A stretch of DNA of 64,000 bases from Phyllobacterium myrsinacearum. Lineage in GTDB: Bacteria; Pseudomonadota; Alphaproteobacteria; Rhizobiales; Rhizobiaceae. Position 1 is the stretch's first letter. Every line of letters begins with the position of its first letter. Location of the stretch: assembly GCF_002980555.1 (NCBI RefSeq), contig NZ_PVBT01000009.1, positions 166,102 to 230,101 of the forward strand. The letters run 5' to 3'. Below are positions 1 to 64,000 of this stretch, in pieces. The position numbers were made by a program, and so were the translations under genes. The notes under the pieces are model-generated. The model worked only from the letters and a program-made list of their open reading frames with translations. It was not told the DNA's origin and searched no databases.

Positions 1-157
1 TCCTGCTCTGCGCACGCCGATCCGCTTTGCGGGGTTCGATAATCCGCAGATCGGTTGCCCGCCGCCGCTCGGTGGGGACACGTTTGATATTTTATCCGGT
101 GAACTCGGGTTCAGCGACGAGGCCATCACCAAGCTCAAAGAGGATGGAGTGATTTGA
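1..157 (+). CDS. CaiB/BaiF family (class III) CoA-transferase, C-terminal end
   Basis: The window opens inside a reading frame (codons from base 2) that ends at the TGA at 155-157. The last ~50 residues have the usual tail of class III CoA-transferases: a PPPLGGDT stretch, then an ELGFSDEAI segment and a final DGVI. These enzymes move CoA between acyl groups and carboxylic acids. The catalytic Asp lies upstream of the window and cannot be checked. The next gene starts two bases after the stop, so this is the upstream member of the same operon. Family assignment is fairly safe; the substrate is unknown. Confidence 0.8.
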   Translation, partial: PALRTPIRFAGFDNPQIGCPPPLGGDTFDILSGELGFSDEAITKLKEDGVI

Positions 158-159
158 CA

Positions 160-942
160 ATGGACGCCACAGCACCGGTCACCTGCCATCACGACGGTCC
201 GATAGCCCACGTCATCCTCAATCGGCCTTCGGCGCGCAATGCCTTGAACTTGCCGATGTGCCTCAAACTGCGCTCGGTCTTCGAACAGCTGGATGCCGAC
301 AATGCGACGCTCGTCATCCTGCTTTCGGCCAATGGCCCGGTCTTTTGCGCCGGCGCCGATCTGAAGGAACGCGCCGACAAGGATGAAACCTGGATGATCG
401 CCCGCAGGCGCGCTTCCTTCGCCGCCTATGACGCCATCGCCCGCTGCCGCAAGCCTGTCGTCGCCCTGACGCAGGGGCCCGTTGTCGGCTCCGGCGGCGA
501 AATCCTGATGAGCTGCGATTTCGTCATCGCATCGGAACTCACCACATTCCGCTTCCCCGAACCGCAATGGGGGACCGTTGGCGCGACTCAGCGCCTGCAA
601 CGCGTCATCGGCAAGATGCGCGCCAAGGAACTTCTGTTCACCGGACGCACCATGCCGGTCGATGAAGCCTATGAGCGAGGGCTGGTTGCCCGCATCGTTC
701 CACCCGATCAACTGGCTGCAACGGGACAGGAAATCGCGGCGGGCATAGCGGCCGCGCCCGCCCTTGCCATGTCCCTCACCAAGCAGGCAGTCGACCTCGG
801 TCATGAAACCGATCTCGGCAATGGCATCCGCATCGAGATGGCGGCCATAGAGCGGTGTCTTGCCGATGGCGGATGGCGCAATGGCATTCAAAAATTCAAC
901 GACCGGATGGGTATGGAAAGGACTGCCGATGAGCAGGGGTGA
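160..942 (+). CDS. Enoyl-CoA hydratase/isomerase (crotonase) family protein
   Basis: A 260-residue protein, the normal length for a crotonase. The oxyanion-hole segment CAGADL is near residues 63-68 and GSGGE near 110-114. Glu114 and Glu134 sit 20 residues apart, the same spacing as the two catalytic glutamates of classical enoyl-CoA hydratase, so hydratase activity is plausible. ATG at 160 is preferred over an upstream TTG. The gene begins two bases after the CoA-transferase stop, and its 3' end overlaps the acyl-CoA synthetase start by 14 bases. It probably hydrates the 2-enoyl-CoA formed from the activated acid. The exact substrate cannot be read from sequence. Confidence 0.9.
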   Translation: MDATAPVTCHHDGPIAHVILNRPSARNALNLPMCLKLRSVFEQLDADNATLVILLSANGPVFCAGADLKERADKDETWMIARRRASFAAYDAIARCRKPVVALTQGPVVGSGGEILMSCDFVIASELTTFRFPEPQWGTVGATQRLQRVIGKMRAKELLFTGRTMPVDEAYERGLVARIVPPDQLAATGQEIAAGIAAAPALAMSLTKQAVDLGHETDLGNGIRIEMAAIERCLADGGWRNGIQKFNDRMGMERTADEQG

Positions 943-2551
943 TATCGATCTTAAGGCAATCTGTCCTTTGACCGTCGCTTCCGCCCTTGCCCGTGCGGCG
1001 GCCAGCGCTCCCGATGTGGAAGCGATTGTCGCCGGTGACGGCCGCATCACCTATGACCAGCTTGCCAGGGACGTGGCAATCATCCGCAAGGGGTTGCATG
1101 CTCAGGGTGTAGGCAAGGGAGACCATGTCGGCCTGTGTCTTGGCAATTCGGTGCGCTGGGTGACAACATTTTTGGCGCTCGGTTCGCTCGGTGCGGTGAC
1201 GGTTCCCATCAACACCCGCTTTGTCGCTCCGGAAATGGCTTATGCGCTGGATCAGTCGCAGGTCAAAATGCTCATTATTTGCGACCGTTTCCTCAAGGTC
1301 GATTTCATTGCCCTCCTGCGACAAATCTGTGCCGGAATCGACAAAGCACTTCCCGATGCTGCCCTGCCTTTCCTTGGCAAGATCATCGTCATCGGGACCG
1401 ACGTTCCCGCCAGCGCCATCAGCTGGGATGAAATGATTCAATCCGGCGTCAGGGGACCGGGCCACGAACTATCGGTTGCGGAACCGGATGATCCGCTGCT
1501 CATACAATACACCTCAGGCACCACCTCATTTCCGAAAGGTGTCTTGCTGACCCACCGCAACATGTTGGCGAATGCCTATTTTTCCGGTCTGCGGATGGGA
1601 CTGCGCCCTGCCGACCGCTTTCACAGCGCCCGGCCCTTCTTCCACGTCGCGGGAACAACATTGTCGATTCTTTCGGCCCTGCAGCAAATGGCAACATTGG
1701 TGAGCATGGACCGCTTTGAACCAGGCGAAGCCCTCCGGCTCATGGAGGCCGAAAAATGCACGCATTTTTCCGGCAACGACACCATGGCCCTGATGCTCCT
1801 TAATCATCCGGACCTGCCGGCGCGAAAACTCGTCCTGCGTGGTGCATGGCTTGCCGCGTCGCCGACCATCGTTCGCCGCGTCATTGATGAACTCGGCGCG
1901 CGCGAATGTGTGGTCGGCTACGGCCTTTCCGAAGCGTCGCCCAATGTGGCGCAGTCCTGCTTCTGGGAAGCGGAGGAAATCCGGGCCAGCGCCGCCATGC
2001 GCATACAGTCCGGAGTCAGCGTCCGCATTCGCACGGCGGATGGGGGCGAGGCTCCGGCAGGTCAACCCGGCGAAATTCTGGTGTGCGGCTGGAATGTCAT
2101 GCAAGGCTATTTCAACAAGCCGGAGGAAACCACCGCCGCGCTCGACACGGACGGGTGGCTTTCGACCGGCGATCTTGGGCAATGCGATGATGCGGGCCGC
2201 CTCACCTTTCTTGGCCGCGTCAAGGATATCGTGCGTGTCGGTGGAGAAAATGTCTCACCTGCGGATGTCGAAAATGTGCTGCACCGCAATCCCGCCATCC
2301 GGCAGGCCGCCGTTGTCGGCGTTCCCGACGAGCGCCTGGTCGAGGTAACCGCAGCTTTTGTCATTCTCAATGATGGGGTGACTGCAACCGCTGAGGAGAT
2401 CATGCAATGGTCAAAGGGTGAAATGGCGGGTTTCAAGGTGCCGCGCCACATATGGATCGTGGACGGCTTCGAGACCATCGGCATGACCGCCAGCGCCAAG
2501 ATCCAGAAGAAGCAGCTTGCGGAACATGCTCGCACGCTTCTCGGCCTGTGA
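929..2551 (+). CDS. AMP-dependent acyl-CoA synthetase/ligase
   Basis: A 540-residue member of the ANL superfamily that activates a carboxylic acid as acyl-AMP and then acyl-CoA. The phosphate-binding motif YTSGTTSFPKGV is near residues 194-205. VGYGLSEASPN follows mid-protein, then the hinge region GRVKDIVRVGGENVSP, and a C-terminal TASAKIQKKQL carries the expected catalytic lysine. ATG 929 is chosen because a purine-rich GGAAAGGA lies just upstream and the family N-terminus fits; an in-frame ATG at 860 lies deep inside the previous gene. It is translationally coupled to the crotonase gene. Its presence beside a CoA-transferase gives two routes to CoA activation. Substrate unknown, perhaps medium-chain, branched or aromatic. 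Confidence 0.92.
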   Translation: MSRGDIDLKAICPLTVASALARAAASAPDVEAIVAGDGRITYDQLARDVAIIRKGLHAQGVGKGDHVGLCLGNSVRWVTTFLALGSLGAVTVPINTRFVAPEMAYALDQSQVKMLIICDRFLKVDFIALLRQICAGIDKALPDAALPFLGKIIVIGTDVPASAISWDEMIQSGVRGPGHELSVAEPDDPLLIQYTSGTTSFPKGVLLTHRNMLANAYFSGLRMGLRPADRFHSARPFFHVAGTTLSILSALQQMATLVSMDRFEPGEALRLMEAEKCTHFSGNDTMALMLLNHPDLPARKLVLRGAWLAASPTIVRRVIDELGARECVVGYGLSEASPNVAQSCFWEAEEIRASAAMRIQSGVSVRIRTADGGEAPAGQPGEILVCGWNVMQGYFNKPEETTAALDTDGWLSTGDLGQCDDAGRLTFLGRVKDIVRVGGENVSPADVENVLHRNPAIRQAAVVGVPDERLVEVTAAFVILNDGVTATAEEIMQWSKGEMAGFKVPRHIWIVDGFETIGMTASAKIQKKQLAEHARTLLGL

Positions 2552-2561
2552 GGTGGTCCCC

Positions 2562-3548
2562 ATGCGCATAGAAACATCCGTCACCCGGCTTCTTCGTATT
2601 GACCTGCCAATCATTCAGGCCGGCATGTCGTGGGCTTCCTCTAATGCAGCGCTTCCACTGGCCGTCTCCCAGGCAGGGGGGCTCGGTGTCATTGCCGCCG
2701 GGCCGATGTATCGCGACGATCTGGCCGTAGCGATTGACGAGGTGCAGGCGGGCACTGACCGGCCTTTCGCCGTTAATTTGCCGCTCTATCGCAAAGGCGC
2801 CGATGAGATAATCGACCTGCTGGTCGAAAAGCGTATTCCGGTCCTCATTGCATCGCAGGGCGGCCCTGGGAGATACCTGCATCGTTTCAAACCGATTGGC
2901 ACGGTATGCCTTCACGTCGTGGCAGGCGAGGACCATGCCCGCAAGGCGGCCGATGCCGGCGTTGACGGACTGATTGCAGTGGGCGGCGAAGCTGGCGGTC
3001 ATCCGCCGCCGGATCTGGTTTCAACATTGGTGCTTGGGCGCGCCATCGCCAAGGCTGTTCCGCATGTGCCGCTTGTACTCAGCGGCGGATTTACCGATGG
3101 CCAGGGGCTGGCGGCAGCGCTGTCGCTTGGTGCAGGCGCGGCACAGTTCGGCACGCGCTTCATGCTGTCGCGAGAAGCCCGGCTTCATGACGCCTATAAG
3201 GACTGTCTGCTGCAGGCGCGCATCGGCGATACGGTTATCGTGGGGCGCGACCTAGGCATGATCCGCGTGCTTCGCAATGTCTTTGCCGACCGCATGATGG
3301 AAATCGAGCGCCAGGATACGGCGGAAGATGTCAGGCGCGCGTTTTTCCAAACTGCCTCCCTGAAAGCTGCGGCCTTCGGCGGCGACACACAAATGGGCAA
3401 GCTTGAGGCAGGCCAGAGCGCTGGCCTGGTTTCGGATATTCTCCCGGCGGCAGACATCGTGCGGCGGGTCGCACTCGAATATGCGGCAACCGTCAACGCG
3501 CTGCCCATTCCCAATGAAGACGAGGAAAGAAAACTCCATGCTGGATAA
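2562..3548 (+). CDS. Nitronate monooxygenase / 2-nitropropane dioxygenase-like flavoprotein
   Basis: A 328-residue TIM-barrel flavoprotein. Visible hallmarks are the N-terminal PIIQAGM, AGGLGVIAAG, the EAGGH motif at residues 143-147 holding the conserved His of this family, and LSGGFTDGQGLAAAL followed by GAGAAQFGTRF for FMN phosphate binding. The family includes FMN nitronate monooxygenases and FabK-like enoyl reductases, and annotation alone does not separate them. In this operon an enoyl-CoA or nitro-compound oxidoreductase would both fit. The start is ATG 2562, 11 bases after the synthetase stop. The 3' end overlaps the aldehyde dehydrogenase start by 11 bases. Confidence 0.85.
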   Translation: MRIETSVTRLLRIDLPIIQAGMSWASSNAALPLAVSQAGGLGVIAAGPMYRDDLAVAIDEVQAGTDRPFAVNLPLYRKGADEIIDLLVEKRIPVLIASQGGPGRYLHRFKPIGTVCLHVVAGEDHARKAADAGVDGLIAVGGEAGGHPPPDLVSTLVLGRAIAKAVPHVPLVLSGGFTDGQGLAAALSLGAGAAQFGTRFMLSREARLHDAYKDCLLQARIGDTVIVGRDLGMIRVLRNVFADRMMEIERQDTAEDVRRAFFQTASLKAAAFGGDTQMGKLEAGQSAGLVSDILPAADIVRRVALEYAATVNALPIPNEDEERKLHAG

Positions 3549-4968
3549 ACCACTCTTGATTGACGGCACCTGGCGTGCGCCCTCCGGAACCCGTGCGGGC
3601 GAAGTCAGGAATCCTGCAACTGGCCAAACGATCGCCCGCCTGCCCTTCTGTGAAAAGGCCGATCTCGATGACGCCCTCGCGGCTGCCGCCAAAGGTTTTC
3701 AAACATGGCGCAAGATGACAGCGCTGGAACGGGCCAAGATCATGCAACGCGCTGCGGCGCTTCTGCGCGAGCGGGCCGATGCGATTGCGCACCACATGGT
3801 TCGTGAACAGGGCAAGCCGCTGGCCGAAGCCCGCGGTGAAGCCAACGCCGCACCGGAACATGTCGAATGGCATGCGGAAGAAGGGCGCCGCACCTATGGC
3901 CGCGTCATTCCCTCCCGCATTCCCGGCGCGCGCCAGATGGTGATCAGGGAGCCAGTCGGCCCGGTTGCCGCTTTTTCACCGTGGAATTTCCCCGTCAACC
4001 AGCTGGTGCGCAAAATCTCTGCAGCCCTGGCCGCCGGATGTTCGATCATCGCCAAACCACCCGAGGAAACCCCGTCGGCCTGTATTGAGCTCGCCCGTGC
4101 ATTTCAGGATGCTGGCGTGCCCGATGGTGTCATCAACATCGTCTTCGGCGTTCCCGCGGAAGTATCCGAGTATCTGATCGCATCGCCGGTCATCCGCAAG
4201 ATTTCCTTTACCGGCTCGGTGCCCGTCGGCAAGCATCTGGGCGCATTGGCTGCCGCTGGCGTCAAACGCGCGACAATGGAACTGGGCGGACATGCACCCT
4301 TCATCGTTGCCGAAGACGCGGATATCGAGGCTGCCGTCCGTCTTGGCGTCATGCTCAAATTCCGCAATGCCGGGCAGGTGTGCGCGTCACCAACCCGCTT
4401 CTATATTGAAGAGCCCGTGTACGACGCGTTTCGCACGGCCTTCGTCACCGCAGCCAAGAACCTGATGATCGGCGATGGTCTCAACCCGTCCACGCAGATG
4501 GGCCCACTGGCCAATCCGCGCCGGCTCGACGCCATGGACGACTTTGTCGAGGATGCCATCGCGGCGGGCGCACATCTGGATTGTGGCGGGCGGCGGGTCG
4601 GTAATGCCGGCTTCTTTTTCGAGCCGACGGTATTATCGAATGTCCCCGAAAGCACGCGCATCATGAATGACGAGCCTTTCGGTCCCATCGCCGCATTGGC
4701 GAAGGTCGCATCCATCGACGAGGCCATCGCGCGCAGCAACCGGCTTGACTTCGGCCTCGCGGCTTTTGCATTCACCCGCTCGCTTGCGACCGCCAACCGG
4801 TTCTCGGATGAGCTGCAAGCAGGCATGGTGTCGATCAACCATTTCGGCATTGCAGCGGCAGAAACACCCTTCGGCGGCATCAAGGAGAGCGGCTACGGCA
4901 GCGAGGGCGGCGCGGAAAGCCTCGATGCGTTCATGACCGTGAAATTCATCAGCCATATCGGAGCCTGA
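3538..4968 (+). CDS. NAD(P)-dependent aldehyde dehydrogenase (succinate-semialdehyde dehydrogenase-like)
   Basis: A 476-residue aldehyde dehydrogenase. The catalytic nucleophile is Cys282 in NAGQVC and the general base is Glu248 in MELGG; their 34-residue spacing is standard. FSPWNFPVNQL, the FTGSVPVGK turn and a C-terminal PFGGIKESGYG are also seen. ATG 3538 lies inside the end of the previous gene and follows a GAGGAAAG ribosome site. Next to a GMC alcohol oxidoreductase it most simply oxidises the aldehyde made by that enzyme to the acid used by the acyl-CoA synthetase. The family resemblance to GabD-type enzymes does not prove that substrate. Confidence 0.93.
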   Translation: MLDKPLLIDGTWRAPSGTRAGEVRNPATGQTIARLPFCEKADLDDALAAAAKGFQTWRKMTALERAKIMQRAAALLRERADAIAHHMVREQGKPLAEARGEANAAPEHVEWHAEEGRRTYGRVIPSRIPGARQMVIREPVGPVAAFSPWNFPVNQLVRKISAALAAGCSIIAKPPEETPSACIELARAFQDAGVPDGVINIVFGVPAEVSEYLIASPVIRKISFTGSVPVGKHLGALAAAGVKRATMELGGHAPFIVAEDADIEAAVRLGVMLKFRNAGQVCASPTRFYIEEPVYDAFRTAFVTAAKNLMIGDGLNPSTQMGPLANPRRLDAMDDFVEDAIAAGAHLDCGGRRVGNAGFFFEPTVLSNVPESTRIMNDEPFGPIAALAKVASIDEAIARSNRLDFGLAAFAFTRSLATANRFSDELQAGMVSINHFGIAAAETPFGGIKESGYGSEGGAESLDAFMTVKFISHIGA

Positions 4969-5001
4969 GCAAGTCAAATCTAGCGGGGAGGAGGAATCCC
5001 G

Positions 5002-6597
5002 GTGCAAACCTATGACTACATTGTCGTTGGCGCAGGATCTTCGGGCTGTGTTCTGGCGAACCGGCTGGTGACGGCTGGCAAGAGCGTGCTGCTGCTCGAA
5101 GCCGGAGCACGCGACAACACGCCATTCATCCATATTCCCGCCACTTTCGTTCGCGTGCTCGGCACGAAGCGGACATGGATGTACCGCACTGAACCGGAGC
5201 CCGGCGCCAATGGCCGGGTGCTCACGGTCCCGCAAGGGCGCACGCTTGGCGGTGGCTCCTCCGTCAACGCAATGATCTATATTCGCGGGCAGGCGGAAGA
5301 CTATGATACGTGGCGCGATCTGGGCTGCGCGGGCTGGGGTTACAGCGAGGTTCTGCCGGTCTTCCGCCGCTCGGAAGACAATGAAACGTTTTCCGATGCA
5401 TTCCATGGCACAGGCGGCGCGTTGAAAGTATCCGAACCGCGCCATCGCCACCCCATCAGCTCGGCCTTCGTGCGCGCAGCACAGGAAGCGGGCCTGCCCT
5501 ACACCGCCGATTTCAACGGCGCGACGCAGGAAGGCATCGGGTTCTATCAGACAACAACCTTTAACCAGAAGCGCGCCTCCACCGCTGCGACTTTTCTGAA
5601 GGCGGTCCTGAAATCACCTTTGCTGACCGTCCGGACGGAGAGTGAAGCACACGGCCTCATTCTTGAAAATGGCGCGGCTGCCGGCATTTGTTACCGCACA
5701 CGCGACTGCACCATGCACACCGCGCGCGCCAGGGAGGAAGTTGTCCTGAGCGCTGGTGCACTGGCCACGCCCAAACTGCTGATGCTCTCGGGTATCGGCC
5801 CTGGCGCGGAGTTGCAGCAGCATGGCATAGCAGTGATGCGCAACCTTCCGGGCGTAGGCGAAAATTTCCAGGATCACATCACCGCTTCAGTATACGGCGT
5901 AACCGACAGTCCCATCTCGCTCAAGGGACAGGACAGGGGCTTTCGCGCCATCGCAAACGGCCTGCAATATATGGTCACCAGGTCCGGCCTGCTGACATCG
6001 AATGTCGTGGAAACCGGCGGCTTTGTCGATACGTCCGGCAAAGGCAGACCCGACATCCAGTTCCATGTGACGCCAGCGCTTGTCGGCGATGCGCTGCGCG
6101 GACAGATGGAAGGACACGGTGTGTCGATCAATCCCTGCATCCTGCGTCCGCTATCGCGTGGCAAGGTTTCGCTGCGCAGCCCTGATCCGCAGGACCCGAT
6201 TGTCTTTATCGGCAACAACCTGACGCATCAGGACGATGTCGACACGCTCGTGCGGGGCATCCGGCTGGCCCGCCGCATTCTGGCAGCCCCATCCATGCGT
6301 GCCCTGGGTTTCCGCGAATTTTTACCAGGGCCAGGGGCGGAAAGCGATACACAACTGGTGCAACACGCCCGCTCTATGGCCAAGACGGTCTATCACCCGG
6401 CTGGCACCTGCAAGATGGGAAATGATTCACTGGCGGTCGTGGACAACAGGTTGAGGGTCATTGGCGTGCCGCGCCTGCGCATTTCCGATGCCTCGGTCAT
6501 GCCGACCCTTGTCAGCGGCAACACCAATGCCCCCTGCGTCATGATCGCTGAACGTTGTGCCGATTTCCTCCTCGGACGGGACAACGGCCAGTCATGA
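5002..6597 (+). CDS. GMC family FAD-dependent oxidoreductase (choline/alcohol dehydrogenase-like)
   Basis: A 531-residue flavoprotein starting at GTG 5002, preceded by a strong GGGGAGGAGG ribosome site. It opens with the Rossmann motif VVGAGSSG (residues 8-15) and has LLLEAG shortly after. The GMC signatures GRTLGGGSSVNAMIYIRG and SAGALATPKLLMLSGIGP are present. The C-terminal active-site segment YHPAGTCKMG places the catalytic His at about 465, and a second conserved segment, VSGNTNAP, is near 504-511. Length and motifs match BetA/AlkJ-like enzymes that oxidise primary alcohols. No signal peptide is seen. It is separated by 33 bases from the aldehyde dehydrogenase gene and probably works in series with it. 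Confidence 0.92.
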   Translation: MQTYDYIVVGAGSSGCVLANRLVTAGKSVLLLEAGARDNTPFIHIPATFVRVLGTKRTWMYRTEPEPGANGRVLTVPQGRTLGGGSSVNAMIYIRGQAEDYDTWRDLGCAGWGYSEVLPVFRRSEDNETFSDAFHGTGGALKVSEPRHRHPISSAFVRAAQEAGLPYTADFNGATQEGIGFYQTTTFNQKRASTAATFLKAVLKSPLLTVRTESEAHGLILENGAAAGICYRTRDCTMHTARAREEVVLSAGALATPKLLMLSGIGPGAELQQHGIAVMRNLPGVGENFQDHITASVYGVTDSPISLKGQDRGFRAIANGLQYMVTRSGLLTSNVVETGGFVDTSGKGRPDIQFHVTPALVGDALRGQMEGHGVSINPCILRPLSRGKVSLRSPDPQDPIVFIGNNLTHQDDVDTLVRGIRLARRILAAPSMRALGFREFLPGPGAESDTQLVQHARSMAKTVYHPAGTCKMGNDSLAVVDNRLRVIGVPRLRISDASVMPTLVSGNTNAPCVMIAERCADFLLGRDNGQS

Positions 6598-6619
6598 TCC
6601 CACGAAGGAGAATGGAAGC

Positions 6620-8314
6620 ATGGCAGCCGGACAGATATTGCATAACGGAAGAATTCATACACTCGATACGGCCTCCAGCGTTGTTGATGCCATCGCCTTC
6701 GGCCGGGACGGCAAAATACTTGCGCTCGGCCGACTGCACGACATGCAGTCGTTGATCGATGAAACAACCGAAGTGTTTGACCTGCAAGGCTGTTTTGTGA
6801 TGCCGGGTCTCATTGATTTTCATCTCCATGCGCTGCCGGGCATGATCGTCAAATTGTACAGCACCCGGCTTAAGCCGACTGACAATTTTGCGGCCGTTCT
6901 TGAGCGTATCCGGCTTGCCGCTCTTGAACCGGGGGAACGCGAATGGATTGTCGGCAGTGCGTTCGGGCCATCGGCACTGGCGGACATGCAGCAACTGGGC
7001 GCCCAGGCGTTGCATATGCTCGATGCCGTCAGTAATGGACGACCGGTCGTCCTCGAACATGTCAGTGGGCACGGCATCTTTGCCAATTCAGCGGCCTTGG
7101 TCCGTGCTGGTATCACCGCGCATACGCCCAATCCGCCGGATGGCGAAATCGTCAAGGTGGCCGGCCAGGTGACTGGCTTGCTGCATGAAACTGCCGCATG
7201 GCTAGTACAGGACAAAATTCCAGCCCTTACCCCGCAGCAGATGATCGATGTCGCCGGAAAGGCTGTTGCATTGTTCAACAGTGTGGGAATGACCGGCTTT
7301 TGCGATGCCAGCAGCACGATAGACATGCTGAACACATTTCGCGCCCTGGATGATCAGGGCCGCCTCACCTGCTGGGCGGGCTTTACCCTTGCGCTGAGCA
7401 GCACGTGCCCGGGCTACGATCCGGCGGCGGCCGAACACCTGCTGGCCGAACACCGGAACATTTGCGGGGAACATATGATCGCCGGCGCAGCCAAGATTTT
7501 TCTTGACGGTGTTCCCTCCCTGCGTACGGCAGCCATGATCGACCCTTACCCGTCCGATGATCCCGATGTCCTGCCGGATCATCGCGGTGCCATGGCTCTT
7601 TCACCCGAGGAGTTGGAAGAGGAAATTGCGCGCTTCGACAGGCTGGGGTTGAGTGTCAAGGTACATGCAATCGGAGACCGTGCTGTTCTCACGGTTATCG
7701 ACGCGGTCGAAGCGGTTCGGCGAACAAATGGCCCCAATGGTCCACAGCATCACATCGCGCATGGCCAGTTCATTCGGCCGGACGATATCGCGCGTCTGTC
7801 GCAGTTGAATATCCTTGCCGATCTCAACCCACCCTTGTGGTTTCCCAGCAGCGCAAGTCTGACGCATAAAGGGATCGTCGGTGATCAGCGGTACGCCTCA
7901 ACGTGGCCGGTGCGCAGCCTGCTCGACACCGGTACAGACGTTGCCGTCGGGTCGGACTGGTTGACCATCTTTGCGGATATCAATCCGTGGCTCGCACTTT
8001 CCGGCTTGCTCACACGCCGCGACCCCACCGGAAAATTTCCCGGTGTCCACGCGCCGGAGCAGGCTATCAGCCTTCACCAGGCTCTTCCGCTTTTCACCAG
8101 AAACCCTGCCCTGGCCATGCGGCTTGGCGAGAAAACCGGCCAATTGGCCGTTGGCCTTTCTGCCGATCTGATTGTGCTCGATCGCGATCTGACCACGATA
8201 TCTCCCGAACATATTGCCGGCACAAAGGTCCTGGCTACATTCTTTCAGGGGCGACTTGTTCATCCTGCCGATAAGCATGTAAAAGGAATCTTCAGACTAA
8301 CAACCCATGTATAG
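6620..8314 (+). CDS. YtcJ-like metal-dependent amidohydrolase
   Basis: A 564-residue amidohydrolase-superfamily protein. The metal-binding HxH motif (His68, His70 in DFHLHA) follows a short beta-sandwich N-terminus. Later come KVHAIGDRAV, HIAHGQFI and VGSDW, which supply the remaining metal ligands and the catalytic Asp of the YtcJ group. ATG 6620 is chosen because AAGGAG lies just upstream; in-frame codons further up overlap the GMC gene. It is the last gene of the operon, 22 bases after the GMC stop. It may hydrolyse an amide or ester precursor to release the compound the other enzymes handle; that role is inferred only from position. Confidence 0.88.
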   Translation: MAAGQILHNGRIHTLDTASSVVDAIAFGRDGKILALGRLHDMQSLIDETTEVFDLQGCFVMPGLIDFHLHALPGMIVKLYSTRLKPTDNFAAVLERIRLAALEPGEREWIVGSAFGPSALADMQQLGAQALHMLDAVSNGRPVVLEHVSGHGIFANSAALVRAGITAHTPNPPDGEIVKVAGQVTGLLHETAAWLVQDKIPALTPQQMIDVAGKAVALFNSVGMTGFCDASSTIDMLNTFRALDDQGRLTCWAGFTLALSSTCPGYDPAAAEHLLAEHRNICGEHMIAGAAKIFLDGVPSLRTAAMIDPYPSDDPDVLPDHRGAMALSPEELEEEIARFDRLGLSVKVHAIGDRAVLTVIDAVEAVRRTNGPNGPQHHIAHGQFIRPDDIARLSQLNILADLNPPLWFPSSASLTHKGIVGDQRYASTWPVRSLLDTGTDVAVGSDWLTIFADINPWLALSGLLTRRDPTGKFPGVHAPEQAISLHQALPLFTRNPALAMRLGEKTGQLAVGLSADLIVLDRDLTTISPEHIAGTKVLATFFQGRLVHPADKHVKGIFRLTTHV

Positions 8315-9033
8315 TATCAGTTTTCTACATATGGCGCATTCAGGCGTTCGTTTGACAATGCCGATAATAAGCAAATTTCGAGCATTTGAGATGGTAGCTC
8401 AAATGTCTACAAACATAGCCGACCATCAAGCGGCAAAAGTCGCATGGTCATGAAGTGGTGTTTTGCAGCGAATTCGCGGGATGGCTGTGAAAAGCTTGAA
8501 TTGACGGCTTTCAGTGGTGCGGCGACACTTGCAGTCCATAGCAATACACGAGGGAAAACGACGGATGAGCCAAACCGCTGGCGCCACATGGCAAACGCAC
8601 CGAAAGACGGTAGCCGAATCCTCGTAACGATCCGTCCATCCGAACAGGGGCAGCCCCCAGTGGATGGATACTGAAAGACAAACCATCAGGACAGCAGGAT
8701 AAAAGCCCAATTTAACCTGGGTACCTCAATTTTACGATATCCGGTTAGCTTTTCTCGCGGGTTGACTTTAGGGATTGCTTACCCAACTATACCGAGATGA
8801 AATATACTGCTAAAACCATTTGCGATTATCTATATCGGGTTTTCCCCATCGCGGGATATTAACCCCCGGCTCGGTTGCCCATGCTTCGAGTCGAGGGGCG
8901 CCACATAACGACTGCGATCAGGATGAAAGGGGCTTTGGGCTCCCGCGTCCATGACACATTCATAATAAAATAGTTACACTGAAAAGCCGGCACTGAATCC
9001 CCACCCTAAGGGCGATGTGCGGATCGAAAAGAG
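8315..9033. other. Intergenic region with a possible small gene relic
   Basis: A 719-base gap after the catabolic operon. No convincing complete gene is seen. The only coding-like part is the separately listed relic at 8562-8674. The rest is AT-rich in patches and shows no strong hairpin, tRNA or insertion-sequence end. The Rnk-like gene promoter is presumably in the right-hand part, but I could not fix clear -35/-10 boxes. Confidence 0.5.
8562..8674 (+). pseudogene. Fragment resembling a small 'APKDG' hypothetical protein
   Basis: A short stretch reads NRWRHMANAPKDGSRILV, then IRPSEQGQPPVDGY and a stop. The W-x-x-M-x-x-APKDG-x-x-ILV pattern recurs in small uncharacterised proteins of rhizobia and phages. 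The body expected after this point is missing, so it looks like a truncated relic. There is no good start codon or ribosome site in frame close by. I infer decay, but a very short real gene cannot be ruled out. Confidence 0.35.
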
Positions 9034-9501
9034 ATGAGCATTGAAATGCAGCACATGCGACAGACCAAACGCAAACCCAACATCCGTATATCGCAGACTG
9101 ATCATTCAAGATTGACTGCGTTAGCGAGTAGCTCGATGACAGAAAATCCGGAAGTTTCCGAGGAATTGCTAGACGAACTTGATCGCGCCAAGGTTGTCGC
9201 CGACGGATCCATTGCTGCCAAAGTGGTGCAGATGGGCTCGACCGTCACGTACAAAGCTTCGACCAATGACACAAAAACCGTCAAGCTCGTCTTCCCGGGA
9301 GAAGCGGATATAACCCAAGGCAAGGTCTCTATTCTCACGCCGATCGGGACGGCGTTGATCGGCTTGTCCATCGGGCAATCCATTTCGTGGACTGCCCGCA
9401 ACGGGCGTAGTCATGAACTGACGATCCACGACGTCATTCACCCACTCAGCGTGGACCAACAACCAATCTCGGAAAAATCCGTTAGGCCCTCCAACGAGTA
9501 G
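9034..9501 (+). CDS. rnk: Rnk-like regulator of nucleoside diphosphate kinase (GreA/GreB C-terminal domain)
   Basis: A 155-residue protein. The first ~50 residues are polar, and residues ~60-145 match the FKBP-like C-terminal domain shared by GreA, GreB and Rnk. In this family such proteins bind RNA polymerase near the secondary channel. The N-terminal coiled coil of true Gre factors is absent, which favours Rnk. ATG codons at 9034, 9046 and 9055 are all in frame. The GAGATGAG purines suit 9046 better than 9034, so the true N-terminus may be 4 residues shorter. It stands alone, convergent with the minus-strand operon that follows. Confidence 0.75.
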   Translation: MSIEMQHMRQTKRKPNIRISQTDHSRLTALASSSMTENPEVSEELLDELDRAKVVADGSIAAKVVQMGSTVTYKASTNDTKTVKLVFPGEADITQGKVSILTPIGTALIGLSIGQSISWTARNGRSHELTIHDVIHPLSVDQQPISEKSVRPSNE

Positions 9502-9653
9502 TAGAGAGGGGATTGCTGCAAGACGAATCCGCACAGACTGTTCTAGCGGCAGTCTGGCAATGTCGTTCCCCGGCTGACGGAGGTAATGGCTACCCGGCAA
9601 ACCCGGTGCGGTTCACTTGCTCGTACCAGGAACAACTTATTGAGGATCCGCAT

Positions 9654-11204
9654 CTAATTCTGCAGACGCTCGCTCAATCGACAGAGGAAACAAAGCTCGC
9701 TATGCACTGGTGCCGTTAGTCCTGCAAAAATGATCGCCCCATCATAGGGCATCAAAATCTCGCTGCCATCCGCACGTTTCCCGATGAGTTCACCCTTGTT
9801 GACGGGTTCGCCAGCTGCAAATTGTTTTACCAGATGGTCCTCATCATGATCGGCGAGGATGGCATCGCATATTTCCAGCACACGCGGTGTTTGGGCTCGT
9901 GGCCGCGCGTCCGCAACCATACCCAGAGATGCCATGCCATTGACGAGACAGTCATAACCAACCTGTGGTCCCTTTGGGTCCAGATGCTGGCCACATTCAA
10001 CCGTAACCCCATAGCCGCCGGTAAAGCGCATATATTCGGTTGTGCCTATACCATGCAGTGATGACAGGCCTTCGATTACGCCTGCATCGCGTTTTTGCTT
10101 TAGTGCTTTTTCATGCGCAGGCAGCCAGCCATGCACAACGAGCGGAAGATCGAGTGCTTTCGCCAGTTTAGTCTCTGCCGCTTCATGGGCAAAAGGTTCG
10201 AGCGATCCGTTGTTATCCCGTGGGCCGATCAGTGCGAAAGCGTCACCTTCCGAGCTGAAAGAATGCAAATCCATCAACACATCATGAGCCCGTAGCAGCG
10301 GGCACATGATATTGGCCACGCGATCTTCATTGTCCTGCGGCATGGCACTTTCCGCAAGATTGCGATTAAAGTTGCGATCTCCGATGCGCGTATTCCTGCG
10401 GAAGGCAAGCCCGTTGACCACCGGCACAAAAGTAACCATGCCGCATTCCAGTTCTCTTTGTCCTGTGCGAAACTCATTGATCAGACGGCTGATCGCATAA
10501 GGGCCGGCTGGCTCGTTGCCATGGACAGAACCTGTAACAATCAAACGCGGCCCAGGTTTCATACCGTGAAACGTAACGCTCTCAATGGATTTTGGCGGCG
10601 CGCTAACAAAGGGTGCGAGCAGCGTCACCGGATCGTCAATTGAAGCGATGTCGACGACCATACCGGGGCACAGACGCCGCGCCAGTTCGATCAAATGCTC
10701 ATGTGCCACGACCACGCAGCCGGATGTGCCGCTGTAATCCGGTCGTGCCGTGTGCATGAAAATGGCTGAACCGCCGCGAGCCTCAGGCAGCGCATCGTTC
10801 CAGCCAACAGGTATGATCAGATCAAACAGTCTCTCGCCACGGCGTGAAGCTTGTGTTTCGTCTGTTTCGAACACCAGCTGATTATAGAAGGGGCTGTCGG
10901 CATCTTCGATCCAGCGGTAATTTTCAGGCTTGGGCAAAAACGGAAAATCAAAGCCACGAGGCTCGTCACCGAAAACCGTCGGATCATAAAACCCATAACG
11001 CAAGGGATGACGGCCACGCGGCGTTTTACCGTCGCCTTCCCGTTTCAACTGCGGATCCACCAGGCCGTTACGGCCGATGGCGCACTTGACGGTCCAGTCA
11101 CCTATGGTCAGCAGACCAATATGCGGGGTTTGTGGATCATACCCTGTACGCACGACAATTGTGGGTTGTTCGAGTGTTCCGACCATAAACGGGTTTTGAC
11201 TCAT
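9654..11204 (-). CDS. Fusion of a cytosolic YkuD (L,D-transpeptidase/LD-carboxypeptidase-like) domain and an M14 AspA/AstE-like zinc hydrolase domain
   Basis: A 516-residue two-domain protein with no signal peptide. Residues ~1-195 are a YkuD domain: GDGKTPRGRHPLR near 57-69, then His151 in FMHTARPDYSGTSGC and the nucleophile Cys163. The short His-to-Cys spacing is the variant seen in unexported YkuD proteins, some of which act as LD-carboxypeptidases in peptidoglycan recycling. Residues ~215-516 are an aspartoacylase/succinylglutamate-desuccinylase-type M14 domain: Zn ligands His228 and Glu231 in GSVHGNEP, His314 in MDLHSF, and DRNFNRN near 276-282. M14 also contains MpaA, which cuts the D-Glu-Dap bond of murein peptides. 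As last gene of a peptide-importer operon it may process imported murein tetrapeptides; that function is inference. Confidence 0.85.
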   Translation of the reverse strand: MSQNPFMVGTLEQPTIVVRTGYDPQTPHIGLLTIGDWTVKCAIGRNGLVDPQLKREGDGKTPRGRHPLRYGFYDPTVFGDEPRGFDFPFLPKPENYRWIEDADSPFYNQLVFETDETQASRRGERLFDLIIPVGWNDALPEARGGSAIFMHTARPDYSGTSGCVVVAHEHLIELARRLCPGMVVDIASIDDPVTLLAPFVSAPPKSIESVTFHGMKPGPRLIVTGSVHGNEPAGPYAISRLINEFRTGQRELECGMVTFVPVVNGLAFRRNTRIGDRNFNRNLAESAMPQDNEDRVANIMCPLLRAHDVLMDLHSFSSEGDAFALIGPRDNNGSLEPFAHEAAETKLAKALDLPLVVHGWLPAHEKALKQKRDAGVIEGLSSLHGIGTTEYMRFTGGYGVTVECGQHLDPKGPQVGYDCLVNGMASLGMVADARPRAQTPRVLEICDAILADHDEDHLVKQFAAGEPVNKGELIGKRADGSEILMPYDGAIIFAGLTAPVHSELCFLCRLSERLQN

Positions 11205-11208
11205 GGGA

Positions 11209-12231
11209 TTAGCCTTGTTCTAACAAATGGCAACGGGCGCGGTGGAAATGCGCCCCGGACGAATTGATAAATGACGGAATATCGCCCTCGCGGCATTTGT
11301 CGAATGCGGAAGGGCAACGCGGATTGAACGCACAGCCAGGCGGGGGATTAAGCGGTGATGGTGCTTCACCCTGCATCCGGCGCTGGCGCGCCATGGGGGC
11401 CAGTGGATCGGGGATGGCGGCGATCAAGGCCTGCGTATAGGGATGCAGCGGGCTCGTGAAAATATCACTCCATACGCCCTCTTCAACGATGCGGCCCAGA
11501 TACATCACTGCGATGCGGTCACTCATATGTTCAACGACGCCGAGATCGTGCGAAATCATCAAAAGCGCGATACCGAGTTCGTCTTTCAATTCCAGCAACA
11601 AATTGATGATCTGTGCGCGTATGGATACATCAAGAGCAGAAACAGGTTCGTCGCAGACAAGCAGTTTCGGTTGAACAATCAAGGCACGCGCGATGCAAAT
11701 ACGCTGCCTTTGGCCGCCAGAAAACTCGTGTGGCTTGCGATCCGCCGCTTCAGGTTTCATACCAACCTTAGCCAACATGTCCGTCACGCGGACCTCGACC
11801 TCGGCACTATCTTTCATACCATGGAGACGCAATGGCGCGGCAAGAGCCTCGCGCACGGAACGGCGCGGATTGAGCGACGCAAACGGATCCTGAAATACCA
11901 TCTGCACATTGCGGGCCTGAGCGAGTGGATCGTTTTTAACAGCTGTCGGCACATCCTGCCCTGCCACATGCACCGATCCGGAAGTGATGGGGACAAGTCC
12001 CATAATGGCGCCGGCAAGCGTGGATTTTCCACAGCCGCTTTCGCCGACCAGACCGAGGCATTCGCCGGCTTTGAGAGAGAGATCAATTCCGTTGACAGCT
12101 TTCAGTGTCTTTTTTCGAAAGCCTTCGCGAACAGAATAATGAATGCACAGATCTCGAATGGCGAGTACTTCGGCAGTGCTGCCGTTCTTGCCGCCATCTG
12201 TTGGTGGCAACGCGATGCTCTGCTCAGTCAT
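11209..12231 (-). CDS. Oligopeptide/dipeptide ABC transporter ATPase (DppF/OppF type)
   Basis: A 340-residue ATPase. Walker [10 protein letters not shown], signature FSGGQRQRICIARAL and Walker B LLVCDEPVSALD are intact. The C-terminus has the oligopeptide-transporter extension with GCAFNPRCPSAFDKC, which in relatives carries Fe-S-binding cysteines. The start at 12231 (MTEQS) is chosen over an upstream in-frame ATG because it gives an 8-base overlap with the preceding ATPase gene, typical of translational coupling. It pairs with the other ATPase to drive import through the two permeases. Confidence 0.93.
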   Translation of the reverse strand: MTEQSIALPPTDGGKNGSTAEVLAIRDLCIHYSVREGFRKKTLKAVNGIDLSLKAGECLGLVGESGCGKSTLAGAIMGLVPITSGSVHVAGQDVPTAVKNDPLAQARNVQMVFQDPFASLNPRRSVREALAAPLRLHGMKDSAEVEVRVTDMLAKVGMKPEAADRKPHEFSGGQRQRICIARALIVQPKLLVCDEPVSALDVSIRAQIINLLLELKDELGIALLMISHDLGVVEHMSDRIAVMYLGRIVEEGVWSDIFTSPLHPYTQALIAAIPDPLAPMARQRRMQGEAPSPLNPPPGCAFNPRCPSAFDKCREGDIPSFINSSGAHFHRARCHLLEQG

Positions 12232-13204
12232 GATGGAAACACCTAATCGAACCCAGCTCATCAAGGGACGCTACGGGCGGCATAGCCTCCCTGCACGCGT
12301 CGGTGACACGCGGACAACGCGAAGCAAAACCACACCCGATATCGCGCTCCATCAAGCCTGGAACGACACCTTTGATTTCGGTTAATCGGGAGCGGCCTTC
12401 CCGCAAACGACGGCCGAGGAGCGGCAAAGAGGCTACAAGCCCATGCGTATAAGGGTGGCGCGGATCGGTAAAAATCTCACTGGCAGGACGCTGTTCTACA
12501 ATGTGGCCAGCATACATAACCGCCACCCGATGACACATGCGCGCAACAAGCCCCAGATCATGCGAAATCATCAGAACTGCTGTGCCCCGGGCTGTGCACA
12601 AATCAAGAATGAGTTCAACAATTTCTGCCTGAATGGTCACATCCAGTGCGGTCGTCGGCTCATCGGCAATCAGCAACGCCGGGTCGCAAGCCAGCGCGAT
12701 CGCAATCATCACACGCTGGCGCATGCCACCGGAAAGCTGATGCGGATAATCCTTGATGCGCCGTTCCGGGCTTGGAACCTGTACCTGCTCCAGTGCCTCT
12801 ATGGCTTTGAGCCGGGCCTGACGAGTGTTCATGCCTTTATGCAGCACGAACATTTCGCCGATCTGGTCACCGATTGTCATCAGAGGATTGAGCGAGGTCA
12901 TCGGCTCCTGAAAGATCATGGCGACGCGGTCGCCGCGCAGGCGGCGCAAATCTTTGTTGGGCAAGCGGTTTATATCCTGCCCCTCCAGGAGTACGCATCC
13001 CTGCGTGACATTCATCGGGGCGCGCAGCAAACCCGCAATCGTCAGCGCACACAGACTCTTGCCGCAGCCGGACTCTCCAACAAGCCCGAACACTTCACCG
13101 GCTTGGATAGAAAAATCAATCTGGTTGACCGCCGGAAAGTTTCGTCCTTGAGCGCGCAGCGCAATCGAAAGATTTTGGACCTGCAGAATAGATTTGTCAG
13201 CCAT
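12224..13204 (-). CDS. Oligopeptide/dipeptide ABC transporter ATPase (DppD/OppD type)
   Basis: A 326-residue ATPase with Walker [10 protein letters not shown], signature [15 protein letters not shown] and Walker [13 protein letters not shown]. The oligopeptide C-terminal extension ends with [15 protein letters not shown]. Walker A has Leu where Ser/Thr is usual in the last position; this is common in the DppD/OppD branch. Its ATG shares one base with the stop of the permease gene upstream (TGATG), so the two are translated in tandem. It forms the ATPase heterodimer with the next gene product. Confidence 0.93.
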
Positions 13205-14019
13205 CAGCGTTTTGACCTCCCGTGCGGATCAAGCAGGTCACGCAAGCCGTCGCCCAGCATATTGAAGCCAAGCACGGTGATGAAGAGCGCCATTCCCGGA
13301 AAAATCGCAACCCATGGCGCAACCATGAGCTGCTCGCGTGCCCGTGCCAGCATACCGCCCCAACTCGGTGCAGGCGGAACAACACCCAACCCCAGAAAGG
13401 ACAGTGATGCTTCTGCCATAATGGCCGATCCGATACCCATTGTGGCCACCACAATGAGCGGCCCGCCAATATTCGGCAGGATTTCACGCAGCATGATGTA
13501 GAATTTACCGAAGCCAAGCGTGCGGGCCGCCTGCACATAGTTTTGTGATTTTTGAGTGAGAACCTGCGCCCGCGAAATACGGCAGCTATAGGCCCAGTCC
13601 GTCAAACCAAGGGCTATCAGCAGACTGAGCAGTCCGGGTCCAAGAACCGCCATGAGAGCCAAGGCAAACACAATGGTCGGAATGGATAGCATCAGATTTG
13701 TCAGGCCTTGCACAAACTCGTCCCACCAGCCGCCGAGATAACCGGCGGAAAGGCCAAGCAGAACGCCTATGCACGTGTTCATCGTCTGAACAGCAAGTCC
13801 GATCATAAGCGAGATCCGCGCCCCATAGGCAATGCGTGAGAAAATGTCCCGGCCCTGCTCATCGGTACCAAACCAGAACTGCGCACCTGGTGCTTCTTCT
13901 GCATAAAGAAGATTGGAGTTGGAAACCGGATCGTAATGGGCAATCCACGGCGCAAACAGCGCCACCAGAATGATGGTCACGAAGATTGTGAGCCCTATGA
14001 CAAGATTGGAGCGGAACAT
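13204..14019 (-). CDS. Dipeptide-type ABC transporter permease (DppC/OppC type)
   Basis: A 271-residue inner-membrane permease with a long N-terminal hydrophobic segment (IGLTIFVTIILVALF), followed by the FGTDEQGRDIFSRIAYGAR segment typical of DppC-type proteins, and about six membrane helices in total. The cytoplasmic coupling-helix region is ARTLGFGKFYIMLREILPN. The sequence ends in LGDGLRDLLDPHGRSKR, the usual DppC tail. It overlaps the following ATPase gene by one base and lies 62 bases after its partner permease. Confidence 0.93.
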   Translation of the reverse strand: MFRSNLVIGLTIFVTIILVALFAPWIAHYDPVSNSNLLYAEEAPGAQFWFGTDEQGRDIFSRIAYGARISLMIGLAVQTMNTCIGVLLGLSAGYLGGWWDEFVQGLTNLMLSIPTIVFALALMAVLGPGLLSLLIALGLTDWAYSCRISRAQVLTQKSQNYVQAARTLGFGKFYIMLREILPNIGGPLIVVATMGIGSAIMAEASLSFLGLGVVPPAPSWGGMLARAREQLMVAPWVAIFPGMALFITVLGFNMLGDGLRDLLDPHGRSKR

Positions 14020-14081
14020 CAGTGCTGCCTGTTCTGTTCAGAATATTTGCATGATTGCAAAGAACGCTTTCCCATAAGCAC

Positions 14082-15026
14082 TCAGCGGTATCGAATGCGC
14101 GGGTCGATCGCGAGATAAGCGATATCGACAAGCGTGTTGATGATGAGAAAGAAGAGCACGATCACAAGAATGCAGCCTTGAACCGTTGGTATGTCGCGCA
14201 TGGAGACCGATTGCGTCAAAAGCGAACCGATACCCGGCCACGCAAACAAGTTCTCAATGACGACCGAGCCACCCAGCATGGAGCCGAATTGCAGGCCGAT
14301 TGTCGTCAGCACCAATACAAAGGCGTTGCGTGCCATATGTTTGGTAACAATGCGGAATTCCGAGTTTCCTTTTGATCTGGCCGTGCGGACAAAATCAGCA
14401 TTCATGGTTTCCAGCACAGCTGCGCGGGTCGTGCGCGCCAAAAGCGCCATAGGGGCGATACCAAGCGTCAGGGCAGGCAGCACCAGATTCCTGATATTGC
14501 CGTTGCCATAGCCAAAAGTGGGCAACCAGCCCAGTTTGAGCGATATGAAATACATGGCCAGCAAACCAAACCAGAAACCGGGCAGCGAGAGACCGGAAAC
14601 GGCTGTGATCATGGCCGTTGTATCCAGCCATGTGCCCTGTCGTACGGCTGCCAGAAAGCCAAGCGGCAAACCGATGACGATGGCAAAGGCAATCGCCGCA
14701 ACGGCGAGTTTGAATGAGGCGACTATGCGGGTGGATAGCATCGTGGTGACAGGGCGTTGTGTGGAAAAGGACGTGCCGAGATCACCTGTTGCAAGCCCGG
14801 AAATATATTTGCCGAACCGCTGTGGCAACGGATCTTTCAAACCCAGTTCCTTTTCAAGGCGTTCAGCAACCGCCGGATCAATGTCGCGTTTGTCGCTGGA
14901 GAGCGAAGACACAAATGTGCCTGGCATGACGCCGAATAGAAAAAAGATCAGCGTTATTGCAGCAAAAACCGTGACCAGAGATTGTAGCAGTCGCCTGCCA
15001 ATCACCACCAACATAGGAATATCCAT
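14082..15026 (-). CDS. Dipeptide-type ABC transporter permease (DppB/OppB type)
   Basis: A 314-residue inner-membrane permease. The N-terminus is a hydrophobic segment (LVTVFAAITLIFFLFGVMPG), followed by a periplasmic stretch and five further helices. The coupling segment is RTARSKGNSEFRIVTKHMARN, and the protein ends YLAIDPRIRYR as DppB-type proteins do. It pairs with the DppC-type permease downstream. A strong hairpin (15127-15163) separates it from the binding-protein gene, which may lower permease expression relative to the binding protein. Confidence 0.93.
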   Translation of the reverse strand: MDIPMLVVIGRRLLQSLVTVFAAITLIFFLFGVMPGTFVSSLSSDKRDIDPAVAERLEKELGLKDPLPQRFGKYISGLATGDLGTSFSTQRPVTTMLSTRIVASFKLAVAAIAFAIVIGLPLGFLAAVRQGTWLDTTAMITAVSGLSLPGFWFGLLAMYFISLKLGWLPTFGYGNGNIRNLVLPALTLGIAPMALLARTTRAAVLETMNADFVRTARSKGNSEFRIVTKHMARNAFVLVLTTIGLQFGSMLGGSVVIENLFAWPGIGSLLTQSVSMRDIPTVQGCILVIVLFFLIINTLVDIAYLAIDPRIRYR

Positions 15027-15126
15027 AAATTGTGGTTAGAGGGACCCGGCCGATGTTACGGCGGCTTGGAAAATCGACCCTTGTCGGGAAATGTCGAACC
15101 CAGGGTCTTTCAGCTTGTTTCGTGAT

Positions 15127-15163
15127 GTTCTGGCAGTTCGGCATATTGCCGGACTGCCAGAAC
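15127..15163 (-). terminator. Stable hairpin between binding-protein and permease genes
   Basis: Two 17-base arms (15127-15143 and 15147-15163) are complementary except for one position that can form a G-U pair in RNA; the loop is three bases. It lies 16 bases after the binding-protein stop codon. There is no clear U-run on the minus strand, so I read it as a partial terminator or mRNA-stabilising stem-loop rather than a full stop. Such elements are common after solute-binding-protein genes and would favour the binding protein over the transporter subunits. Confidence 0.7.
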
Positions 15164-15178
15164 GGAGCAACAGCTCGA

Positions 15179-16780
15179 TTAACGGCCAGGCGCGTTGGCG
15201 TCGAGCCAAAGCGAATCCACTTCGATGATGGCGGCTTCGGTCACGTTGCTGTCAACGCCGTGAATCCACGGCTGGGTTGCCACTACTGCCTTATTGTAGT
15301 TGTTGAACCAGACCGGCGCCTTTTCAAAAATATAGGCATCCGCTTTCTTCAAAAGCTCAATGCGTTTGGCCGGATCCGATTCAGCCGAGGCCGCGTCCAG
15401 AATTGCGTCATAAGCGGGGTCTTTGAAGGCACTGCGGTTACAGCCCGGACGGCTGATACGGCTGTCGAAGCAGCGCAAAGCGGTGAGCGGATCAGGTCCC
15501 GTGCCCGCAGAACGAAACCATGCCATGGCCGATCCCTGATTCATTTCATCAACAAGCGTGTTGGAATCCACGACCTTGGCTTTGGCGGTGATGCCTACCT
15601 CTTTGAGAAATGGCATCATGGCTTCCAGAACACCGAGGCTCGATGTACCTTCCGTCACGGATATTGTCACTTCAAAGCCATTGGGATAACCGGCTGCCGC
15701 CAGTAGTTCCTTGGCTTTCGCCGGATCATATGGATAGGGCGCGCGGTCTTTGTCAAACGCCGGGGATGTTGTTGGTAGCCAACCCGTCGCCTTATACGCT
15801 TTGTCTTTGAGAAGTTTGTGGATGATGATGTCACGGTCAACAGCATAGTTGATTGCCTGCCGCACACGCACATCGTCAAATGGCTTCTTTTCAGTGTTGA
15901 GGCCCATATGGCGGGTGAACACCTCCGAAATTTCAATCAGGCCCTTGGAAAGTTCTGGGTCCGCCTTGTAAAGAACATAAGCGTTTTCTGACAGAACGGT
16001 GGCGTCCAGCTCGCCAGCGCGAAACGCCATATCAAGCGCGCTGTTATCACCGGATATGGTGAAATCCACTGCATCAGCATAAGGCTTGCCCTGTTTGTAA
16101 TATTTGTCGAATTTTTTGCCCGAGATTTTCGAACCTTCGACGTGATCCCCAAAGGCAAACGGTCCAAGACCAACAGGGTGGCTGAGGAAATTGCCGCTTT
16201 CTACTTCTTCTTTTGGCAGAATAGCTGTGATGGCTTCGAAGAACTGCGTGCCCGGATCGACTAGGTCTTTGAATGTGAGCGAGAAGGTGCGGTCATCGAT
16301 CTTTTTAATGCCGCCGATTTCTTTGACTTCACCCTTGGAATATTCCTGCGCACCGACGAGTGTACCGACCTGCACTGCGCCCGGATAGCCCTTCGTCGGG
16401 TCCATGATACGCGTATAGGACCAGACCACATCATCTGTGGTCAGCTTACGACCATTGTGGAAATAGATGTTGTCAAACAGTTTGTAAGTGAACGTTTTAC
16501 CGTCATCACTGGTTTTAACCAATTCAGCCAGATCAAGAGCAGGCGCGTTTTTGGCTGAATCCCATGTATAAAGGGAGCGGTGAAACGCTTTGGAGACCAC
16601 CATGTCCTGTGAGTTGTAAGTTGCATGCGGGTCAAGACTTTTGAGGGCCGCGCCATAGGGCGCTGCCAAATGCAGCGTCCCGCCGGGCTTCGGCTCATCG
16701 GCCCAAGCTGAGCTTGCAGGAACAGCCGCGGACAATGCGGCGGCAATCAATGCAGCTTTTATGATCGAGCGATAGTTCAT
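15179..16780 (-). CDS. Peptide ABC transporter substrate-binding protein (SBP family 5)
   Basis: A 533-residue periplasmic binding protein. ATG 16780 is preceded by AGGGGAAA and starts a clear Sec signal peptide (MNYRSIIKAALIAAALSAAV, cleavage probably after SSAWA). The mature protein has the family-5 pattern: KPGGTLHLA at its N-terminus, FTYKLFDNIYFHNGRKLTTDDVVWS in two adjacent parts, then a long C-terminal lobe with VRQAINYAVDR. Ligands of this family are di/oligopeptides, murein peptides or opines. The operon partner genes favour a peptide. An upstream in-frame extension lacks a ribosome site and would spoil the signal peptide. Confidence 0.93.
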   Translation of the reverse strand: MNYRSIIKAALIAAALSAAVPASSAWADEPKPGGTLHLAAPYGAALKSLDPHATYNSQDMVVSKAFHRSLYTWDSAKNAPALDLAELVKTSDDGKTFTYKLFDNIYFHNGRKLTTDDVVWSYTRIMDPTKGYPGAVQVGTLVGAQEYSKGEVKEIGGIKKIDDRTFSLTFKDLVDPGTQFFEAITAILPKEEVESGNFLSHPVGLGPFAFGDHVEGSKISGKKFDKYYKQGKPYADAVDFTISGDNSALDMAFRAGELDATVLSENAYVLYKADPELSKGLIEISEVFTRHMGLNTEKKPFDDVRVRQAINYAVDRDIIIHKLLKDKAYKATGWLPTTSPAFDKDRAPYPYDPAKAKELLAAAGYPNGFEVTISVTEGTSSLGVLEAMMPFLKEVGITAKAKVVDSNTLVDEMNQGSAMAWFRSAGTGPDPLTALRCFDSRISRPGCNRSAFKDPAYDAILDAASAESDPAKRIELLKKADAYIFEKAPVWFNNYNKAVVATQPWIHGVDSNVTEAAIIEVDSLWLDANAPGR

Positions 16781-16814
16781 AATTTTCCCCTTTTTCATTG
16801 ATTGGCTGGTCAGC

Positions 16815-17717
16815 TTATTTTTGGAAGGCATATCGGTAAAAGTGCTGCGCGAAATTGGGCAGAAAACTTTTGTCATTCGCTGACCATTCCCCATCGCACA
16901 TCACACAGAGAACAAAACTTTTCCCGTCAGGCGTTTCCCCGTAGACCAGATCGTGCCTGGTCCAGGACGTATGACCCGCTTTCGACCACGTCATGACATC
17001 CCGCGGCAAACCCTCAACCAAAAAACCACGGACCTGATCACCCTCAGGATCGCCATCATTGGAATGGCGCTGAAACTCACGGTTCATCAGCCCCATCATC
17101 CAATCGGAGCGCGCATGCGCACCGCGCGCAATGTCGTGCATCAAAGCTGCTGCGGATAAGGCGGTGAGACGATTTCCATTTTTGCCATTGCGGATCTGCT
17201 GCGCGCGGCCATACGGGCTGTCCTCATATGTGCCATGCAATACGTTGATACCCGCAAATTCCGGACGGTTCTGCGATTCATACCATTGCTGAACGCGGTG
17301 GCGCGCCGCGCACCATTCTTCAAGCGCTTTTCCCTGCAATGGCGCGCCATCATCAGCACCGGTCAAACGTCCCACGAGATAAACCGTCGCCTCGTTGGAG
17401 GAAATGGCCATCATCTGTTCGGCGGCACGATCATCTTCCGCGTGTTCAGCCAAGCGGCCTTCTTCACGGAAAGCCGCCAACGCATTGAGAAAAAACAGCT
17501 TCACGACACTTGCCGGATAAAGCGGTTTGATTGCCCGATGTCCAAACCATGACAAATTCAGGAATGCGCCGGGATCAACCAGGCGCAAGGGAGCATCGAA
17601 GAGACAGCCAGCCAGACTGACACGGCTTTCATCACGAGCGCCATTTGTCGATTGCAATGCGTCTGACAGCGCGCGTGACGCCGGATGCGTCTTCGGCATT
17701 TGGGCAGTGGCGTTCAT
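16815..17717 (-). CDS. Serine hydrolase with class A beta-lactamase-like motifs, no signal peptide
   Basis: A 300-residue protein with the three active-site elements of the penicillin-recognising serine hydrolases: Ser70-Val-Val-Lys73 (YPASVVKL), Ser106-Ser-Asn108 (AISSNEA), and Lys246-Ala-Gly248 (WSKAGHTSW). No omega-loop ExxLN was recognised, so deacylation of beta-lactams is doubtful. The N-terminus is polar with no Sec signal, so the enzyme appears cytosolic, unlike secreted beta-lactamases. It is the first gene of the peptide importer operon, 34 bases before the binding-protein gene, and divergent from a LysR regulator. A D-amino-acid peptidase or esterase acting on imported peptides is a reasonable guess. 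Confidence 0.85.
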   Translation of the reverse strand: MNATAQMPKTHPASRALSDALQSTNGARDESRVSLAGCLFDAPLRLVDPGAFLNLSWFGHRAIKPLYPASVVKLFFLNALAAFREEGRLAEHAEDDRAAEQMMAISSNEATVYLVGRLTGADDGAPLQGKALEEWCAARHRVQQWYESQNRPEFAGINVLHGTYEDSPYGRAQQIRNGKNGNRLTALSAAALMHDIARGAHARSDWMMGLMNREFQRHSNDGDPEGDQVRGFLVEGLPRDVMTWSKAGHTSWTRHDLVYGETPDGKSFVLCVMCDGEWSANDKSFLPNFAQHFYRYAFQK

Positions 17718-17764
17718 TTATGTTCCCTATTTTTAAAACAATTTAGTCATGAAAATTTTTTCGT

Positions 17765-17780
17765 TGATATAGAAATATCA
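17765..17780. promoter_or_regulatory. LysR-type binding box between the serine hydrolase and LysR genes
   Basis: The intergenic DNA contains TGATAT-AGAA-ATATCA, a perfect 6-base dyad with four central bases. It includes the T-N11-A spacing (T17765, A17777) typical of LysR boxes. It lies 48 bases before the serine hydrolase start and could control both divergent genes. Function is inferred from position and symmetry. Confidence 0.55.
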
Positions 17781-17800
17781 TTGGAACTTCATGCAGCTAC

Positions 17801-17868
17801 GATATGATCTGGCAAAAATTGCAGCAATTTCAGAGGGTAAAAAGGTGAGATCTGGCAAAGATCATATC
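17801..17868. repeat. Nested repeats at the start of the LysR gene
   Basis: An 11-base direct repeat GATCTGGCAAA occurs at 17806-17816 and 17849-17859. A 9-base inverted repeat pairs GATATGATC (17801-17809) with GATCATATC (17860-17868). Between them lies a palindrome AAATTGC-A-GCAATTT (17816-17830). This density of symmetry is unusual for coding DNA and looks like operator sequence. It supports a translation start at GTG 17845 or later. Confidence 0.55.
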
Positions 17869-18798
17869 AGTTTGCGCCAAGTAGAGATTTTTCGCGCGAC
17901 CATGAAGTTTGGCACCGTCACAGCTGCCGCAGCGGCCCTTGGTTCTTCGCAGCCAACCATTACGCGCGAGTTATCACGGCTGGAGGAACATATCGGCTTT
18001 CGCCTGTTTGAACGGCGTCTGCAAAGACTGGTGCCAACGGCCAGAGCGCTCAAGCTTTTTGAGGAAGTGCAAGCCTCATTCATCGGTCTGGACCGTATCA
18101 ATGATTTTATCGATCGTCTGCGCGATGCTTCGGAAGAAGTGCTGACGGTCGCTTCTCTGCCGGCCTTTGCACAGGCGATTTTGCCTGAAGCGGTCGCGCG
18201 ATTAAATGCTACCCATCCTGATTTGACACTGCAAATCAGTACGGTCGACCCCCGCAATCAATCAAGTATCTCCGGCTTCAATTTTGATGTCGGCCTGATC
18301 GAGGGTGTTTATACCGAAAGAGATGCGGAATCGCGAATATTATGGGTGTTCCAGCTCGTCGCCATCATGCATCCAGATCATCCTCTGGCGCAACGAAACT
18401 ATGTTGAGCCGCACGACTTTGAAGGCGTCAATTTCATCAGTCTCGGTTCTCAAGACCCGTACCGGCTGAGTGTGGAACGTGTATTCGACACGGCAGGCAC
18501 GCAAAGACGGCTGTTCCTGTCATCGCAGTCGGCCAGCAGCGTGTGCGAATTGGTGCTAAAAGGGTTGGGTATTTCAATAATCAATCCGCTTACCGCGTTA
18601 AGCTATGAAAAACACGGCCTTGTTCTAAAGCCTTTTTTGCCTGCACAGGATTTTGTCCTGTCCGTTTTACGTCCAATCAATCGCCCTGTCGTCGCCAGTT
18701 CTGATGCGCTCGTGATGCATCTGTCCCAAATATGTGCGCAAAGACATCACAATCTGGTCCAAAAACGCTTGGCTGTGGACGATAGAGGACGGCATTGA
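17845..18798 (+). CDS. LysR family transcriptional regulator
   Basis: A 317-residue LysR regulator. The N-terminal winged HTH is clear (LRQVEIFRATMKFGTVTAAA, then SSQPTITRELSRLEEHIGFRLFERR), followed by a PBP-like effector domain and LRPINRP near the end. I favour GTG 17845: it has a GAGGG ribosome site 7 bases upstream and gives the short leader normal for the family. ATG 17791 would add 18 residues across a repeat-rich operator-like stretch and has a weak ribosome site. It is divergent from the peptide-importer operon and probably senses a peptide or cell-wall metabolite. The arrangement recalls AmpR beside AmpC, by analogy only. Confidence 0.9.
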   Translation: MRSGKDHISLRQVEIFRATMKFGTVTAAAAALGSSQPTITRELSRLEEHIGFRLFERRLQRLVPTARALKLFEEVQASFIGLDRINDFIDRLRDASEEVLTVASLPAFAQAILPEAVARLNATHPDLTLQISTVDPRNQSSISGFNFDVGLIEGVYTERDAESRILWVFQLVAIMHPDHPLAQRNYVEPHDFEGVNFISLGSQDPYRLSVERVFDTAGTQRRLFLSSQSASSVCELVLKGLGISIINPLTALSYEKHGLVLKPFLPAQDFVLSVLRPINRPVVASSDALVMHLSQICAQRHHNLVQKRLAVDDRGRH

Positions 18799-19162
18799 TG
18801 AATGGCAGGCTGGTGACTGGGCCGAATCCAGGATCCGCCAAGGCAACCGTTGAGACGATAGCAGATCTCCTCCGACTCAGAGGCAAAAGGCCGTTGCATT
18901 AGTCGATCGCAGAACTCAAACTTGAATCGGCATATTTCAATAAGCAATTGGCGATCCGGTCTCGATTGTTTGGTGTCTTCAGGACAATGGCGGGCAGATA
19001 CAGAACGATTTGGTATATTTTTCCAGCCTGCTTGATCCTCCCGCTGCCATCAAGCAGCGTCATGCCCTTGAGGAGCTATAACTGCCACATTTCGTTTCAT
19101 CCTGCCGTCCATTGTTGTACCAATGTAAAAACAGGCACCTTTAACTTTAGGGACGGACGACC
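18799..19162. other. Intergenic region with an unidentified coding-like fragment
   Basis: No complete gene is supported. One plus-strand stretch (about 18944-19080) reads like the end of a protein: a segment DNGGQIQNDLVYFSSLLD, then PPAAIKQRHALEEL and a TAA. It has no start codon or ribosome site in frame. I could not assign it to a family; it may be a relic. A ribosome site AGGGA at 19149 belongs to the next gene. Confidence 0.35.
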
Positions 19163-19651
19163 ATGATACGCTACCGCCATTTCATAAGCTTCATTGCTGC
19201 CGCTTCGCTGAGTGCGTTCATGGCACAGGGTGCCCTCGCCCAATCGAACGGGAAAGCAATGCCAACGAACAACCCCCGTGCTTATCTCGCAGTGTCGAAC
19301 GGTACTTCGGCAACGCTTGGAGACACAATGAAACTCAGCCGCACCTCTGCACATTTCTCCCTGTTAAAAGGACAAATGATACTTCGGTATTCCGACGTGT
19401 GGAAAAGCGGCAGCGATACAGAATTCGGTGGAGATGTCTATCAGGTGCTGAATGCCGACAAGTTTTTTTCACTGAACAAAGGCAAGAACGGCTTTTGTGA
19501 CAAGCCGGTTCGATGGATCACCATCAAGAATTCAGAAAATACCCTGGGTGAAGGGACTATTCGCCTTGGCATGCTGAGCATCGATGACTGGCGCAAATAT
19601 AATCCCAATGCACTCGGTGCGTGCAGTGCGGATTCCTTCCAGCTCAAATAG
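19163..19651 (+). CDS. Secreted or periplasmic protein of unknown function
   Basis: A 162-residue protein with a typical Sec signal peptide: basic MIRYRH, a hydrophobic core, and AQGALA before a probable cleavage site near residue 26. The mature part has two cysteines (FCDK and GACS), possibly a disulfide, and mixed beta-like sequence. I do not recognise a family. ATG 19163 follows AGGGA at a good distance. The neighbours are relics, so context gives no role. Confidence 0.7.
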   Translation: MIRYRHFISFIAAASLSAFMAQGALAQSNGKAMPTNNPRAYLAVSNGTSATLGDTMKLSRTSAHFSLLKGQMILRYSDVWKSGSDTEFGGDVYQVLNADKFFSLNKGKNGFCDKPVRWITIKNSENTLGEGTIRLGMLSIDDWRKYNPNALGACSADSFQLK

Positions 19652-19674
19652 CCCTCGTTCGGCGGGCGTACCGG

Positions 19675-19994
19675 TTAGGCCGAGCGGCGATTGAGTTTTG
19701 CCAGACACAATATGGCATCGGCATAGGCGTGGCCAAGCCGGCTGCCGAGTGCATCTTGCAGTGGGGAAACCACTGACGCACCCAAAAGCACAGCGTAAAG
19801 AACAAAGACCCAGAACCAGTCTCTGTGGAACGATCCGTAGTGAAGTCATCGAGTTGTCGAGAAAATATGTATGGCACGATGACCGACAGCGCAGAGCTGA
19901 CAAAAATTGTGAGCGTGATCATTGCAATAGAAAAGGCAGAGCTGCGCAAATATTGAACCAGTATCGCTTGGAGTGGTTGTAGAACGATCCTCAT
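19675..19994 (-). pseudogene. Truncated, frameshifted ABC exporter membrane-domain fragment
   Basis: The minus strand from 19994 reads MRIVLQPLQAILVQYLRSSA and then a membrane segment ending SVIVPYIFSRQLDDF, which resembles the first transmembrane helix of an ABC half-exporter. Near 19830 the sense shifts frame: the continuation WFWVFVLYAVLLGASVVSPL and LGSRLGHAYADAIL runs in another frame and stops at 19675. The rest of the membrane domain and the whole ATPase domain are absent. It is a decayed fragment with a frameshift and 3' truncation. Confidence 0.6.
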
Positions 19995-20176
19995 ACTTGG
20001 TCGTCCAAAGTGAACACTTAACGGACGGTTACGTAGATCCAATAGAGCGGCAAGAAAATTCGCCGTCTTCTCTCCGGTTGTACGAGCAGGTGCTATATAT
20101 TTTTTTCTAACGTGGGAAAGGCAAGATCGATTAGCGTCAGACTGCGTCTGCACGAACGCTCCGCAATTTTTGTGTT

Positions 20177-20422
20177 GTGAGGACTAACTTAGTTATCCTC
20201 GAGCATACTTCACCACGGCGGTATTTTAAAGGACAGCGAGTATTTTATTCCCGTCATGCCAATCAGGGTGGTCTTCTTCTCGGCGCAAAAGAGTTTGTCG
20301 CCAGTGGAGCGCTGCTTCGGATTTCAGATGGCCTAAACATTACGGTGGCGGCTGTCTCACAGCCTGGTTTCGGCGCTTCTGATGGGCCCCTAAACATTAA
20401 AGGGGCACAAATATGCGGTTGA
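20177..20422 (+). pseudogene. Alpha/beta-hydrolase N-terminal fragment
   Basis: Codons around 20260-20392 read GAKEFVASGALLRISDGLN followed by ITVAAVSQPGFGASDGP, the pattern of an alpha/beta hydrolase N-terminal strand and oxyanion region. The sequence then breaks into unrelated LNIKGAQICG and a stop. The catalytic Ser, Asp and His regions are missing. It is a remnant only; no ribosome site precedes the reading frame. Confidence 0.45.
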
Positions 20423-20636
20423 AAGCTCAAATCATAAACATCGGCCCGTTTCGGGCCCCAGTCCCGCGCGAAATCGAAGGGCGCAGAAGGGTGGGGAGCA
20501 GCCACTCAATGCGATGAGCACGAAGCGGAAGTTGCTCCAGTCGCAAGCCTCCGCAGTCTTGAAGGCTGTAGCTTCAACCGAGCATTCCGCGACGCCAAAG
20601 TCTCAGTCTGAAAGCTCGACTTCCGCCTTTAGTAGG
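20423..20636. other. Non-coding stretch after the hydrolase relic
   Basis: No gene or strong structural element was recognised here. It separates the relic cluster from the TetR gene. Confidence 0.4.
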
Positions 20637-21230
20637 TCACAAACGCTCCAAAAGCAGACCTGCCGCCAAGGCGTGAAAAGCCGCGATCGCCTTCGGCAGC
20701 ACGCTCTGCGGGTTTTCGCTCGCGGCGATCCAGAGAGCAGCATTGAGAGCCGCGCCACTAAGCAATCGGGCCGCCGCCTCTGCGTCAAGTGGCTTGAGGA
20801 TGCCTTGTACGATTAGGCGCTCCACAGTGCTCTTGGTCACCTGTAGACAACTGTTCTGGCTCGGCCACTGCGAGGGATCACCTAACTCCGCAGGTCCGTC
20901 GAGCAGAACGATGCGTTGGACTTCCGGATTTAGCGCCATCTCGATATAGGCCACCCCCTCGGCAAGCAAGCCCTGCCAATCGTTACCCGCCCGAGCCCCA
21001 ATCTCTTTAGCGCGCACCGCCATTTCCATGTCAATCTGATCGACAACCGCCGCCAGGAGCCCGCGCTTGTCACCGAAGCTGTGGTAAAGCGCACCCCGTG
21101 TCAGACCGACGTCAGCCGTCAACTCGTCCATTGACGCTGCGGAGTACCCCTTTTCCGCAAAAGCCTTTCGCGCAGCCGCTATCAACTTGACGCGGTTTTC
21201 CTGCATCGTTTCGCTGCGTGTTTTCGCCAT
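20637..21230 (-). CDS. TetR/AcrR family transcriptional repressor
   Basis: A 197-residue TetR-family protein. The N-terminal HTH is standard (AARKAFAEKGYSAASMDELT, then VGLTRGALYHSFGDKRGLLA). The C-terminal ligand domain begins near residue 75. The start at 21230 has GAGGGA just upstream. It is divergent from a RidA-family gene, and the shared 156-base intergenic region carries three near-identical palindromes that are the likely binding sites for this protein. Autoregulation and control of ridA are the simplest reading. The inducer is unknown. Confidence 0.92.
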   Translation of the reverse strand: MAKTRSETMQENRVKLIAAARKAFAEKGYSAASMDELTADVGLTRGALYHSFGDKRGLLAAVVDQIDMEMAVRAKEIGARAGNDWQGLLAEGVAYIEMALNPEVQRIVLLDGPAELGDPSQWPSQNSCLQVTKSTVERLIVQGILKPLDAEAAARLLSGAALNAALWIAASENPQSVLPKAIAAFHALAAGLLLERL

Positions 21231-21245
21231 TCAATCCCTCTTATT

Positions 21246-21314
21246 CATATACGAAGCGTATATGGACTTGACATACGATACGTATGTCGAATACCCAACA
21301 TACGTATCGTATAT
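21246..21314. promoter_or_regulatory. Three operator-like palindromes in the TetR-ridA intergenic region
   Basis: Three copies of an ATACG-N3-CGTAT element occur. Site 1 is CATATACG-AAG-CGTATATG (21246-21264, perfect). Site 2 is GACATACG-ATA-CGTATGTC (21270-21288, perfect). Site 3 is ACATACG-TAT-CGTATAT (21298-21314, one mismatch). Their centres are 24 and 27 bases apart. A TTGACA hexamer (21268-21273) overlaps site 2 and could be a -35 box for the plus-strand gene. This is a classic repressor-operator layout. Confidence 0.75.
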
Positions 21315-21386
21315 CAAATGAGGTGCGAGCTTGTGAAGCGTTACTCCGGGCTCAGCGGCCGTTGCCAACAATAAAGAGAGATCAGA

Positions 21387-21785
21387 ATGACCCAACGCGA
21401 AGCAATCTTTCCTGCTAACAGGCACACTCTTTACGAGGAGCATGGCTATTCCGCTGCTATCAGATCCGGTGATCTGCTATTTGTGTCCGGACAGGTTGGC
21501 AGCCGTTCCGATGGAACACCCGAACCCCATTTTGAACGCCAAGTACGGCTGGCCTTTGAAAACCTGAAGGCCACGCTGGACGCAGCGGGCTGCACGATGG
21601 ATGATATCGTGGACGTAACCACCTTCCACACTGACCCTGAAAACCAGTTCGGAACTATTATGGCTGTCAAGCAACAGATTTTCAGCAAGCCGCCCTACCC
21701 GAATTGGACTGCGCTCGGCGTAAACTGGCTCGCCGGCTTCGACTTTGAGATAAAGGTCATCGCCCGTATTCCGGTAAATACTTGA
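21387..21785 (+). CDS. RidA/YjgF/YER057c/UK114 family protein
   Basis: A 132-residue RidA-superfamily protein. The family outline is clear: SGDLLFVSGQVG near residue 30, AFENLKATLDAAGCTMDDIVDVTTF mid-protein in two parts, and YPNWTALGVNWLA near the C-terminus. The canonical RidA Arg that binds the carboxylate of iminoacrylate is usually in an R-x-x-V segment near the end. Here the segment is TALGVNWLAG with no Arg, so this is probably a non-canonical Rid subgroup rather than a true enamine/imine deaminase. ATG 21387 follows AGAGAG. It is under probable control of the divergent TetR protein. Confidence 0.88.
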   Translation: MTQREAIFPANRHTLYEEHGYSAAIRSGDLLFVSGQVGSRSDGTPEPHFERQVRLAFENLKATLDAAGCTMDDIVDVTTFHTDPENQFGTIMAVKQQIFSKPPYPNWTALGVNWLAGFDFEIKVIARIPVNT

Positions 21786-22357
21786 CATCGCCACACCCCT
21801 GCTGCCCGGGAAATTGCCATATTCTGTCGCACGCGCGTTCCCGAAGAAGGCTCTTGCGATGGAGTTTGCGAAAGCTCGATGACCGCTATGGGACTCAATC
21901 CAGACCCTTCATTGTGCTTGTCCCGAACGGCGGTGACGGGTCGAAGGCGGCGGCAGCAATCTTGTATTCGCCCTCTGTCATCCGCTCGGCTTCGCATTCG
22001 TGCCGCGCATCTCCGATCTCGACGGGCGATGTCTCTATGGCTTCGAACCGGCCAAGCAATATGGAATTCTTCAGAATGTCATGGTCTCCGTATGGCGGCC
22101 ATGGCCGCTGCCGCGATTGGCTCACCGGGGAATTCCGCGCACTTAGCGCCGGCGCTCGGGTTAATGCGCTGGCCCTGCATCTTGTGTCATGGTTGCAGGG
22201 GGAGCAGCCGTGGCTATGGCCTTCCGCGACGAAACTTTCATCCGCAGCGAGGTGGCCGGAATCGAACACTGGCTAACAGCTTTGCCGCACACTACTCCAT
22301 CCAACTGACCAAGGCGCGTCGATGTTCGTCACCTTACTGAAAATTTGCAACAAAGTC
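21786..22357. other. Intergenic region with decayed coding sequence
   Basis: A 572-base gap between ridA and the DJ-1 gene. On the minus strand, about 21897-22060, there is protein-like sequence with EIGDARHECEAERMTEG and AFDPSPPFGTST, but no start, ribosome site or family match I can name. I treat it as probable gene decay. No hairpin or insertion-sequence end was recognised. Confidence 0.35.
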
Positions 22358-23431
22358 CTATTCTCTACGCGCATATTCAAGTTGGAGTGCAACCAGATCT
22401 GCAGTTTCGTGGCCGTAGCGGGCCGCAATCGTTTCAAGCGTGGTGTCGAGAGACTTCGAAGAAGCGGCCTTTTGGTCAAAGAGTAACTCGACATAGCCCT
22501 TATTGTTCTCCTTATCCGGCACGAGGACAAGGCCATGCCGCGATTTCACACGGTTGTTTCCTGATATAGCGATCGCTTGTGAACGATATGTTCTCGACCA
22601 TGCATCGGCACTGAGAGCCAGTGCGATTTCGTCAAAGCCCTCTGTAATGGGAATGGCTAAGATCTCGTGTGTCCAAAATGCGAGGTAGTTTCGAGCAATG
22701 AGCCCTGCGCGTCCCACCGTCAGGTGAAATGGCGCGGAAACATGCGCTGAAGTCCAGTCTTCAATACCGAGTTCTGTCGCCGTGGCTTTGGCTCTTGCAT
22801 ATCCCGCCATTGCTTCAACCAGGGCAAGGCTTGCCGGGATAGACGCGGTAACGCCGGTGGTGGTCATGACGTTGTGGTCTACGACATAACGTTTGTCGCG
22901 AATCCATCTTGTCTTTGGGAACTGTCGCGCAATACCATCGAACGCATACCAGTGCGTTGTTGCACCCCGTCCCTGCAGAATACCTGCCCGTGCGGCGATC
23001 CATGCTCCCTCACAGATAGCGACAACGAATGCTCGCTTTTGCGCTTGCTCCTGCACCCAGTTGACGATGGCGTCACTTCTGTTGTCGTGCATGGCCGGCA
23101 CAATCAGAACGTCCGCACCTGCAGGGTAAACTTTGTCAAATGTTTCCATCGTCATATCCGATTCAATGGCGAGCGCTGGCATCAGGTTGATTGTGCCCGC
23201 TTGCGTGGAGACGATGACGATATCGGCAACGTCAGCTGACTTCAAAACACCGTAAGGCACAACGAGATCAGTCGTCTCCGTGCCCGCATTATCCGCCACA
23301 ATCGCAACGAGTGGCCGAACCCGTTCAGCCTTAACGGCAGGCAGTTGAATGCGGTCGATATCTGCGGCCGCTGAAGGCCCAGACAAGATGAGGAGACATA
23401 GGAGAAAGGTTTTCCAGATTGGCTGACGCAT
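22358..23431 (-). CDS. Periplasmic DJ-1/PfpI family protein
   Basis: A 357-residue protein. ATG 23431 starts a good Sec signal peptide (MRQPIWKTFLLCLLILSGPS with AAA cleavage). Residues ~40-200 are a DJ-1/PfpI domain: DLVVPYGVLKSADVADIVIV, then VVAICEGAWIAARAG with the nucleophile-elbow Cys140, and GATTHWYAFDG afterwards. The last ~150 residues resemble no family I can name. Most bacterial DJ-1 proteins are cytosolic or are regulator domains, so an exported one is uncommon. It is divergent from a GlxA-type regulator that itself has a DJ-1 domain. Function is unknown. Confidence 0.8.
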   Translation of the reverse strand: MRQPIWKTFLLCLLILSGPSAAADIDRIQLPAVKAERVRPLVAIVADNAGTETTDLVVPYGVLKSADVADIVIVSTQAGTINLMPALAIESDMTMETFDKVYPAGADVLIVPAMHDNRSDAIVNWVQEQAQKRAFVVAICEGAWIAARAGILQGRGATTHWYAFDGIARQFPKTRWIRDKRYVVDHNVMTTTGVTASIPASLALVEAMAGYARAKATATELGIEDWTSAHVSAPFHLTVGRAGLIARNYLAFWTHEILAIPITEGFDEIALALSADAWSRTYRSQAIAISGNNRVKSRHGLVLVPDKENNKGYVELLFDQKAASSKSLDTTLETIAARYGHETADLVALQLEYARRE

Positions 23432-23482
23432 GAAGGTTCCCAACTTTGAAGACGGCATCCCAACATATGCGTACATTGCCTC

Positions 23483-23517
23483 TGGCGAAAATGACAAATT
23501 TATCGCATTTTACGCCA
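23483..23517. promoter_or_regulatory. Inverted repeat just upstream of the GlxA-type regulator start
   Basis: TGGCGAAAATG (23483-23493) and CATTTTACGCCA (23506-23517) are complementary apart from one extra base. The repeat ends one base before the ATG. It sits in the 86-base gap between divergent genes and could be the autoregulatory site of the AraC-type protein or block its translation. Inferred from symmetry alone. Confidence 0.4.
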
Positions 23518-24513
23518 ATGAACACGCAATCTGGAACGACAACACGAATCCTCCTGATCGGCTACGAAGGTGTGCAAGCCTTGGATGTAGTCGGTCCTAT
23601 GGAAGTATTCGCAGCAGCAAATCTCTTTAAGTCCGAACACACTCCGCCATATGAACTTCTGCTCGCATCTCCGACAGGAGGATCGATTAAATGTAGTTCG
23701 GCAGGCGGTATTCATCTTGGCGATGCCATCGCGCTCGATGCCGTTCCCAATAATATTGATACGGTCATTGTGGCGGGTGGCAGCGAGGATGCACTAAGGA
23801 AGGTAATCTTCGAGACCAGCCTGATCGAATGGCTGAAATTACGTGTCTCAAGCACTCGCCGTCTGGCCAGCGTATGCACTGGGGCTTTCGTACTTGCTGC
23901 AGGTGGCTTTCTGGACGGAAAACGCGCAACAACTCATTGGAATTCAACCGGCTTGCTCAAACAGTTGCGACCTCAGATCGAGGTCGAGCCAGACGCGATC
24001 TTTGTAGCCGAGCCACCAGTTTACACATCTGCCGGAATTACGGCGGGAATTGATCTGTGCCTCGCTTTGGTTGAAGCCGATTGCGGGGCGCAAACGGCTC
24101 TGTCCGTCGCCCGTCAGTTGGTGCTGTTCATGCGCAGGCCTGGAGGGCAGGCTCAGTTCAGCTCGAGCCTCGCGGTCCAAGTCAGAGCGACGCCACGACT
24201 GCGAAAGTTGGTCACCGAAATTCTCGAAGATCCCACCGGCGATCTATCCGGCCCTGTTCTTGCTATGAGAGCTGGCATGAGCGAGCGAACCTTTTCGCGC
24301 TCATTCCATAAGGAAACAGGCACGACTCCAGCCCATTTTGTCGAGACCGCACGGATCGGGCGAGCAAAAATGTTGCTAGAAACGTCAAACTGGCCATTGG
24401 CCCGCATTGCCGAACATTCCGGCTTCGGCAGCCTCCATGCCTTGCACCGCGTATTTCGGAAACGACTCGGAATTACGCCTGCCTTTTATCGTGATTGCTT
24501 CAGCGCCATTTAA
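23518..24513 (+). CDS. GlxA family transcriptional regulator (DJ-1 domain plus AraC-type HTH)
   Basis: A 331-residue two-domain regulator. Residues ~10-190 are a DJ-1/PfpI-like domain: ILLIGYEGVQALDVVGPMEV, then LASVCTGAFVLAAGGFLDG and RATTHWNSTG. Residues ~220-325 are an AraC-type double HTH with MSERTFSRSFHKETGTTPAH and HSGFGSLHALHRVFRKRLGI. The start at ATG 23518 gives the normal N-terminus; an earlier ATG at 23446 would cross the intergenic inverted repeat. It probably controls itself and the divergent periplasmic DJ-1 gene. The effector is unknown. Confidence 0.9.
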   Translation: MNTQSGTTTRILLIGYEGVQALDVVGPMEVFAAANLFKSEHTPPYELLLASPTGGSIKCSSAGGIHLGDAIALDAVPNNIDTVIVAGGSEDALRKVIFETSLIEWLKLRVSSTRRLASVCTGAFVLAAGGFLDGKRATTHWNSTGLLKQLRPQIEVEPDAIFVAEPPVYTSAGITAGIDLCLALVEADCGAQTALSVARQLVLFMRRPGGQAQFSSSLAVQVRATPRLRKLVTEILEDPTGDLSGPVLAMRAGMSERTFSRSFHKETGTTPAHFVETARIGRAKMLLETSNWPLARIAEHSGFGSLHALHRVFRKRLGITPAFYRDCFSAI

Positions 24514-24840
24514 TTTTCCCCAATTACCGACGGGATCCTTAGCGCAGTACCCCCCTCCCGCAAACAACCCCGCCGCCGCCGCACATCCCCGTTGGCAGAT
24601 TTGGTACCTTGGTCTTTCGCAGTTTGAAATCAACCATCGCAGCTTCGGGCCGGCAGGGCCACGTAAATATCCCATGGTGGTGGTAAGTACCCGGACCGGC
24701 AATTCAATTGTCAATCGGTCACTTCGATCATTGATTGAGAATGTTCGGAACGGATGGCGCGAACTCTTACCCTTGAACTAGGCACGTTGTCTAATTGGTC
24801 TCAACGTGGGCACTCCGCGTGCTCGTTACCATGACGCGCA
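24514..24840. other. Intergenic region, nothing recognised
   Basis: A 327-base gap. It contains GC-rich simple sequence near 24550-24590 but no supported gene, RNA or clear hairpin. The converging genes on either side end here. Confidence 0.4.
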
Positions 24841-25338
24841 CTATGTTTCATTGACCGCCAGAAGATAACTTCCTCCGATGCAGATTGCGCCACTGGATCG
24901 TAGAAGCCGGTCGGTTTGCTTGATGGCCGTCCCCGTGGAGACGTGCACAAGGACCTGCCTGGCATTGCGTGAACGAGACCAAATCACGATCCCGCGGAGC
25001 AATCTCTTGAAGACCTTTGCCGAGAGAAAAGGGCCACATTCCTCGGCATCAACGGCAAGCAGGTGTGTTGTTGTCATCACGCCTCCATCCCCCAGTGCGT
25101 ATTCTCCTGCGGTAATCCATGCCAGACCGACAACTTTGCCTTTGGCTTCCGCAACGATCAAACACTGGTGTGGGGCTGGATTGCGGGCTTGGTGTTCAAT
25201 AGCAGCGTACTTCTTCTCGGAAAATGGAATGTCTGCGAATACTGTCCTGGCATGATGTTTGCGCACGAGCTGATAAAAACTCGCCCAATCCTCATCCTTG
25301 GGTAACCTGACATTGATCGTGCTTGTTTGCTGTGTCAT
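24841..25338 (-). CDS. GNAT-like N-acetyltransferase
   Basis: A 165-residue protein with the outline of a small GNAT domain: an N-terminal VRLPKDEDWASFYQLVRKHH, a central strand pair with IVAEAKGKVVGLAWI, a strand with TTTHLLAVDAEECG preceding the acyl-CoA-binding helix, and a late strand VLVHVSTG. The R/Q-x-x-G-x-G/A loop is degenerate, so acetyl-CoA binding is uncertain. Some phage and plasmid acetyltransferases look similar. It stands alone between the regulator and the secretion locus. Confidence 0.6.
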   Translation of the reverse strand: MTQQTSTINVRLPKDEDWASFYQLVRKHHARTVFADIPFSEKKYAAIEHQARNPAPHQCLIVAEAKGKVVGLAWITAGEYALGDGGVMTTTHLLAVDAEECGPFLSAKVFKRLLRGIVIWSRSRNARQVLVHVSTGTAIKQTDRLLRSSGAICIGGSYLLAVNET

Positions 25339-25411
25339 CAGAACCTCAGTGGATCACGGGATACAATTACAATGAATGCTGTCTTTCTACTGTGGCCGGC
25401 AGCATCTCCCC

Positions 25412-27001
25412 TCACCTTTCCTGCATAGCCTGTGACGAGATTTCGGCGAGCGGCGAGAACAGATATTCGAGAATGCGGCGCTTTCCGGTCTTCACCTCCA
25501 CGGTCACGGACATGCCGGGGGAGAGCGGCATGGGTTTGCCATCAACGTTGATGATGGTCACATCCGGCCGGATGGTGACGGGGAAGACCAGATTCTGCAT
25601 GCGCTGGGCATTGCCGGTGGGAATGATGCTCTGCAGCTCCTTGGCGGCGGCACCTTCCAGCGCTTGAGCATCCGGTTCGGGAATGGCGTCGGTGGCAACG
25701 CGGGTCACCTTGCCTTCGATGATGCCGTAGCGGGTGAAGGGGAAGGCCTCGACCTTGATGACGGCGGTCTGGCCGCCTCGCACAAAGCCGATGTCGCGGT
25801 TGGGAAGATAGGCCTCGATCTCGAGCGCAGCGTTTTCCGGGACAATGCGCATCAGTTCGCTGCCTGCGGTGACGACCTGGCCGATGGTGGTGACGGCCGA
25901 CGCTTGCACGGTGCCATCGATCGGGCTCAGAATGGTCATGGAGGAGCGGCGCTTGCTCGCCTTGATCAGCTGCTGTTCGAGTTCATCGACGCGGCGCGCC
26001 GCTTCCGACTGCTTCTGCACATTGTCGGAGAGGAAGCTGCCCACGAGCTTTGCCGCCTCGCTGACCGCGACCTCAAGCGCGGCCCGCGCCGCGGCCAGCT
26101 GGCCGGTCTGGGTGACGAGACTGGCCTCGGCCTCCTGCTGCGATTGCAATGCGTCGATGACCTGGGCGCGGGAACCGGCCGCCGTCGGGATCAGCTCCGT
26201 GCGCATAGAGACGCGTTCGGTCAGGGTTTTGACCAGAGCCGTCTGCGCGGCGATCGTCCGGGTCAGGCTGTCGATCTCGGTCTGGCGCTGACGCCGCGTC
26301 GCGTCGAGATTGGCAAGCGACGAGTGCAGCTGCGATGTATCGGCCCGGTAGATCAGCTGTTCGCGGCGGCGGATCGGTTCGGAGATCCCATCCGGAAAGG
26401 CCAGCGGCCGCTCGGTGATGCGGCCGATGTTCCAGATACCTCTCTCCTGCCATTCGGTAACGGTCGCCAGCACCGCCTCGCGGCGGGTGACTTCGGCGCG
26501 AAACGCCTGAAGGCTGACGGCAAATGCCGTTTCCTCCGACTTGATCTCCGTGTCATCGAGCGCAACCAGCATATCGCCCGCCTTGACCTGGCTGCCATTG
26601 GTGACCTGAACGGTCTTTGTCCGGCCGAGCTCGATCGACTGCACCATCTTGACGCGTCCCGCTGGCTGCACCTTGCCCTGCGCCGTTGCCACAATGTCGA
26701 ATGTACCAAAATAGCTCCAGACAAGCGCACTCGTCGCCAGGATGCAGATGAACCAGATGAAGGCGGTGCGGATGGGCGAGGCCGGTGTTTCCAGGATCTC
26801 CAGCGCCGCCGGCAGGAACTCATTGTCGGCGCGCTGGCGTTTGATCGCCTTCAGTGCTTTCGCCGTGACTTTTTCCTGTCCGGGTTCTTGCCGCGCGGAA
26901 GCGGGTTGATCAGGATCGACCCGACCGGCCTCAGCGCGTTCCAGCTTTACCTGTTCAGGTTTTGAGGGCGCGGCCTCCAGAGGTGCCTCGAGAGGTTTCA
27001 T
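25412..27001 (-). CDS. Type I secretion membrane-fusion (HlyD family) adaptor
   Basis: A 529-residue adaptor. Residues ~1-85 are cytosolic, then one membrane helix (IRTAFIWFICILATSALVW), then a periplasmic body. The body has a lipoyl-like half (GRVKMVQSIELGRTKTVQV), a long helical hairpin near residues 180-340, and the second lipoyl half with ILSPIDGTVQASAV. The C-terminus has TVEVKTGKRRILEYLFSPL, typical of HlyD/LapC-type adaptors. Its ATG overlaps the exporter stop in an ATGA. It joins the inner-membrane exporter to a TolC-like outer-membrane channel, which is not in this window. Confidence 0.93.
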   Translation of the reverse strand: MKPLEAPLEAAPSKPEQVKLERAEAGRVDPDQPASARQEPGQEKVTAKALKAIKRQRADNEFLPAALEILETPASPIRTAFIWFICILATSALVWSYFGTFDIVATAQGKVQPAGRVKMVQSIELGRTKTVQVTNGSQVKAGDMLVALDDTEIKSEETAFAVSLQAFRAEVTRREAVLATVTEWQERGIWNIGRITERPLAFPDGISEPIRRREQLIYRADTSQLHSSLANLDATRRQRQTEIDSLTRTIAAQTALVKTLTERVSMRTELIPTAAGSRAQVIDALQSQQEAEASLVTQTGQLAAARAALEVAVSEAAKLVGSFLSDNVQKQSEAARRVDELEQQLIKASKRRSSMTILSPIDGTVQASAVTTIGQVVTAGSELMRIVPENAALEIEAYLPNRDIGFVRGGQTAVIKVEAFPFTRYGIIEGKVTRVATDAIPEPDAQALEGAAAKELQSIIPTGNAQRMQNLVFPVTIRPDVTIINVDGKPMPLSPGMSVTVEVKTGKRRILEYLFSPLAEISSQAMQER

Positions 27002-29184
27002 GCCTGATTGCTCCCCGACTGCAATTGCCACAGATGGGCGTAGAGGCCATCCTTTCTGGCCACAAGCGTCTCGTGCGTTCCCTCTTCGACAATCCGCCCA
27101 TCCCTCATGCCGATGATGCGGTTGCAGTAACGCACGGTGGCAAGCCTGTGGGCGATGATGATCACGGTGCGGCCGCGCACGATCTCGCGCATATTGGCAA
27201 GGATGATCCGCTCGCTCTCATAGTCGAGCGCACTGGTGGCCTCATCGAGAATGAGGATCGGCGGGTTGGTGGCAAGCGCCCGGGCAATGGCCAGCCGCTG
27301 GCGCTGGCCGCCGGAAAGATTGGCACCGCGCTCCTCGATCAGCGTGTCATAGCCGCGCGGCAGTTTTGAGATGAACTCGTCGGCACCCGACAATTGCGCC
27401 ATGCGCATGGCCGCTTCGCGTGACATGGCGGGATTGGCCAGCACGATATTGTCGTGGATGGTGCGGTTGAACAGCATGTTCTCCTGCAGCACCACGCCGA
27501 TATTGGAGCGCAGCCAAGCGGGATCGACCTGGGCAATGTCCTGCCCGTCCATGAACACCTGGCCATTGCTGGGGATATAGAAGCGCTGCACCAGCTTGGT
27601 CAGGGTCGACTTGCCCGATCCCGACGGGCCGACAATGCCGATGACTTCGCCGGGTCTGACCGTCAGGTTGATATCCTTCAAAACATCCTGCGCATCGGGC
27701 GCATAGCGGAAGGTCACCGCCTTGAAGGTCAGGGCACCCTTGGGTGCCGGCAGCGAGACGGCAATGGCCGGGCGCGGCTCCTGCGGTGCATTGAGAATAT
27801 CGGCAAGGCGCGAGACCGAGACCTGCACCTGCTGAAAGTCCTGCCAGAGCTGCGACAGGCGCAGGATCGGCTGCGCCACCTGACCCGCGATCATGTTGAA
27901 GGCGACCAGCGCGCCGACGGTCAGTTCGCCATTGATCACCGCCTGCGCCCCGAAGAGGAGAAGCGCGGCACTCGTGACCTTGCTGACATATTGAATGGCA
28001 TTCTGGCCCTTGGCGGCCAGCATGGTGGCGGCAAAGGACGAACGGATATAGGCGGCAAGCCGCTCCTCCCACTGCGCCGCGACAACCGGCTCGACAGCGG
28101 CCGCCTTCAGCGTCTGCACCCCGACTACCGTTTCCACCAGCAATTGCTGGCTGAAAGCACCGCGGTCGAACTTCTCGTCGATGCGTTCCTTCAAAAACGG
28201 CCGGATGAGAAAGCCGATGGCGAGATAGAAGGGAATAGAGGCAACGACGATCCAGGCGAGCTTGGCCGAATAGGCAAACAACACGAAGATGAAGATGATG
28301 GTGAAGATGAAGTCGAGGCCGGAGAACAGGCCCTGCCCGGTGAGAAAGTTGCGGATGGTTTCAAGCTCGCGCACCCGCGCCACGGTCTGGCCCGCCGCCC
28401 GTGTCTCGAAATAGCTGAGCGGCAGGTTGAGCAGGTGCCGGAACAGCCGCCGTCCCAGCTCCACATCGATGCGGTTGGTCGTGTGCGACAGCGCATAGGT
28501 GCGCAAATATTGCAGCACCACGTCGAACAGTCCGATGGCGGCAAGCCCCACCACCAGAACGATCAGCGTGGAATAGCTGCGATGCGCCAGCACCTTGTCG
28601 ACCACCACCTGGAAGAACAGCGGCGTGACCAGGGCAAACAGCTGGACGAACAGCGAGGCCAAAAGCACATGGCCGAGCGAGCGGCGATAGCGCCACAGCG
28701 AGGGCAGGAACCATCTGAAGCCGAACGTGTCGCGCGACACGCCTGCCCCCGCGAACCGCCGCTGCACCAGGATGAATGTGCCGCCGGTCAGCTGCAAAGC
28801 TTCCGCAACCGGCACCTCGCGCGAGCGGAAATCCACCGGATCGACCAGCCGGCACATCCCTTCCGCATTCGCTCCGCCAAAGATCGCAAACGAACCGTCG
28901 ATAAGACAGGCAATCGCCGGCACCGGCAGCGCCGCGATCCGCTTGCCGTCCCGCGCCACAACCTTGCGCGCCTTCAGGCCGATCGAACTTGCCGCCCGCA
29001 GGATATCGTCGGCCCCCGCCGCACCCGTCAGCGCATATTCCCGCGCCAGCGTCTCCGGCCGCGACGCAATCCGGTAAAAGCCCGCAATCGCCACAAGCGC
29101 GGACAAGCCGATGTCCGCTGCACGCGCCTCAGGCACACCGCCCGCCGCCGGTGGATCCACATCCCCCGAACTTACCCTGTCCAT
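26998..29184 (-). CDS. Type I secretion ABC exporter (HlyB/RtxB-like) with an inactive C39-like domain
   Basis: A 728-residue exporter. The first ~125 residues resemble a C39 peptidase-like domain but the catalytic Cys position is not Cys (ALVAIAGFYRIA), so it is a docking domain, as in HlyB. Six membrane helices follow, roughly 160-430. The ATPase has Walker A GPSGSGKST near 515-523, signature NLSGGQRQRLAIARAL near 620-635 and Walker B ILILDEATSALD near 642-653. ATG 29184 is favoured over an in-frame GTG at 29196 because GGGGTGG lies 8 bases upstream. It presumably exports the giant protein encoded just upstream. Confidence 0.93.
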   Translation of the reverse strand: MDRVSSGDVDPPAAGGVPEARAADIGLSALVAIAGFYRIASRPETLAREYALTGAAGADDILRAASSIGLKARKVVARDGKRIAALPVPAIACLIDGSFAIFGGANAEGMCRLVDPVDFRSREVPVAEALQLTGGTFILVQRRFAGAGVSRDTFGFRWFLPSLWRYRRSLGHVLLASLFVQLFALVTPLFFQVVVDKVLAHRSYSTLIVLVVGLAAIGLFDVVLQYLRTYALSHTTNRIDVELGRRLFRHLLNLPLSYFETRAAGQTVARVRELETIRNFLTGQGLFSGLDFIFTIIFIFVLFAYSAKLAWIVVASIPFYLAIGFLIRPFLKERIDEKFDRGAFSQQLLVETVVGVQTLKAAAVEPVVAAQWEERLAAYIRSSFAATMLAAKGQNAIQYVSKVTSAALLLFGAQAVINGELTVGALVAFNMIAGQVAQPILRLSQLWQDFQQVQVSVSRLADILNAPQEPRPAIAVSLPAPKGALTFKAVTFRYAPDAQDVLKDINLTVRPGEVIGIVGPSGSGKSTLTKLVQRFYIPSNGQVFMDGQDIAQVDPAWLRSNIGVVLQENMLFNRTIHDNIVLANPAMSREAAMRMAQLSGADEFISKLPRGYDTLIEERGANLSGGQRQRLAIARALATNPPILILDEATSALDYESERIILANMREIVRGRTVIIIAHRLATVRYCNRIIGMRDGRIVEEGTHETLVARKDGLYAHLWQLQSGSNQA

Positions 29185-29202
29185 TTCAACGACCACCCCG
29201 TG

Positions 29203-29220
29203 CGGGCCATTCTTGGCCCG
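29203..29220 (-). terminator. Short hairpin between the giant gene and its exporter gene
   Basis: CGGGCCA and TGGCCCG (29203-29209, 29214-29220) pair perfectly around a four-base loop, 18 bases upstream of the exporter ATG at 29184. No U-run follows. It could weaken read-through into, or translation of, the exporter gene so that less exporter than cargo is made. Modest evidence. Confidence 0.4.
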
Positions 29221-29294
29221 TCATTCCTGCCCAATTGCTTCATTCATCCGTCGCGGCAGATCAGGAGGTGCCCTGCCCCCGATCATCGCGCGAT

Positions 29295-32200
29295 TCATGC
29301 GGCCGATGCCGTGCGATAGGTCAGCGTTGCATCGCCGACCAGACGGGTTGTCCCATCCATCATCTGGACCGAACTTGTACCGGTAATTGCCGATCCGTCC
29401 GGGAACTGGGTAGATCCCGTTGGCGAGGGCAACAGATTGATAAGCTTGATACCCGCCTCCGACATGGTCTTCAACTCGCCGGGATCCGTGATGCCGTTCT
29501 GGTTCGCGTCCTGCCAGATACGGAACTCGTTCCAACGCGCATCCCTGTCATCAAGGACGGTGTCGTGGTTGGTATCAAAGGCAAGGCGCAGCCCCTCAAG
29601 ATCGCTGATCGGACCGCGCTGTGCGATTTCCTCAGGGGTTGCCCACAGGGAGAATGCAATCTCTTTCGCCTGATCGATCAGTCCGTCGCCGCCAGCCTGA
29701 CCGTTGGCTCCAAGATCGATGACCAGAAAACCATCCTGCGGTCCCGCCCAGGCAGTTGCATCGCGAACACCATCCCCATCCCAGTCAAACATTGGACCAG
29801 TATGTGCGGCCGCCTGCGCCGGATCAAATGGACGAAGATCAATGTGATCATCCCCATTCAGATCAATGATGACGGGCTGGCCATGCGTGCCGGGACCGCC
29901 CCCTCCGCCGCCACCGCCTTGGGGAATGATCCTGCCTTGCGCATCATATTGTACAGACTGGTAGACCTGCCCCGACGAGTTGTAAAAATACTGCGACCGG
30001 GTGCCATTATCATTGTACTGATTGGTCTCCTTGATTTTACCCGCCGCGTCATAAGCATCCACGATTTTCTGCCACGGCTGGGCATTCGAGGGATCGTAGA
30101 ACGTCTCCGTTCTCGAACCGTCATCGAATGTCGGCTTGTCCAGGGTCAGCCGGTGCTGTGCATCATACCAGTATTCAAGTGTTCGCCAGGACTGAGTGTT
30201 GGATGCGTCATACGTGATGTCATAACGCGTGCCGTCATCGAAATCCTGATATTGCGTAACCATCTGGCCGGCAGGATTGAAGGTCTGGCGGAAATGCGAC
30301 CAGGTCTGCGTATTCGCCACGTCGTACGTATCGACGGCTTTGGAACCATCATCATTGAATTCAACGTGGTAATAGAGCTGGTTGGCGCTGTTGTAATAAT
30401 ATTCAACGCGTGACCAATAGGCGATGTTGGTGGGATCAAGATTGACGTCAAAACGCGATCCGTCGTCATTGATCTGGAATTGGGCGGTCATCTGGCTGGC
30501 CGCATTGAAGGTCTGTATCAGCTTCGACCAGGACTGCGAATTGGCCACATCATACCAGTTGTTGATCCGCGTCCCGTCGTCGTTGAATGTGACCTGATAG
30601 GTAAGTTGGCCCGACTGATTGTAGGTGGATTCGTAATGGGACCATGTGGCGATGTTGGTTGGATCGAAGCCAAATTCGACCCGCGTTCCGTCGTCATTAT
30701 AGGTATACTGTGCCACCATGCTCCCCGCCGCATTGAAGTCCTGCCGGACACTCGTCCAGGGCTGGGAGTTATTCACATCATAGGTTTGCGAAATGCGCGT
30801 ATTGTCGTCGTAGAAGGTGTTTCTATAGGTCAGCTGGCCTGCTGGATTATAGGTTTCCTCGACACGCGACCATGGGGCGGTATTGTTGGCATCGAAGGTA
30901 AAGAAAACGCGCGTTCCATCATCATTATAGTTGGTTTGCGAGAACAGAACCCCCGCAGCATTGAAGTCTTGCCGGACGCTCGTCCAGGGCTGGGAGTTAT
31001 TCACATCGAAGGCTTGCGATATCCGCGTGTTGTCGTCGTTGAAGGTGGTCTTGTAGGTCAGTTGGCCTGCCTGATTAAAGGTTTCTTCATAGCGCGACCA
31101 GGGGGCAGTATTGTTGGCGTCGAAGGTGATGAGAACCTGCGTTCCATCATCATTGTAATTGATTTGCAAGAAGACAACCCCGGCTGCATTGAAGTCTTGC
31201 CGGACACTCGTCCAGGGCTGGGAGTTATTCACATCGTAGGTTTGCGATACGCGCGTGTTGTCGTCGTTGAAGGTAGTCTTGTAGGTCAGTTGGCTTGCCG
31301 GATTAAAGGTCTCTTCATAGCGCGACCATGGTTGTGTTTTGGCGAAGTCATAGGTGATGACATTCGTCACCTTGCCGTTCACATCACAGAAGAACACTTG
31401 AGACAGCTCACCCGATGCAGCATCGAAATAGATATCAACCCGCGTTCCGTCATCCTTGGACTGTCGTTCAAAGACCTTCTTGCCATCGGCATTGAATGTT
31501 TGCTCAATCTTGCTCCACGGATTGGCATTCAATGGATCGTAAAGCGTCGATGCAGTAAGAATTCCTTTCCGGTTTAGCGTTCCAACCGTCAATGCCTGTC
31601 CGCTTGGCCCGTCAAAGGTCGACACAGTCGTTGTACCGTCAGCGGCCAGCAGCGTTTCGGCCGTCTTGCGCCCCTGCGCATCGGTTGTCAGGCTGCGCAG
31701 GAGTTTGCCCGACGCCGTGAAGCTATCGATGACTGTCTGTTTCAGCGAGCCATCGGCATTTTTGTCGACGGCTGTCAGTGTGATCGAACCATCCCGGCGG
31801 CTTACCGCCGTTTCGATGCGGTCAAAGATGCCGTCATTGTTGGCATCCTTGCTCAAGACCGTGGTGAGACCATCGGCGCTTGTCGTCTGCGTACCGCGCG
31901 CCTTGACCGAGCCGTCGGCATTGGTCTCGGTGATCGTCGAAATGACTGAACCATCAATCAGTGTCTTCGACACCATGACGACTTCATAGGTGCCGTTGCC
32001 GTCATAATCGGAGCGCGTAGTTGTGGTGAGACCATCGGCCGTTGTCGATGTTTCGACCTTAGCCGCGATGGCCTTGACCCAGTTCACCGAGCCGGACACA
32101 AGGTTCGAAACATCCCTTGCTTCGGCATTGTTGACAATCGTTGTCACCGTTGCGCCTGTGGCATCGACAACCCATGTCTCGGTCCGATCGGCAGTGCCGT

Positions 32201-35200
32201 TGCCGTTCACATCCTTGACCGTGGTGCGGGTCTTGCCATCGGCGCTGACACTGATCGTGGTCTTTGCAACCAGCTTGCCGGTATCATCCGTATCTGTGAG
32301 TGTGCTGCGCTGGCTGCCATCGGCATTGTAAACACCGATTGTCGTGCGTTTGCGATCCGTGACACCATCGCCATCGGTATCAAATTCAATGGTCGTGGTC
32401 AGACCATCAGCCGACGTCCTTGACGTCGTCCGGTTGGCAATCGTTCCATCGACCCGCAGCCCGGTGGTGATTGATGTCACCGAGCCGTCAATGGCCTGGA
32501 TGCGCTGTTCGGTCTGATCGACCTTGCCATCACCATCGGCATCCCGCTCGATGGTCACGCGGCGCTTGTCCGCACTTGTTGTGACGGCAGTCTTGTCAAA
32601 GAGCTGACCGGCCAGGCTGGATGTGGTTATCGTGTTGACCACGGATCCATCGGCCAGGACATTGCTGACGTTCTTCAGAATGCGCGATGGCTGCCCTGCC
32701 CTGTCCTCCTGCGTCGTGACTATGCGCCCGTCCACACTTTGGGTGGTGACGGTCTTTGCGATGAGGCTGCCATCGGCTTTGGTGCTGTTGATGGTTCGCG
32801 TCGTCGTTCCGTCATTGTTGAAGGTCGTCACATCCGTCGAGATCTGATCGAAACTGCCTGAGCCGGCCGTGTCCCAGTTGGTGGTCACCGAATAGCCATT
32901 GGCGCTTGTGGTGGTGACAAAGCGGTTGACGAGTGTGCTTCCTGAGAAAATACTGACGGTGCGTGTGCGCGTTGCATCGGCATTGAGGACCGTCACATCC
33001 GTGCTGGTTCGCCCAAAGCTTCCCGTACCTCCGATATCCCATCTGGTGGTTTTGGTCAGCCCATCGGCCGACGTGTCGGCCACCGTCTTTTCCTTCAGGA
33101 CCAGTCCACTCCCGCCGGCCGCAAATGTGCTGATCGTTTCGGTTTTGCTGCCATTGGCATTGAGCACGATGATACTGCTCGTTCTCGTATCGGTCGTTCC
33201 GTTGCCGTCGGCATCATAGTCAATGGTCTGCGACAGGCCATTGGCACTTGTGGTCGTGATCCGCCTGGCGACAATGGTCGATCCATCGGCCGCATAATCG
33301 GTCAGTGTGGTCACAAGACTGCCATCGGCATTCTTCACAGACACCGAACGTTGATCCACCACACCGTCGCCATTGATATCACTCGTGATGGTTTTGGTGA
33401 GGGCATCGGCGCTCAGCGTCGTCGTTGTCCGGCTTTCCAGCGATCCATTGGCTCTGAAATAGGTCTGAACCTGAACCGTGCTGCCATCGGCATTGATGGT
33501 GGTGGTTTGGCTGAGCGAGCGCAGCGAGGCTCCCGACCCGTCCGTCCAGCTCGTTGTTTTCGTAAGCCCTGTTGCGTTCGTGACAATGACAGTTTTGCCC
33601 GTTAGCGCATTGCCGGCGTCAAACTCCTGAATTGTCCGGGTTTGGCTGCCATCGGTGTTCAGCGTGATGATGTTGGTGGTCGTGCGGTCAAAGGTGCCAT
33701 TGCCGTCGAGATCCACCCTGGTCATTGCCGCCAGACCGTTGGGCCATGTGTCGATCACCGCCTTGCTGTTGAGCGAGCCATCGGACTTAAGTTCGCTCAC
33801 CGTCCTCGTTGTCGTGCCATCGGTGTTGAGCACGATCGTCGTGCGCACATCGATGACGCCATCGCCGTTCAGATCATCCTCAATGGTTATGTTCCGGCCA
33901 TTGGCCGAGGTGGTGGTTACGGATTTTGCAATGGTGCTGTTGTTCCACGTTGTCGTCAAAGTGGTCTCAACAGTCGACCCATCGGCATTGATGGCTTTGG
34001 TCGTCTGCACCGTCCGATCCATCGTTCCATTGCCGTCAAAATCGGACTGCATTGTTTTGGTCAGGCCGTTGGCACTGATAACCGTTTGGCCCTGGCTCGT
34101 CCACACACCCTGAGCTATTCCATACGCCGCAGTTCCACCACCTCTTACGGTTTCACCAGATGAATACAAACCGGTCTGATCCAATGTGGCAGCATCTCGA
34201 ATACCATCGCCATTGCTGTCAAATTCCGTTGTCCGGAGGAGACCATTGGCGCTGATATTGACCGTCGTCTTGTCGAGAAGCGTGCCATTGCTGCTTGTCG
34301 TCGTGATCGTCTGCGTTCGGCTGCCATTGGCATTGATGACGGTCCTGTCGGTGATGGTCCGGTCATAGACACCATCGCCGTCGAAATCTTTCAGCGTCGT
34401 CACGGTCAGACCATCGGCGCTGACCGTGGTTGCGGTCCTGGCATAGACCGAACCATCGGCATTTGCCTCCGTGACCGTTGTTGTGGTGCTGCCGTCCGCA
34501 TTGAAAACGCTGACCTTTGTCTCGTCGGTCTTGCCGTCACCATTGTCGTCCGTTGTCACGGTCGTTGTCTTGCCGTCACCGCTGACAAGCGTCACTGTCT
34601 TGCCGAGCAAAGTGCCACTGCCGGCCTTTGTCGTGACTGTCTGGCTGCGGCTGCCATTGGCATTGATAACAATGCTTGTCGTGGTCACCTTGTCCGCAAC
34701 GCCGTCGCCGGTCAGATCCTCTTCGACCGTCTTCGAAAGTTCATCCGCCGAAAACGTGGTGACAACCTTGCTAACGATCGCGCCCGTGGTGCCGGTGATG
34801 GTCGTCGTATTGGTCTTGCTGCCGTCGACGTTAAGGACGGTGACATCGGTCGTGATTGTGTCCACCGTGCCATCGCCATTGACATCAACCGAGGTCTTCT
34901 TTGACAGCCCATTGGACGAGGTTTCGACGATCGTCCTGCCTATGAGCAAGCCGTCCGGCGTGAATGTGCCGGTGGTTTCGGTTCGCGTGCCATCCCCTCC
35001 CAGCACGATCGATTTGCGCGCATCGATGGCGCCATCGCCATTCAAATCCTGCTCGATCGCGATGCTCTTGCCGTCTGCACTGGTTGTCGTGGTCGACTGC
35101 GACAGGAGCGTGCCGTTGCCGCTCTTTACCACCGACGTCACACTGGTCGAGCCATTGGCATTGAGCAGTTTGGTCGTGGTTGCAACCCTGTCAATCGTTC

Positions 35201-38200
35201 CGTCACCATCAATATCGGTCTGGGTCGTGGAGACCAGACCGTTGGCACTCACCGTGGTGATGGTCCTGGCCGTATTGACCGATCCGGCCTGTTCTTGTGC
35301 TGTTGTCGTCAGAGATTCATCGGGATTGATCACCGTCGTCTCGGTCGTACTGGAATCGATTGTCCCGTTGCCGTCGATATCAACCGTCGTTGTCTTGACG
35401 AGGCCATTGGCGCTCACCGTCGTCACGGTTTGGCTCAAAAGCGAGCCATCACCATTGGTCTCCGTGATCGTCCGTGTGCGGCTGCCATTGGCATTGATGA
35501 CCGTCGCATCGACCGTCTTCCGGTCGATTGTGCCATCACCATTCAGATCCTCCGACAACGTTTTTGTCAGGCCGTCGGCACTGACCGTCGCAACGACCTT
35601 GCCATAGACCGTGCCGGATGCAGTTGTCAGCGTGGTGGTTGTGGTCGTGCTGCCATTGCCGTTCTGGACCTGGATGACTGTTCGATCGACAATGCCATCA
35701 CCATCCGCATCCGTCGTAACGGTCGTGGTCTTGCGGTCGGTGCTGACCAGAGTGACCTCACTGGCAAGCAGCGTGCCATCGCCGCTCCTTGTGGTGACCG
35801 TCTGCGTACGGCTGCCATCGGCGTTGAGAACAGTCACGTCCTTGACGGTCTCGTCGATCACGCCGTCGCTGTTGATCCACTTGTCCGTGGTCTTGGTCAG
35901 TCCATCAAGGGAGTAACCGGTCGCGGTTTTCCCCTTCAGCGTGCCATTGTTGCCCTGCAGGGAGAAGGCGATATGCCGCGTCTGATCGCCAAAGATGTAG
36001 ATGCCATCGACCGCGATCTGGTCATAGACGCCGTCGCCATTGAGATCGACCGAGATTTTCCGCCCGATCGCATCGGTCAAAGCTTCGGTTAGCGTCTTGC
36101 TGATCAGCGTGCCATTCGGATTGAAGGTCTCCACCGTTTGCGTCGTTGTGCCATTCGCATTGATGAGGGTGGTGGTTCGTACATCCACCACGCCGTCGCC
36201 GTTCTGGTCCTCCTCGACAGAGATGGTCTTACCGTCGCCACTGGTGCGGGTGACCAGGCGCGAGAGCAGTGTTCCATCCGCGCTCTTCTGGTCCACCGTC
36301 TGGACACGACTCTTGTCCGCGCCAACGACTGTGACATCCGTTGTGATGCGATCGGCGATGCCATCGCCAGTCAAATCGCTAGCGGTCGTCTTCGACAGGC
36401 CATCGGCGCTGAGGGTCACAACAGACTTGTCGCGCAGCGAACCATCGCTGTTGTAGCGCAGTGTCGTCGTCGTCACATTCCCGGCGCTGTCGACGGTGGT
36501 AACAATGCTGTCGCTTTCGTCGAATGTGCCAGTGCCGGTGTGATCATATTGGACCACCTTCGCCCGGTTGTCTGCACTCGTTACGGTTTGCGTCCTCGAA
36601 ATCAGCGATCCATCCGAATTGCGTGCATCGACCGTCCTGGTCCGGGTGCCGTCGCCGTTCAGCACCGTCGTTTCGCTGCTGACGCGCTCAAAGACCCCAT
36701 CACCATTCGAATCCGTCCGGGTGGTCTTGGTCAGACCATCTGCACTTGCCGTCACGCTGATCTGTTTGGTGAGTGTCCCATCGACACTGAACGCCTTCGT
36801 CGTCGTAACGGTTGATCCATCGGCATTGGTAACAAATGTCTCACTCTGATCGTTCTTGCCGTCACCGTCCTGATCGAGATTGGTCGTGATGGTCTTCCTG
36901 TCGGCACTCGTGATGATCGTGGTCTTGTCGGCCACCGACCCATCCTGGCGGACATTGGTGATGGTTCGAGTGCGGCTGCCATCTGCACCAATGACCATAT
37001 TGTCATATTGCGAGCGATCCGCGACACCATTGCCGTCATCATCATAATAGGTGAATTTGTTCAGCCCATCGGCGCTTGTCGTCACATTGTTGCTGAACGC
37101 CAGGCGGCCGTCCCTGTCATAGCCTTGAATGTTCTCGCTCGTCGAACCATCGGCATTGGTGACTTTCGTGCGCTTCAGCACATAACCATCAGATTCCGAC
37201 ACCAGGACCGCATCGCCAACAGTTCCTGTCGTTCCATCTGTTCGTGTATATTGCGACGTGCCCTTGATATAGGAACCGTCAGTAAAGTTTTGGCCACTTC
37301 CTTTTGGCGTCAGGTCAATCGAGGCAATGCCAAGCTCGCCCAGCGTCTTCATCACGCCGTCGACCATGACCTTGAATTCGCTCCAGCGCGCATCGCCGGC
37401 ATCGAGTTTGCCATTGTGGTTGGTATCGAAAACATTGCGAAGGGCTTCCAGATCGCTCGATGCCGTCCTGTCCCATTCGGTAAAGGCAAATTCATTCGAC
37501 TGGTTGATCTTGCCGTCATTGTTCGTGTCAATGACCAGAACGCCGGTACCCTTGCCCGCCCAGGCCGTGCGATGCAGATAGCCGTCGCCGTTCAGATCGA
37601 GGAACTGCGTGGAGGATGAAAGCGAGTCGATGTTTATGCCATTGCCGTCTAGATCAATAAGGACGGGTTTGCTGGCCGAAGAGCCATCTTTTAGATTATT
37701 CTCAATATCATTTTTTATCTTACTATAAGGAGAGTCATTGGTAAATTGGTGAATATTGCCCTCTCTATCGACGACGTAGTCATTGTTGTTTCCTCTGCCA
37801 AAATCCATGTGCAGAACCCCCCTTTCGGGAGTATTGTATCCAGCGTTAGCGGGATCCTTGGCGTAGTCACTGCCTATGCCACCGCCCGTTACGCTACCGT
37901 TTGAAATTGGCCCTCCCACTCCACTTGGCCGGCCGCCGCCATCATATCCATTCTTGCCGCCTCCTTGCGTCCCGCCAGTACCGGTTTTTCCTCCTGTTCC
38001 ACCTGGTGTTCCTCCACCTCTACCTGGCGTATCGCCGCCACTAGGTGTTCCACCACGATTGCCTCCTGGCATACCTCCTCCACCGACATTGCCTCCATTG
38101 TTTTCGCCGCCTCGTCCCGAAGCCGTGCCACCACCACCATCGGCACCACCGCTTTGCCTGCCGTCTCCGCCACCCTGTGGTTTGGATGGGTCGGATGGAT

Positions 38201-39167
38201 GTGCTGGTGAGACCGGTGCGACCGGTCGGGGTGACTCCCCAGGCGTAATTACACCCAGTCCTTGACCCGGCGTTGCTGCCACAGGCATCCCTGGTATGGG
38301 TGAAAGCGGTTGAACAGGTACGCCAGGTATGGGCGATTGTGGCTGAACAGGTGTTCCTGGAACAGGTGGTTGTGGCTGCGGGGTTGGAGTAGGCACCGGG
38401 ACACCAGTTCCCGAGTTGGCACCATAATATCCAGTTCGATATTGTTCATTGCTGACAGGATCCACAGTTGTATAAGGATTTGGATCAATACTGGATTGCG
38501 GGTTGAAGCCAAATTTATGCGATGATGCCCCGGGCACCGACATCCCGCTGAAGCTAAATGTAGACTCTGAGAAAGGCGTAGCTGTCGTTGAAAAGGTGTA
38601 GAAGTCACTTACTTGAGGCGTAAATGTTGCAGAACTTGTATACCCAATTGCAGCCGGTATTGTGATTGAGCCGTTCGGTGCGTTGGAAATTGTATTGTAC
38701 TGCGTGCCTTCAATACCTAATTGAACGCCTGTTTTGACACTTGCGTTCAGCTTATTCCCAAAAAAATTTACCGTTCCTTGTAATTGTCCAAACGCCTGTC
38801 CATCCGTGTTAAATCCAACACCTGCAAAAGCATCAATCTTTCCTTGCATTAAATTAGCTGGATTGACGCCTACCCTTGGCCCGATATCTATTCTCGGCCC
38901 GATATCTATCTTTTTCCCAAATCCAATTGCGAATTCTGATTTCTGATGATTATTCGTTATTGTTGTGGATCCCCTCAAGGAGACGATCCCTGGATTTAAA
39001 GTAACACTCATCTTCATGTAATCGGGATCATAAATCCTTCTTTCGATATTCATCGAAAAGTCTGTTAAACCCGTCTGTATTTTAAAATCGCTGAGTTTAA
39101 ACCCAGTGTTTATCGTTGGATCCAGGGGAGCCTGGCCATTAGGATTCATTTGAGACAAATCAGCCAT
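29295..39167 (-). CDS. Giant type I-secreted repeat protein with duplicated EF-hand-like modules
   Basis: A 3290-residue protein with no Sec signal. In order: a beta-rich N-terminal region (1-~250); Pro-rich linker (~253-320); Gly-rich linker (~325-440); EF-hand-like module A (~499-660) with VLIDLDGNGI, FLDLNGDGYL, DTNNDGKIN and DTNHNGKLDAGDARW; about 32 repeats of ~55 residues (693-~2480) with SADGL and DxNGDGxxD; 13 repeats of 38 residues (2543-~3062) with PWS, FN-AGQ and NDDGTR; a Gly-rich hinge; and module B (~3090-3290), clearly related to module A (VIIDLNGDDHI, FDTNHDTVLDDRDARWNEF). Asp-rich sites suggest Ca2+ binding on secretion. The exporter and adaptor genes follow directly. ATG 39167 has a GGAGAT ribosome site. 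Adhesin or biofilm-matrix role is inference; RTX nonapeptides are absent. Confidence 0.9.
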   Translation of the reverse strand: MADLSQMNPNGQAPLDPTINTGFKLSDFKIQTGLTDFSMNIERRIYDPDYMKMSVTLNPGIVSLRGSTTITNNHQKSEFAIGFGKKIDIGPRIDIGPRVGVNPANLMQGKIDAFAGVGFNTDGQAFGQLQGTVNFFGNKLNASVKTGVQLGIEGTQYNTISNAPNGSITIPAAIGYTSSATFTPQVSDFYTFSTTATPFSESTFSFSGMSVPGASSHKFGFNPQSSIDPNPYTTVDPVSNEQYRTGYYGANSGTGVPVPTPTPQPQPPVPGTPVQPQSPIPGVPVQPLSPIPGMPVAATPGQGLGVITPGESPRPVAPVSPAHPSDPSKPQGGGDGRQSGGADGGGGTASGRGGENNGGNVGGGGMPGGNRGGTPSGGDTPGRGGGTPGGTGGKTGTGGTQGGGKNGYDGGGRPSGVGGPISNGSVTGGGIGSDYAKDPANAGYNTPERGVLHMDFGRGNNNDYVVDREGNIHQFTNDSPYSKIKNDIENNLKDGSSASKPVLIDLDGNGINIDSLSSSTQFLDLNGDGYLHRTAWAGKGTGVLVIDTNNDGKINQSNEFAFTEWDRTASSDLEALRNVFDTNHNGKLDAGDARWSEFKVMVDGVMKTLGELGIASIDLTPKGSGQNFTDGSYIKGTSQYTRTDGTTGTVGDAVLVSESDGYVLKRTKVTNADGSTSENIQGYDRDGRLAFSNNVTTSADGLNKFTYYDDDGNGVADRSQYDNMVIGADGSRTRTITNVRQDGSVADKTTIITSADRKTITTNLDQDGDGKNDQSETFVTNADGSTVTTTKAFSVDGTLTKQISVTASADGLTKTTRTDSNGDGVFERVSSETTVLNGDGTRTRTVDARNSDGSLISRTQTVTSADNRAKVVQYDHTGTGTFDESDSIVTTVDSAGNVTTTTLRYNSDGSLRDKSVVTLSADGLSKTTASDLTGDGIADRITTDVTVVGADKSRVQTVDQKSADGTLLSRLVTRTSGDGKTISVEEDQNGDGVVDVRTTTLINANGTTTQTVETFNPNGTLISKTLTEALTDAIGRKISVDLNGDGVYDQIAVDGIYIFGDQTRHIAFSLQGNNGTLKGKTATGYSLDGLTKTTDKWINSDGVIDETVKDVTVLNADGSRTQTVTTRSGDGTLLASEVTLVSTDRKTTTVTTDADGDGIVDRTVIQVQNGNGSTTTTTTLTTASGTVYGKVVATVSADGLTKTLSEDLNGDGTIDRKTVDATVINANGSRTRTITETNGDGSLLSQTVTTVSANGLVKTTTVDIDGNGTIDSSTTETTVINPDESLTTTAQEQAGSVNTARTITTVSANGLVSTTQTDIDGDGTIDRVATTTKLLNANGSTSVTSVVKSGNGTLLSQSTTTTSADGKSIAIEQDLNGDGAIDARKSIVLGGDGTRTETTGTFTPDGLLIGRTIVETSSNGLSKKTSVDVNGDGTVDTITTDVTVLNVDGSKTNTTTITGTTGAIVSKVVTTFSADELSKTVEEDLTGDGVADKVTTTSIVINANGSRSQTVTTKAGSGTLLGKTVTLVSGDGKTTTVTTDDNGDGKTDETKVSVFNADGSTTTTVTEANADGSVYARTATTVSADGLTVTTLKDFDGDGVYDRTITDRTVINANGSRTQTITTTSSNGTLLDKTTVNISANGLLRTTEFDSNGDGIRDAATLDQTGLYSSGETVRGGGTAAYGIAQGVWTSQGQTVISANGLTKTMQSDFDGNGTMDRTVQTTKAINADGSTVETTLTTTWNNSTIAKSVTTTSANGRNITIEDDLNGDGVIDVRTTIVLNTDGTTTRTVSELKSDGSLNSKAVIDTWPNGLAAMTRVDLDGNGTFDRTTTNIITLNTDGSQTRTIQEFDAGNALTGKTVIVTNATGLTKTTSWTDGSGASLRSLSQTTTINADGSTVQVQTYFRANGSLESRTTTTLSADALTKTITSDINGDGVVDQRSVSVKNADGSLVTTLTDYAADGSTIVARRITTTSANGLSQTIDYDADGNGTTDTRTSSIIVLNANGSKTETISTFAAGGSGLVLKEKTVADTSADGLTKTTRWDIGGTGSFGRTSTDVTVLNADATRTRTVSIFSGSTLVNRFVTTTSANGYSVTTNWDTAGSGSFDQISTDVTTFNNDGTTTRTINSTKADGSLIAKTVTTQSVDGRIVTTQEDRAGQPSRILKNVSNVLADGSVVNTITTSSLAGQLFDKTAVTTSADKRRVTIERDADGDGKVDQTEQRIQAIDGSVTSITTGLRVDGTIANRTTSRTSADGLTTTIEFDTDGDGVTDRKRTTIGVYNADGSQRSTLTDTDDTGKLVAKTTISVSADGKTRTTVKDVNGNGTADRTETWVVDATGATVTTIVNNAEARDVSNLVSGSVNWVKAIAAKVETSTTADGLTTTTRSDYDGNGTYEVVMVSKTLIDGSVISTITETNADGSVKARGTQTTSADGLTTVLSKDANNDGIFDRIETAVSRRDGSITLTAVDKNADGSLKQTVIDSFTASGKLLRSLTTDAQGRKTAETLLAADGTTTVSTFDGPSGQALTVGTLNRKGILTASTLYDPLNANPWSKIEQTFNADGKKVFERQSKDDGTRVDIYFDAASGELSQVFFCDVNGKVTNVITYDFAKTQPWSRYEETFNPASQLTYKTTFNDDNTRVSQTYDVNNSQPWTSVRQDFNAAGVVFLQINYNDDGTQVLITFDANNTAPWSRYEETFNQAGQLTYKTTFNDDNTRISQAFDVNNSQPWTSVRQDFNAAGVLFSQTNYNDDGTRVFFTFDANNTAPWSRVEETYNPAGQLTYRNTFYDDNTRISQTYDVNNSQPWTSVRQDFNAAGSMVAQYTYNDDGTRVEFGFDPTNIATWSHYESTYNQSGQLTYQVTFNDDGTRINNWYDVANSQSWSKLIQTFNAASQMTAQFQINDDGSRFDVNLDPTNIAYWSRVEYYYNSANQLYYHVEFNDDGSKAVDTYDVANTQTWSHFRQTFNPAGQMVTQYQDFDDGTRYDITYDASNTQSWRTLEYWYDAQHRLTLDKPTFDDGSRTETFYDPSNAQPWQKIVDAYDAAGKIKETNQYNDNGTRSQYFYNSSGQVYQSVQYDAQGRIIPQGGGGGGGGPGTHGQPVIIDLNGDDHIDLRPFDPAQAAAHTGPMFDWDGDGVRDATAWAGPQDGFLVIDLGANGQAGGDGLIDQAKEIAFSLWATPEEIAQRGPISDLEGLRLAFDTNHDTVLDDRDARWNEFRIWQDANQNGITDPGELKTMSEAGIKLINLLPSPTGSTQFPDGSAITGTSSVQMMDGTTRLVGDATLTYRTASAA
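29981..31541 (-). repeat. Thirteen 38-residue (114-base) repeats in the giant protein
   Basis: Each unit runs from an aromatic-Asp pair through PW(S/T), an aromatic-Asn pair with AGQ, to NDDGTR. The middle units alternate in two types, giving a 76-residue (228-base) higher-order period. DNA at 30743, 30971 and 31199, exactly 228 bases apart, is nearly identical over more than 35 bases, showing recent duplication or gene conversion. Edge units are more diverged. Confidence 0.9.
31733..37091 (-). repeat. About 32 tandem repeats of ~55 residues in the giant protein
   Basis: Units of 53-60 residues share a T-x-SADGLTKTT segment, a calcium-loop-like DxNGDGxxDRxT segment, a VxNADGSRTxT segment and an end like DGTLLSKT. 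A few copies have lost the Asp loop (for example around residues 2000-2060) or carry insertions. Two linked Asp/Asn-Gly loops per unit suggest a regular Ca2+-stiffened beta structure. Copies are diverged, unlike the 38-residue array. Confidence 0.9.
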
Positions 39168-39296
39168 GGAATATCTCCAAAATGGAATTTGGTGGCAGCC
39201 GGATATTAGAGCGTTGGCAGCATTCGCCTAAGTCGGGGTTATTGAATTTTCAGCACTCTATCGATGATCGCTACCCACCACTGGTGGCGCAAATCA

Positions 39297-40406
39297 TCAC
39301 TCAATTAGGCCACTCGATTTCATTTCGGCTAAGTTATTCTTAGCAGTAACATTACCTCCGGCCGCAGCCTCTCGCCACAATTGCGCCGCAAAGAGCAAGT
39401 CCTGTTTGACTCCTCGCCCAGAATAATACATGACGCCGAGGTTGAATTTTGCTTCGATATTGCCGTCTTTAGCCGCCGCATTCCACCAGCGAACAGCAAG
39501 CTCATCGTCTTGAGGGCGCCCCTCCCCCTTAAAGAACATCATGCCAAGATTAAACTCAGCTTGTTCAACGCCTTGCAGTGCAGATTTTTCATACCAGTCG
39601 GCAGCTTTTGCCAAATCGCGCTGCACACCATCGCCTGTGGCATAAAGAATTCCAACTGATAACTGAGCCTGCGCATTGCCATTGCTTGCGGCTGCTCTGT
39701 ACCACTTGAAAGCTTGGTTTGCATCCTTGGATACCCCCATCCCGAAGAGGTACAATCTTCCCAGATTAGCTTGTGCAAGAGCATTGTCCTGCTGGGCCGA
39801 TTTCAAGTACCATTCAGCTGCTATGCCAAGATCCTTAGGAACGCCGAGGCCCGTTTCATAAGCGTATCCGAGACTTGCTTCGGCCAGATCGTTGTCGTGT
39901 TGTGCAGCCTTTTTGTACCACTCGACTGCAGCCCCATAATCCCTTTCAACTCCATCCCCCATAAAATAGGCCTTGGCGAGGTTTACTTGCCCCAGTTCGT
40001 ATCCTTGCTCTGCTGACCTGCGGTAGAGTACGATGGCAGTTTGGTGGTTCTGCACGACTCCGCGACCAGTGCTGTATAATGAACCTAAATTGTTCTGGGC
40101 CTCAGCATTGCCTTGATCTGCCGATTTCTGGTACCAAATCGCCGCTTGGCCAAAGTCCTGACCTACGGAACGTCCAGTCTCATATAGGATTCCAAGTGCA
40201 AGCTGGGCGCCAGCGTCGCCTTGTTCCGCGATAGCTTTCTGCTGATTAAATTCCTGCGCATCTTGCACAGGATGGTCGGTAGCGACCGTGTTATCGGCTA
40301 AGCCAATGGATATACAACTAAATAAAAAATATAAGATTAGTAACATGCTCAATGCAGGCGCCCTTTGAATCCGCACTTGAACAGAATCCGACACTTCTGA
40401 ACGCAT
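39297..40406 (-). CDS. Exported Sel1-repeat (TPR-like) protein
   Basis: A 369-residue protein. A hydrophobic N-terminal segment (residues ~18-36, SMLLILYFLFSCISIGLA) is a signal peptide or anchor. Residues ~60-365 hold eight Sel1-like repeats of 36 residues with the pattern A-x-x-x-LG-x-x-Y-x-x-G-x-GV-x-x-D, for example AEAQNNLGSLYSTGRGV and AQANLGRLYLFGMGV. Sel1 repeats are protein-interaction scaffolds. AAGGGGA precedes the ATG. Its stop is 129 bases before the giant gene on the same strand, so it may be the first gene of the secretion operon and assist assembly or surface retention of the giant protein. That link is inference. Confidence 0.88.
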   Translation of the reverse strand: MRSEVSDSVQVRIQRAPALSMLLILYFLFSCISIGLADNTVATDHPVQDAQEFNQQKAIAEQGDAGAQLALGILYETGRSVGQDFGQAAIWYQKSADQGNAEAQNNLGSLYSTGRGVVQNHQTAIVLYRRSAEQGYELGQVNLAKAYFMGDGVERDYGAAVEWYKKAAQHDNDLAEASLGYAYETGLGVPKDLGIAAEWYLKSAQQDNALAQANLGRLYLFGMGVSKDANQAFKWYRAAASNGNAQAQLSVGILYATGDGVQRDLAKAADWYEKSALQGVEQAEFNLGMMFFKGEGRPQDDELAVRWWNAAAKDGNIEAKFNLGVMYYSGRGVKQDLLFAAQLWREAAAGGNVTAKNNLAEMKSSGLIE

Positions 40407-40738
40407 TCGAGCATCCCCTTAATTTATGATCGAATTAATACATAGCCTCGTTCATCTATATATTTCATGCTTACTACCCCACCCGCGTGCATCTAGAATT
40501 TCTATATGAGTGCCTGTAGCCTATGCTTCATTATCATGTATTAATCTCGGAAAATAGGTATCACCGCAGCACCTGATTTGTGGAGAAGTCAACGTCAGAA
40601 AATGTCAATTCAAGAGTTATATACGGTATTTGTAGGCTCCATATTCCCGTGAAGCGCAACGTGATTGCGCCTTATCATGAGCCAAAATAGGATTGTTTAG
40701 CGCTAGCATGCGTTTAAGCTCAATTGGGAGATACATTC
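40407..40738. other. AT-rich intergenic region between divergent genes
   Basis: A 332-base AT-rich gap that must contain the promoter of the Sel1/giant-protein operon to the left and of the small secreted protein to the right. I see no clean dyad or long repeat and cannot place promoter boxes with confidence. Confidence 0.4.
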
Positions 40739-41095
40739 ATGAGCCCCGTGCTTCGTGCTGCCGCACATATCGGATTTTCCTCCCTATCCTTTCTGGTATC
40801 GAATGGAGCCTATGCCCAGACGATGGAAGCACTAGGAGAAGATTTTCAGCTTTGCCTTAGAGCAAGTGCCATCTACTACGGGCAAAATAGCTGTCATCCC
40901 CCTTCAGAACTCCTCCCCGCTGTTCACGCTCGATGTCTGAATATTGAGAAAGAGGTCAAAACTACTCTCACCGAGATGGGTAAGGGCGATTTAGCTGAGA
41001 AAGTCCTCTTCAAAGTGCGGAGTCGCATTGATTCAGACATAGTCATTCCTACTATCCTTGACCAACAGATAGCCGGCAATTGCCAGAAGCACTGA
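40739..41095 (+). CDS. Small secreted cysteine-containing protein, unknown function
   Basis: A 118-residue protein. ATG 40739 has GGGAG eight bases upstream and starts a signal peptide ending NGAYAQ. An in-frame ATG 15 bases earlier is less well placed. The mature part has four cysteines (LCLR, SCHP, RCLN, NCQKH), enough for two disulfides, and is otherwise helical and polar. No family recognised. It is divergent from the secretion operon. Confidence 0.6.
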   Translation: MSPVLRAAAHIGFSSLSFLVSNGAYAQTMEALGEDFQLCLRASAIYYGQNSCHPPSELLPAVHARCLNIEKEVKTTLTEMGKGDLAEKVLFKVRSRIDSDIVIPTILDQQIAGNCQKH

Positions 41096-41348
41096 ACCGT
41101 CGTAGGCATTTTGTACAAGGTCGGAAGTTGTAAGAAAACGATCGGTTGTGCGCGCCGCAGATGCCTTGGAAATCTCGGTTCATAGATGCCGATAAGAGCT
41201 GTTCTGTTGAAACCCTTGAATGGGCACGTCTGGCCTATCTGTTTGAATGTCCGCTTTGCGCAGGAATGTGCCAAAGGTATGTATAAGCCCAAAAAGAGCA
41301 CACAGTTTGCGGTAGCGGTGGTTTATGGGACAGAGCGCATGCAAAGAG
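41096..41348. other. Intergenic region, nothing recognised
   Basis: No supported gene. A short string, ATAGATGCCGATAA, at about 41183 recurs in the next intergenic gap near 42128, which hints at a shared repeat or relic, but the similarity does not extend far. Confidence 0.3.
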
Positions 41349-41378
41349 CATTTCGCCATGGCTGTGTGTGGCGAAATG
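41349..41378. promoter_or_regulatory. Ten-base inverted repeat upstream of a small zinc-ribbon gene
   Basis: CATTTCGCCA (41349-41358) and TGGCGAAATG (41369-41378) are perfect complements around a ten-base loop. It ends 28 bases before the ATG of the next gene. It could be an operator or a leader hairpin. Confidence 0.45.
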
Positions 41379-41406
41379 TTCGCTCACTTTGTTAAGGAGC
41401 GGATGG

Positions 41407-41673
41407 ATGACTGAATTTTACCATGTGGGGCAATGTCCCAGCTGCCGGCAAGGTTGGCTGATATTGCAGCGAAATCTCACGAGCCAAGACCTTTACGCTC
41501 ATTGCGAAGAATGTGAGATGGGATTCATCACGCCTGATGATTTGATCGAGCCCCTGAACGGGTTTCTTGCAGTCCTGGATCAATACGACTATGAAACTGA
41601 AAACCCGACCAAGGAGGATATATCGCGCACGGTCTGGGCTAACTTTATTGTCAAAAAAGTCCCGTCTAATTAG
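41407..41673 (+). CDS. Small zinc-ribbon protein, unknown function
   Basis: An 88-residue protein starting at ATG 41407 with an AAGGAG ribosome site eight bases upstream. Two CxxC pairs, CPSC near residue 10 and CEEC near residue 35, form a likely zinc ribbon. The second half is acidic and helical. I do not recognise a family; small zinc-ribbon proteins of this size include immunity and regulatory proteins. It converges with a 63-residue minus-strand gene. Confidence 0.65.
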   Translation: MTEFYHVGQCPSCRQGWLILQRNLTSQDLYAHCEECEMGFITPDDLIEPLNGFLAVLDQYDYETENPTKEDISRTVWANFIVKKVPSN

Positions 41674-41685
41674 CGAAAACCAGCT

Positions 41686-41877
41686 TTATGGCTCTACATT
41701 CTGCCATTTGTTTTTACGCAGTTTCCTCTGATTGATTTTCTCGATCTCGGCGTCATCAAGGCTTTTGAAAGGACCAATGATTTCGTTCTCTAAACCCTCG
41801 GCCTCAACGACGACGTAAAACAGACCAAGGCTCACAGTTACATGAATGAGAGGTTTGATGGCCTTTTTTTTGCCCAT
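41686..41877 (-). CDS. Small hypothetical protein
   Basis: A 63-residue basic and acidic mixed protein. The MGKKKAIKPL start (41877) is preferred over an upstream ATG. It has a beta-strand-like VTVSLGLFYVVVEAEG and a C-terminal helix with SLDDAEIEKINQRKLRKN. No signal or membrane segment, no family recognised. It ends 12 bases from the zinc-ribbon gene stop, tail to tail. Confidence 0.45.
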   Translation of the reverse strand: MGKKKAIKPLIHVTVSLGLFYVVVEAEGLENEIIGPFKSLDDAEIEKINQRKLRKNKWQNVEP

Positions 41878-42330
41878 TGATTGAACCTTTCGCACATTTA
41901 AAGCCACAATAAGCATTTATGCGGCTAACTAATCAAGGGGCTAATTCTCACAAATGTTACATCCTTTGCGCGCGACAAATCCAGTCCGATCACACAGTGA
42001 GCGACAGGTGGAGGCACGATGGGCCAACAAAGGTCGTCAATGTTCTTGGATGGAGTTGAGGCAACCGCACCCTTGAAGATCTGACACAGCTGGAGCAAGG
42101 CAAGGACTAACGGTACATCTCCCTTTATAGATGCCGATAATGGCGGGACTGATCAAATCCATTATTGCCCCACGCCTCAGTCATAATTTGAAAGGCCGTT
42201 TGGCGCCCTCCAACCATCCATTTCAAACAAGATTGCCTAATGCCCAAAGCGGTCGTTTAATTTGGCGACGACGAAGCCCACTTGCCCTGGAATGCCGACG
42301 ATCTGCTTTCATTGCGTCTCCTACGCAAAA
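41878..42330. other. Intergenic region, possible relics only
   Basis: A 453-base gap with no convincing gene. Short coding-like stretches occur on the plus strand near 42000-42060, but frames break quickly. No strong hairpin or insertion-sequence end was noticed. Confidence 0.35.
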
Positions 42331-42813
42331 TCAGGCATCCTCAATCCACCCTGATGGTTGGATTGCCAGGTTCAGTATCGGGCGCGCCCATGTCACCTTC
42401 AACGTTGGCGGTTTAGTTCCAACGATGGTCGCCCCCATCTTTTGATAGAACCCGACCGAAGGTGGGTGGGAGATGATCTTAATTGAAGGAATACCACGTC
42501 GCTTTGCTTCAGCCGCCATGTGTTGAAATAGCTTCGCACCTATTCCTGATCCTTGAGCGTGATCCGCAACAAACATGAGGTCCAATTCCGGTTCGTCGTC
42601 TAGCGCCAGGCTGTAGAAGCCAGCGATATCGTCCTGAAGGTCAGCGATGTAGAACACATCAGCGTCTATCTGGTCGGCTGTGATGGCATAGCCATCCAGA
42701 ATGCTGGCGTAGTTGCCATGATAGGCACTTGATCGATGCATCAACTGGGTAAGCGCCTTTGCGTCACCGCGCTCGGCAGGTCTGATCTTGAGCAACGTGC
42801 TCCCCCTATCCAC
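42331..42813 (-). CDS. GNAT family N-acetyltransferase
   Basis: A 160-residue GNAT protein. LKIRPAERGDAKALTQLM starts the fold; ELDLMFVADHAQGSGIGAKL carries the strand and the acetyl-CoA pyrophosphate loop (QGSGIG), and VGFYQKMGATIVG is the classic C-terminal motif. The frame opens with GTG 42813 (VDRGST); a TTG seven codons later is an alternative. A ten-base poly-G tract lies 14 bases upstream. Substrate unknown. Confidence 0.85.
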   Translation of the reverse strand: MDRGSTLLKIRPAERGDAKALTQLMHRSSAYHGNYASILDGYAITADQIDADVFYIADLQDDIAGFYSLALDDEPELDLMFVADHAQGSGIGAKLFQHMAAEAKRRGIPSIKIISHPPSVGFYQKMGATIVGTKPPTLKVTWARPILNLAIQPSGWIEDA

Positions 42814-42827
42814 AACTGAGTGTCATA

Positions 42828-42837
42828 CCCCCCCCCC
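42828..42837 (-). repeat. Ten-base homopolymeric G tract upstream of the acetyltransferase gene
   Basis: The plus strand has ten consecutive C (G on the coding strand) 14 bases before the GTG start. Such tracts slip during replication and can change promoter or ribosome-site spacing. A start codon lies directly at its upstream edge, but its frame meets a stop soon after the tract when the tract is 11 long, so translational on/off switching is not supported. Confidence 0.7.
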
Positions 42838-43143
42838 ATCACCGACCCAAGCTCTTCGCTCTCAAGTCGTGGACTTGGCGACAATTATTGCCGAGACTGC
42901 TGTCAAACATTTGCTCAGCATTGGAGTTGAAATTGAAAGTCTCGCCGATCATGTCTCCTATCGAGCTTCCACCCACGTTCGTATCCCGGTCTTAAACGGT
43001 TGAACCGCCGCAGAGGTATACTCGAATTAGTTCGTGAACCCATAAAAGCGAACGGCTAGGTGATTTATGTGATGACGTGCTGCCGATTCATATCGTCGCC
43101 GACGGGCTATCCGTAGGAGCAGATTTCAGGGGAAGGCGGATGT
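42838..43143. other. Intergenic region with decayed plus-strand coding sequence
   Basis: The plus strand reads TQALRSQVVDLATIIAETAV and ends HVRIPVL in one frame. It then appears to continue in another as KRLNRRRGILELVREPIKA and a stop near 43055. This looks like the frameshifted end of a former gene. I could not name the family. Confidence 0.4.
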
Positions 43144-43794
43144 CTATTTCTTGTGATTGCCCGCAAAAGCGGCTGTCAATCCAAGGCCGATGTAAACGAA
43201 ACCGCTGACCCAGCGTTCAGCCTTCAGGTACACGGGACTGCGCTTCAGCCATTTGCCCGCGGCCCCGGCGGCAAGTGCGTAGGAGCTATCCGTCAGAACA
43301 CCAATCGCTGTGTAAACAAGCCCGAGAAAAGCGATCTGCATAGCCACATGGCCACGGTTGACCTCAACGAACTGCGGCAAGAAAGCCAGAAAAAACAGTG
43401 CTGTCTTCGGATTGAGGAGATTAACGATAAAGCCCTCGCGAAAGAGGCGCACGCGGCTTCGTGTGGCTAAACCGCCCTCGAGGTTGGGAATGTCCGACGG
43501 GCCGAAAAGCTTTTTGAGACCAAGCCAGATTAGATAGGCCGCGCCAGCATATTTCACTACGCTGAAGGCAAGCGCGGATGACGCCAGGAGTGCCGACAAC
43601 CCCACAGCGGCGGCGGCGACATGAACAAGCGTGGCCGTATGGATGCCAAGGATCGAAACGAGGCCGGCAGAGCGACCCTGCTCGACCGAGCGCGCGAAGA
43701 TGTAAAGAACTGCCGGTCCCGGCACGAGAAGCAACACCAGTGTGGCGCTGACGAACAGACCAAGATTCGTTGCGCTGGGAATTACCAAATCCAT
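43144..43794 (-). CDS. LysE/RhtB family amino-acid exporter
   Basis: A 216-residue membrane protein with about six helices. The N-terminus ATLVLLLVPGPAVLYIFARS contains the PGP motif of the LysE superfamily, and later segments GIHTATLVHVAAAAVG and REGFIVNLLNPKTALFFLAF match the RhtB branch. These proteins export amino acids or their derivatives. It stands alone; the region upstream of it contains a relic of an RND pump gene. Substrate unknown. Confidence 0.92.
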   Translation of the reverse strand: MDLVIPSATNLGLFVSATLVLLLVPGPAVLYIFARSVEQGRSAGLVSILGIHTATLVHVAAAAVGLSALLASSALAFSVVKYAGAAYLIWLGLKKLFGPSDIPNLEGGLATRSRVRLFREGFIVNLLNPKTALFFLAFLPQFVEVNRGHVAMQIAFLGLVYTAIGVLTDSSYALAAGAAGKWLKRSPVYLKAERWVSGFVYIGLGLTAAFAGNHKK

Positions 43795-43924
43795 GATTGT
43801 TTTACCCCGATTTCTATTGCACCAGCAATAACATTGGGCTGCGTCAAAGGCTAGGTCGTCTGCAGCTTGGCTGCTGCTGTGCTTTCACATCTCCCCGATT
43901 TCTGGCTGAGGCTGAGGAAAGTGG

Positions 43925-44075
43925 CATTTCCGAAATCCGGTACAGATGCTTCGGATAGGGCCCCGTCGATACGGCTTCCCTCAGCCGATGCTCAACGTTT
44001 CACGCGCGTCCGCATCAGCACGACAATCTTGGTAAATGCCGGTTCATGCAGCTCGGGCGCCATTGCAAAAAAGCA
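43925..44075 (-). pseudogene. Decayed fragment of an RND efflux pump gene
   Basis: This non-coding stretch closely matches two separated parts of the intact pump gene in this window. About 43925-43961 matches 47803-47842 (shared TTTCCGAAATCCGGTA and GCTTCGGAT). About 43968-44075 matches 47927-48045 (shared GCTTCCCT-AGCCGATGC, CGACAATCTTGG and GCAGCTCGGG). A segment of ~80 bases between them is missing, as are a few bases inside. Orientation is the same as the intact gene. It is the remnant of a second, related pump gene or of a partial duplication. Confidence 0.75.
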
Positions 44076-44092
44076 TGCAGTGGCGACACTTG

Positions 44093-45094
44093 TCATCTCA
44101 TAGCAATGACAACCTTGCCCTTCGCCCGGCCTGTCTCGACATAGGTCAGCGCCTCGTTGGTCTTCGCGAACGAGAAGATCCGATCCACTACCGGCCGTAT
44201 GACACCTGCTTCGATCAGCGCTGTGATTTTGGCAAGTTGTTCGCCATCTGCCGTCATGAACAGAAAAGAATAGCTGACTTGATGGCGTTTCGATTTCCTT
44301 CTGATACCAAAGCTTAGCAAGCGCACGACCTGCTGGAGCAACCAGCCAGAACTGTTCTGTTTGGCAAAAGCCGGATCAGGCGGGCCGGAGATTGAAATAA
44401 GCTTTCCGCCGGGCTTCAGCACACGGAGTGATTTCTCCAATGTGTCCGTGCCAAGACTATTCACAACGACATCATAGTCCTTCAAGACTTCCTCAAAATT
44501 CTGGGTTTTGTAGTCGATTACGACGTCTGCTCCGAGACTTTTGACGAGATCGAAATTTGAAGTGCTTGTGGTCGTTGCCACCAGTGCCCCGAGATGTTTG
44601 GCTAGCTGAATGGCGATTGTGCCTACACCGCCGGAACCGGCATGGATCAGGACTTTCTGTCCCTTTTGCAGATTGGCCCGCTCGACAAGCACCTGCCATG
44701 CGGTCAAAGCGACAAGCGGAATGGACGCGGCCTCTTCCATGGTCAGATTGTTGGGCTTTATGGCCACGTCGGCCTCATTCATCGCAATGAACTCCGCGAA
44801 CGTGCCGATGCGGTCTTGCCTCGGACGGGCATAGACCTCATCACCCGGCTTGAAACGACTGACCTTTGACCCGACCCGAACCACAATACCCGACACATCG
44901 TTACCGAGGATCAGGGGTAGCCGGTACGGCAGGATAAGCTTGAATTCACCGTCCTTGATCTTGGCATCCAGAACGTTGACGCTGGCAGCGTGGATCTGGA
45001 CCATGACGTCAGTCTCCCGCAGCTCCGGCTCAGGACTTTCGCCGAACCGCAAAACTGCGCCTTTTGCATATCGATCGACCAAAAAGGCTTTCAT
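44093..45094 (-). CDS. NADP-dependent zinc-free alcohol dehydrogenase/quinone oxidoreductase (MDR family)
   Basis: A 333-residue medium-chain dehydrogenase. The GroES-like N-domain includes LPLILGNDVSGIVVRVG and the cofactor domain has HAGSGGVGTIAIQLAKHLGA (the AxxGGVG NADPH loop). Zinc-ligand cysteines are absent, as in quinone reductase-like members. It follows an SDR gene by 60 bases on the same strand and may be co-transcribed with it, under an HxlR regulator that often controls redox or aldehyde/quinone stress genes. Substrate not known. Confidence 0.9.
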   Translation of the reverse strand: MKAFLVDRYAKGAVLRFGESPEPELRETDVMVQIHAASVNVLDAKIKDGEFKLILPYRLPLILGNDVSGIVVRVGSKVSRFKPGDEVYARPRQDRIGTFAEFIAMNEADVAIKPNNLTMEEAASIPLVALTAWQVLVERANLQKGQKVLIHAGSGGVGTIAIQLAKHLGALVATTTSTSNFDLVKSLGADVVIDYKTQNFEEVLKDYDVVVNSLGTDTLEKSLRVLKPGGKLISISGPPDPAFAKQNSSGWLLQQVVRLLSFGIRRKSKRHQVSYSFLFMTADGEQLAKITALIEAGVIRPVVDRIFSFAKTNEALTYVETGRAKGKVVIAMR

Positions 45095-45154
45095 GGGTTT
45101 GCCCTTATGTATGAGTTAGCGATCCGCCGGAAAATACAATCCAGCGGTAATTGT

Positions 45155-45967
45155 TCAGGCAGGAAGCTTATTGTATTTGCGAAGGTTTTTATCGACGAAT
45201 GACTCTGGCAGGAAGCGACGCAGGAAGTGAACTTGTCCTGCAACCTTTCCTACAGTGTAGCGTCTTTTGGGAGAAAACGCGTTTGCCGCCTTCACGACCA
45301 CATCGGCGACCATCTCTGGCGTGTCCCCTGCTTCCACTATTTCACGCATCAGCCTCTCTGCGTCGGCACGAACGGTATCATATACAGGCATCGGCTGATC
45401 TGCTCTGGTGAGGTTTTCCTCAAAAGAGGTACGGGTGGCGCCGGGCTCCACGAGAACGACACGAATGCCTTGCGTGCGGATTTCGTGATCCAAGGATTCG
45501 GAATAGCCCTCGATTGCATGCTTTGTGGATGCATAGAGCGCGTTGTAGGGTGCAGGGATCAACCCGAGAATGGAGCTCATGTTGATAATTCTGCCTTTTC
45601 GCTGACGTCTCATGATCGGGAGGACCTTATTCGTTACCCGCAGGACGCCGAACACGTTTACATCAAACAGAGCCTTGGCTTGCATAGCTGAGGACTCTTC
45701 AGCGCCGCCAAGCAGCCCAATCCCGGCATTATTGACGAGAAGGTCGATCCGTCCGGTAAGGCGCAGAACCTCGTCGACCGCGTGCTGTACAGATTCATCA
45801 TTCGTGACATCGCAGACCAGCATGGTAATGCCCTCAACGTCAGCAACCTGCTTGCGGCTTGTTCCGAATACCCGGTATCCATCACGTTGAAGCGCTTGTG
45901 CGGTTGCCAGCCCAATGCCAGAGGATGCGCCTGTAATCAGGGCAACACCTTTGCTTTTCTCACTCAT
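45155..45967 (-). CDS. Short-chain dehydrogenase/reductase (SDR)
   Basis: A 270-residue classical SDR. The NAD(P) loop is ITGASSGIGLATA (residues ~12-24), LVNNAGIG is near 82, catalytic Ser lies in NMSSILG, and the Tyr-Lys pair is YASTKHA. C-terminal sequence resembles bacterial oxidoreductases of unknown substrate. It is the first gene of a pair with the MDR oxidoreductase and is divergent from an HxlR regulator, 87 bases away. Confidence 0.92.
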   Translation of the reverse strand: MSEKSKGVALITGASSGIGLATAQALQRDGYRVFGTSRKQVADVEGITMLVCDVTNDESVQHAVDEVLRLTGRIDLLVNNAGIGLLGGAEESSAMQAKALFDVNVFGVLRVTNKVLPIMRRQRKGRIINMSSILGLIPAPYNALYASTKHAIEGYSESLDHEIRTQGIRVVLVEPGATRTSFEENLTRADQPMPVYDTVRADAERLMREIVEAGDTPEMVADVVVKAANAFSPKRRYTVGKVAGQVHFLRRFLPESFVDKNLRKYNKLPA

Positions 45968-46014
45968 TTGATTGTCTTTCTTTTGGTATGGATTTCTATC
46001 CGAAAGGCATATAC

Positions 46015-46049
46015 TATCATTTTGATACTAAGTCACTATCAAAAAGATA
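46015..46049. promoter_or_regulatory. Paired operator-like dyads between SDR and HxlR genes
   Basis: TATCA-TTT-TGATA (46015-46027) and TATC-AAAAA-GATA (46037-46049) have centres 22 bases apart, two helical turns, on the same face of DNA. They lie just upstream of the HxlR gene and within reach of the SDR promoter. HxlR proteins bind such dyads as dimers. Inference from symmetry and position. Confidence 0.6.
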
Positions 46050-46054
46050 CCAAC

Positions 46055-46486
46055 ATGAAGAATCTTTCAGACCAGCCATGTCTCATCGCCCGGAGCCTCG
46101 CCATTGTTGGGGATGCTTGGAGCATGCTGATCATGCGCGATGCCCATGCGGGCCTCACCCGTTTTGATGAATTCCGCAAGAGCCTTGGCATAGCGCCCAC
46201 AATGCTGACGTCGCGGCTCTCTGCCCTGACAGAAGACGGACTGCTGGAAAAACACCGCTATTCCATCCGTCCGCCGCGGGATGAATATTTGCTGACAGAA
46301 GCTGGACGGGACTTTCTGCCCGTTCTCTTTGCGATTGGTGCATGGGGGCGGAAACATCGAAACGGCGGGAAGGTAACCCAGTTCTTCGACGCTGAAACCG
46401 GGACAGAAATCGATCCGGTCACCATCGACCGGGCGACCGGCGCTGAGATCGGAACTCGTCCCATTCGCATCGCTGAACCCGAATGA
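46055..46486 (+). CDS. HxlR family transcriptional regulator
   Basis: A 143-residue winged-helix regulator. The HxlR pattern is clear: CLIARSLAIVGDAWSMLIMR, FDEFRKSLGIAPTMLTSRL and YLLTEAGRDFLPVLFAIGAW. One cysteine near the N-terminus (DQPCLIAR) is in the position that senses redox or electrophiles in QorR/HypR-type members. ATG 46055 gives the family N-terminus; an upstream frame crosses the operators. It likely represses the divergent SDR and MDR genes. Confidence 0.93.
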   Translation: MKNLSDQPCLIARSLAIVGDAWSMLIMRDAHAGLTRFDEFRKSLGIAPTMLTSRLSALTEDGLLEKHRYSIRPPRDEYLLTEAGRDFLPVLFAIGAWGRKHRNGGKVTQFFDAETGTEIDPVTIDRATGAEIGTRPIRIAEPE

Positions 46487-46736
46487 GACTTAAAGCGCGA
46501 ATGTTTGTATCCCTGATCGACTTTATTGGCAGCGACCGCCGGGCGATTTATCAGCTCTCAATATGAAGGATATACTCCCTGTTGATTTCTGCATCAAATT
46601 GACCCTCATTGTCCTACTGCTTGGCCTGCCTACTCCGCAACTACCCTCCGATTTTGACATAGCCTGAGCCGCATGACATTTCGGATGCCAGCTTTGCTCC
46701 GCCTGCAAATCCATCCCTCCTAAAGAAGTATTCTAT
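46487..46736. other. Intergenic region, nothing recognised
   Basis: The convergent HxlR and RND genes end here. No gene was supported and no strong terminator hairpin was found by eye. Confidence 0.35.
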
Positions 46737-49700
46737 CTATTCTGCGGCCTTTGGGCTGTTCACTTCCAGTGCACCTGCCAGCACAGCAGGCTTGGGCAAC
46801 TGATCTGCGGTCGGCTTGATCCGAAACCATGCGGCGTAGAGGGCTGGCAGGAAGAGGAGGATTAGCACCGTACCGGCTGCTGTGCCACCAATCAACGTGT
46901 ATGCCATCGAGCCCCAGAACACCGAATGCGTGAGCGGAATGAAGGCCAAAACAGCGGCGAGTGCGGTCAGGATCACCGGGCGCGTGCGTTGAACCGTAGC
47001 CTCGATGACCGCATGATAATCATCAAGACCGGCAGCCTGGTTTTCCTTGATCTGCTCGGTCAGGATCAAAGTGTTCCGCATCAAGATACCAGCCAGTCCA
47101 ATCAATCCGATAATGGCGTTGAAACCAAAGGGCTGGTTGAAAACAATCAGCATCGGAACCACACCAGCAAGGCCGAGCGGTGCCGTTAATATGACCATGG
47201 TCATCGTTGAAAGGCTTCGAACCTGCAGGATGATGATGATCAGCATAGCGGCGATCATGACCGGAAAGATTTTTACGAGCGCAACGTTGGCTTTGAGAGA
47301 TTCCTCGATATTTCCGCCCATTTCGATACGATATCCGACCGGGAGCGAGGCGATGAGTGGCTGCAGTGCCGTCATGACCTGCTGTGAGACCTCCGGGGGC
47401 TGGGTCGCCTCATTAATGTCCGATCGGATCGTGATGATTGACATTCGATCCCGACGTTTGAGGATCGGCTCTTCAAATCGGATTTCGGAATATCCGATCT
47501 GATCGAGGGGAACCTGGCGACCATCACGGCTCATCAGCGAAAAATCGGCCAGCCGTGCCGGATCCAGACGGTTTTCACCGGCACTGCGGGCTGTGACCGG
47601 CACGTTGCGGATGTTCTCGCGAACCTGCGTGACGGGAATTCCCGTCAGCAGAAGCTGCATCTGCTGGGCTGCCTCAGAGGGCGAAAGACCAATCAGATTA
47701 AGCCGCTCCTGGTCAGGGATATAGCGAAGAACAGGTGTCCGATTACCCCAGTCGCGGTTTGCCTGCCTGACATCCGGAACGCTCTGCATGATGTCGAGTG
47801 CTTTTTCCGAAATCCGGTAGAGTTGCTTCGGATCGGGGCCCATAATACGGAACTCGACGGGAAACGGTGTATATGGACCGAAAACCAGCTGCGTGACGCG
47901 CACAAAGGCTTCCGGGGCTAACCCTGCCGATACAGCTTCCCTGAGCCGATGCTTCAACGTTTCGCGCGCCTCCGCATCAGGAGTAAGCACGACAATCTTG
48001 GCAAATGCCGGGTCAGGCAGCTCGGGAGCCATTGCGAAGAAAAAGCGCGGCGCTCCCTGGCCGATATAGCTTGTAACGATCTTCGCCTCTGGCTGATCCT
48101 TCAGCCATTGTTCGAGCTTTTCGACAGAGGCGGTTGTCGTTTCGATGCTTGTGCCCTCCGGCAGGCGGACCTCGATGAGTACTTCGGGTCGATCCGACGT
48201 CGGGAAGAATTGCTGTTTGACTACCCCCATTCCAACGACGGAGAGACCCATGATGAAGCCAACGACCGTGCATGTCAGGTACTTATGGCGCACAGCATAT
48301 GTGACAAGTCCCCGTAGTCGCCGGTAATTTGGAGTATTGTAGATCGCGTGGTGCCCGCCCTCTACCGGTTTGATCGCCGGCAGCATCTTGACGCCGAGGT
48401 AAGGTGTGAAGATCACCGCGACGATCCAGGAGACAATCAGTGCGAAGCCTACCACCCAGAAGATATTGCCGGCATATTCGCCGGCCGTTGACCTGGCAAA
48501 GCCAACGGGCATCAATCCGATGATTGTAACGAGTGTTCCCGACAACATGGGGGCTGCGGTATGGCTCCAGGCATAGGCGGCTGCCTTGATGCGATCCATG
48601 CCCTCTTCCATTTTCACCACCATCACCTCGATGGCAATAATGGCATCATCAACCAGTAGTCCGAGCGCCAGGATGAGTGCACCAAGCGTGATACGGTCGA
48701 AAAACCTGCCGGTCTCCAGCATGATAAGGAACACAACGGCAAGCGTCAGCGGAACGGCGAGCGCCACGACGATGCCAACACGCCAGCCGAGGCTGACCAG
48801 GCTCACAAACAACACCACGCCAAGCGCCATTGCGAATTTGAGCATGAACTCGCCTACGGCCTCATCAATGTTCACCGCCTGATCGCTTACCTTGGCGAGC
48901 GTCATTCCGAGGGGCAGTGTCTGTGCGATCGTTGTCGATCTTTCTTCCAGAGCCTTGCCAAGTTCGAGCCCGTTCCACCCCTGCTGCATCACGGCTCCAA
49001 GCATGACGGTGGGCTCGCCGTCATGGCGGATGATATAAGTCGCCGGATCTTCGTAGCCGCGCCGCACATCTGCAATGTCGGAGAGCTTCAACGTGCGTCC
49101 GGCAGCGACGATCGGCGTGTCGGCGATTGCCTGACCACTGTTATAAGCACCGTCAAACCTGATGAAGACCTGCGGGCCGCGCGTATCGATCGATCCTGCC
49201 GGCGTGACGGTGTTTTGCCGCTGCAAAGCCGCAGCTATGTCCTGGACGGAGATTCCAAGAGTAGCGAGTTTATCATAGGAGAACTCGACAAAGATTTGTT
49301 CAGGCCGCTCTCCGAGAATGTTGATCTTCTTGACGCCCGGCACGTGCAGCAGGTCCTGACGGACCAATTCCGCCTGCCGCACGAGCTCTCGCATAGGCAT
49401 CCCCTTTGCCTTCAAGGCATAAAGAGCGAAACTCACATCTGAGTACTCGTCGTTGACAAAAGGCCCGAAAACACCTTGGGGCAGGTTTCGAGCTTCGTCT
49501 CCAAGTTTTTTCCGAGCCTGATAAAACTCTTCCTCGACAGCATCAGGTGGCGTGCTGTCCTTCAGCGTGACTGTCAAGAAGGCAAAGCCCGGACGCGTTG
49601 TTGTCTCGACCCGGTCATACCAGGTCAATTCCTGAATCCGCTTTTCGAGTGGTTCGGCAACCAGATCCTGCATCTCGCGCGCCGTCGCGCCTGGCCATGC

Positions 49701-49853
49701 AACTGTGACCGTCAGGGTCTTGATGGTAAACGATGGGTCCTCTGCCCGCCCGAGTTTGGCAAAAGCGTAGACACCTGCCGCAGCCAGAAGAACGATGAAG
49801 AACAGGGTGACGGCTCTCTCGCGAACTGCGAGCGCTGAAAGATTGAAGCTCAT
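46737..49853 (-). CDS. RND multidrug efflux permease (HAE-1/AcrB-like)
   Basis: A 1038-residue inner-membrane proton-driven pump. The N-terminus has ALAVRERAVTLFFIVLLAAA, then the porter-domain segment VTVAWPGATAREMQDLVAEP. The proton-relay aspartates are in LGLLVDDAIIAIEVMV at about residue 400, and LTALAAVLAFIPL occurs near the C-terminus with GGTAAGTVLILLFLPALY. Full length for the family. Its ATG shares one base with the stop of the adaptor gene. It exports drugs or other amphiphiles with the adaptor and an unseen TolC-like channel. A decayed partial copy lies at 43925-44075. Confidence 0.95.
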   Translation of the reverse strand: MSFNLSALAVRERAVTLFFIVLLAAAGVYAFAKLGRAEDPSFTIKTLTVTVAWPGATAREMQDLVAEPLEKRIQELTWYDRVETTTRPGFAFLTVTLKDSTPPDAVEEEFYQARKKLGDEARNLPQGVFGPFVNDEYSDVSFALYALKAKGMPMRELVRQAELVRQDLLHVPGVKKINILGERPEQIFVEFSYDKLATLGISVQDIAAALQRQNTVTPAGSIDTRGPQVFIRFDGAYNSGQAIADTPIVAAGRTLKLSDIADVRRGYEDPATYIIRHDGEPTVMLGAVMQQGWNGLELGKALEERSTTIAQTLPLGMTLAKVSDQAVNIDEAVGEFMLKFAMALGVVLFVSLVSLGWRVGIVVALAVPLTLAVVFLIMLETGRFFDRITLGALILALGLLVDDAIIAIEVMVVKMEEGMDRIKAAAYAWSHTAAPMLSGTLVTIIGLMPVGFARSTAGEYAGNIFWVVGFALIVSWIVAVIFTPYLGVKMLPAIKPVEGGHHAIYNTPNYRRLRGLVTYAVRHKYLTCTVVGFIMGLSVVGMGVVKQQFFPTSDRPEVLIEVRLPEGTSIETTTASVEKLEQWLKDQPEAKIVTSYIGQGAPRFFFAMAPELPDPAFAKIVVLTPDAEARETLKHRLREAVSAGLAPEAFVRVTQLVFGPYTPFPVEFRIMGPDPKQLYRISEKALDIMQSVPDVRQANRDWGNRTPVLRYIPDQERLNLIGLSPSEAAQQMQLLLTGIPVTQVRENIRNVPVTARSAGENRLDPARLADFSLMSRDGRQVPLDQIGYSEIRFEEPILKRRDRMSIITIRSDINEATQPPEVSQQVMTALQPLIASLPVGYRIEMGGNIEESLKANVALVKIFPVMIAAMLIIIILQVRSLSTMTMVILTAPLGLAGVVPMLIVFNQPFGFNAIIGLIGLAGILMRNTLILTEQIKENQAAGLDDYHAVIEATVQRTRPVILTALAAVLAFIPLTHSVFWGSMAYTLIGGTAAGTVLILLFLPALYAAWFRIKPTADQLPKPAVLAGALEVNSPKAAE

Positions 49854-50971
49854 CAGTTTGCTGCCTCGGCCTGAAGGGCGGTCCTGACGGCAGCGCCTTC
49901 CTTGAGAAGATGTGCCCCGAGCGCCACGACCTCCTGTCCAAGTTCGATACCTGTAACAATGGCGGTTTCCCCGCCGAGCTGTTTGATCTGCACGTGAGCA
50001 AAACGCACGGTTGAAGAGCCCCGATCAAAAACCCAGACGCCAGTACGATTGCCGTCATCAAGCAAGGCACCGATCGGTACCGAGACTTCCGACTGCCTTT
50101 GGGCGTTGGAGATTGTGATCGTTACCGTCGAGCCCAGGGGTGCCGAAGCGGCATCTCCCTCGAGCACGTAACGCGCCTCGTAGGTGCGGGTCTGAGCATC
50201 AGCGGCATCGGAAATTTGTCGCAGGCGTGCAGTCCCTCCCCGCTCGGTGCCACCATATATGCGGGCTTCTGCTTCTGATCCGATCGCGGGACGTATCGTT
50301 TCGGGGAGAGCGACCACCGCCTCACGTGGCCCGGCATGCGCCAGTTGAACCACAGTCTGTCCTGCAGCGACGATCTGTCCGGCTTCACCGGGAGCCGCGA
50401 CCACCGTCCCTGCTGCGCCAGCCACCAAGGTGGAGTAAGTCGCTTCGTTCTCGGCAACATTTGCTTCCGCCTCAGCCGCAGCAAGTTGGGCTTCCGCCGT
50501 ATCCAGCACGGCCTTGGCCTGCTCGTAACGCTGAGGGGTAGCGGCAACCCTGTCCCTGACAAGGGACGCATAGCGCTTCTCGTCCGCGCTCGCCTGAACG
50601 AAGACCGCGCGTGCGGCGACAACCGCGTTATGTTTCGCGGTCAAGGCGAGACGTAAATCCGTGTCATCAATGCGCATCAAGGGTTGACCCACCTTGACTT
50701 GCTGGCCGACATCCACAAGACGTTCGACAATCTTGCCGGGAACACGAAATCCAAGATTGCTTTGCACCCGCGCGCCTACCGTGCCCGTGAAGGATCTCAC
50801 AACGCCGGCCACGCTCGCAGTTTCAACAATCTTGACAAGTTGCGGGGCGACGCGGGGATCGGTTGCGGCTGACGCGTCCGGCTGCGGCCACTGTGAAAAA
50901 AGAACGACCGCTGTGACGGCGGAGACCGACAGCACAATTGTGCCAATGAGAAGAAGCCGTTTGTGCCCCAT
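49853..50971 (-). CDS. RND efflux periplasmic adaptor (membrane-fusion) protein
   Basis: A 372-residue adaptor. ATG 50971 follows GAGGA and begins a hydrophobic signal/anchor (LLLIGTIVLSVSAVTAVVLF). The lipoyl halves are GKIVERLVDVGQQVKVGQPL and GAAGTVVAAPGEAGQIV, with a helical hairpin of about 90 residues between and beta-barrel plus membrane-proximal domains after. An upstream ATG at 51055 would include operator DNA and is unlikely. It is co-translated with the pump gene and repressed, probably, by the divergent TetR protein. Confidence 0.93.
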   Translation of the reverse strand: MGHKRLLLIGTIVLSVSAVTAVVLFSQWPQPDASAATDPRVAPQLVKIVETASVAGVVRSFTGTVGARVQSNLGFRVPGKIVERLVDVGQQVKVGQPLMRIDDTDLRLALTAKHNAVVAARAVFVQASADEKRYASLVRDRVAATPQRYEQAKAVLDTAEAQLAAAEAEANVAENEATYSTLVAGAAGTVVAAPGEAGQIVAAGQTVVQLAHAGPREAVVALPETIRPAIGSEAEARIYGGTERGGTARLRQISDAADAQTRTYEARYVLEGDAASAPLGSTVTITISNAQRQSEVSVPIGALLDDGNRTGVWVFDRGSSTVRFAHVQIKQLGGETAIVTGIELGQEVVALGAHLLKEGAAVRTALQAEAAN

Positions 50972-51010
50972 ACCTGTAATCCTCGCGAGAATGCGCGCCA
51001 CGACGCGAAT

Positions 51011-51163
51011 TAGATTGTGATCGAACTCTATAATCAACTTAAAGTTCGAACGCAATCTAAATTAGGAGCAATCCCCGGCAAGGTGACAGTGGCTGCAATG
51101 ATCAGCTGAGAAAACCTTGCATAGTCACTGCCCAGTGATTATAGAGTTCGAATGCAATCTATA
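51011..51163. promoter_or_regulatory. Three related TetR operator-like sites in the efflux promoter region
   Basis: A sequence close to AGTTCGAAYGCAATCTA occurs three times: reversed at 51011-51032, forward at 51042-51061 and forward at 51141-51163. The last copy has ATAGA and TCTAT ends as an imperfect dyad. The first two are near the adaptor-gene promoter and the third is just before the TetR gene, so one regulator could control both directions. Confidence 0.7.
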
Positions 51164-51179
51164 ACGAAAGAAGATCACA

Positions 51180-51758
51180 ATGCGTGTAAGTCGCGTTCAA
51201 GCTTCGGAAAACCGCCAGGCCGTAATTGAAACGGCAAGTCGCCTTTTCAGAGAGCACGGCTTCGATGGAATTGGGCTGAAGGGTTTGATGGAGGCCGCCG
51301 GCTTGACGCAAGGTGCGTTCTACAAACAGTTCACCTCCAAAGAGGATCTCATTGCACAAGCATCAGAAAGAGCTTTGGAAAGTGCAACACAACAATGGGC
51401 TGCTGCTGCAGCAGCAAAACCTATGGATTCTTTAGGTGGAGTTATTGCGTTTTATCTAAGCACGGATCATCAATACGAAAAGATGGACGGGTGTCCCGTT
51501 GTTGCACTTGGGTCAGATGCCGCCAGGCAAGGCACCACTGTAAAGGCGTCATTCGAAGCGGGAATAAAGACATATCTCGATATACTTGAACGTATGATTT
51601 CCGATGGCGGCCACGAAAAGTCAGAGGGTAAGGCCATGGCCATTCTGTCCATAATGGTTGGCGCAATGACACTCGCACGCGCTGTTAACGACCAAACCCT
51701 CGCTCAGTCATTCTTCGATTCCGCAATCGAACAGGTCCAGAAGATCGCGGCGTCCTGA
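51180..51758 (+). CDS. TetR/AcrR family transcriptional repressor of the efflux pump
   Basis: A 192-residue TetR regulator. HTH segments are ASRLFREHGFDGIGLKGLM and AAGLTQGAFYKQFTSKEDLI. The C-terminal domain contains GCPVVALGSDAARQ and matches the TetR_C_6-like group often linked to efflux pumps. The ATG at 51180 is 17 bases after one of three operator-like sites. Divergent orientation from the adaptor and RND genes supports local repression relieved by a drug-like ligand. Confidence 0.92.
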   Translation: MRVSRVQASENRQAVIETASRLFREHGFDGIGLKGLMEAAGLTQGAFYKQFTSKEDLIAQASERALESATQQWAAAAAAKPMDSLGGVIAFYLSTDHQYEKMDGCPVVALGSDAARQGTTVKASFEAGIKTYLDILERMISDGGHEKSEGKAMAILSIMVGAMTLARAVNDQTLAQSFFDSAIEQVQKIAAS

Positions 51759-51909
51759 GATATGGAAAATGGGCGCTTTTTGGCTTGTAAGCCGAACCTG
51801 AACCACGCAGAGTCAGCTCTGAAGCACATTGTCACAGCCGCCGGTTAGTCTACGGCAGAGTTTTCCAGTGTGGTAGAATTCGGCAGAAACGCAAGCAAAA
51901 GGTACACCC

Positions 51910-52404
51910 GTGCGCAACCTCAAGAAACCAATGAAGGTTCATCCAAGAGTGCCGCATCCGGCATTGGCAGAGGCCGATTGGGCGGATTGTTACCAGTTGC
52001 GTATCAAAAACCCTGATCTGACAGCCATGGATGCCGCTAGATTGGTGCTTGGGCATTTTCCGCGATGGGTCCGGGTGCTGATGGCGATCCGGAATACAGT
52101 TGTTGCGCCCTTCGGCATCAAGTCTTCTGCGGCCCATTCTCCCACCGAGATGGAAATGGTTGGCGTCTTTCCCATTGTCAGCCAGTCCGTGCACCAAGTA
52201 GTGCTTGGCTTCGACGATCGCCATCTTGACTTTCGCGCCGTGATCGATGTTCGCAATAATAGTGGTGAAAGACTTGTCAGCGTGATGACGCTGGTAAGGC
52301 GCAAGAACCTGTTCGGCAAGCTCTATCTTCCTGCTATCATACCGTTTCACAAGCTCATTACCTTGGCAATGATCGCCAATCTCAATCAAAAACCCTCCCC
52401 GTAA
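51910..52404 (+). CDS. DUF2867 domain protein
   Basis: A 164-residue protein starting at GTG 51910. The segments ADWADCYQLRIKNPDLTAMDA, RWVRVLMAIRNTVVAPFGIK and DVRNNSGERLVSVMTLVRRKN match DUF2867, a family of unknown function sometimes fused to SDR-type proteins. No signal peptide is evident. Neighbours give no clear context. Confidence 0.75.
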   Translation: MRNLKKPMKVHPRVPHPALAEADWADCYQLRIKNPDLTAMDAARLVLGHFPRWVRVLMAIRNTVVAPFGIKSSAAHSPTEMEMVGVFPIVSQSVHQVVLGFDDRHLDFRAVIDVRNNSGERLVSVMTLVRRKNLFGKLYLPAIIPFHKLITLAMIANLNQKPSP

Positions 52405-52578
52405 AATATTAGTTCCTAACTTCGGTCAGCCGTTCGTACAAATCCGTAAGTCACCAAAAAATGATGGATTAAATAACAAAAACAAAGAGATACTCAGAGA
52501 GTGATCATCGCTCACTTTCACAGGATTTTCTTTCTAAGCTGAAAATCGCGCAACGGGATTTATGGAACTAGAGCTCTC

Positions 52579-53220
52579 TTAAACTCGGGGCCCACGGGTG
52601 TTGAGTTGCACATCTTCCATTCTCGGCATTTGTGCTTGTAGGAATTTTTGGGGATCCCGATACCACTTTAGAAGGGCATCTCGCGTCCCATGACAAAGCC
52701 CCGCAACCTTAAGATAGGAGTCTGAAGATATAGAAACATATCGTTTCGCTTCGACCTCACTTTCATACTGGTTTTTTAGTTCAAATAGGGATTGTCTAAT
52801 AAATTCATATTCAGCTTCTTCCAACCACGTTTGTATTCCAGTTTGGCGGGCATCGAGTAAGCCGATCTTCGCTTGTACTTCTTGGATCAGCTTTGGGTTA
52901 TCTGATCTCGGAACAAGATAGTTGGGTTGGTAGGAGGCCACAATCTGCAATCGTTGCGACGTTGGATACGATGTCCATAAGAATTTGTTGGCGCCTCGGC
53001 TGAAATCCAGCGCCCCACACACTTGTCCCAAATCATTAATTAAACTGATAAAGGCAGCGTTCTTTTCACTTGCCCGAAGTGACTCGTTCGCAATATCCAC
53101 TTGTCGAGAAGTTTGCACTAACGCCAAGATGGAAACCAATAGTGCTCCTGCTGAAAATGCGGCGCTGGCTAGCGTCAAGTTTCGCTCCCAACCTCCGGAA
53201 AACAACTCACGAAGATCCAT
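52579..53220 (-). CDS. Hypothetical protein with one N-terminal membrane helix
   Basis: A 213-residue protein. Start at 53220 (MDLRELF) has GGAG upstream. One membrane helix lies near residues 15-35 (TLASAAFSAGALLVSILALV), followed by a coiled-coil-like stretch (DIANESLRASEKNAAF) and a soluble helical region. The layout suggests a single-pass membrane protein with a cytosolic domain. No family recognised. The DNA is AT-richer than its neighbours, which may indicate recent acquisition. Confidence 0.6.
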   Translation of the reverse strand: MDLRELFSGGWERNLTLASAAFSAGALLVSILALVQTSRQVDIANESLRASEKNAAFISLINDLGQVCGALDFSRGANKFLWTSYPTSQRLQIVASYQPNYLVPRSDNPKLIQEVQAKIGLLDARQTGIQTWLEEAEYEFIRQSLFELKNQYESEVEAKRYVSISSDSYLKVAGLCHGTRDALLKWYRDPQKFLQAQMPRMEDVQLNTRGPRV

Positions 53221-53434
53221 ACACGTTCTCCATACCACGCCCTATAGCCTCTCAGCATGGCACATAAACTGATATCTTCGTAGAGCGCTTAAAATGATAA
53301 GGTCGCGGGGTTTTTCGCAATGAGCCACTTGATCCACTGGAAAATTCCCCTTCCCGGCCTTGGCGCACGTGACGCGCATATTGTGACGTGCGATGCTCTG
53401 CAACCTGATTGGTTGCCGGACATTTTAAGGATTC

Positions 53435-54703
53435 ATGTCGTTTCGTTTCATCCATACCGCTGACATTCATCTGGATTCGCCGCTGCGATCCTTGTCGCTG
53501 CGCGATCCGGATCTTGGCTTGCTGATCGGCGATGCCACGAGGCAGGCACTTGTTGCGATTGTGGACCTTTGCCTCGAAGAACAGGTGAATGCCCTGGTGA
53601 TTGCCGGTGATCTTTATGACGGCGATCAGACTTCGATGAAAACCGCCCGGTTTCTGGCAACGCAGATGCAGAGGCTGCACGAGGCTGGCATCAGCGTCTA
53701 TACGATCCGCGGCAATCATGATGCCCTGTCAAAGATTACGCAGGAACTGGTTCTGCCGCCTTCGGTCAAGATCTTTGGCGCGAGAGCCGAGGCGATCGAG
53801 GTGCAGCATGGAGGTCTTGCTATTGCCATGCATGGTCTGAGTTTTGGCAAACCGCAGGCGCCGGAAAGCCTGCTGCCGAAATTCAAACAGCCGGTGGCGG
53901 GTGCCGTCAATATCGGGATCATGCACACCAGCCTTGTCGGAGCTCCTGGCCACGATGCTTACGCTCCGTGCAATGTGGCAGACCTTCACGCATCCGGATT
54001 TGACTATTGGGCACTTGGCCATATCCATCTGCGCACGCAGCATCTGGGTACAAAGACAGTTGTTATGCCCGGTATGCCGCAGGGCCGAGATATTAATGAA
54101 GCCGGTGAGAAGTCTGTATCGCTCGTCACCGTTAATGATGACAGGTCAATCAGCGTTGAAGAGCGTCTGACCAGCATTGCCCAGTTTGAACGCGTGACGG
54201 TTGACGTGAAAAATGCGCGGGAATGGCGGGATGTGGTCACTGCCATTGAAATGGCATTGGACGGGCAACGCGACAAGACAAGATCGGACCATCTCGTCGG
54301 CAGGTTAAAACTGGTCGGCAACACACCGCTGGCATGGCAACTGCGCCGTGATGCTGACCTGTTGCAGGCTGAGGCTGAACAGCGCGCCCAGGGTATTGGC
54401 CGTACCTGGGTGGAGAAGATCGAACTCGCTGTGCACCCATTTGACGAGACAGCAACTGCCACGACCGCAGATCCCCTGGTCGAGCTCGGACAACTGATGC
54501 AAGCCGATGTCATGACCTCGCATGGGTTTCGCGAGGATGTGCGCCAGATGATCAAAGATCTGCTCGATGATCTGCCACCGGAAAGCCGGAAATTTGCCGG
54601 CAATTCCGAAACCGAATTTGAAACATTCATCGATGAGCTGATGATACAGAGCGGCGATGACATTATCGCGCGGCTTAAATCCCCCGGCCGGGAGACGCAG
54701 TGA
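53435..54703 (+). CDS. yhaO: DNA repair metallophosphoesterase (YhaO/SbcD-like)
   Basis: A 422-residue calcineurin-like phosphoesterase. Metal-binding motifs are in order: DIHLD (10-14), GDLYD (58-62), GNHD (93-96), an HTS segment near 170 and GHIH near 195. The C-terminal part is a helical capping/ATPase-binding region. AAGGA precedes the ATG. The stop overlaps the start of the ATPase gene (TGATG), and the two are expected to form an SbcCD/Mre11-Rad50-like complex acting on DNA ends. The pair is of the YhaO/YhaN type. Confidence 0.9.
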   Translation: MSFRFIHTADIHLDSPLRSLSLRDPDLGLLIGDATRQALVAIVDLCLEEQVNALVIAGDLYDGDQTSMKTARFLATQMQRLHEAGISVYTIRGNHDALSKITQELVLPPSVKIFGARAEAIEVQHGGLAIAMHGLSFGKPQAPESLLPKFKQPVAGAVNIGIMHTSLVGAPGHDAYAPCNVADLHASGFDYWALGHIHLRTQHLGTKTVVMPGMPQGRDINEAGEKSVSLVTVNDDRSISVEERLTSIAQFERVTVDVKNAREWRDVVTAIEMALDGQRDKTRSDHLVGRLKLVGNTPLAWQLRRDADLLQAEAEQRAQGIGRTWVEKIELAVHPFDETATATTADPLVELGQLMQADVMTSHGFREDVRQMIKDLLDDLPPESRKFAGNSETEFETFIDELMIQSGDDIIARLKSPGRETQ

Positions 54704-57700
54704 TGCGGCTGCGCAAGCTTGACCTTACCCGTTATGGCAAGTTCACGGACTACACCCTCGATTTTGGCGAGGCCGTCACTGGTTCACCTGATCTGCATAT
54801 TATCTATGGTTTGAACGAGGCTGGAAAATCCACTGCCTTTGCCGCCTATCTTGATTTCCTGTTCGGCATTGAAGAACGCAGCCGTTTCAATTTCCTGCAT
54901 CCCTATACGGCCATGCAGATCGGGGCCACGCTGCAGTTTGACGGACAGACCCATCAGCTGATCCGTAGCAAGGTCAGAACAGGCTCGTTGCAGGATGAGC
55001 GCGGCCAGCCGGTCAATGAGGCTTTGCTTGGGACACCGCTTGCCGGCATTGGCCGCGAAGCCTACCGCACCATGTTCTCGCTCGATGAACAATCATTGAA
55101 GGACGGTGGTAATGCTATCATCCAGAGCAAGGGTGATCTTGGAGAACTTCTGTTTTCTGCCAGTGCAGGCCTTGCTGATCTCAGCCAGACATTGGCGGCA
55201 ACGGCTGAAGAAGCCAATCTCATTCACAAGAAGCGCGGACGTAATACGCAAGTTGCCGAGCTGAAACAGAAGCTCGCCGAGCTTAAAACACAGCGGGATG
55301 AGATCGATACATTTGCGTCTGCCTATGCCAATCTTGTGACCACGAGCGATCAGGCACAATCAGCCTATGACGCGGCAATGGCGGAGCTTGGCAAAACCCG
55401 AACAAGCCTTGGTGATATCTCACGCATTATACGTGCCCTCCCCTTGGCCGGCGAACATTTACGCCTCAAAGGCCAGCTTGCTGATTTTGCCGACCTGCCG
55501 CGGCCGCCATCCGAATGGGCTGCGGAACTGCCACTACTGACGAAAGACCAGACGCGGATACAGACACAGATTGACGGAACGCAGAAAGAGCTCGCCCGGC
55601 TTCAATCCGAGATTGATGTGATCAAGATTGATGATCAGCTGCAGTCCGTCGCCATTCGCATTCTGGCACTTGAGGATGGCCGCGCACGCTATCGCACGGC
55701 TGAAGAGGATTTGCCCAAACGCCGGGCTTCTCTCAACGAACACGACAGCACTGTTTCAGGTCTTCTGAAATCACTCGTTCAAGATGGCAATCGGACACCG
55801 GAGGCACTTGTTCTTCCCGCTGCACTCATCGGAGAATTGCGCGGTTTGATCGAGACCCGCTCCGGGATTGATGCAACGCTGCAGACGGCTTCGCGTGAAC
55901 TCGCCAAAGCAAAACAATTGCTCGAACGCACCGAAGCAGAAGATGCGGCCAATACAAGACGCGGCAAGGTGCTCGGCGAAGAGGATGTGCGTTCCATCGA
56001 GACGGCACTTGGTTCCTTGCAGCGCAGTGACCATCCGGCGCGCCTGCGTGTGGCCGAGCGGGATCGCGGACAGCTTTCCCGCAACTACGACGCGCTTCTA
56101 ACCAGCCTGCATCCATGGATAGGCGACGGAGCAGCATTGCTTGCCCTTGATCTGCCTGAACCGCGCCGGATCGAAGCCTGGCGCAGTGAAGCCCTGCTCA
56201 TTGAAAAGCGTGTCCGGGAACACAAGGACAGCATTCGCAAGTTTGTGACGGAAGAGGCGAACGCGCGGGCGCATATTGAAGCTATCCAAGCGGCGGCCGG
56301 GCACATAGACGATGTCGAAGCACAGCGATCACGTGACGAACGAACGCGTGCCTGGGAGCAACATCTAGGCCAACTCGATCTGCAAACAGCCAAGGCATTC
56401 GAAGAGAAGATGCGGGTGTTTGATGATCTGAGTGAGACACGCCTTGCACGATCACGCGATCTGGCCGAACTGCGCCAGGCGGCACAGATTGCATCGGTGA
56501 GTGCCGCATCCATTCAGCGTGAAAAAGAATTGCTGGCCGAGGCTTCAGACGAGCTCTTACAGCTTCACACCCGCATTCGTGCCGCCGTCTCCAACGCTAT
56601 TGAATTGCCGGAGAATGCGACGATCGAGGATTGGCTGTCACGGCTTGAGCGCTGGAATGCCAACCGCAAGGAAACCCTCGCCGCATGGAATGCGCTTCGT
56701 GAGGTGGATGAGGACATCCGTCAGGCAAAATCCGAGCTTGATCATGAAGTTGCGGCCCTTGTGATTGCAATGCGCGTTACTGCCATTGGTGGCATTGAAA
56801 CCATGTCACCACCGGCATTGATGCAGACTGCGAGCGCACTAGTGTTAGACGCAGTCAGTGCCCGCAATGAAGCCGAGAACGCTGTTGCAAATCTCGCCAA
56901 ACAAAAGCGGGAAATTTCCGAGCGCCAAGAGGAATTCGCGCAGGCCGACGCACAGGCAAAACAATGGGACGGCCATTGGAACGAGGCCCTCTCCAAAACC
57001 TGGTTCGGAGCCACCACATCAGAAGTGCCGCAGGTGCGTGAAATCCTGAACATTCTTGCTGATCTTCCCGCCGCCTTGCGAGAGCGTGATCAACTGGCGC
57101 AGCGCATCGCCACCATGGAGAATGATCAGACTGTCTTCAGCAAAGAAGTGGCTGGCATTCTCGAAGCTCTCGGCGAGACCTTTGACACCGCACAGGTCCT
57201 GCAGCAGGCCGAAACTCTCATAAGGCGATATCAGCTGAGCCAGAGTGCACGAAACATCCACGCAATGAAACTGGATGAAGCCGAGCGTCTCGCAGACATC
57301 AGCCGCAAGCTCGAACAGGAACTTGCCGTGCATGAAGCACGCAAGAGTGAACTGACCGCCTTCTTCGGCGTCGAGACATTAACTGAGGTCAGCGCCAAGC
57401 TCGAACAGGCCGCCGACAAACTTCGGCTTGAACGCCGCATTGCCGAAATCGCCGATCAGGCAGCAGAAGAATTGCGCGTGGCGACTTTCCTTGAGGCTGA
57501 AGCCTTGCTTGCCGAAGTCAACGTCACCGAGATTGAACAACAGGCGGCAGAACTCTCCGGCCGTTCCAGTGATCTCGAAGAACAAACCCGCATACTCTTT
57601 GCCGACCTCACTCTGGCCCGGAAAAAGCTCGAGCAAGTGGGTGGAGACGATGCCGTTGCCAGGATCGAAGCGCAGCGGCGCACGATCTTCCTCGAAATAG

Positions 57701-58191
57701 AAGAGCTTGCGCAAAAATACCTGCGTCTTAAAACCGGTGCGCTTGCCGCCGAAAATGCCTTGCACCTCTATCGCGACAGACATCGCTCCTCGATGATGAA
57801 CCGGGCATCAGACGCCTTTCGTCTGATTACCCGCGGCGAATATTCCGGTCTCGCTGCCAAGCCGGAAAAGGACAAGGAAGTCCTAATCGGCGTTTCCAAA
57901 AGCGGCGCTTCGAAAATGTCAGATGCCATGTCAACAGGAACACAGTTTCAGCTCTATCTCGCCCTGCGTCTTGCCGGCTATCAGGAGTTCGCTGAGGTCC
58001 GCCCATCCGTGCCATTCATTGCCGATGACATCATGGAGACTTTTGACGAGCCGCGTTCCGAAGAGGTGTTTCGTCTGCTGAGTGAAATGGCCTCCATCGG
58101 CCAGGTGATTTACCTGACCCACCACAGGCATCTTTGCGAGATCGCACAAAAGGTTCTGCCAAGTGTGCGGATACATGAACTGAACGCTTAA
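54703..58191 (+). CDS. yhaN: SbcC/Rad50-like AAA ATPase (YhaN type)
   Basis: A 1162-residue SMC-like ATPase. LRKLDLTRYGKFTDYTLDFG starts the head; Walker A GLNEAGKST is at residues 36-44. Long coiled coils run through ~170-1000, and the C-terminal head holds TGTQFQLYLALRLAGYQEF (signature region) and VPFIADDIMETFDEPRSEE (Walker B and D-loop) near 1100. No zinc-hook CxxC was seen in the coil apex, as is usual for YhaN. It is translationally coupled to the phosphoesterase gene. The complex likely processes DNA ends or hairpins. Confidence 0.9.
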   Translation: MRLRKLDLTRYGKFTDYTLDFGEAVTGSPDLHIIYGLNEAGKSTAFAAYLDFLFGIEERSRFNFLHPYTAMQIGATLQFDGQTHQLIRSKVRTGSLQDERGQPVNEALLGTPLAGIGREAYRTMFSLDEQSLKDGGNAIIQSKGDLGELLFSASAGLADLSQTLAATAEEANLIHKKRGRNTQVAELKQKLAELKTQRDEIDTFASAYANLVTTSDQAQSAYDAAMAELGKTRTSLGDISRIIRALPLAGEHLRLKGQLADFADLPRPPSEWAAELPLLTKDQTRIQTQIDGTQKELARLQSEIDVIKIDDQLQSVAIRILALEDGRARYRTAEEDLPKRRASLNEHDSTVSGLLKSLVQDGNRTPEALVLPAALIGELRGLIETRSGIDATLQTASRELAKAKQLLERTEAEDAANTRRGKVLGEEDVRSIETALGSLQRSDHPARLRVAERDRGQLSRNYDALLTSLHPWIGDGAALLALDLPEPRRIEAWRSEALLIEKRVREHKDSIRKFVTEEANARAHIEAIQAAAGHIDDVEAQRSRDERTRAWEQHLGQLDLQTAKAFEEKMRVFDDLSETRLARSRDLAELRQAAQIASVSAASIQREKELLAEASDELLQLHTRIRAAVSNAIELPENATIEDWLSRLERWNANRKETLAAWNALREVDEDIRQAKSELDHEVAALVIAMRVTAIGGIETMSPPALMQTASALVLDAVSARNEAENAVANLAKQKREISERQEEFAQADAQAKQWDGHWNEALSKTWFGATTSEVPQVREILNILADLPAALRERDQLAQRIATMENDQTVFSKEVAGILEALGETFDTAQVLQQAETLIRRYQLSQSARNIHAMKLDEAERLADISRKLEQELAVHEARKSELTAFFGVETLTEVSAKLEQAADKLRLERRIAEIADQAAEELRVATFLEAEALLAEVNVTEIEQQAAELSGRSSDLEEQTRILFADLTLARKKLEQVGGDDAVARIEAQRRTIFLEIEELAQKYLRLKTGALAAENALHLYRDRHRSSMMNRASDAFRLITRGEYSGLAAKPEKDKEVLIGVSKSGASKMSDAMSTGTQFQLYLALRLAGYQEFAEVRPSVPFIADDIMETFDEPRSEEVFRLLSEMASIGQVIYLTHHRHLCEIAQKVLPSVRIHELNA

Positions 58192-58433
58192 GGCACCATA
58201 CGCGTAATACAAGCTACTTCCCACCAAATGGCCTCTTGAACTCGGTTGAACTTCAGTTGAAGCTGCAACCTGTGGTGAGGGCACTTCACGCGGCGGTTTT
58301 TGTACTTGGAGTGGTTAAAGGTATCAGTTGCGTATCCTATTGTGTGCACTGGCCCTATACTTATCTTGTGAAGTAAACTCGACGTGCTATTAGTCTCCCG
58401 GGGGAATTGTCGTTTTAGCTAGGGGGTATAACC
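58192..58433. other. Intergenic region before the ATPase-protease gene
   Basis: A 242-base gap, enough for an independent promoter for the following gene. Its ribosome site AGGGGG (about 58420) precedes ATG 58434. No dyad strong enough to call an operator was noted, although an S24-domain protein might autoregulate. Confidence 0.4.
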
Positions 58434-61400
58434 ATGACCTTGCTACTTTCCGAGGTCATTGGGTCGCTTCTTTCAGGCGAACAGATTTCTTGGACAAAGT
58501 CAGGCTCCAATAAGGCCGGCTCAATTCACTTAGATGCTGCTGGGCCTCGCCGGCTTTTCAAGTATCTTCTTGCCTCCGACCCGGCCAAAGTGGCCGACGC
58601 CGACGAAAGCCTTTTTGCTGGGCTCGTTGAAAGTTGGGAAGCAGAAACAGATCCGGCCGACGATGTAAGCGCCCAAACAGATTTCACTACAGGATCGCCA
58701 TGGCGATTGTACCGGTTGGAAGCAAGCTCTTTTGGGGGACTATCGTCCCATGAGGGCAAAATCTTTGACCATCTATTCAATGGGGAGAACTGGTGCCTAG
58801 AAGGACAGAACGGCTCCGGAAAGACTTCTTTTGCCAGCGCCATCCTTTGGGCAATGACTGGCAAGCGAATACGCGAGCAAGATGGTCTCGTCAGGGACAA
58901 CGGTTTTCGCGAGGCGGTTTTTGATTCCAACGGTACAAATATAGGTACATGGCCACCGTTGGCTGCGTACCCGGCGGACCGAAGCAAGTTGTTCGACACT
59001 GCGACTGTGTGGGTACGCCTTACCTTCAGAGATGCCACGGGCGCGGAAGCGATCGCGTTTCGAAAGGTCGTTTCTTCTCCGTTGGATGAGCCCGTTGTCG
59101 AGGAGGTGATCGATCATCGTCTTATGCAGGCACCCCAGCTTATAGAAACGGGCTTACTCATGCCCGCTCGATTGGCGACCATCGGTTTTGGCCAACAAAG
59201 CCAGCCTTTGTTCGTGGCGGTACGGTCTCTTACGGGTCTTGATCAATTGGCAGACATCGCTGATGGTGCGGCCAACTTCGGTCACGCTGCAAGACGTTTT
59301 CTGAAGTTCGCAAAAGATAGTGGGATCGAAGTTCAGAAGGTAAAATTTGAGAATGCGGCCAAGAGTGCTACGGCAAAAGCTGTGGAAGGTGGCGTCACTA
59401 ATTTCAAGATCGGCAAGTTGGGCGACCAGGGCCTTTCGGCCACGCTTGCTGGTCTCGCCGACCAGTACGCCAAAAGTGCTGCGGAAAGCCTTGGCCGGAT
59501 AAAGGACGAGATTTCTGCTTCTGTTGACCTGTCGACGACCGATGGCCGAAAGACCGTCGCCGCAGCGATAAATACCGCCCGTTCGATTCTAGGACAGGGT
59601 GGAAAGGGCATCGATCTTTTCTCCGCGTGGGGGGCATTGACCACTGCCGCTAACGATGTGTCATTTAACACTCTGCCAACGAAGTTGGCAGAGGCGAAGA
59701 TTGAGCTATCAACCGCTTTGAAGTGGCACGCACGCCAACAAGAAGACCAAAAGCTTCGGTTGAAAGCAATTGGTGCGCAATTTTACAATGAGATCCCCCA
59801 TGATCACGCGGATGGCATCTGCCCACTTTGCGAAGCAGGCCTCTCCACCAACCAGCAGAAGCTTTTGGCAGCCGAACTTCGGGAGCTTAAAGTTCACTCG
59901 GCCGATGCGGAGCGCAAAATCTCTGATGTCTGTGCGACAATAGAAAAGCGACTTCTGGGACTGCTTACGCCGGACCTTGCAAAACACCGTGAAGCACTCT
60001 CGGAGATGCAGCCGAAAGATGCCTACCGAGATGCGGCAATCATCAGATTTGCAGGTGAGGCGCCCTTCGTCGACGTACTGATCGGCATTGCGGCCTCCGC
60101 AACAAAAAGGATTGAAGAACAGCATGGCGCCCTGAACAGCTTCAGCTTTGCTGCGCCGCCGATCATCCCCTTGGTTTCCCCTGCCGATGTTACTAGTTTG
60201 GAAGGACTGTTCCACTCACTCGGACGCCTGCATGCCCTTGTTGGTTGGTGGAAAGGTGAGCGTGTAGCTTTCAGAGAGGCTTGGAGTAGGCTGTGCGGCG
60301 TTAGGGACGAAGCAGGTTATCCTCCTGAAAGCTTGGAAGGCCTGCTCAAGGGGCTCGAGGATGCGAACAACCAGGCCAAGCCGTTTGATGAGCTTTCCGC
60401 GGAGCTCACCACGGCTTCAAAGGCCGCCGTGGCATGGCAGAAAATTCAGGATCATCAGCTGGTGCGTGAGAACATTGCGGACGCTTTGGCGCCGCTGAAG
60501 GAACTCAGAGCGCTAGTGATGTCCGAGACCTCATCTTCGATCGCCGTTCTGTCAGGCCGCATAAAGGCGATCCTCGAGCGCCTCTATTACCAAGAGAAGC
60601 TCTCTTATCAGGATGCCACCCTGACGAAGAAAACCGTTGAGGTAACTGGGAGCTTCTACGAGGGCATGCACATCCATGCGGGTCTTGTGGCCAACACGTC
60701 TTGGCTTCGAGCGATACTCTGGGCCTTCATTCTGGCTCTACGCGAACAGACCGTCGCGTCGCTCGGCGGCAATCCTTTCCCTCTAATTGTCCTAGATGAC
60801 CCCCAGGCTACGTTTGACCAACGAAACAAACGCCGCTGGGCGGCTGAGCTTGTTGGATTGACACCCACGACCGACGACACCTCGAATAGTTCCCAATTAA
60901 TAGTTACCACTCACGAGCGGCAGTTTTTCCAGTTCCTAGTCGATGTTGAGAAAATTGCGGGCCAGCAGGGCATCATTTCTGGGCTCAACAAAGTGTCTAC
61001 CGTCGCAACAGTCGTGAACGGTAGCTCGTTACAACGGACCCTGCAGGCCGCCAAAGACGGAAATGACGATGCGATTGGCTATCGATATGTGTCCGACGTT
61101 CGGGTCTATTGCGAAGATCTGCTGAAAATCATGCTTCGGAGCGAAGATCCAGATGTTGCGAATTTTACATTAGATAAACTTGGCAAAGAATTGAACCGCC
61201 TAATTGAGGGAAGCGTCCCTCCATACAACCGGAATCCGTTTAGGGAGCTGTCTAAAAGTCTCACTGGCGGTGGAGGTGGCAACGCGATCAAGTTGATCAA
61301 TGACTCCCACCATAAGAAGGACGGTACGATAGGCGTTGCTCAGGCCATTGAGGTATCGAAGTTTTGGGAGAAACCTCTTCAGGCCCAACTGTCCGCTTGC

Positions 61401-62303
61401 TTTGCTACCTACAATGCTTATGTGGCGTATACTGGGGACCCCCGCATTTTTCCCTGGCCAGAAAATGTGGTGTCGTTTCCGCCTAGCCAGAGTTCCAACA
61501 TCAAAACGGCGGTCCTACTACAAACCGGTGTCGCAGCAGCTGCTAAGACTGACGGTAGAGCTGGCGATGGGCAGATCTCGATCGAAGAGTGGCAAACTGT
61601 GCAGTCGGTTCGACTCGTTAACCATGAAGTGTATCAGGTAGCAGCCGGAACCTTGGATCCCGTTGCCGGCGTCGGGGATGTTGTTATTGTCAGCAACTAT
61701 GCTCAGGTGCACGAGAAAAATCTCGTTGTAGCAGCTTATGGTCAGCAGCTTCTGGCCCGGCGATACAACGAATCTGCCGTTCATCCTGACATTGCAGTCC
61801 TCACCGGCCATGCGGTCGATCCAAGTGCACTAGCACAGCCTGTAATCGCGCCCCGTGAACGGGTTACTCAACGCAAGATTGTCGGTACGCTTTTTCTGGC
61901 AAATCGGCTTTCCGTACCACTGAAGGATTCAGATAGCGAAGTTGTCGGCTTAACCGACACTACCATTGTTGAGGCTGTGCTTAATGGAGCCAAACTATTT
62001 CAGGTGAATGGGCGAAGCGCCGAGCCAATCGCCCTCGACGGGCAATTCCTCATTACGCACGAGCTACCCTTCGACTCCCAGACCCTTGCGCGGATGGAGG
62101 GTCGTTTAGTTATCGCGATCGACGACAGCGGCGCTCGGTACTTCAAGCGCTTGCGCCTGCACGGGAAAATTGTCGTTCTCGAGAGCCTCAACCCTGACGG
62201 CACAACCAGGTCGGAATTGCTTAGTCTCGATTCTGATGCAGGCCACCCAAAACTGTGCGGTCTCCTTGAAGTCGCTGGGATCTTGTTCGAGTTGCCGGGA
62301 TAA
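58434..62303 (+). CDS. SMC/Rad50-like ATPase fused to a C-terminal S24 (LexA/UmuD-like) protease domain
   Basis: A 1289-residue protein. A unique N-terminus (1-~90) leads to an SMC-type head, YRLEASSFGGLSSHEGKIF then Walker A GQNGSGKT (124-131). A helical arm follows, with one zinc-hook-like CPLC (Cys463, Cys466) at mid-arm. The C-head has Walker B LIVLDDPQATFD (Asp788-Asp789) and the H-loop TTHERQFF. Residues ~870-1120 are uncharacterised, including an INDSHHKKDG segment. The C-terminal ~145 residues match the S24 fold: Ser1195 in VNGRSAEPIALDGQFLI and Lys1238 in ARYFKRLRLHGKIVVLES. The 43-residue Ser-Lys spacing is the same as in lambda CI. A DNA-end-sensing ATPase that triggers proteolysis is the working hypothesis. 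No partner gene is coupled to it. Confidence 0.8.
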   Translation: MTLLLSEVIGSLLSGEQISWTKSGSNKAGSIHLDAAGPRRLFKYLLASDPAKVADADESLFAGLVESWEAETDPADDVSAQTDFTTGSPWRLYRLEASSFGGLSSHEGKIFDHLFNGENWCLEGQNGSGKTSFASAILWAMTGKRIREQDGLVRDNGFREAVFDSNGTNIGTWPPLAAYPADRSKLFDTATVWVRLTFRDATGAEAIAFRKVVSSPLDEPVVEEVIDHRLMQAPQLIETGLLMPARLATIGFGQQSQPLFVAVRSLTGLDQLADIADGAANFGHAARRFLKFAKDSGIEVQKVKFENAAKSATAKAVEGGVTNFKIGKLGDQGLSATLAGLADQYAKSAAESLGRIKDEISASVDLSTTDGRKTVAAAINTARSILGQGGKGIDLFSAWGALTTAANDVSFNTLPTKLAEAKIELSTALKWHARQQEDQKLRLKAIGAQFYNEIPHDHADGICPLCEAGLSTNQQKLLAAELRELKVHSADAERKISDVCATIEKRLLGLLTPDLAKHREALSEMQPKDAYRDAAIIRFAGEAPFVDVLIGIAASATKRIEEQHGALNSFSFAAPPIIPLVSPADVTSLEGLFHSLGRLHALVGWWKGERVAFREAWSRLCGVRDEAGYPPESLEGLLKGLEDANNQAKPFDELSAELTTASKAAVAWQKIQDHQLVRENIADALAPLKELRALVMSETSSSIAVLSGRIKAILERLYYQEKLSYQDATLTKKTVEVTGSFYEGMHIHAGLVANTSWLRAILWAFILALREQTVASLGGNPFPLIVLDDPQATFDQRNKRRWAAELVGLTPTTDDTSNSSQLIVTTHERQFFQFLVDVEKIAGQQGIISGLNKVSTVATVVNGSSLQRTLQAAKDGNDDAIGYRYVSDVRVYCEDLLKIMLRSEDPDVANFTLDKLGKELNRLIEGSVPPYNRNPFRELSKSLTGGGGGNAIKLINDSHHKKDGTIGVAQAIEVSKFWEKPLQAQLSACFATYNAYVAYTGDPRIFPWPENVVSFPPSQSSNIKTAVLLQTGVAAAAKTDGRAGDGQISIEEWQTVQSVRLVNHEVYQVAAGTLDPVAGVGDVVIVSNYAQVHEKNLVVAAYGQQLLARRYNESAVHPDIAVLTGHAVDPSALAQPVIAPRERVTQRKIVGTLFLANRLSVPLKDSDSEVVGLTDTTIVEAVLNGAKLFQVNGRSAEPIALDGQFLITHELPFDSQTLARMEGRLVIAIDDSGARYFKRLRLHGKIVVLESLNPDGTTRSELLSLDSDAGHPKLCGLLEVAGILFELPG

Positions 62304-62357
62304 GTTGAAGGAGCACAAAATCTTGTGATTGTTCAGTTTTTCGGCCATTTTGAAGCT

Positions 62358-62403
62358 GATTTCTGGCTAAGGATTTCAATTTTCTGATTAAGCATTTCAA
62401 TTC
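62358..62403. repeat. Two direct copies of a motif related to the adjacent large hairpin
   Basis: GATTTCTGGCTAAGGATTTC (62358-62377, running on to TCAATTT) and TTTCTGATTAAGCATTTCAA (62381-62400) resemble each other. Both also resemble the arm of the hairpin at 62566-62616, GATTTCTGGTTAAGCGTTTC. So three or four degenerate copies of one ~22-base sequence lie within 260 bases. Confidence 0.6.
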
Positions 62404-62565
62404 ACTAAATCATTGAAAGAATTGTGAAATTACTGATTTATGGCGCCGTGATCTGCTGACGTTTCGGGTATATTTGCAAAAATATGGGATCGGCAAATAT
62501 TATAGCATCGGTTCCGAAAAACCCATTATTCTGCAAAGGCTTACGCCATGCTGACGCGCCAAAAA

Positions 62566-62661
62566 TTGAAACGCTTAACCAGAAATCAGCACCAGATTTC
62601 TGGTTAAGCGTTTCAAATTGAAGTCGTTAGTCAGAAGCCACACACAGCGGCTGTGGCTTCT
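62566..62661. terminator. Two consecutive strong hairpins, probably a bidirectional terminator
   Basis: The first has 22-base perfect arms (62566-62587 and 62595-62616) with a seven-base loop. The second has ten-base perfect arms, AGAAGCCACA (62633-62642) and TGTGGCTTCT (62652-62661), with a nine-base loop. They lie between convergent genes, where a terminator is expected, but neither has a clear U-run. A small structured RNA or protein-binding site is an alternative. Confidence 0.55.
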
Positions 62662-63022
62662 ACGCTGCGGGACCAAACTCCATCATTGGTAAGAACATAT
62701 GAAGCATTGTTTTTATTTATTTTAATTGAGTAATGTGTAGCTATTACACAGATAACTTCCGCATTATGGACTAATAATCTTCTCTTAACCATGATCCATA
62801 TCCGATAATCACCTGAAGGGCCTGCCTTATGAGGCGAATTTCGTTCTGTGGCCGTGCTGAAGGCCGATTTGTTTGATTTTCCAGCATTTGCTGGACGTTT
62901 TAGGCCTCCCCTGCCCTATTCATGCAGCCGACTTTGACCACCAAACACATTATCGGCATTTATAACTGTTCGTTTTCTTGTGTCTTGCGAGTTTGTACAA
63001 ACCCACTCCGTCATGCGATTGC

Positions 63023-63472
63023 CTAAGTCGATTTCGGTAGTTCCTTTAATGGATTCCACCATTTTACACCCATCGGCCGAAAATGCCTTTCGTTGGCAGT
63101 CAACACTGTCAGACCGTTAGCATCTGCCGTAGCGGCAATGGCTATGTCAGCGAAACCAGGCTCATGCGCGCGAGCACGATCAAGGATCGCACCGGCTGCG
63201 TAGGCTTCTTTGTTGCCAAAAGACAGAATCCTGTTTCCGTACAGGTTCTCAATCAAAATCACCCAGTTACGGAGCCGGCGCGCCTTGGCAACGGCTTCAA
63301 GCCGCTCGGCACGATGGATACCATGCCAGATTTCGGCAATGGTAACAGACGACAGATAGATGTCAGACCCGTGAAGTTCGAGCCAGCTCAGAAATGGCGG
63401 ACGCGTGTTTTGAGCCGCCGCCAGAGGCGAGGTTGCGGATACGACATTGGTATCAAGCAAGAACAAGCTCAA
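63023..63472 (-). CDS. vapC: PIN-domain toxin (VapC family ribonuclease)
   Basis: A 149-residue PIN-domain protein. The acidic metal-binding residues are present: Asp7 (LLDTNVVS), Glu47 (TIAEIWHGI) and Asp109 (FADIAIAATA), with a final TANERHF segment typical of VapC. VapC toxins cleave tRNA or rRNA. Its ATG overlaps the antitoxin stop (ATGA), so it is translated after the antitoxin. A position beside the repC end fits a plasmid or chromid maintenance role. Confidence 0.93.
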   Translation of the reverse strand: MSLFLLDTNVVSATSPLAAAQNTRPPFLSWLELHGSDIYLSSVTIAEIWHGIHRAERLEAVAKARRLRNWVILIENLYGNRILSFGNKEAYAAGAILDRARAHEPGFADIAIAATADANGLTVLTANERHFRPMGVKWWNPLKELPKST

Positions 63473-63717
63473 AACTCCGAACTATACGATCGAGATGGCT
63501 TCTGACTGCGTTCCGGAATGTCGTCGGCTTCGCCTGGGAATGCGGCAAGGAGCTCACCAAAGGTTGGAACCTTAGATAGCCGCTCGTATTCCTCGAAGGA
63601 AAGAACTACAGCTTCTTTGCGACCGTGACGCGTTACAACCGTCGGTTCCCCAGCGATCGCTTGATCGACGACCGCGGAAAACGTTGCTTTCACGTCTTTC
63701 AATTGTGCTTCTTTCAT
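63469..63717 (-). CDS. Phd/YefM-type antitoxin
   Basis: An 82-residue antitoxin. The Phd/YefM fold is seen in QLKDVKATFSAVVDQAIAGE followed by PTVVTRHGRKEAVVLSFEEY, and the tail contains the toxin-binding part. ATG 63717 follows a GGAG. A perfect palindrome (63731-63752) just upstream is the expected operator. It neutralises the VapC protein and represses the operon. Confidence 0.93.
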   Translation of the reverse strand: MKEAQLKDVKATFSAVVDQAIAGEPTVVTRHGRKEAVVLSFEEYERLSKVPTFGELLAAFPGEADDIPERSQKPSRSYSSEF

Positions 63718-63730
63718 TGGTGTAACTCCG

Positions 63731-63752
63731 ATATGACTACAAATAGTCATAT
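63731..63752. promoter_or_regulatory. Toxin-antitoxin operator palindrome
   Basis: ATATGACTA-CAAA-TAGTCATAT is a perfect 9-base dyad 14 bases upstream of the antitoxin ATG. Phd-type antitoxins bind such palindromes to repress their own operon. Confidence 0.75.
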
Positions 63753-63846
63753 TATGGTTCATATCGTTTTCTGCAAGAGATTTCCGCGTCGTTGCGGCGG
63801 TTTTGAGTAGCTATGTCCAGTCGGGCCTCAATCGTCCGCATCGGTT

Positions 63847-64000
63847 TCATTCCATCTGTCCCTTGACGAGCCTGACATGGGAGCCGTTGGCCCTGAGCTG
63901 GGCCAGCAGCATCGGCCAGACGGAGAATTCGCCCTTGGCCGCCTTGTCGGTGAGGGAGCGCAGATACCCGCCGGCCGAATTGATCTGCCCGGCCCTTTGC
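63847..64000 (-). CDS. repC: Replication initiator RepC, C-terminal end (partial)
   Basis: The minus strand from the window edge reads RAGQINSAGGYLRSLTDKAA then EFSVWPMLLAQLRANG, ending KGQME and TGA at 63849-63847. INSAGGYLRxLTxKA with a following E/QFS-x-x-PM segment is the conserved C-terminus of RepC initiators of repABC replicons in Rhizobiales. Only about 50 residues are in the window. repA and repB would lie beyond 64000, in the same direction. The replication origin of these systems lies within repC, also outside. Confidence 0.8.
   Translation of the reverse strand, partial: QRAGQINSAGGYLRSLTDKAAKGEFSVWPMLLAQLRANGSHVRLVKGQME

What the first reader, a model, noticed from the sequence alone, without database searches (positions are those of the whole stretch)
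58434..62303. Single-protein ATPase-protease: Rad50-like head with hook fused to a LexA/CI-type S24 domain
Seen: Walker A at 124-131, one CxxC hook (Cys463/466), Walker B with double Asp at 788-789, and an S24-like C-terminus with Ser1195 and Lys1238, spaced 43 residues as in lambda CI. Known: S24 domains in LexA, UmuD and CI self-cleave on RecA-DNA; SMC-like ATPases in Lamassu, RloC or Septu-type systems sense DNA ends or phage. Inference: DNA-end sensing could trigger cleavage that frees a toxic part or changes transcription. I know of no described system with this exact fusion. The ~250 residues between the ATPase and S24 parts are uncharacterised and could be the effector.
Basis: partly seen in the sequence, partly recalled or inferred. 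Interest (0 to 1): 0.88.

Follow-up and report, generated by a model that had tools for sequence, protein, structure and literature searches.

The report
RloC-like ATPase with tandem protease domains
A bacterial gene, swapped at its locus between related strains, appears to join a DNA-break-sensing type of ATPase, a region with the catalytic pattern of the tRNA-cutting enzyme RloC, and a pair of LexA-type protease domains in one protein; this suggests a self-controlled, cell-stopping nuclease, which no experiment has tested.

Summary
Ser1195 and Lys1238 are kept in all 32 aligned rows (window included) that are readable there, down to about 20% identity.

Two things were missed. First, the "uncharacterised" stretch carries an invariant R890-x3-E894...H960 (38 of 38 rows), the pattern of the catalytic triad of the anticodon nuclease RloC, also a zinc-hook ATPase. 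Walker B plus this region against 21 RloC-like proteins gives 95% and lines up all three residues; the region alone is not significant. Second, there are two S24 domains: the first lacks Lys but keeps an Ala-Ala pair aligned to LexA's cleavage site; the second has the Ser/Lys dyad.

The gene is rare, patchy, often disrupted, near Mre11/SbcD-type genes in 9 of 37 loci, and was replaced in its slot between two related replicons.

Best reading: an RloC-like, probably translation-stopping nuclease controlled by a built-in S24 pair. Ten paper searches found no such architecture.

The parts
58434..62303 (+). the whole gene, 1289 aa
58434..58703 (+). N-terminal ~90 residues, with family-wide G15 and R39 (33/33 each), no known domain
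   Evidence: no Pfam match there
58803..58826 (+). Walker A GQNGSGKT (124-131)
   Evidence: G124 32/33; N126, G127, G129, K130 33/33
59820..59831 (+). zinc-hook-like CPLC (463-466)
   Evidence: C463 and C466 34/35 each; the other row, L005, is a C-terminal piece
60693..60710 (+). degenerate ABC signature N754-x-S756-x-x-R759
   Evidence: N 37/38, S 37/38, R 38/38; aligned to LSEGEK of RloC-like proteins
60795..60800 (+). Walker B D788-D789 of DDPQ
   Evidence: 38/38
61086..61388 (+). RloC/PrrC-like nuclease region with R890 (61101-61103), E894 (61113-61115), H960 (61311-61313)
   Evidence: triad 38/38; co-aligned with the RloC-like triad
61539..61544 (+). A1036-A1037, aligned to LexA A83-A84 before the LexA scissile bond
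   Evidence: A1036 36/37, A1037 37/37; LexA alignment
61503..61907 (+). S24 domain 1, without catalytic Lys (Arg in 31, Gly in 4 of 35 rows), Ser position mostly Thr
   Evidence: LexA chains, best E 0.0013 (0.23 when searched alone); 12 of 22 members match Pfam S24, the window's own does not
61881..62300 (+). S24 domain 2 with S1195 (62016-62018) and K1238 (62145-62147)
   Evidence: Pfam S24 (8 of 22 members); Ser and Lys 32/33 each
53435..54703 (+). neighbour: Mre11/SbcD/YhaO-like phosphoesterase, 422 aa
   Evidence: Metallophos 1.6e-14; SbcD model 1.2e-16, below that model's cut-off
54700..58191 (+). neighbour: YhaN-like SMC-type ATPase, 1163 aa (the name YhaN is mine)
   Evidence: AAA_27 1e-62
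62313..62642 (.). downstream DNA 94.5% identical to the same slot in Phyllobacterium sp. 628 plasmid p_2

Best explanation
A single-gene, RloC-like nuclease switch. A Rad50/RloC-type ATPase head and hook sense DNA ends or damaged foreign DNA (inferred; published for RloC). A following region with the R890-E894-H960 triad cuts RNA, most likely tRNA anticodon loops, and stops translation (inferred from the motif and profile alignment). A C-terminal pair of S24 domains controls it: the first domain, which lacks the catalytic Lys, presents the conserved Ala-Ala pair at 1036-1037, lying between nuclease and S24 module, and the second domain (S1195/K1238) docks on or cuts it, separating or repositioning the module. 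Shown at sequence level: architecture, strict conservation, tandem S24, patchy spread and replacement in place. Not shown: any activity, direction of control, or trigger. Most likely role (inferred): phage or plasmid defence.
For: In the 18-row C-terminal alignment the only 12 invariant columns are R890, E894, H960, A1036, A1037, S1195, A1196, P1198, K1238, R1239, G1256, G1282. RloC: Arg-X3-Glu-X36-52-His, Ser often before His, CXXC hook, each triad residue needed for activity (PMC2610378, passages); DNA double-strand-break inducers activate RloC (PMC3874168, abstract and outline). Of 21 RloC-like proteins aligned, 21 have CxxC and 20 the triad; three have HH and spacing X53-54, towards this family's HH and X63-71. 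hhalign, Walker B + triad region against them: 95.2% (92.9% with another column rule), R890, E894, N956, H960 on R, E, N, H. Same query against LmuB, SbcC, YhaN profiles (15, 2, 4 sequences): 0.2, 0.2, 3.6%. In 100 column permutations the triad was never co-aligned. PADLOC's PrrC model matches 761-837, E 4.6e-5. A profile of 850-1289 finds LexA with A83-A84 on A1036-A1037; domains 1 and 2 are mutually related (93.8%). In 378 genomes a match over both S24 domains occurs in 2 of the 25 with any match, both members of this family. Defence genes beside some relatives: DRT (L008), Shedu (L010), DUF3320/Hhe-like (L036), PDC-S05 (L014).
Against: The triad region alone is not significantly like RloC (0.4%, 0.5%; against three intermediates 2.5% or, their C-termini only, 10.9%); most of the score is the ATPase (head alone 58.2 of 62.9) and 2 of 100 permutations reach the real score. 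With the N-terminal half included (90-1010) LmuB (96.4%) and SbcC (92.9%) also match, so the head as such is not specific; the best PADLOC match is LmuB (52.8 bits). Pfam AAA_13 does not match. Glu-His spacing exceeds RloC's X36-52. The residue after Ala-Ala is Phe/Arg/Lys/His/Leu/Ser/Glu/Gln, never Gly (36 rows with a letter), unlike LexA-family sites (recalled), so cleavage there is doubtful. In some relatives the frame ends in or before the S24 part while ATPase and triad stay open (L012, L013, L030), so it may not be an obligatory brake, unless those genes are silent. No fold prediction was possible.
Confidence: 0.5

Rival explanations
1. The S24 pair is itself the effector: DNA sensing by the ATPase activates domain 2, which cuts another host or phage protein in trans; 885-985 is only a helical linker.
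For: Ser/Lys dyad strictly kept; no conserved Gly-containing self-cleavage site; domain 2 also lines up with signal peptidase I with Ser and Lys in register, though only at E 0.14.
Against: R890, E894 and H960 are in 38/38 rows and match the RloC pattern.
Confidence: 0.15
2. The S24 pair does not cleave: domain 1's Ala-Ala loop sits in domain 2 as a permanent plug, and the pair is a dimerisation or RecA-filament docking module that ties the nuclease to the SOS state.
For: The residue after Ala-Ala is never Gly although Ala-Ala is nearly invariant (36/37 and 37/37); domain 1 lacks Lys.
Against: A pure scaffold need not keep the Lys: the position is Arg or Gly in domain 1 but Lys in 32 of 33 domain 2 rows. 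No SOS box enrichment upstream.
Confidence: 0.2
3. A DNA repair or end-processing accessory that works with Mre11-Rad50-type pairs rather than a defence nuclease.
For: SbcD/YhaO-type genes in 9 of 37 loci, of two flavours and in differing order; the linkage needs 7 changes on a tree of 30 rows.
Against: 28 of 37 loci lack such a gene in the DNA held; shuffled labels need 6.4 changes on average, so the tree shows only that the linkage is scattered; patchy, replaced and disrupted genes fit defence better than housekeeping; a shared insertion hotspot could explain the linkage.
Confidence: 0.1

Closest known systems
RloC (ABC-HEPN anticodon nuclease, Pfam AAA_13)
   Same: Rad50-like ATPase halves split by a CxxC hook, DDP Walker B, R-x3-E...N-x3-H pattern in that order
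   Different: the 21 RloC-like frames aligned here are 725-800 aa and end 28-64 residues after the His column; this protein has a further 329 residues with two S24 domains, an extra N-terminal region, longer E-H spacing, and no AAA_13 Pfam match
LexA / UmuD / CI (S24 peptidases)
   Same: S24 profile; Ser-x2-Pro and Lys-Arg motifs; Ala-Ala aligned to LexA A83-A84
   Different: two S24 domains in one chain, one without Lys; fused to an ATPase; no Gly after the Ala-Ala pair; no helix-turn-helix match in Pfam
Lamassu LmuB
   Same: SMC-like ATPase with partial profile match, 52.8 bits; heads related (96.4% over 90-1010)
   Different: no LmuA or LmuC match among three neighbours scanned; Walker B + triad region does not match LmuB (0.2%)
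Rad50/SbcC
   Same: ATPase motifs and hook
   Different: the Walker B + triad region does not match the two SbcC sequences used (0.2%); no S24 extension in Rad50/SbcC (recalled)

Membership tests
RloC | ABC ATPase interrupted by an insert with a CxxC hook | tested here: met
   Walker A, CxxC, Walker B in order and conserved; the coiled coil itself was not computed
RloC | Arg-X3-Glu-X36-52-His triad | tested here: inconclusive
   R, E, H 38/38 and co-aligned but spacing X63-71
RloC | significant sequence kinship (AAA_13) | tested here: inconclusive
   hhalign 95.2% with Walker B included; Pfam AAA_13 no match; triad region alone not significant
RloC | anticodon nuclease activity | not testable with these tools
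   needs expression and a tRNA assay
S24 peptidase | S24 sequence profile | tested here: met
   25.7 bits over cut-off 23.3 for residues 850-1289; whole protein 21.5 and domain 2 alone 19.3, both under it
S24 peptidase | Ser-Lys dyad | tested here: met
   domain 2, 32/33; domain 1 lacks Lys
S24 peptidase | LexA-type Ala-Gly or Cys-Gly self-cleavage site (recalled) | tested here: not met
   Ala-Ala kept, next residue never Gly
S24 peptidase | S24 fold | not testable with these tools
Lamassu | LmuB with LmuA/LmuC partners (recalled) | tested here: not met
   partial LmuB match; no LmuA/LmuC among 3 neighbours scanned

The most novel reading that the evidence does not exclude
An intramolecular pseudo-heterodimer of S24 domains: the first domain, without Lys, carries the substrate loop, the second, with the Ser/Lys dyad, cuts it when the Rad50/RloC-like head binds DNA ends, making activation (or shut-off) of an anticodon nuclease an irreversible proteolytic event inside one polypeptide. 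This would be a direct fusion of the LexA-type damage protease to a translation-stopping nuclease, of which I found no description.
Probability: 0.25. Interest if true: 0.9.

Novelty: new variant of a known kind. Interest (0 to 1): 0.72.

Why it matters
RloC is reported to respond to DNA breaks and cut tRNA, but how such toxic nucleases are held back or ended is open. A built-in LexA-type protease pair would give a defined, mutable switch, link two classic DNA-damage modules, and offer S1195, K1238, A1037, R890, E894 and H960 as direct tests. It would also show a protease domain kept without its Lys, perhaps to present a substrate.

Tried and rejected
Lamassu as home family: not accepted as membership. 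SOS control by a LexA box: GTTC-N7-GTTC, GAAC-N7-GAAC and CTGT-N8-ACAG with at most one mismatch, near the starts of 32 genes (13,120 bases): 5, 4 and 1 sites against 4.6, 4.4 and 4.6 in base-shuffled DNA, no exact match. Phage or viral carriage: no match in the phage collection (50,697 records) and none confirmed in the viral contig scan, at those sensitivities. An ATPase and its neighbour beside the M. huakuii copy as another SbcCD pair: not supported by Pfam. The S24 pair as a free-standing module elsewhere: of 25 matching genomes (own included), 23 match over one stretch only; one of these (G484, E 4.8e-16, frame of 83 aa) may be a remnant of this family. Foreign base composition: GC 0.539 for the gene against 0.551 for the window, uninformative (whose last part failed). 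Papers: ten searches listed no description of this fusion; bioRxiv and most subscription journals are not held, and I opened only three papers.
Full report
What is there. Window 58434-62303 (+) is one open frame of 1289 aa. Pfam gives SMC_N (8.7e-9, under its cut-off), AAA_23 (1.1e-6, over it) and Peptidase_S24 (2e-4, 21.5 bits against a cut-off of 23.3); residues 850-1289 alone score 25.7 for S24.

Relatives. tblastn in the plasmid collection found 18 records, 8 covering at least 80% of the query. Whole-genome samples, the own genome counted in each: 2 of 60 relatives, 4 of 385 genomes of the class, 3 of 398 of the phylum. No phage record matched and no viral contig was confirmed. Record names are mostly Alphaproteobacteria, with a few gamma-, beta- and deltaproteobacterial and other records.

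Conservation. I aligned 38 rows, window included, out of the frames found; 8 of them are partial or look disrupted, and L005 is the C-terminal piece of an interrupted gene. R890, E894, H960, D788, D789: 38/38. N956 34/38. C463 and C466: 34/35. A1036 36/37, A1037 37/37. S1195 and K1238: 32/33 each, the exception and the 5 gaps being rows whose C-terminus is broken or out of register. In a separate alignment of 18 C-termini the only invariant columns are the triad, the Ala-Ala pair, S-A-x-P, K-R and two glycines.

The nuclease-like region. RloC's motif is Arg-X3-Glu-X36-52-His, often with Ser before His; replacing any of the three by Ala abolished activity (PMC2610378, passages). The HEPN survey places the PrrC and RloC nucleases in the HEPN superfamily, joined to SbcC/Rad50-like ATPases that regulate them (PMC3710099, passages), and break inducers activate RloC (PMC3874168, abstract and outline). 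All 21 have CxxC; 20 of 21 have the triad. hhalign of residues 690-1010 (family profile) against them: 95.2%, 92.9% with another match-column rule, where R890, E894, N956 and H960 fall on R, E, N and H. With nine AAA_13 sequences it was 76.2%, and LmuB, SbcC and YhaN profiles gave 0.2, 0.2 and 3.6% (these had 15, 2 and 4 sequences). Against this reading: over residues 90-1010 LmuB (96.4%) and SbcC (92.9%) match too, against 98.3% for the 21 RloC-like proteins, so the head alone does not single out RloC; most of the score comes from the ATPase (head alone 58.2 of 62.9); 2 of 100 column permutations reached the real score, though none co-aligned the triad; the region by itself gives 0.4-0.5%, or 2.5-10.9% against three AAA_13 members that also have HH. 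So RloC kinship is supported for the Walker B half with the region attached, and suggestive for the nuclease region.

The S24 pair. A profile of residues 850-1289 finds 11 LexA sequences among 12 PDB hits (E 0.0013 to 0.059), over domain 1, with LexA A83-A84 on A1036-A1037, so that the LexA scissile bond would lie before window K1038. Domain 1 alone reaches LexA only at E 0.23, but 12 of 22 members match Pfam S24 there, the window's own not among them. Domain 2: 8 of 22 members match S24, the window's with 19.3 bits, under the cut-off; in the PDB it finds no S24 chain, only a doubtful lytic transglycosylase (E 0.035) and signal peptidase I (E 0.14), the latter with Ser and Lys aligned. The two domains are related to each other (93.8%). 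Domain 1 has Arg (31) or Gly (4) for Lys; domain 2 has Lys in 32 of 33. The residue after Ala-Ala is never Gly.

Neighbourhood. Directly upstream lie a YhaO/SbcD-like phosphoesterase and a YhaN-like ATPase. I compared the surroundings of 37 loci (window, L004-L025, L027-L040; L026 and the loci of the genome search were left out): an SbcD/YhaO-type gene lies in 9 (window, L005, L024, L034, L036; L007, L012, L016, L017). Several of the 37 have short flanks, so this is a lower bound, and some Bradyrhizobium loci are close kin. YhaN itself is patchy: 13 of 60 relatives. YhaO occurs in 5 of 12 genomes behind my loci, with 8 matches, one a fragment. On a tree of 30 rows (7 of the 9 linked loci) the linkage needs 7 changes, shuffled labels 6.4 on average: it is scattered, arisen or lost many times, and a shared hotspot remains possible.

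Replacement. Against Phyllobacterium sp. 628 plasmid p_2 (same genus by matching coordinates of G013), flanks are 90.5% and 94.5% identical and YhaN 91%, but the gene itself only 44-51%, and the tree puts the 628 piece with the copy from Sphingomonas (support 99). I infer that the gene was replaced in its slot; in 628 it is interrupted. Same-genus genomes G006, G007 and G017 have the YhaN-like gene but no match to this one. Other relatives lie near DRT, Shedu, DUF3320/Hhe-like or VPA1262-type genes or beside recombinase genes.

Verdict. Observation right; interpretation partly right. The most economical reading is an RloC-like nuclease with an added S24 control pair. Activity, trigger and direction of control are inference.

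Noticed in passing
window 29295-39167 (-), with 26998-29196 (-) and 25412-27031 (-): A 3290-aa protein of repeated ADG/NADGS and DxDGDG-like motifs beside what reads as a type I secretion ABC transporter and HlyD-like adaptor; read by eye only.
   Followed up: no
window 62355-62383 / 62562-62590 and 62563-62619: Inverted repeats, one a 25-bp hairpin with 96% complementary arms, in DNA shared with a repABC plasmid of the same genus.
   Followed up: partly
window 63023-63762 (-) and 63872-63993: Phd antitoxin-like and PIN/VapC-like toxin genes next to 122 bp matching the repC gene of plasmid p_2 at 85%, so the contig is probably a repABC replicon.
   Followed up: partly
L005, L012, L013, L017, L021, L030, L031, L032, L035: Many relatives of the gene look disrupted by insertions, stops or frame changes; described only.
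   Followed up: partly
L112, L113, L117: AAA_13 proteins with HH instead of SH and longer triad spacing, intermediate between RloC-like proteins and this family.
   Followed up: partly
   Followed up: no
L028:5214-9374: In Shinella the gene lies beside frames that read by eye as imuA/imuB-like and DinB-like; Pfam gave no match for the imuA-like one.
   Followed up: partly
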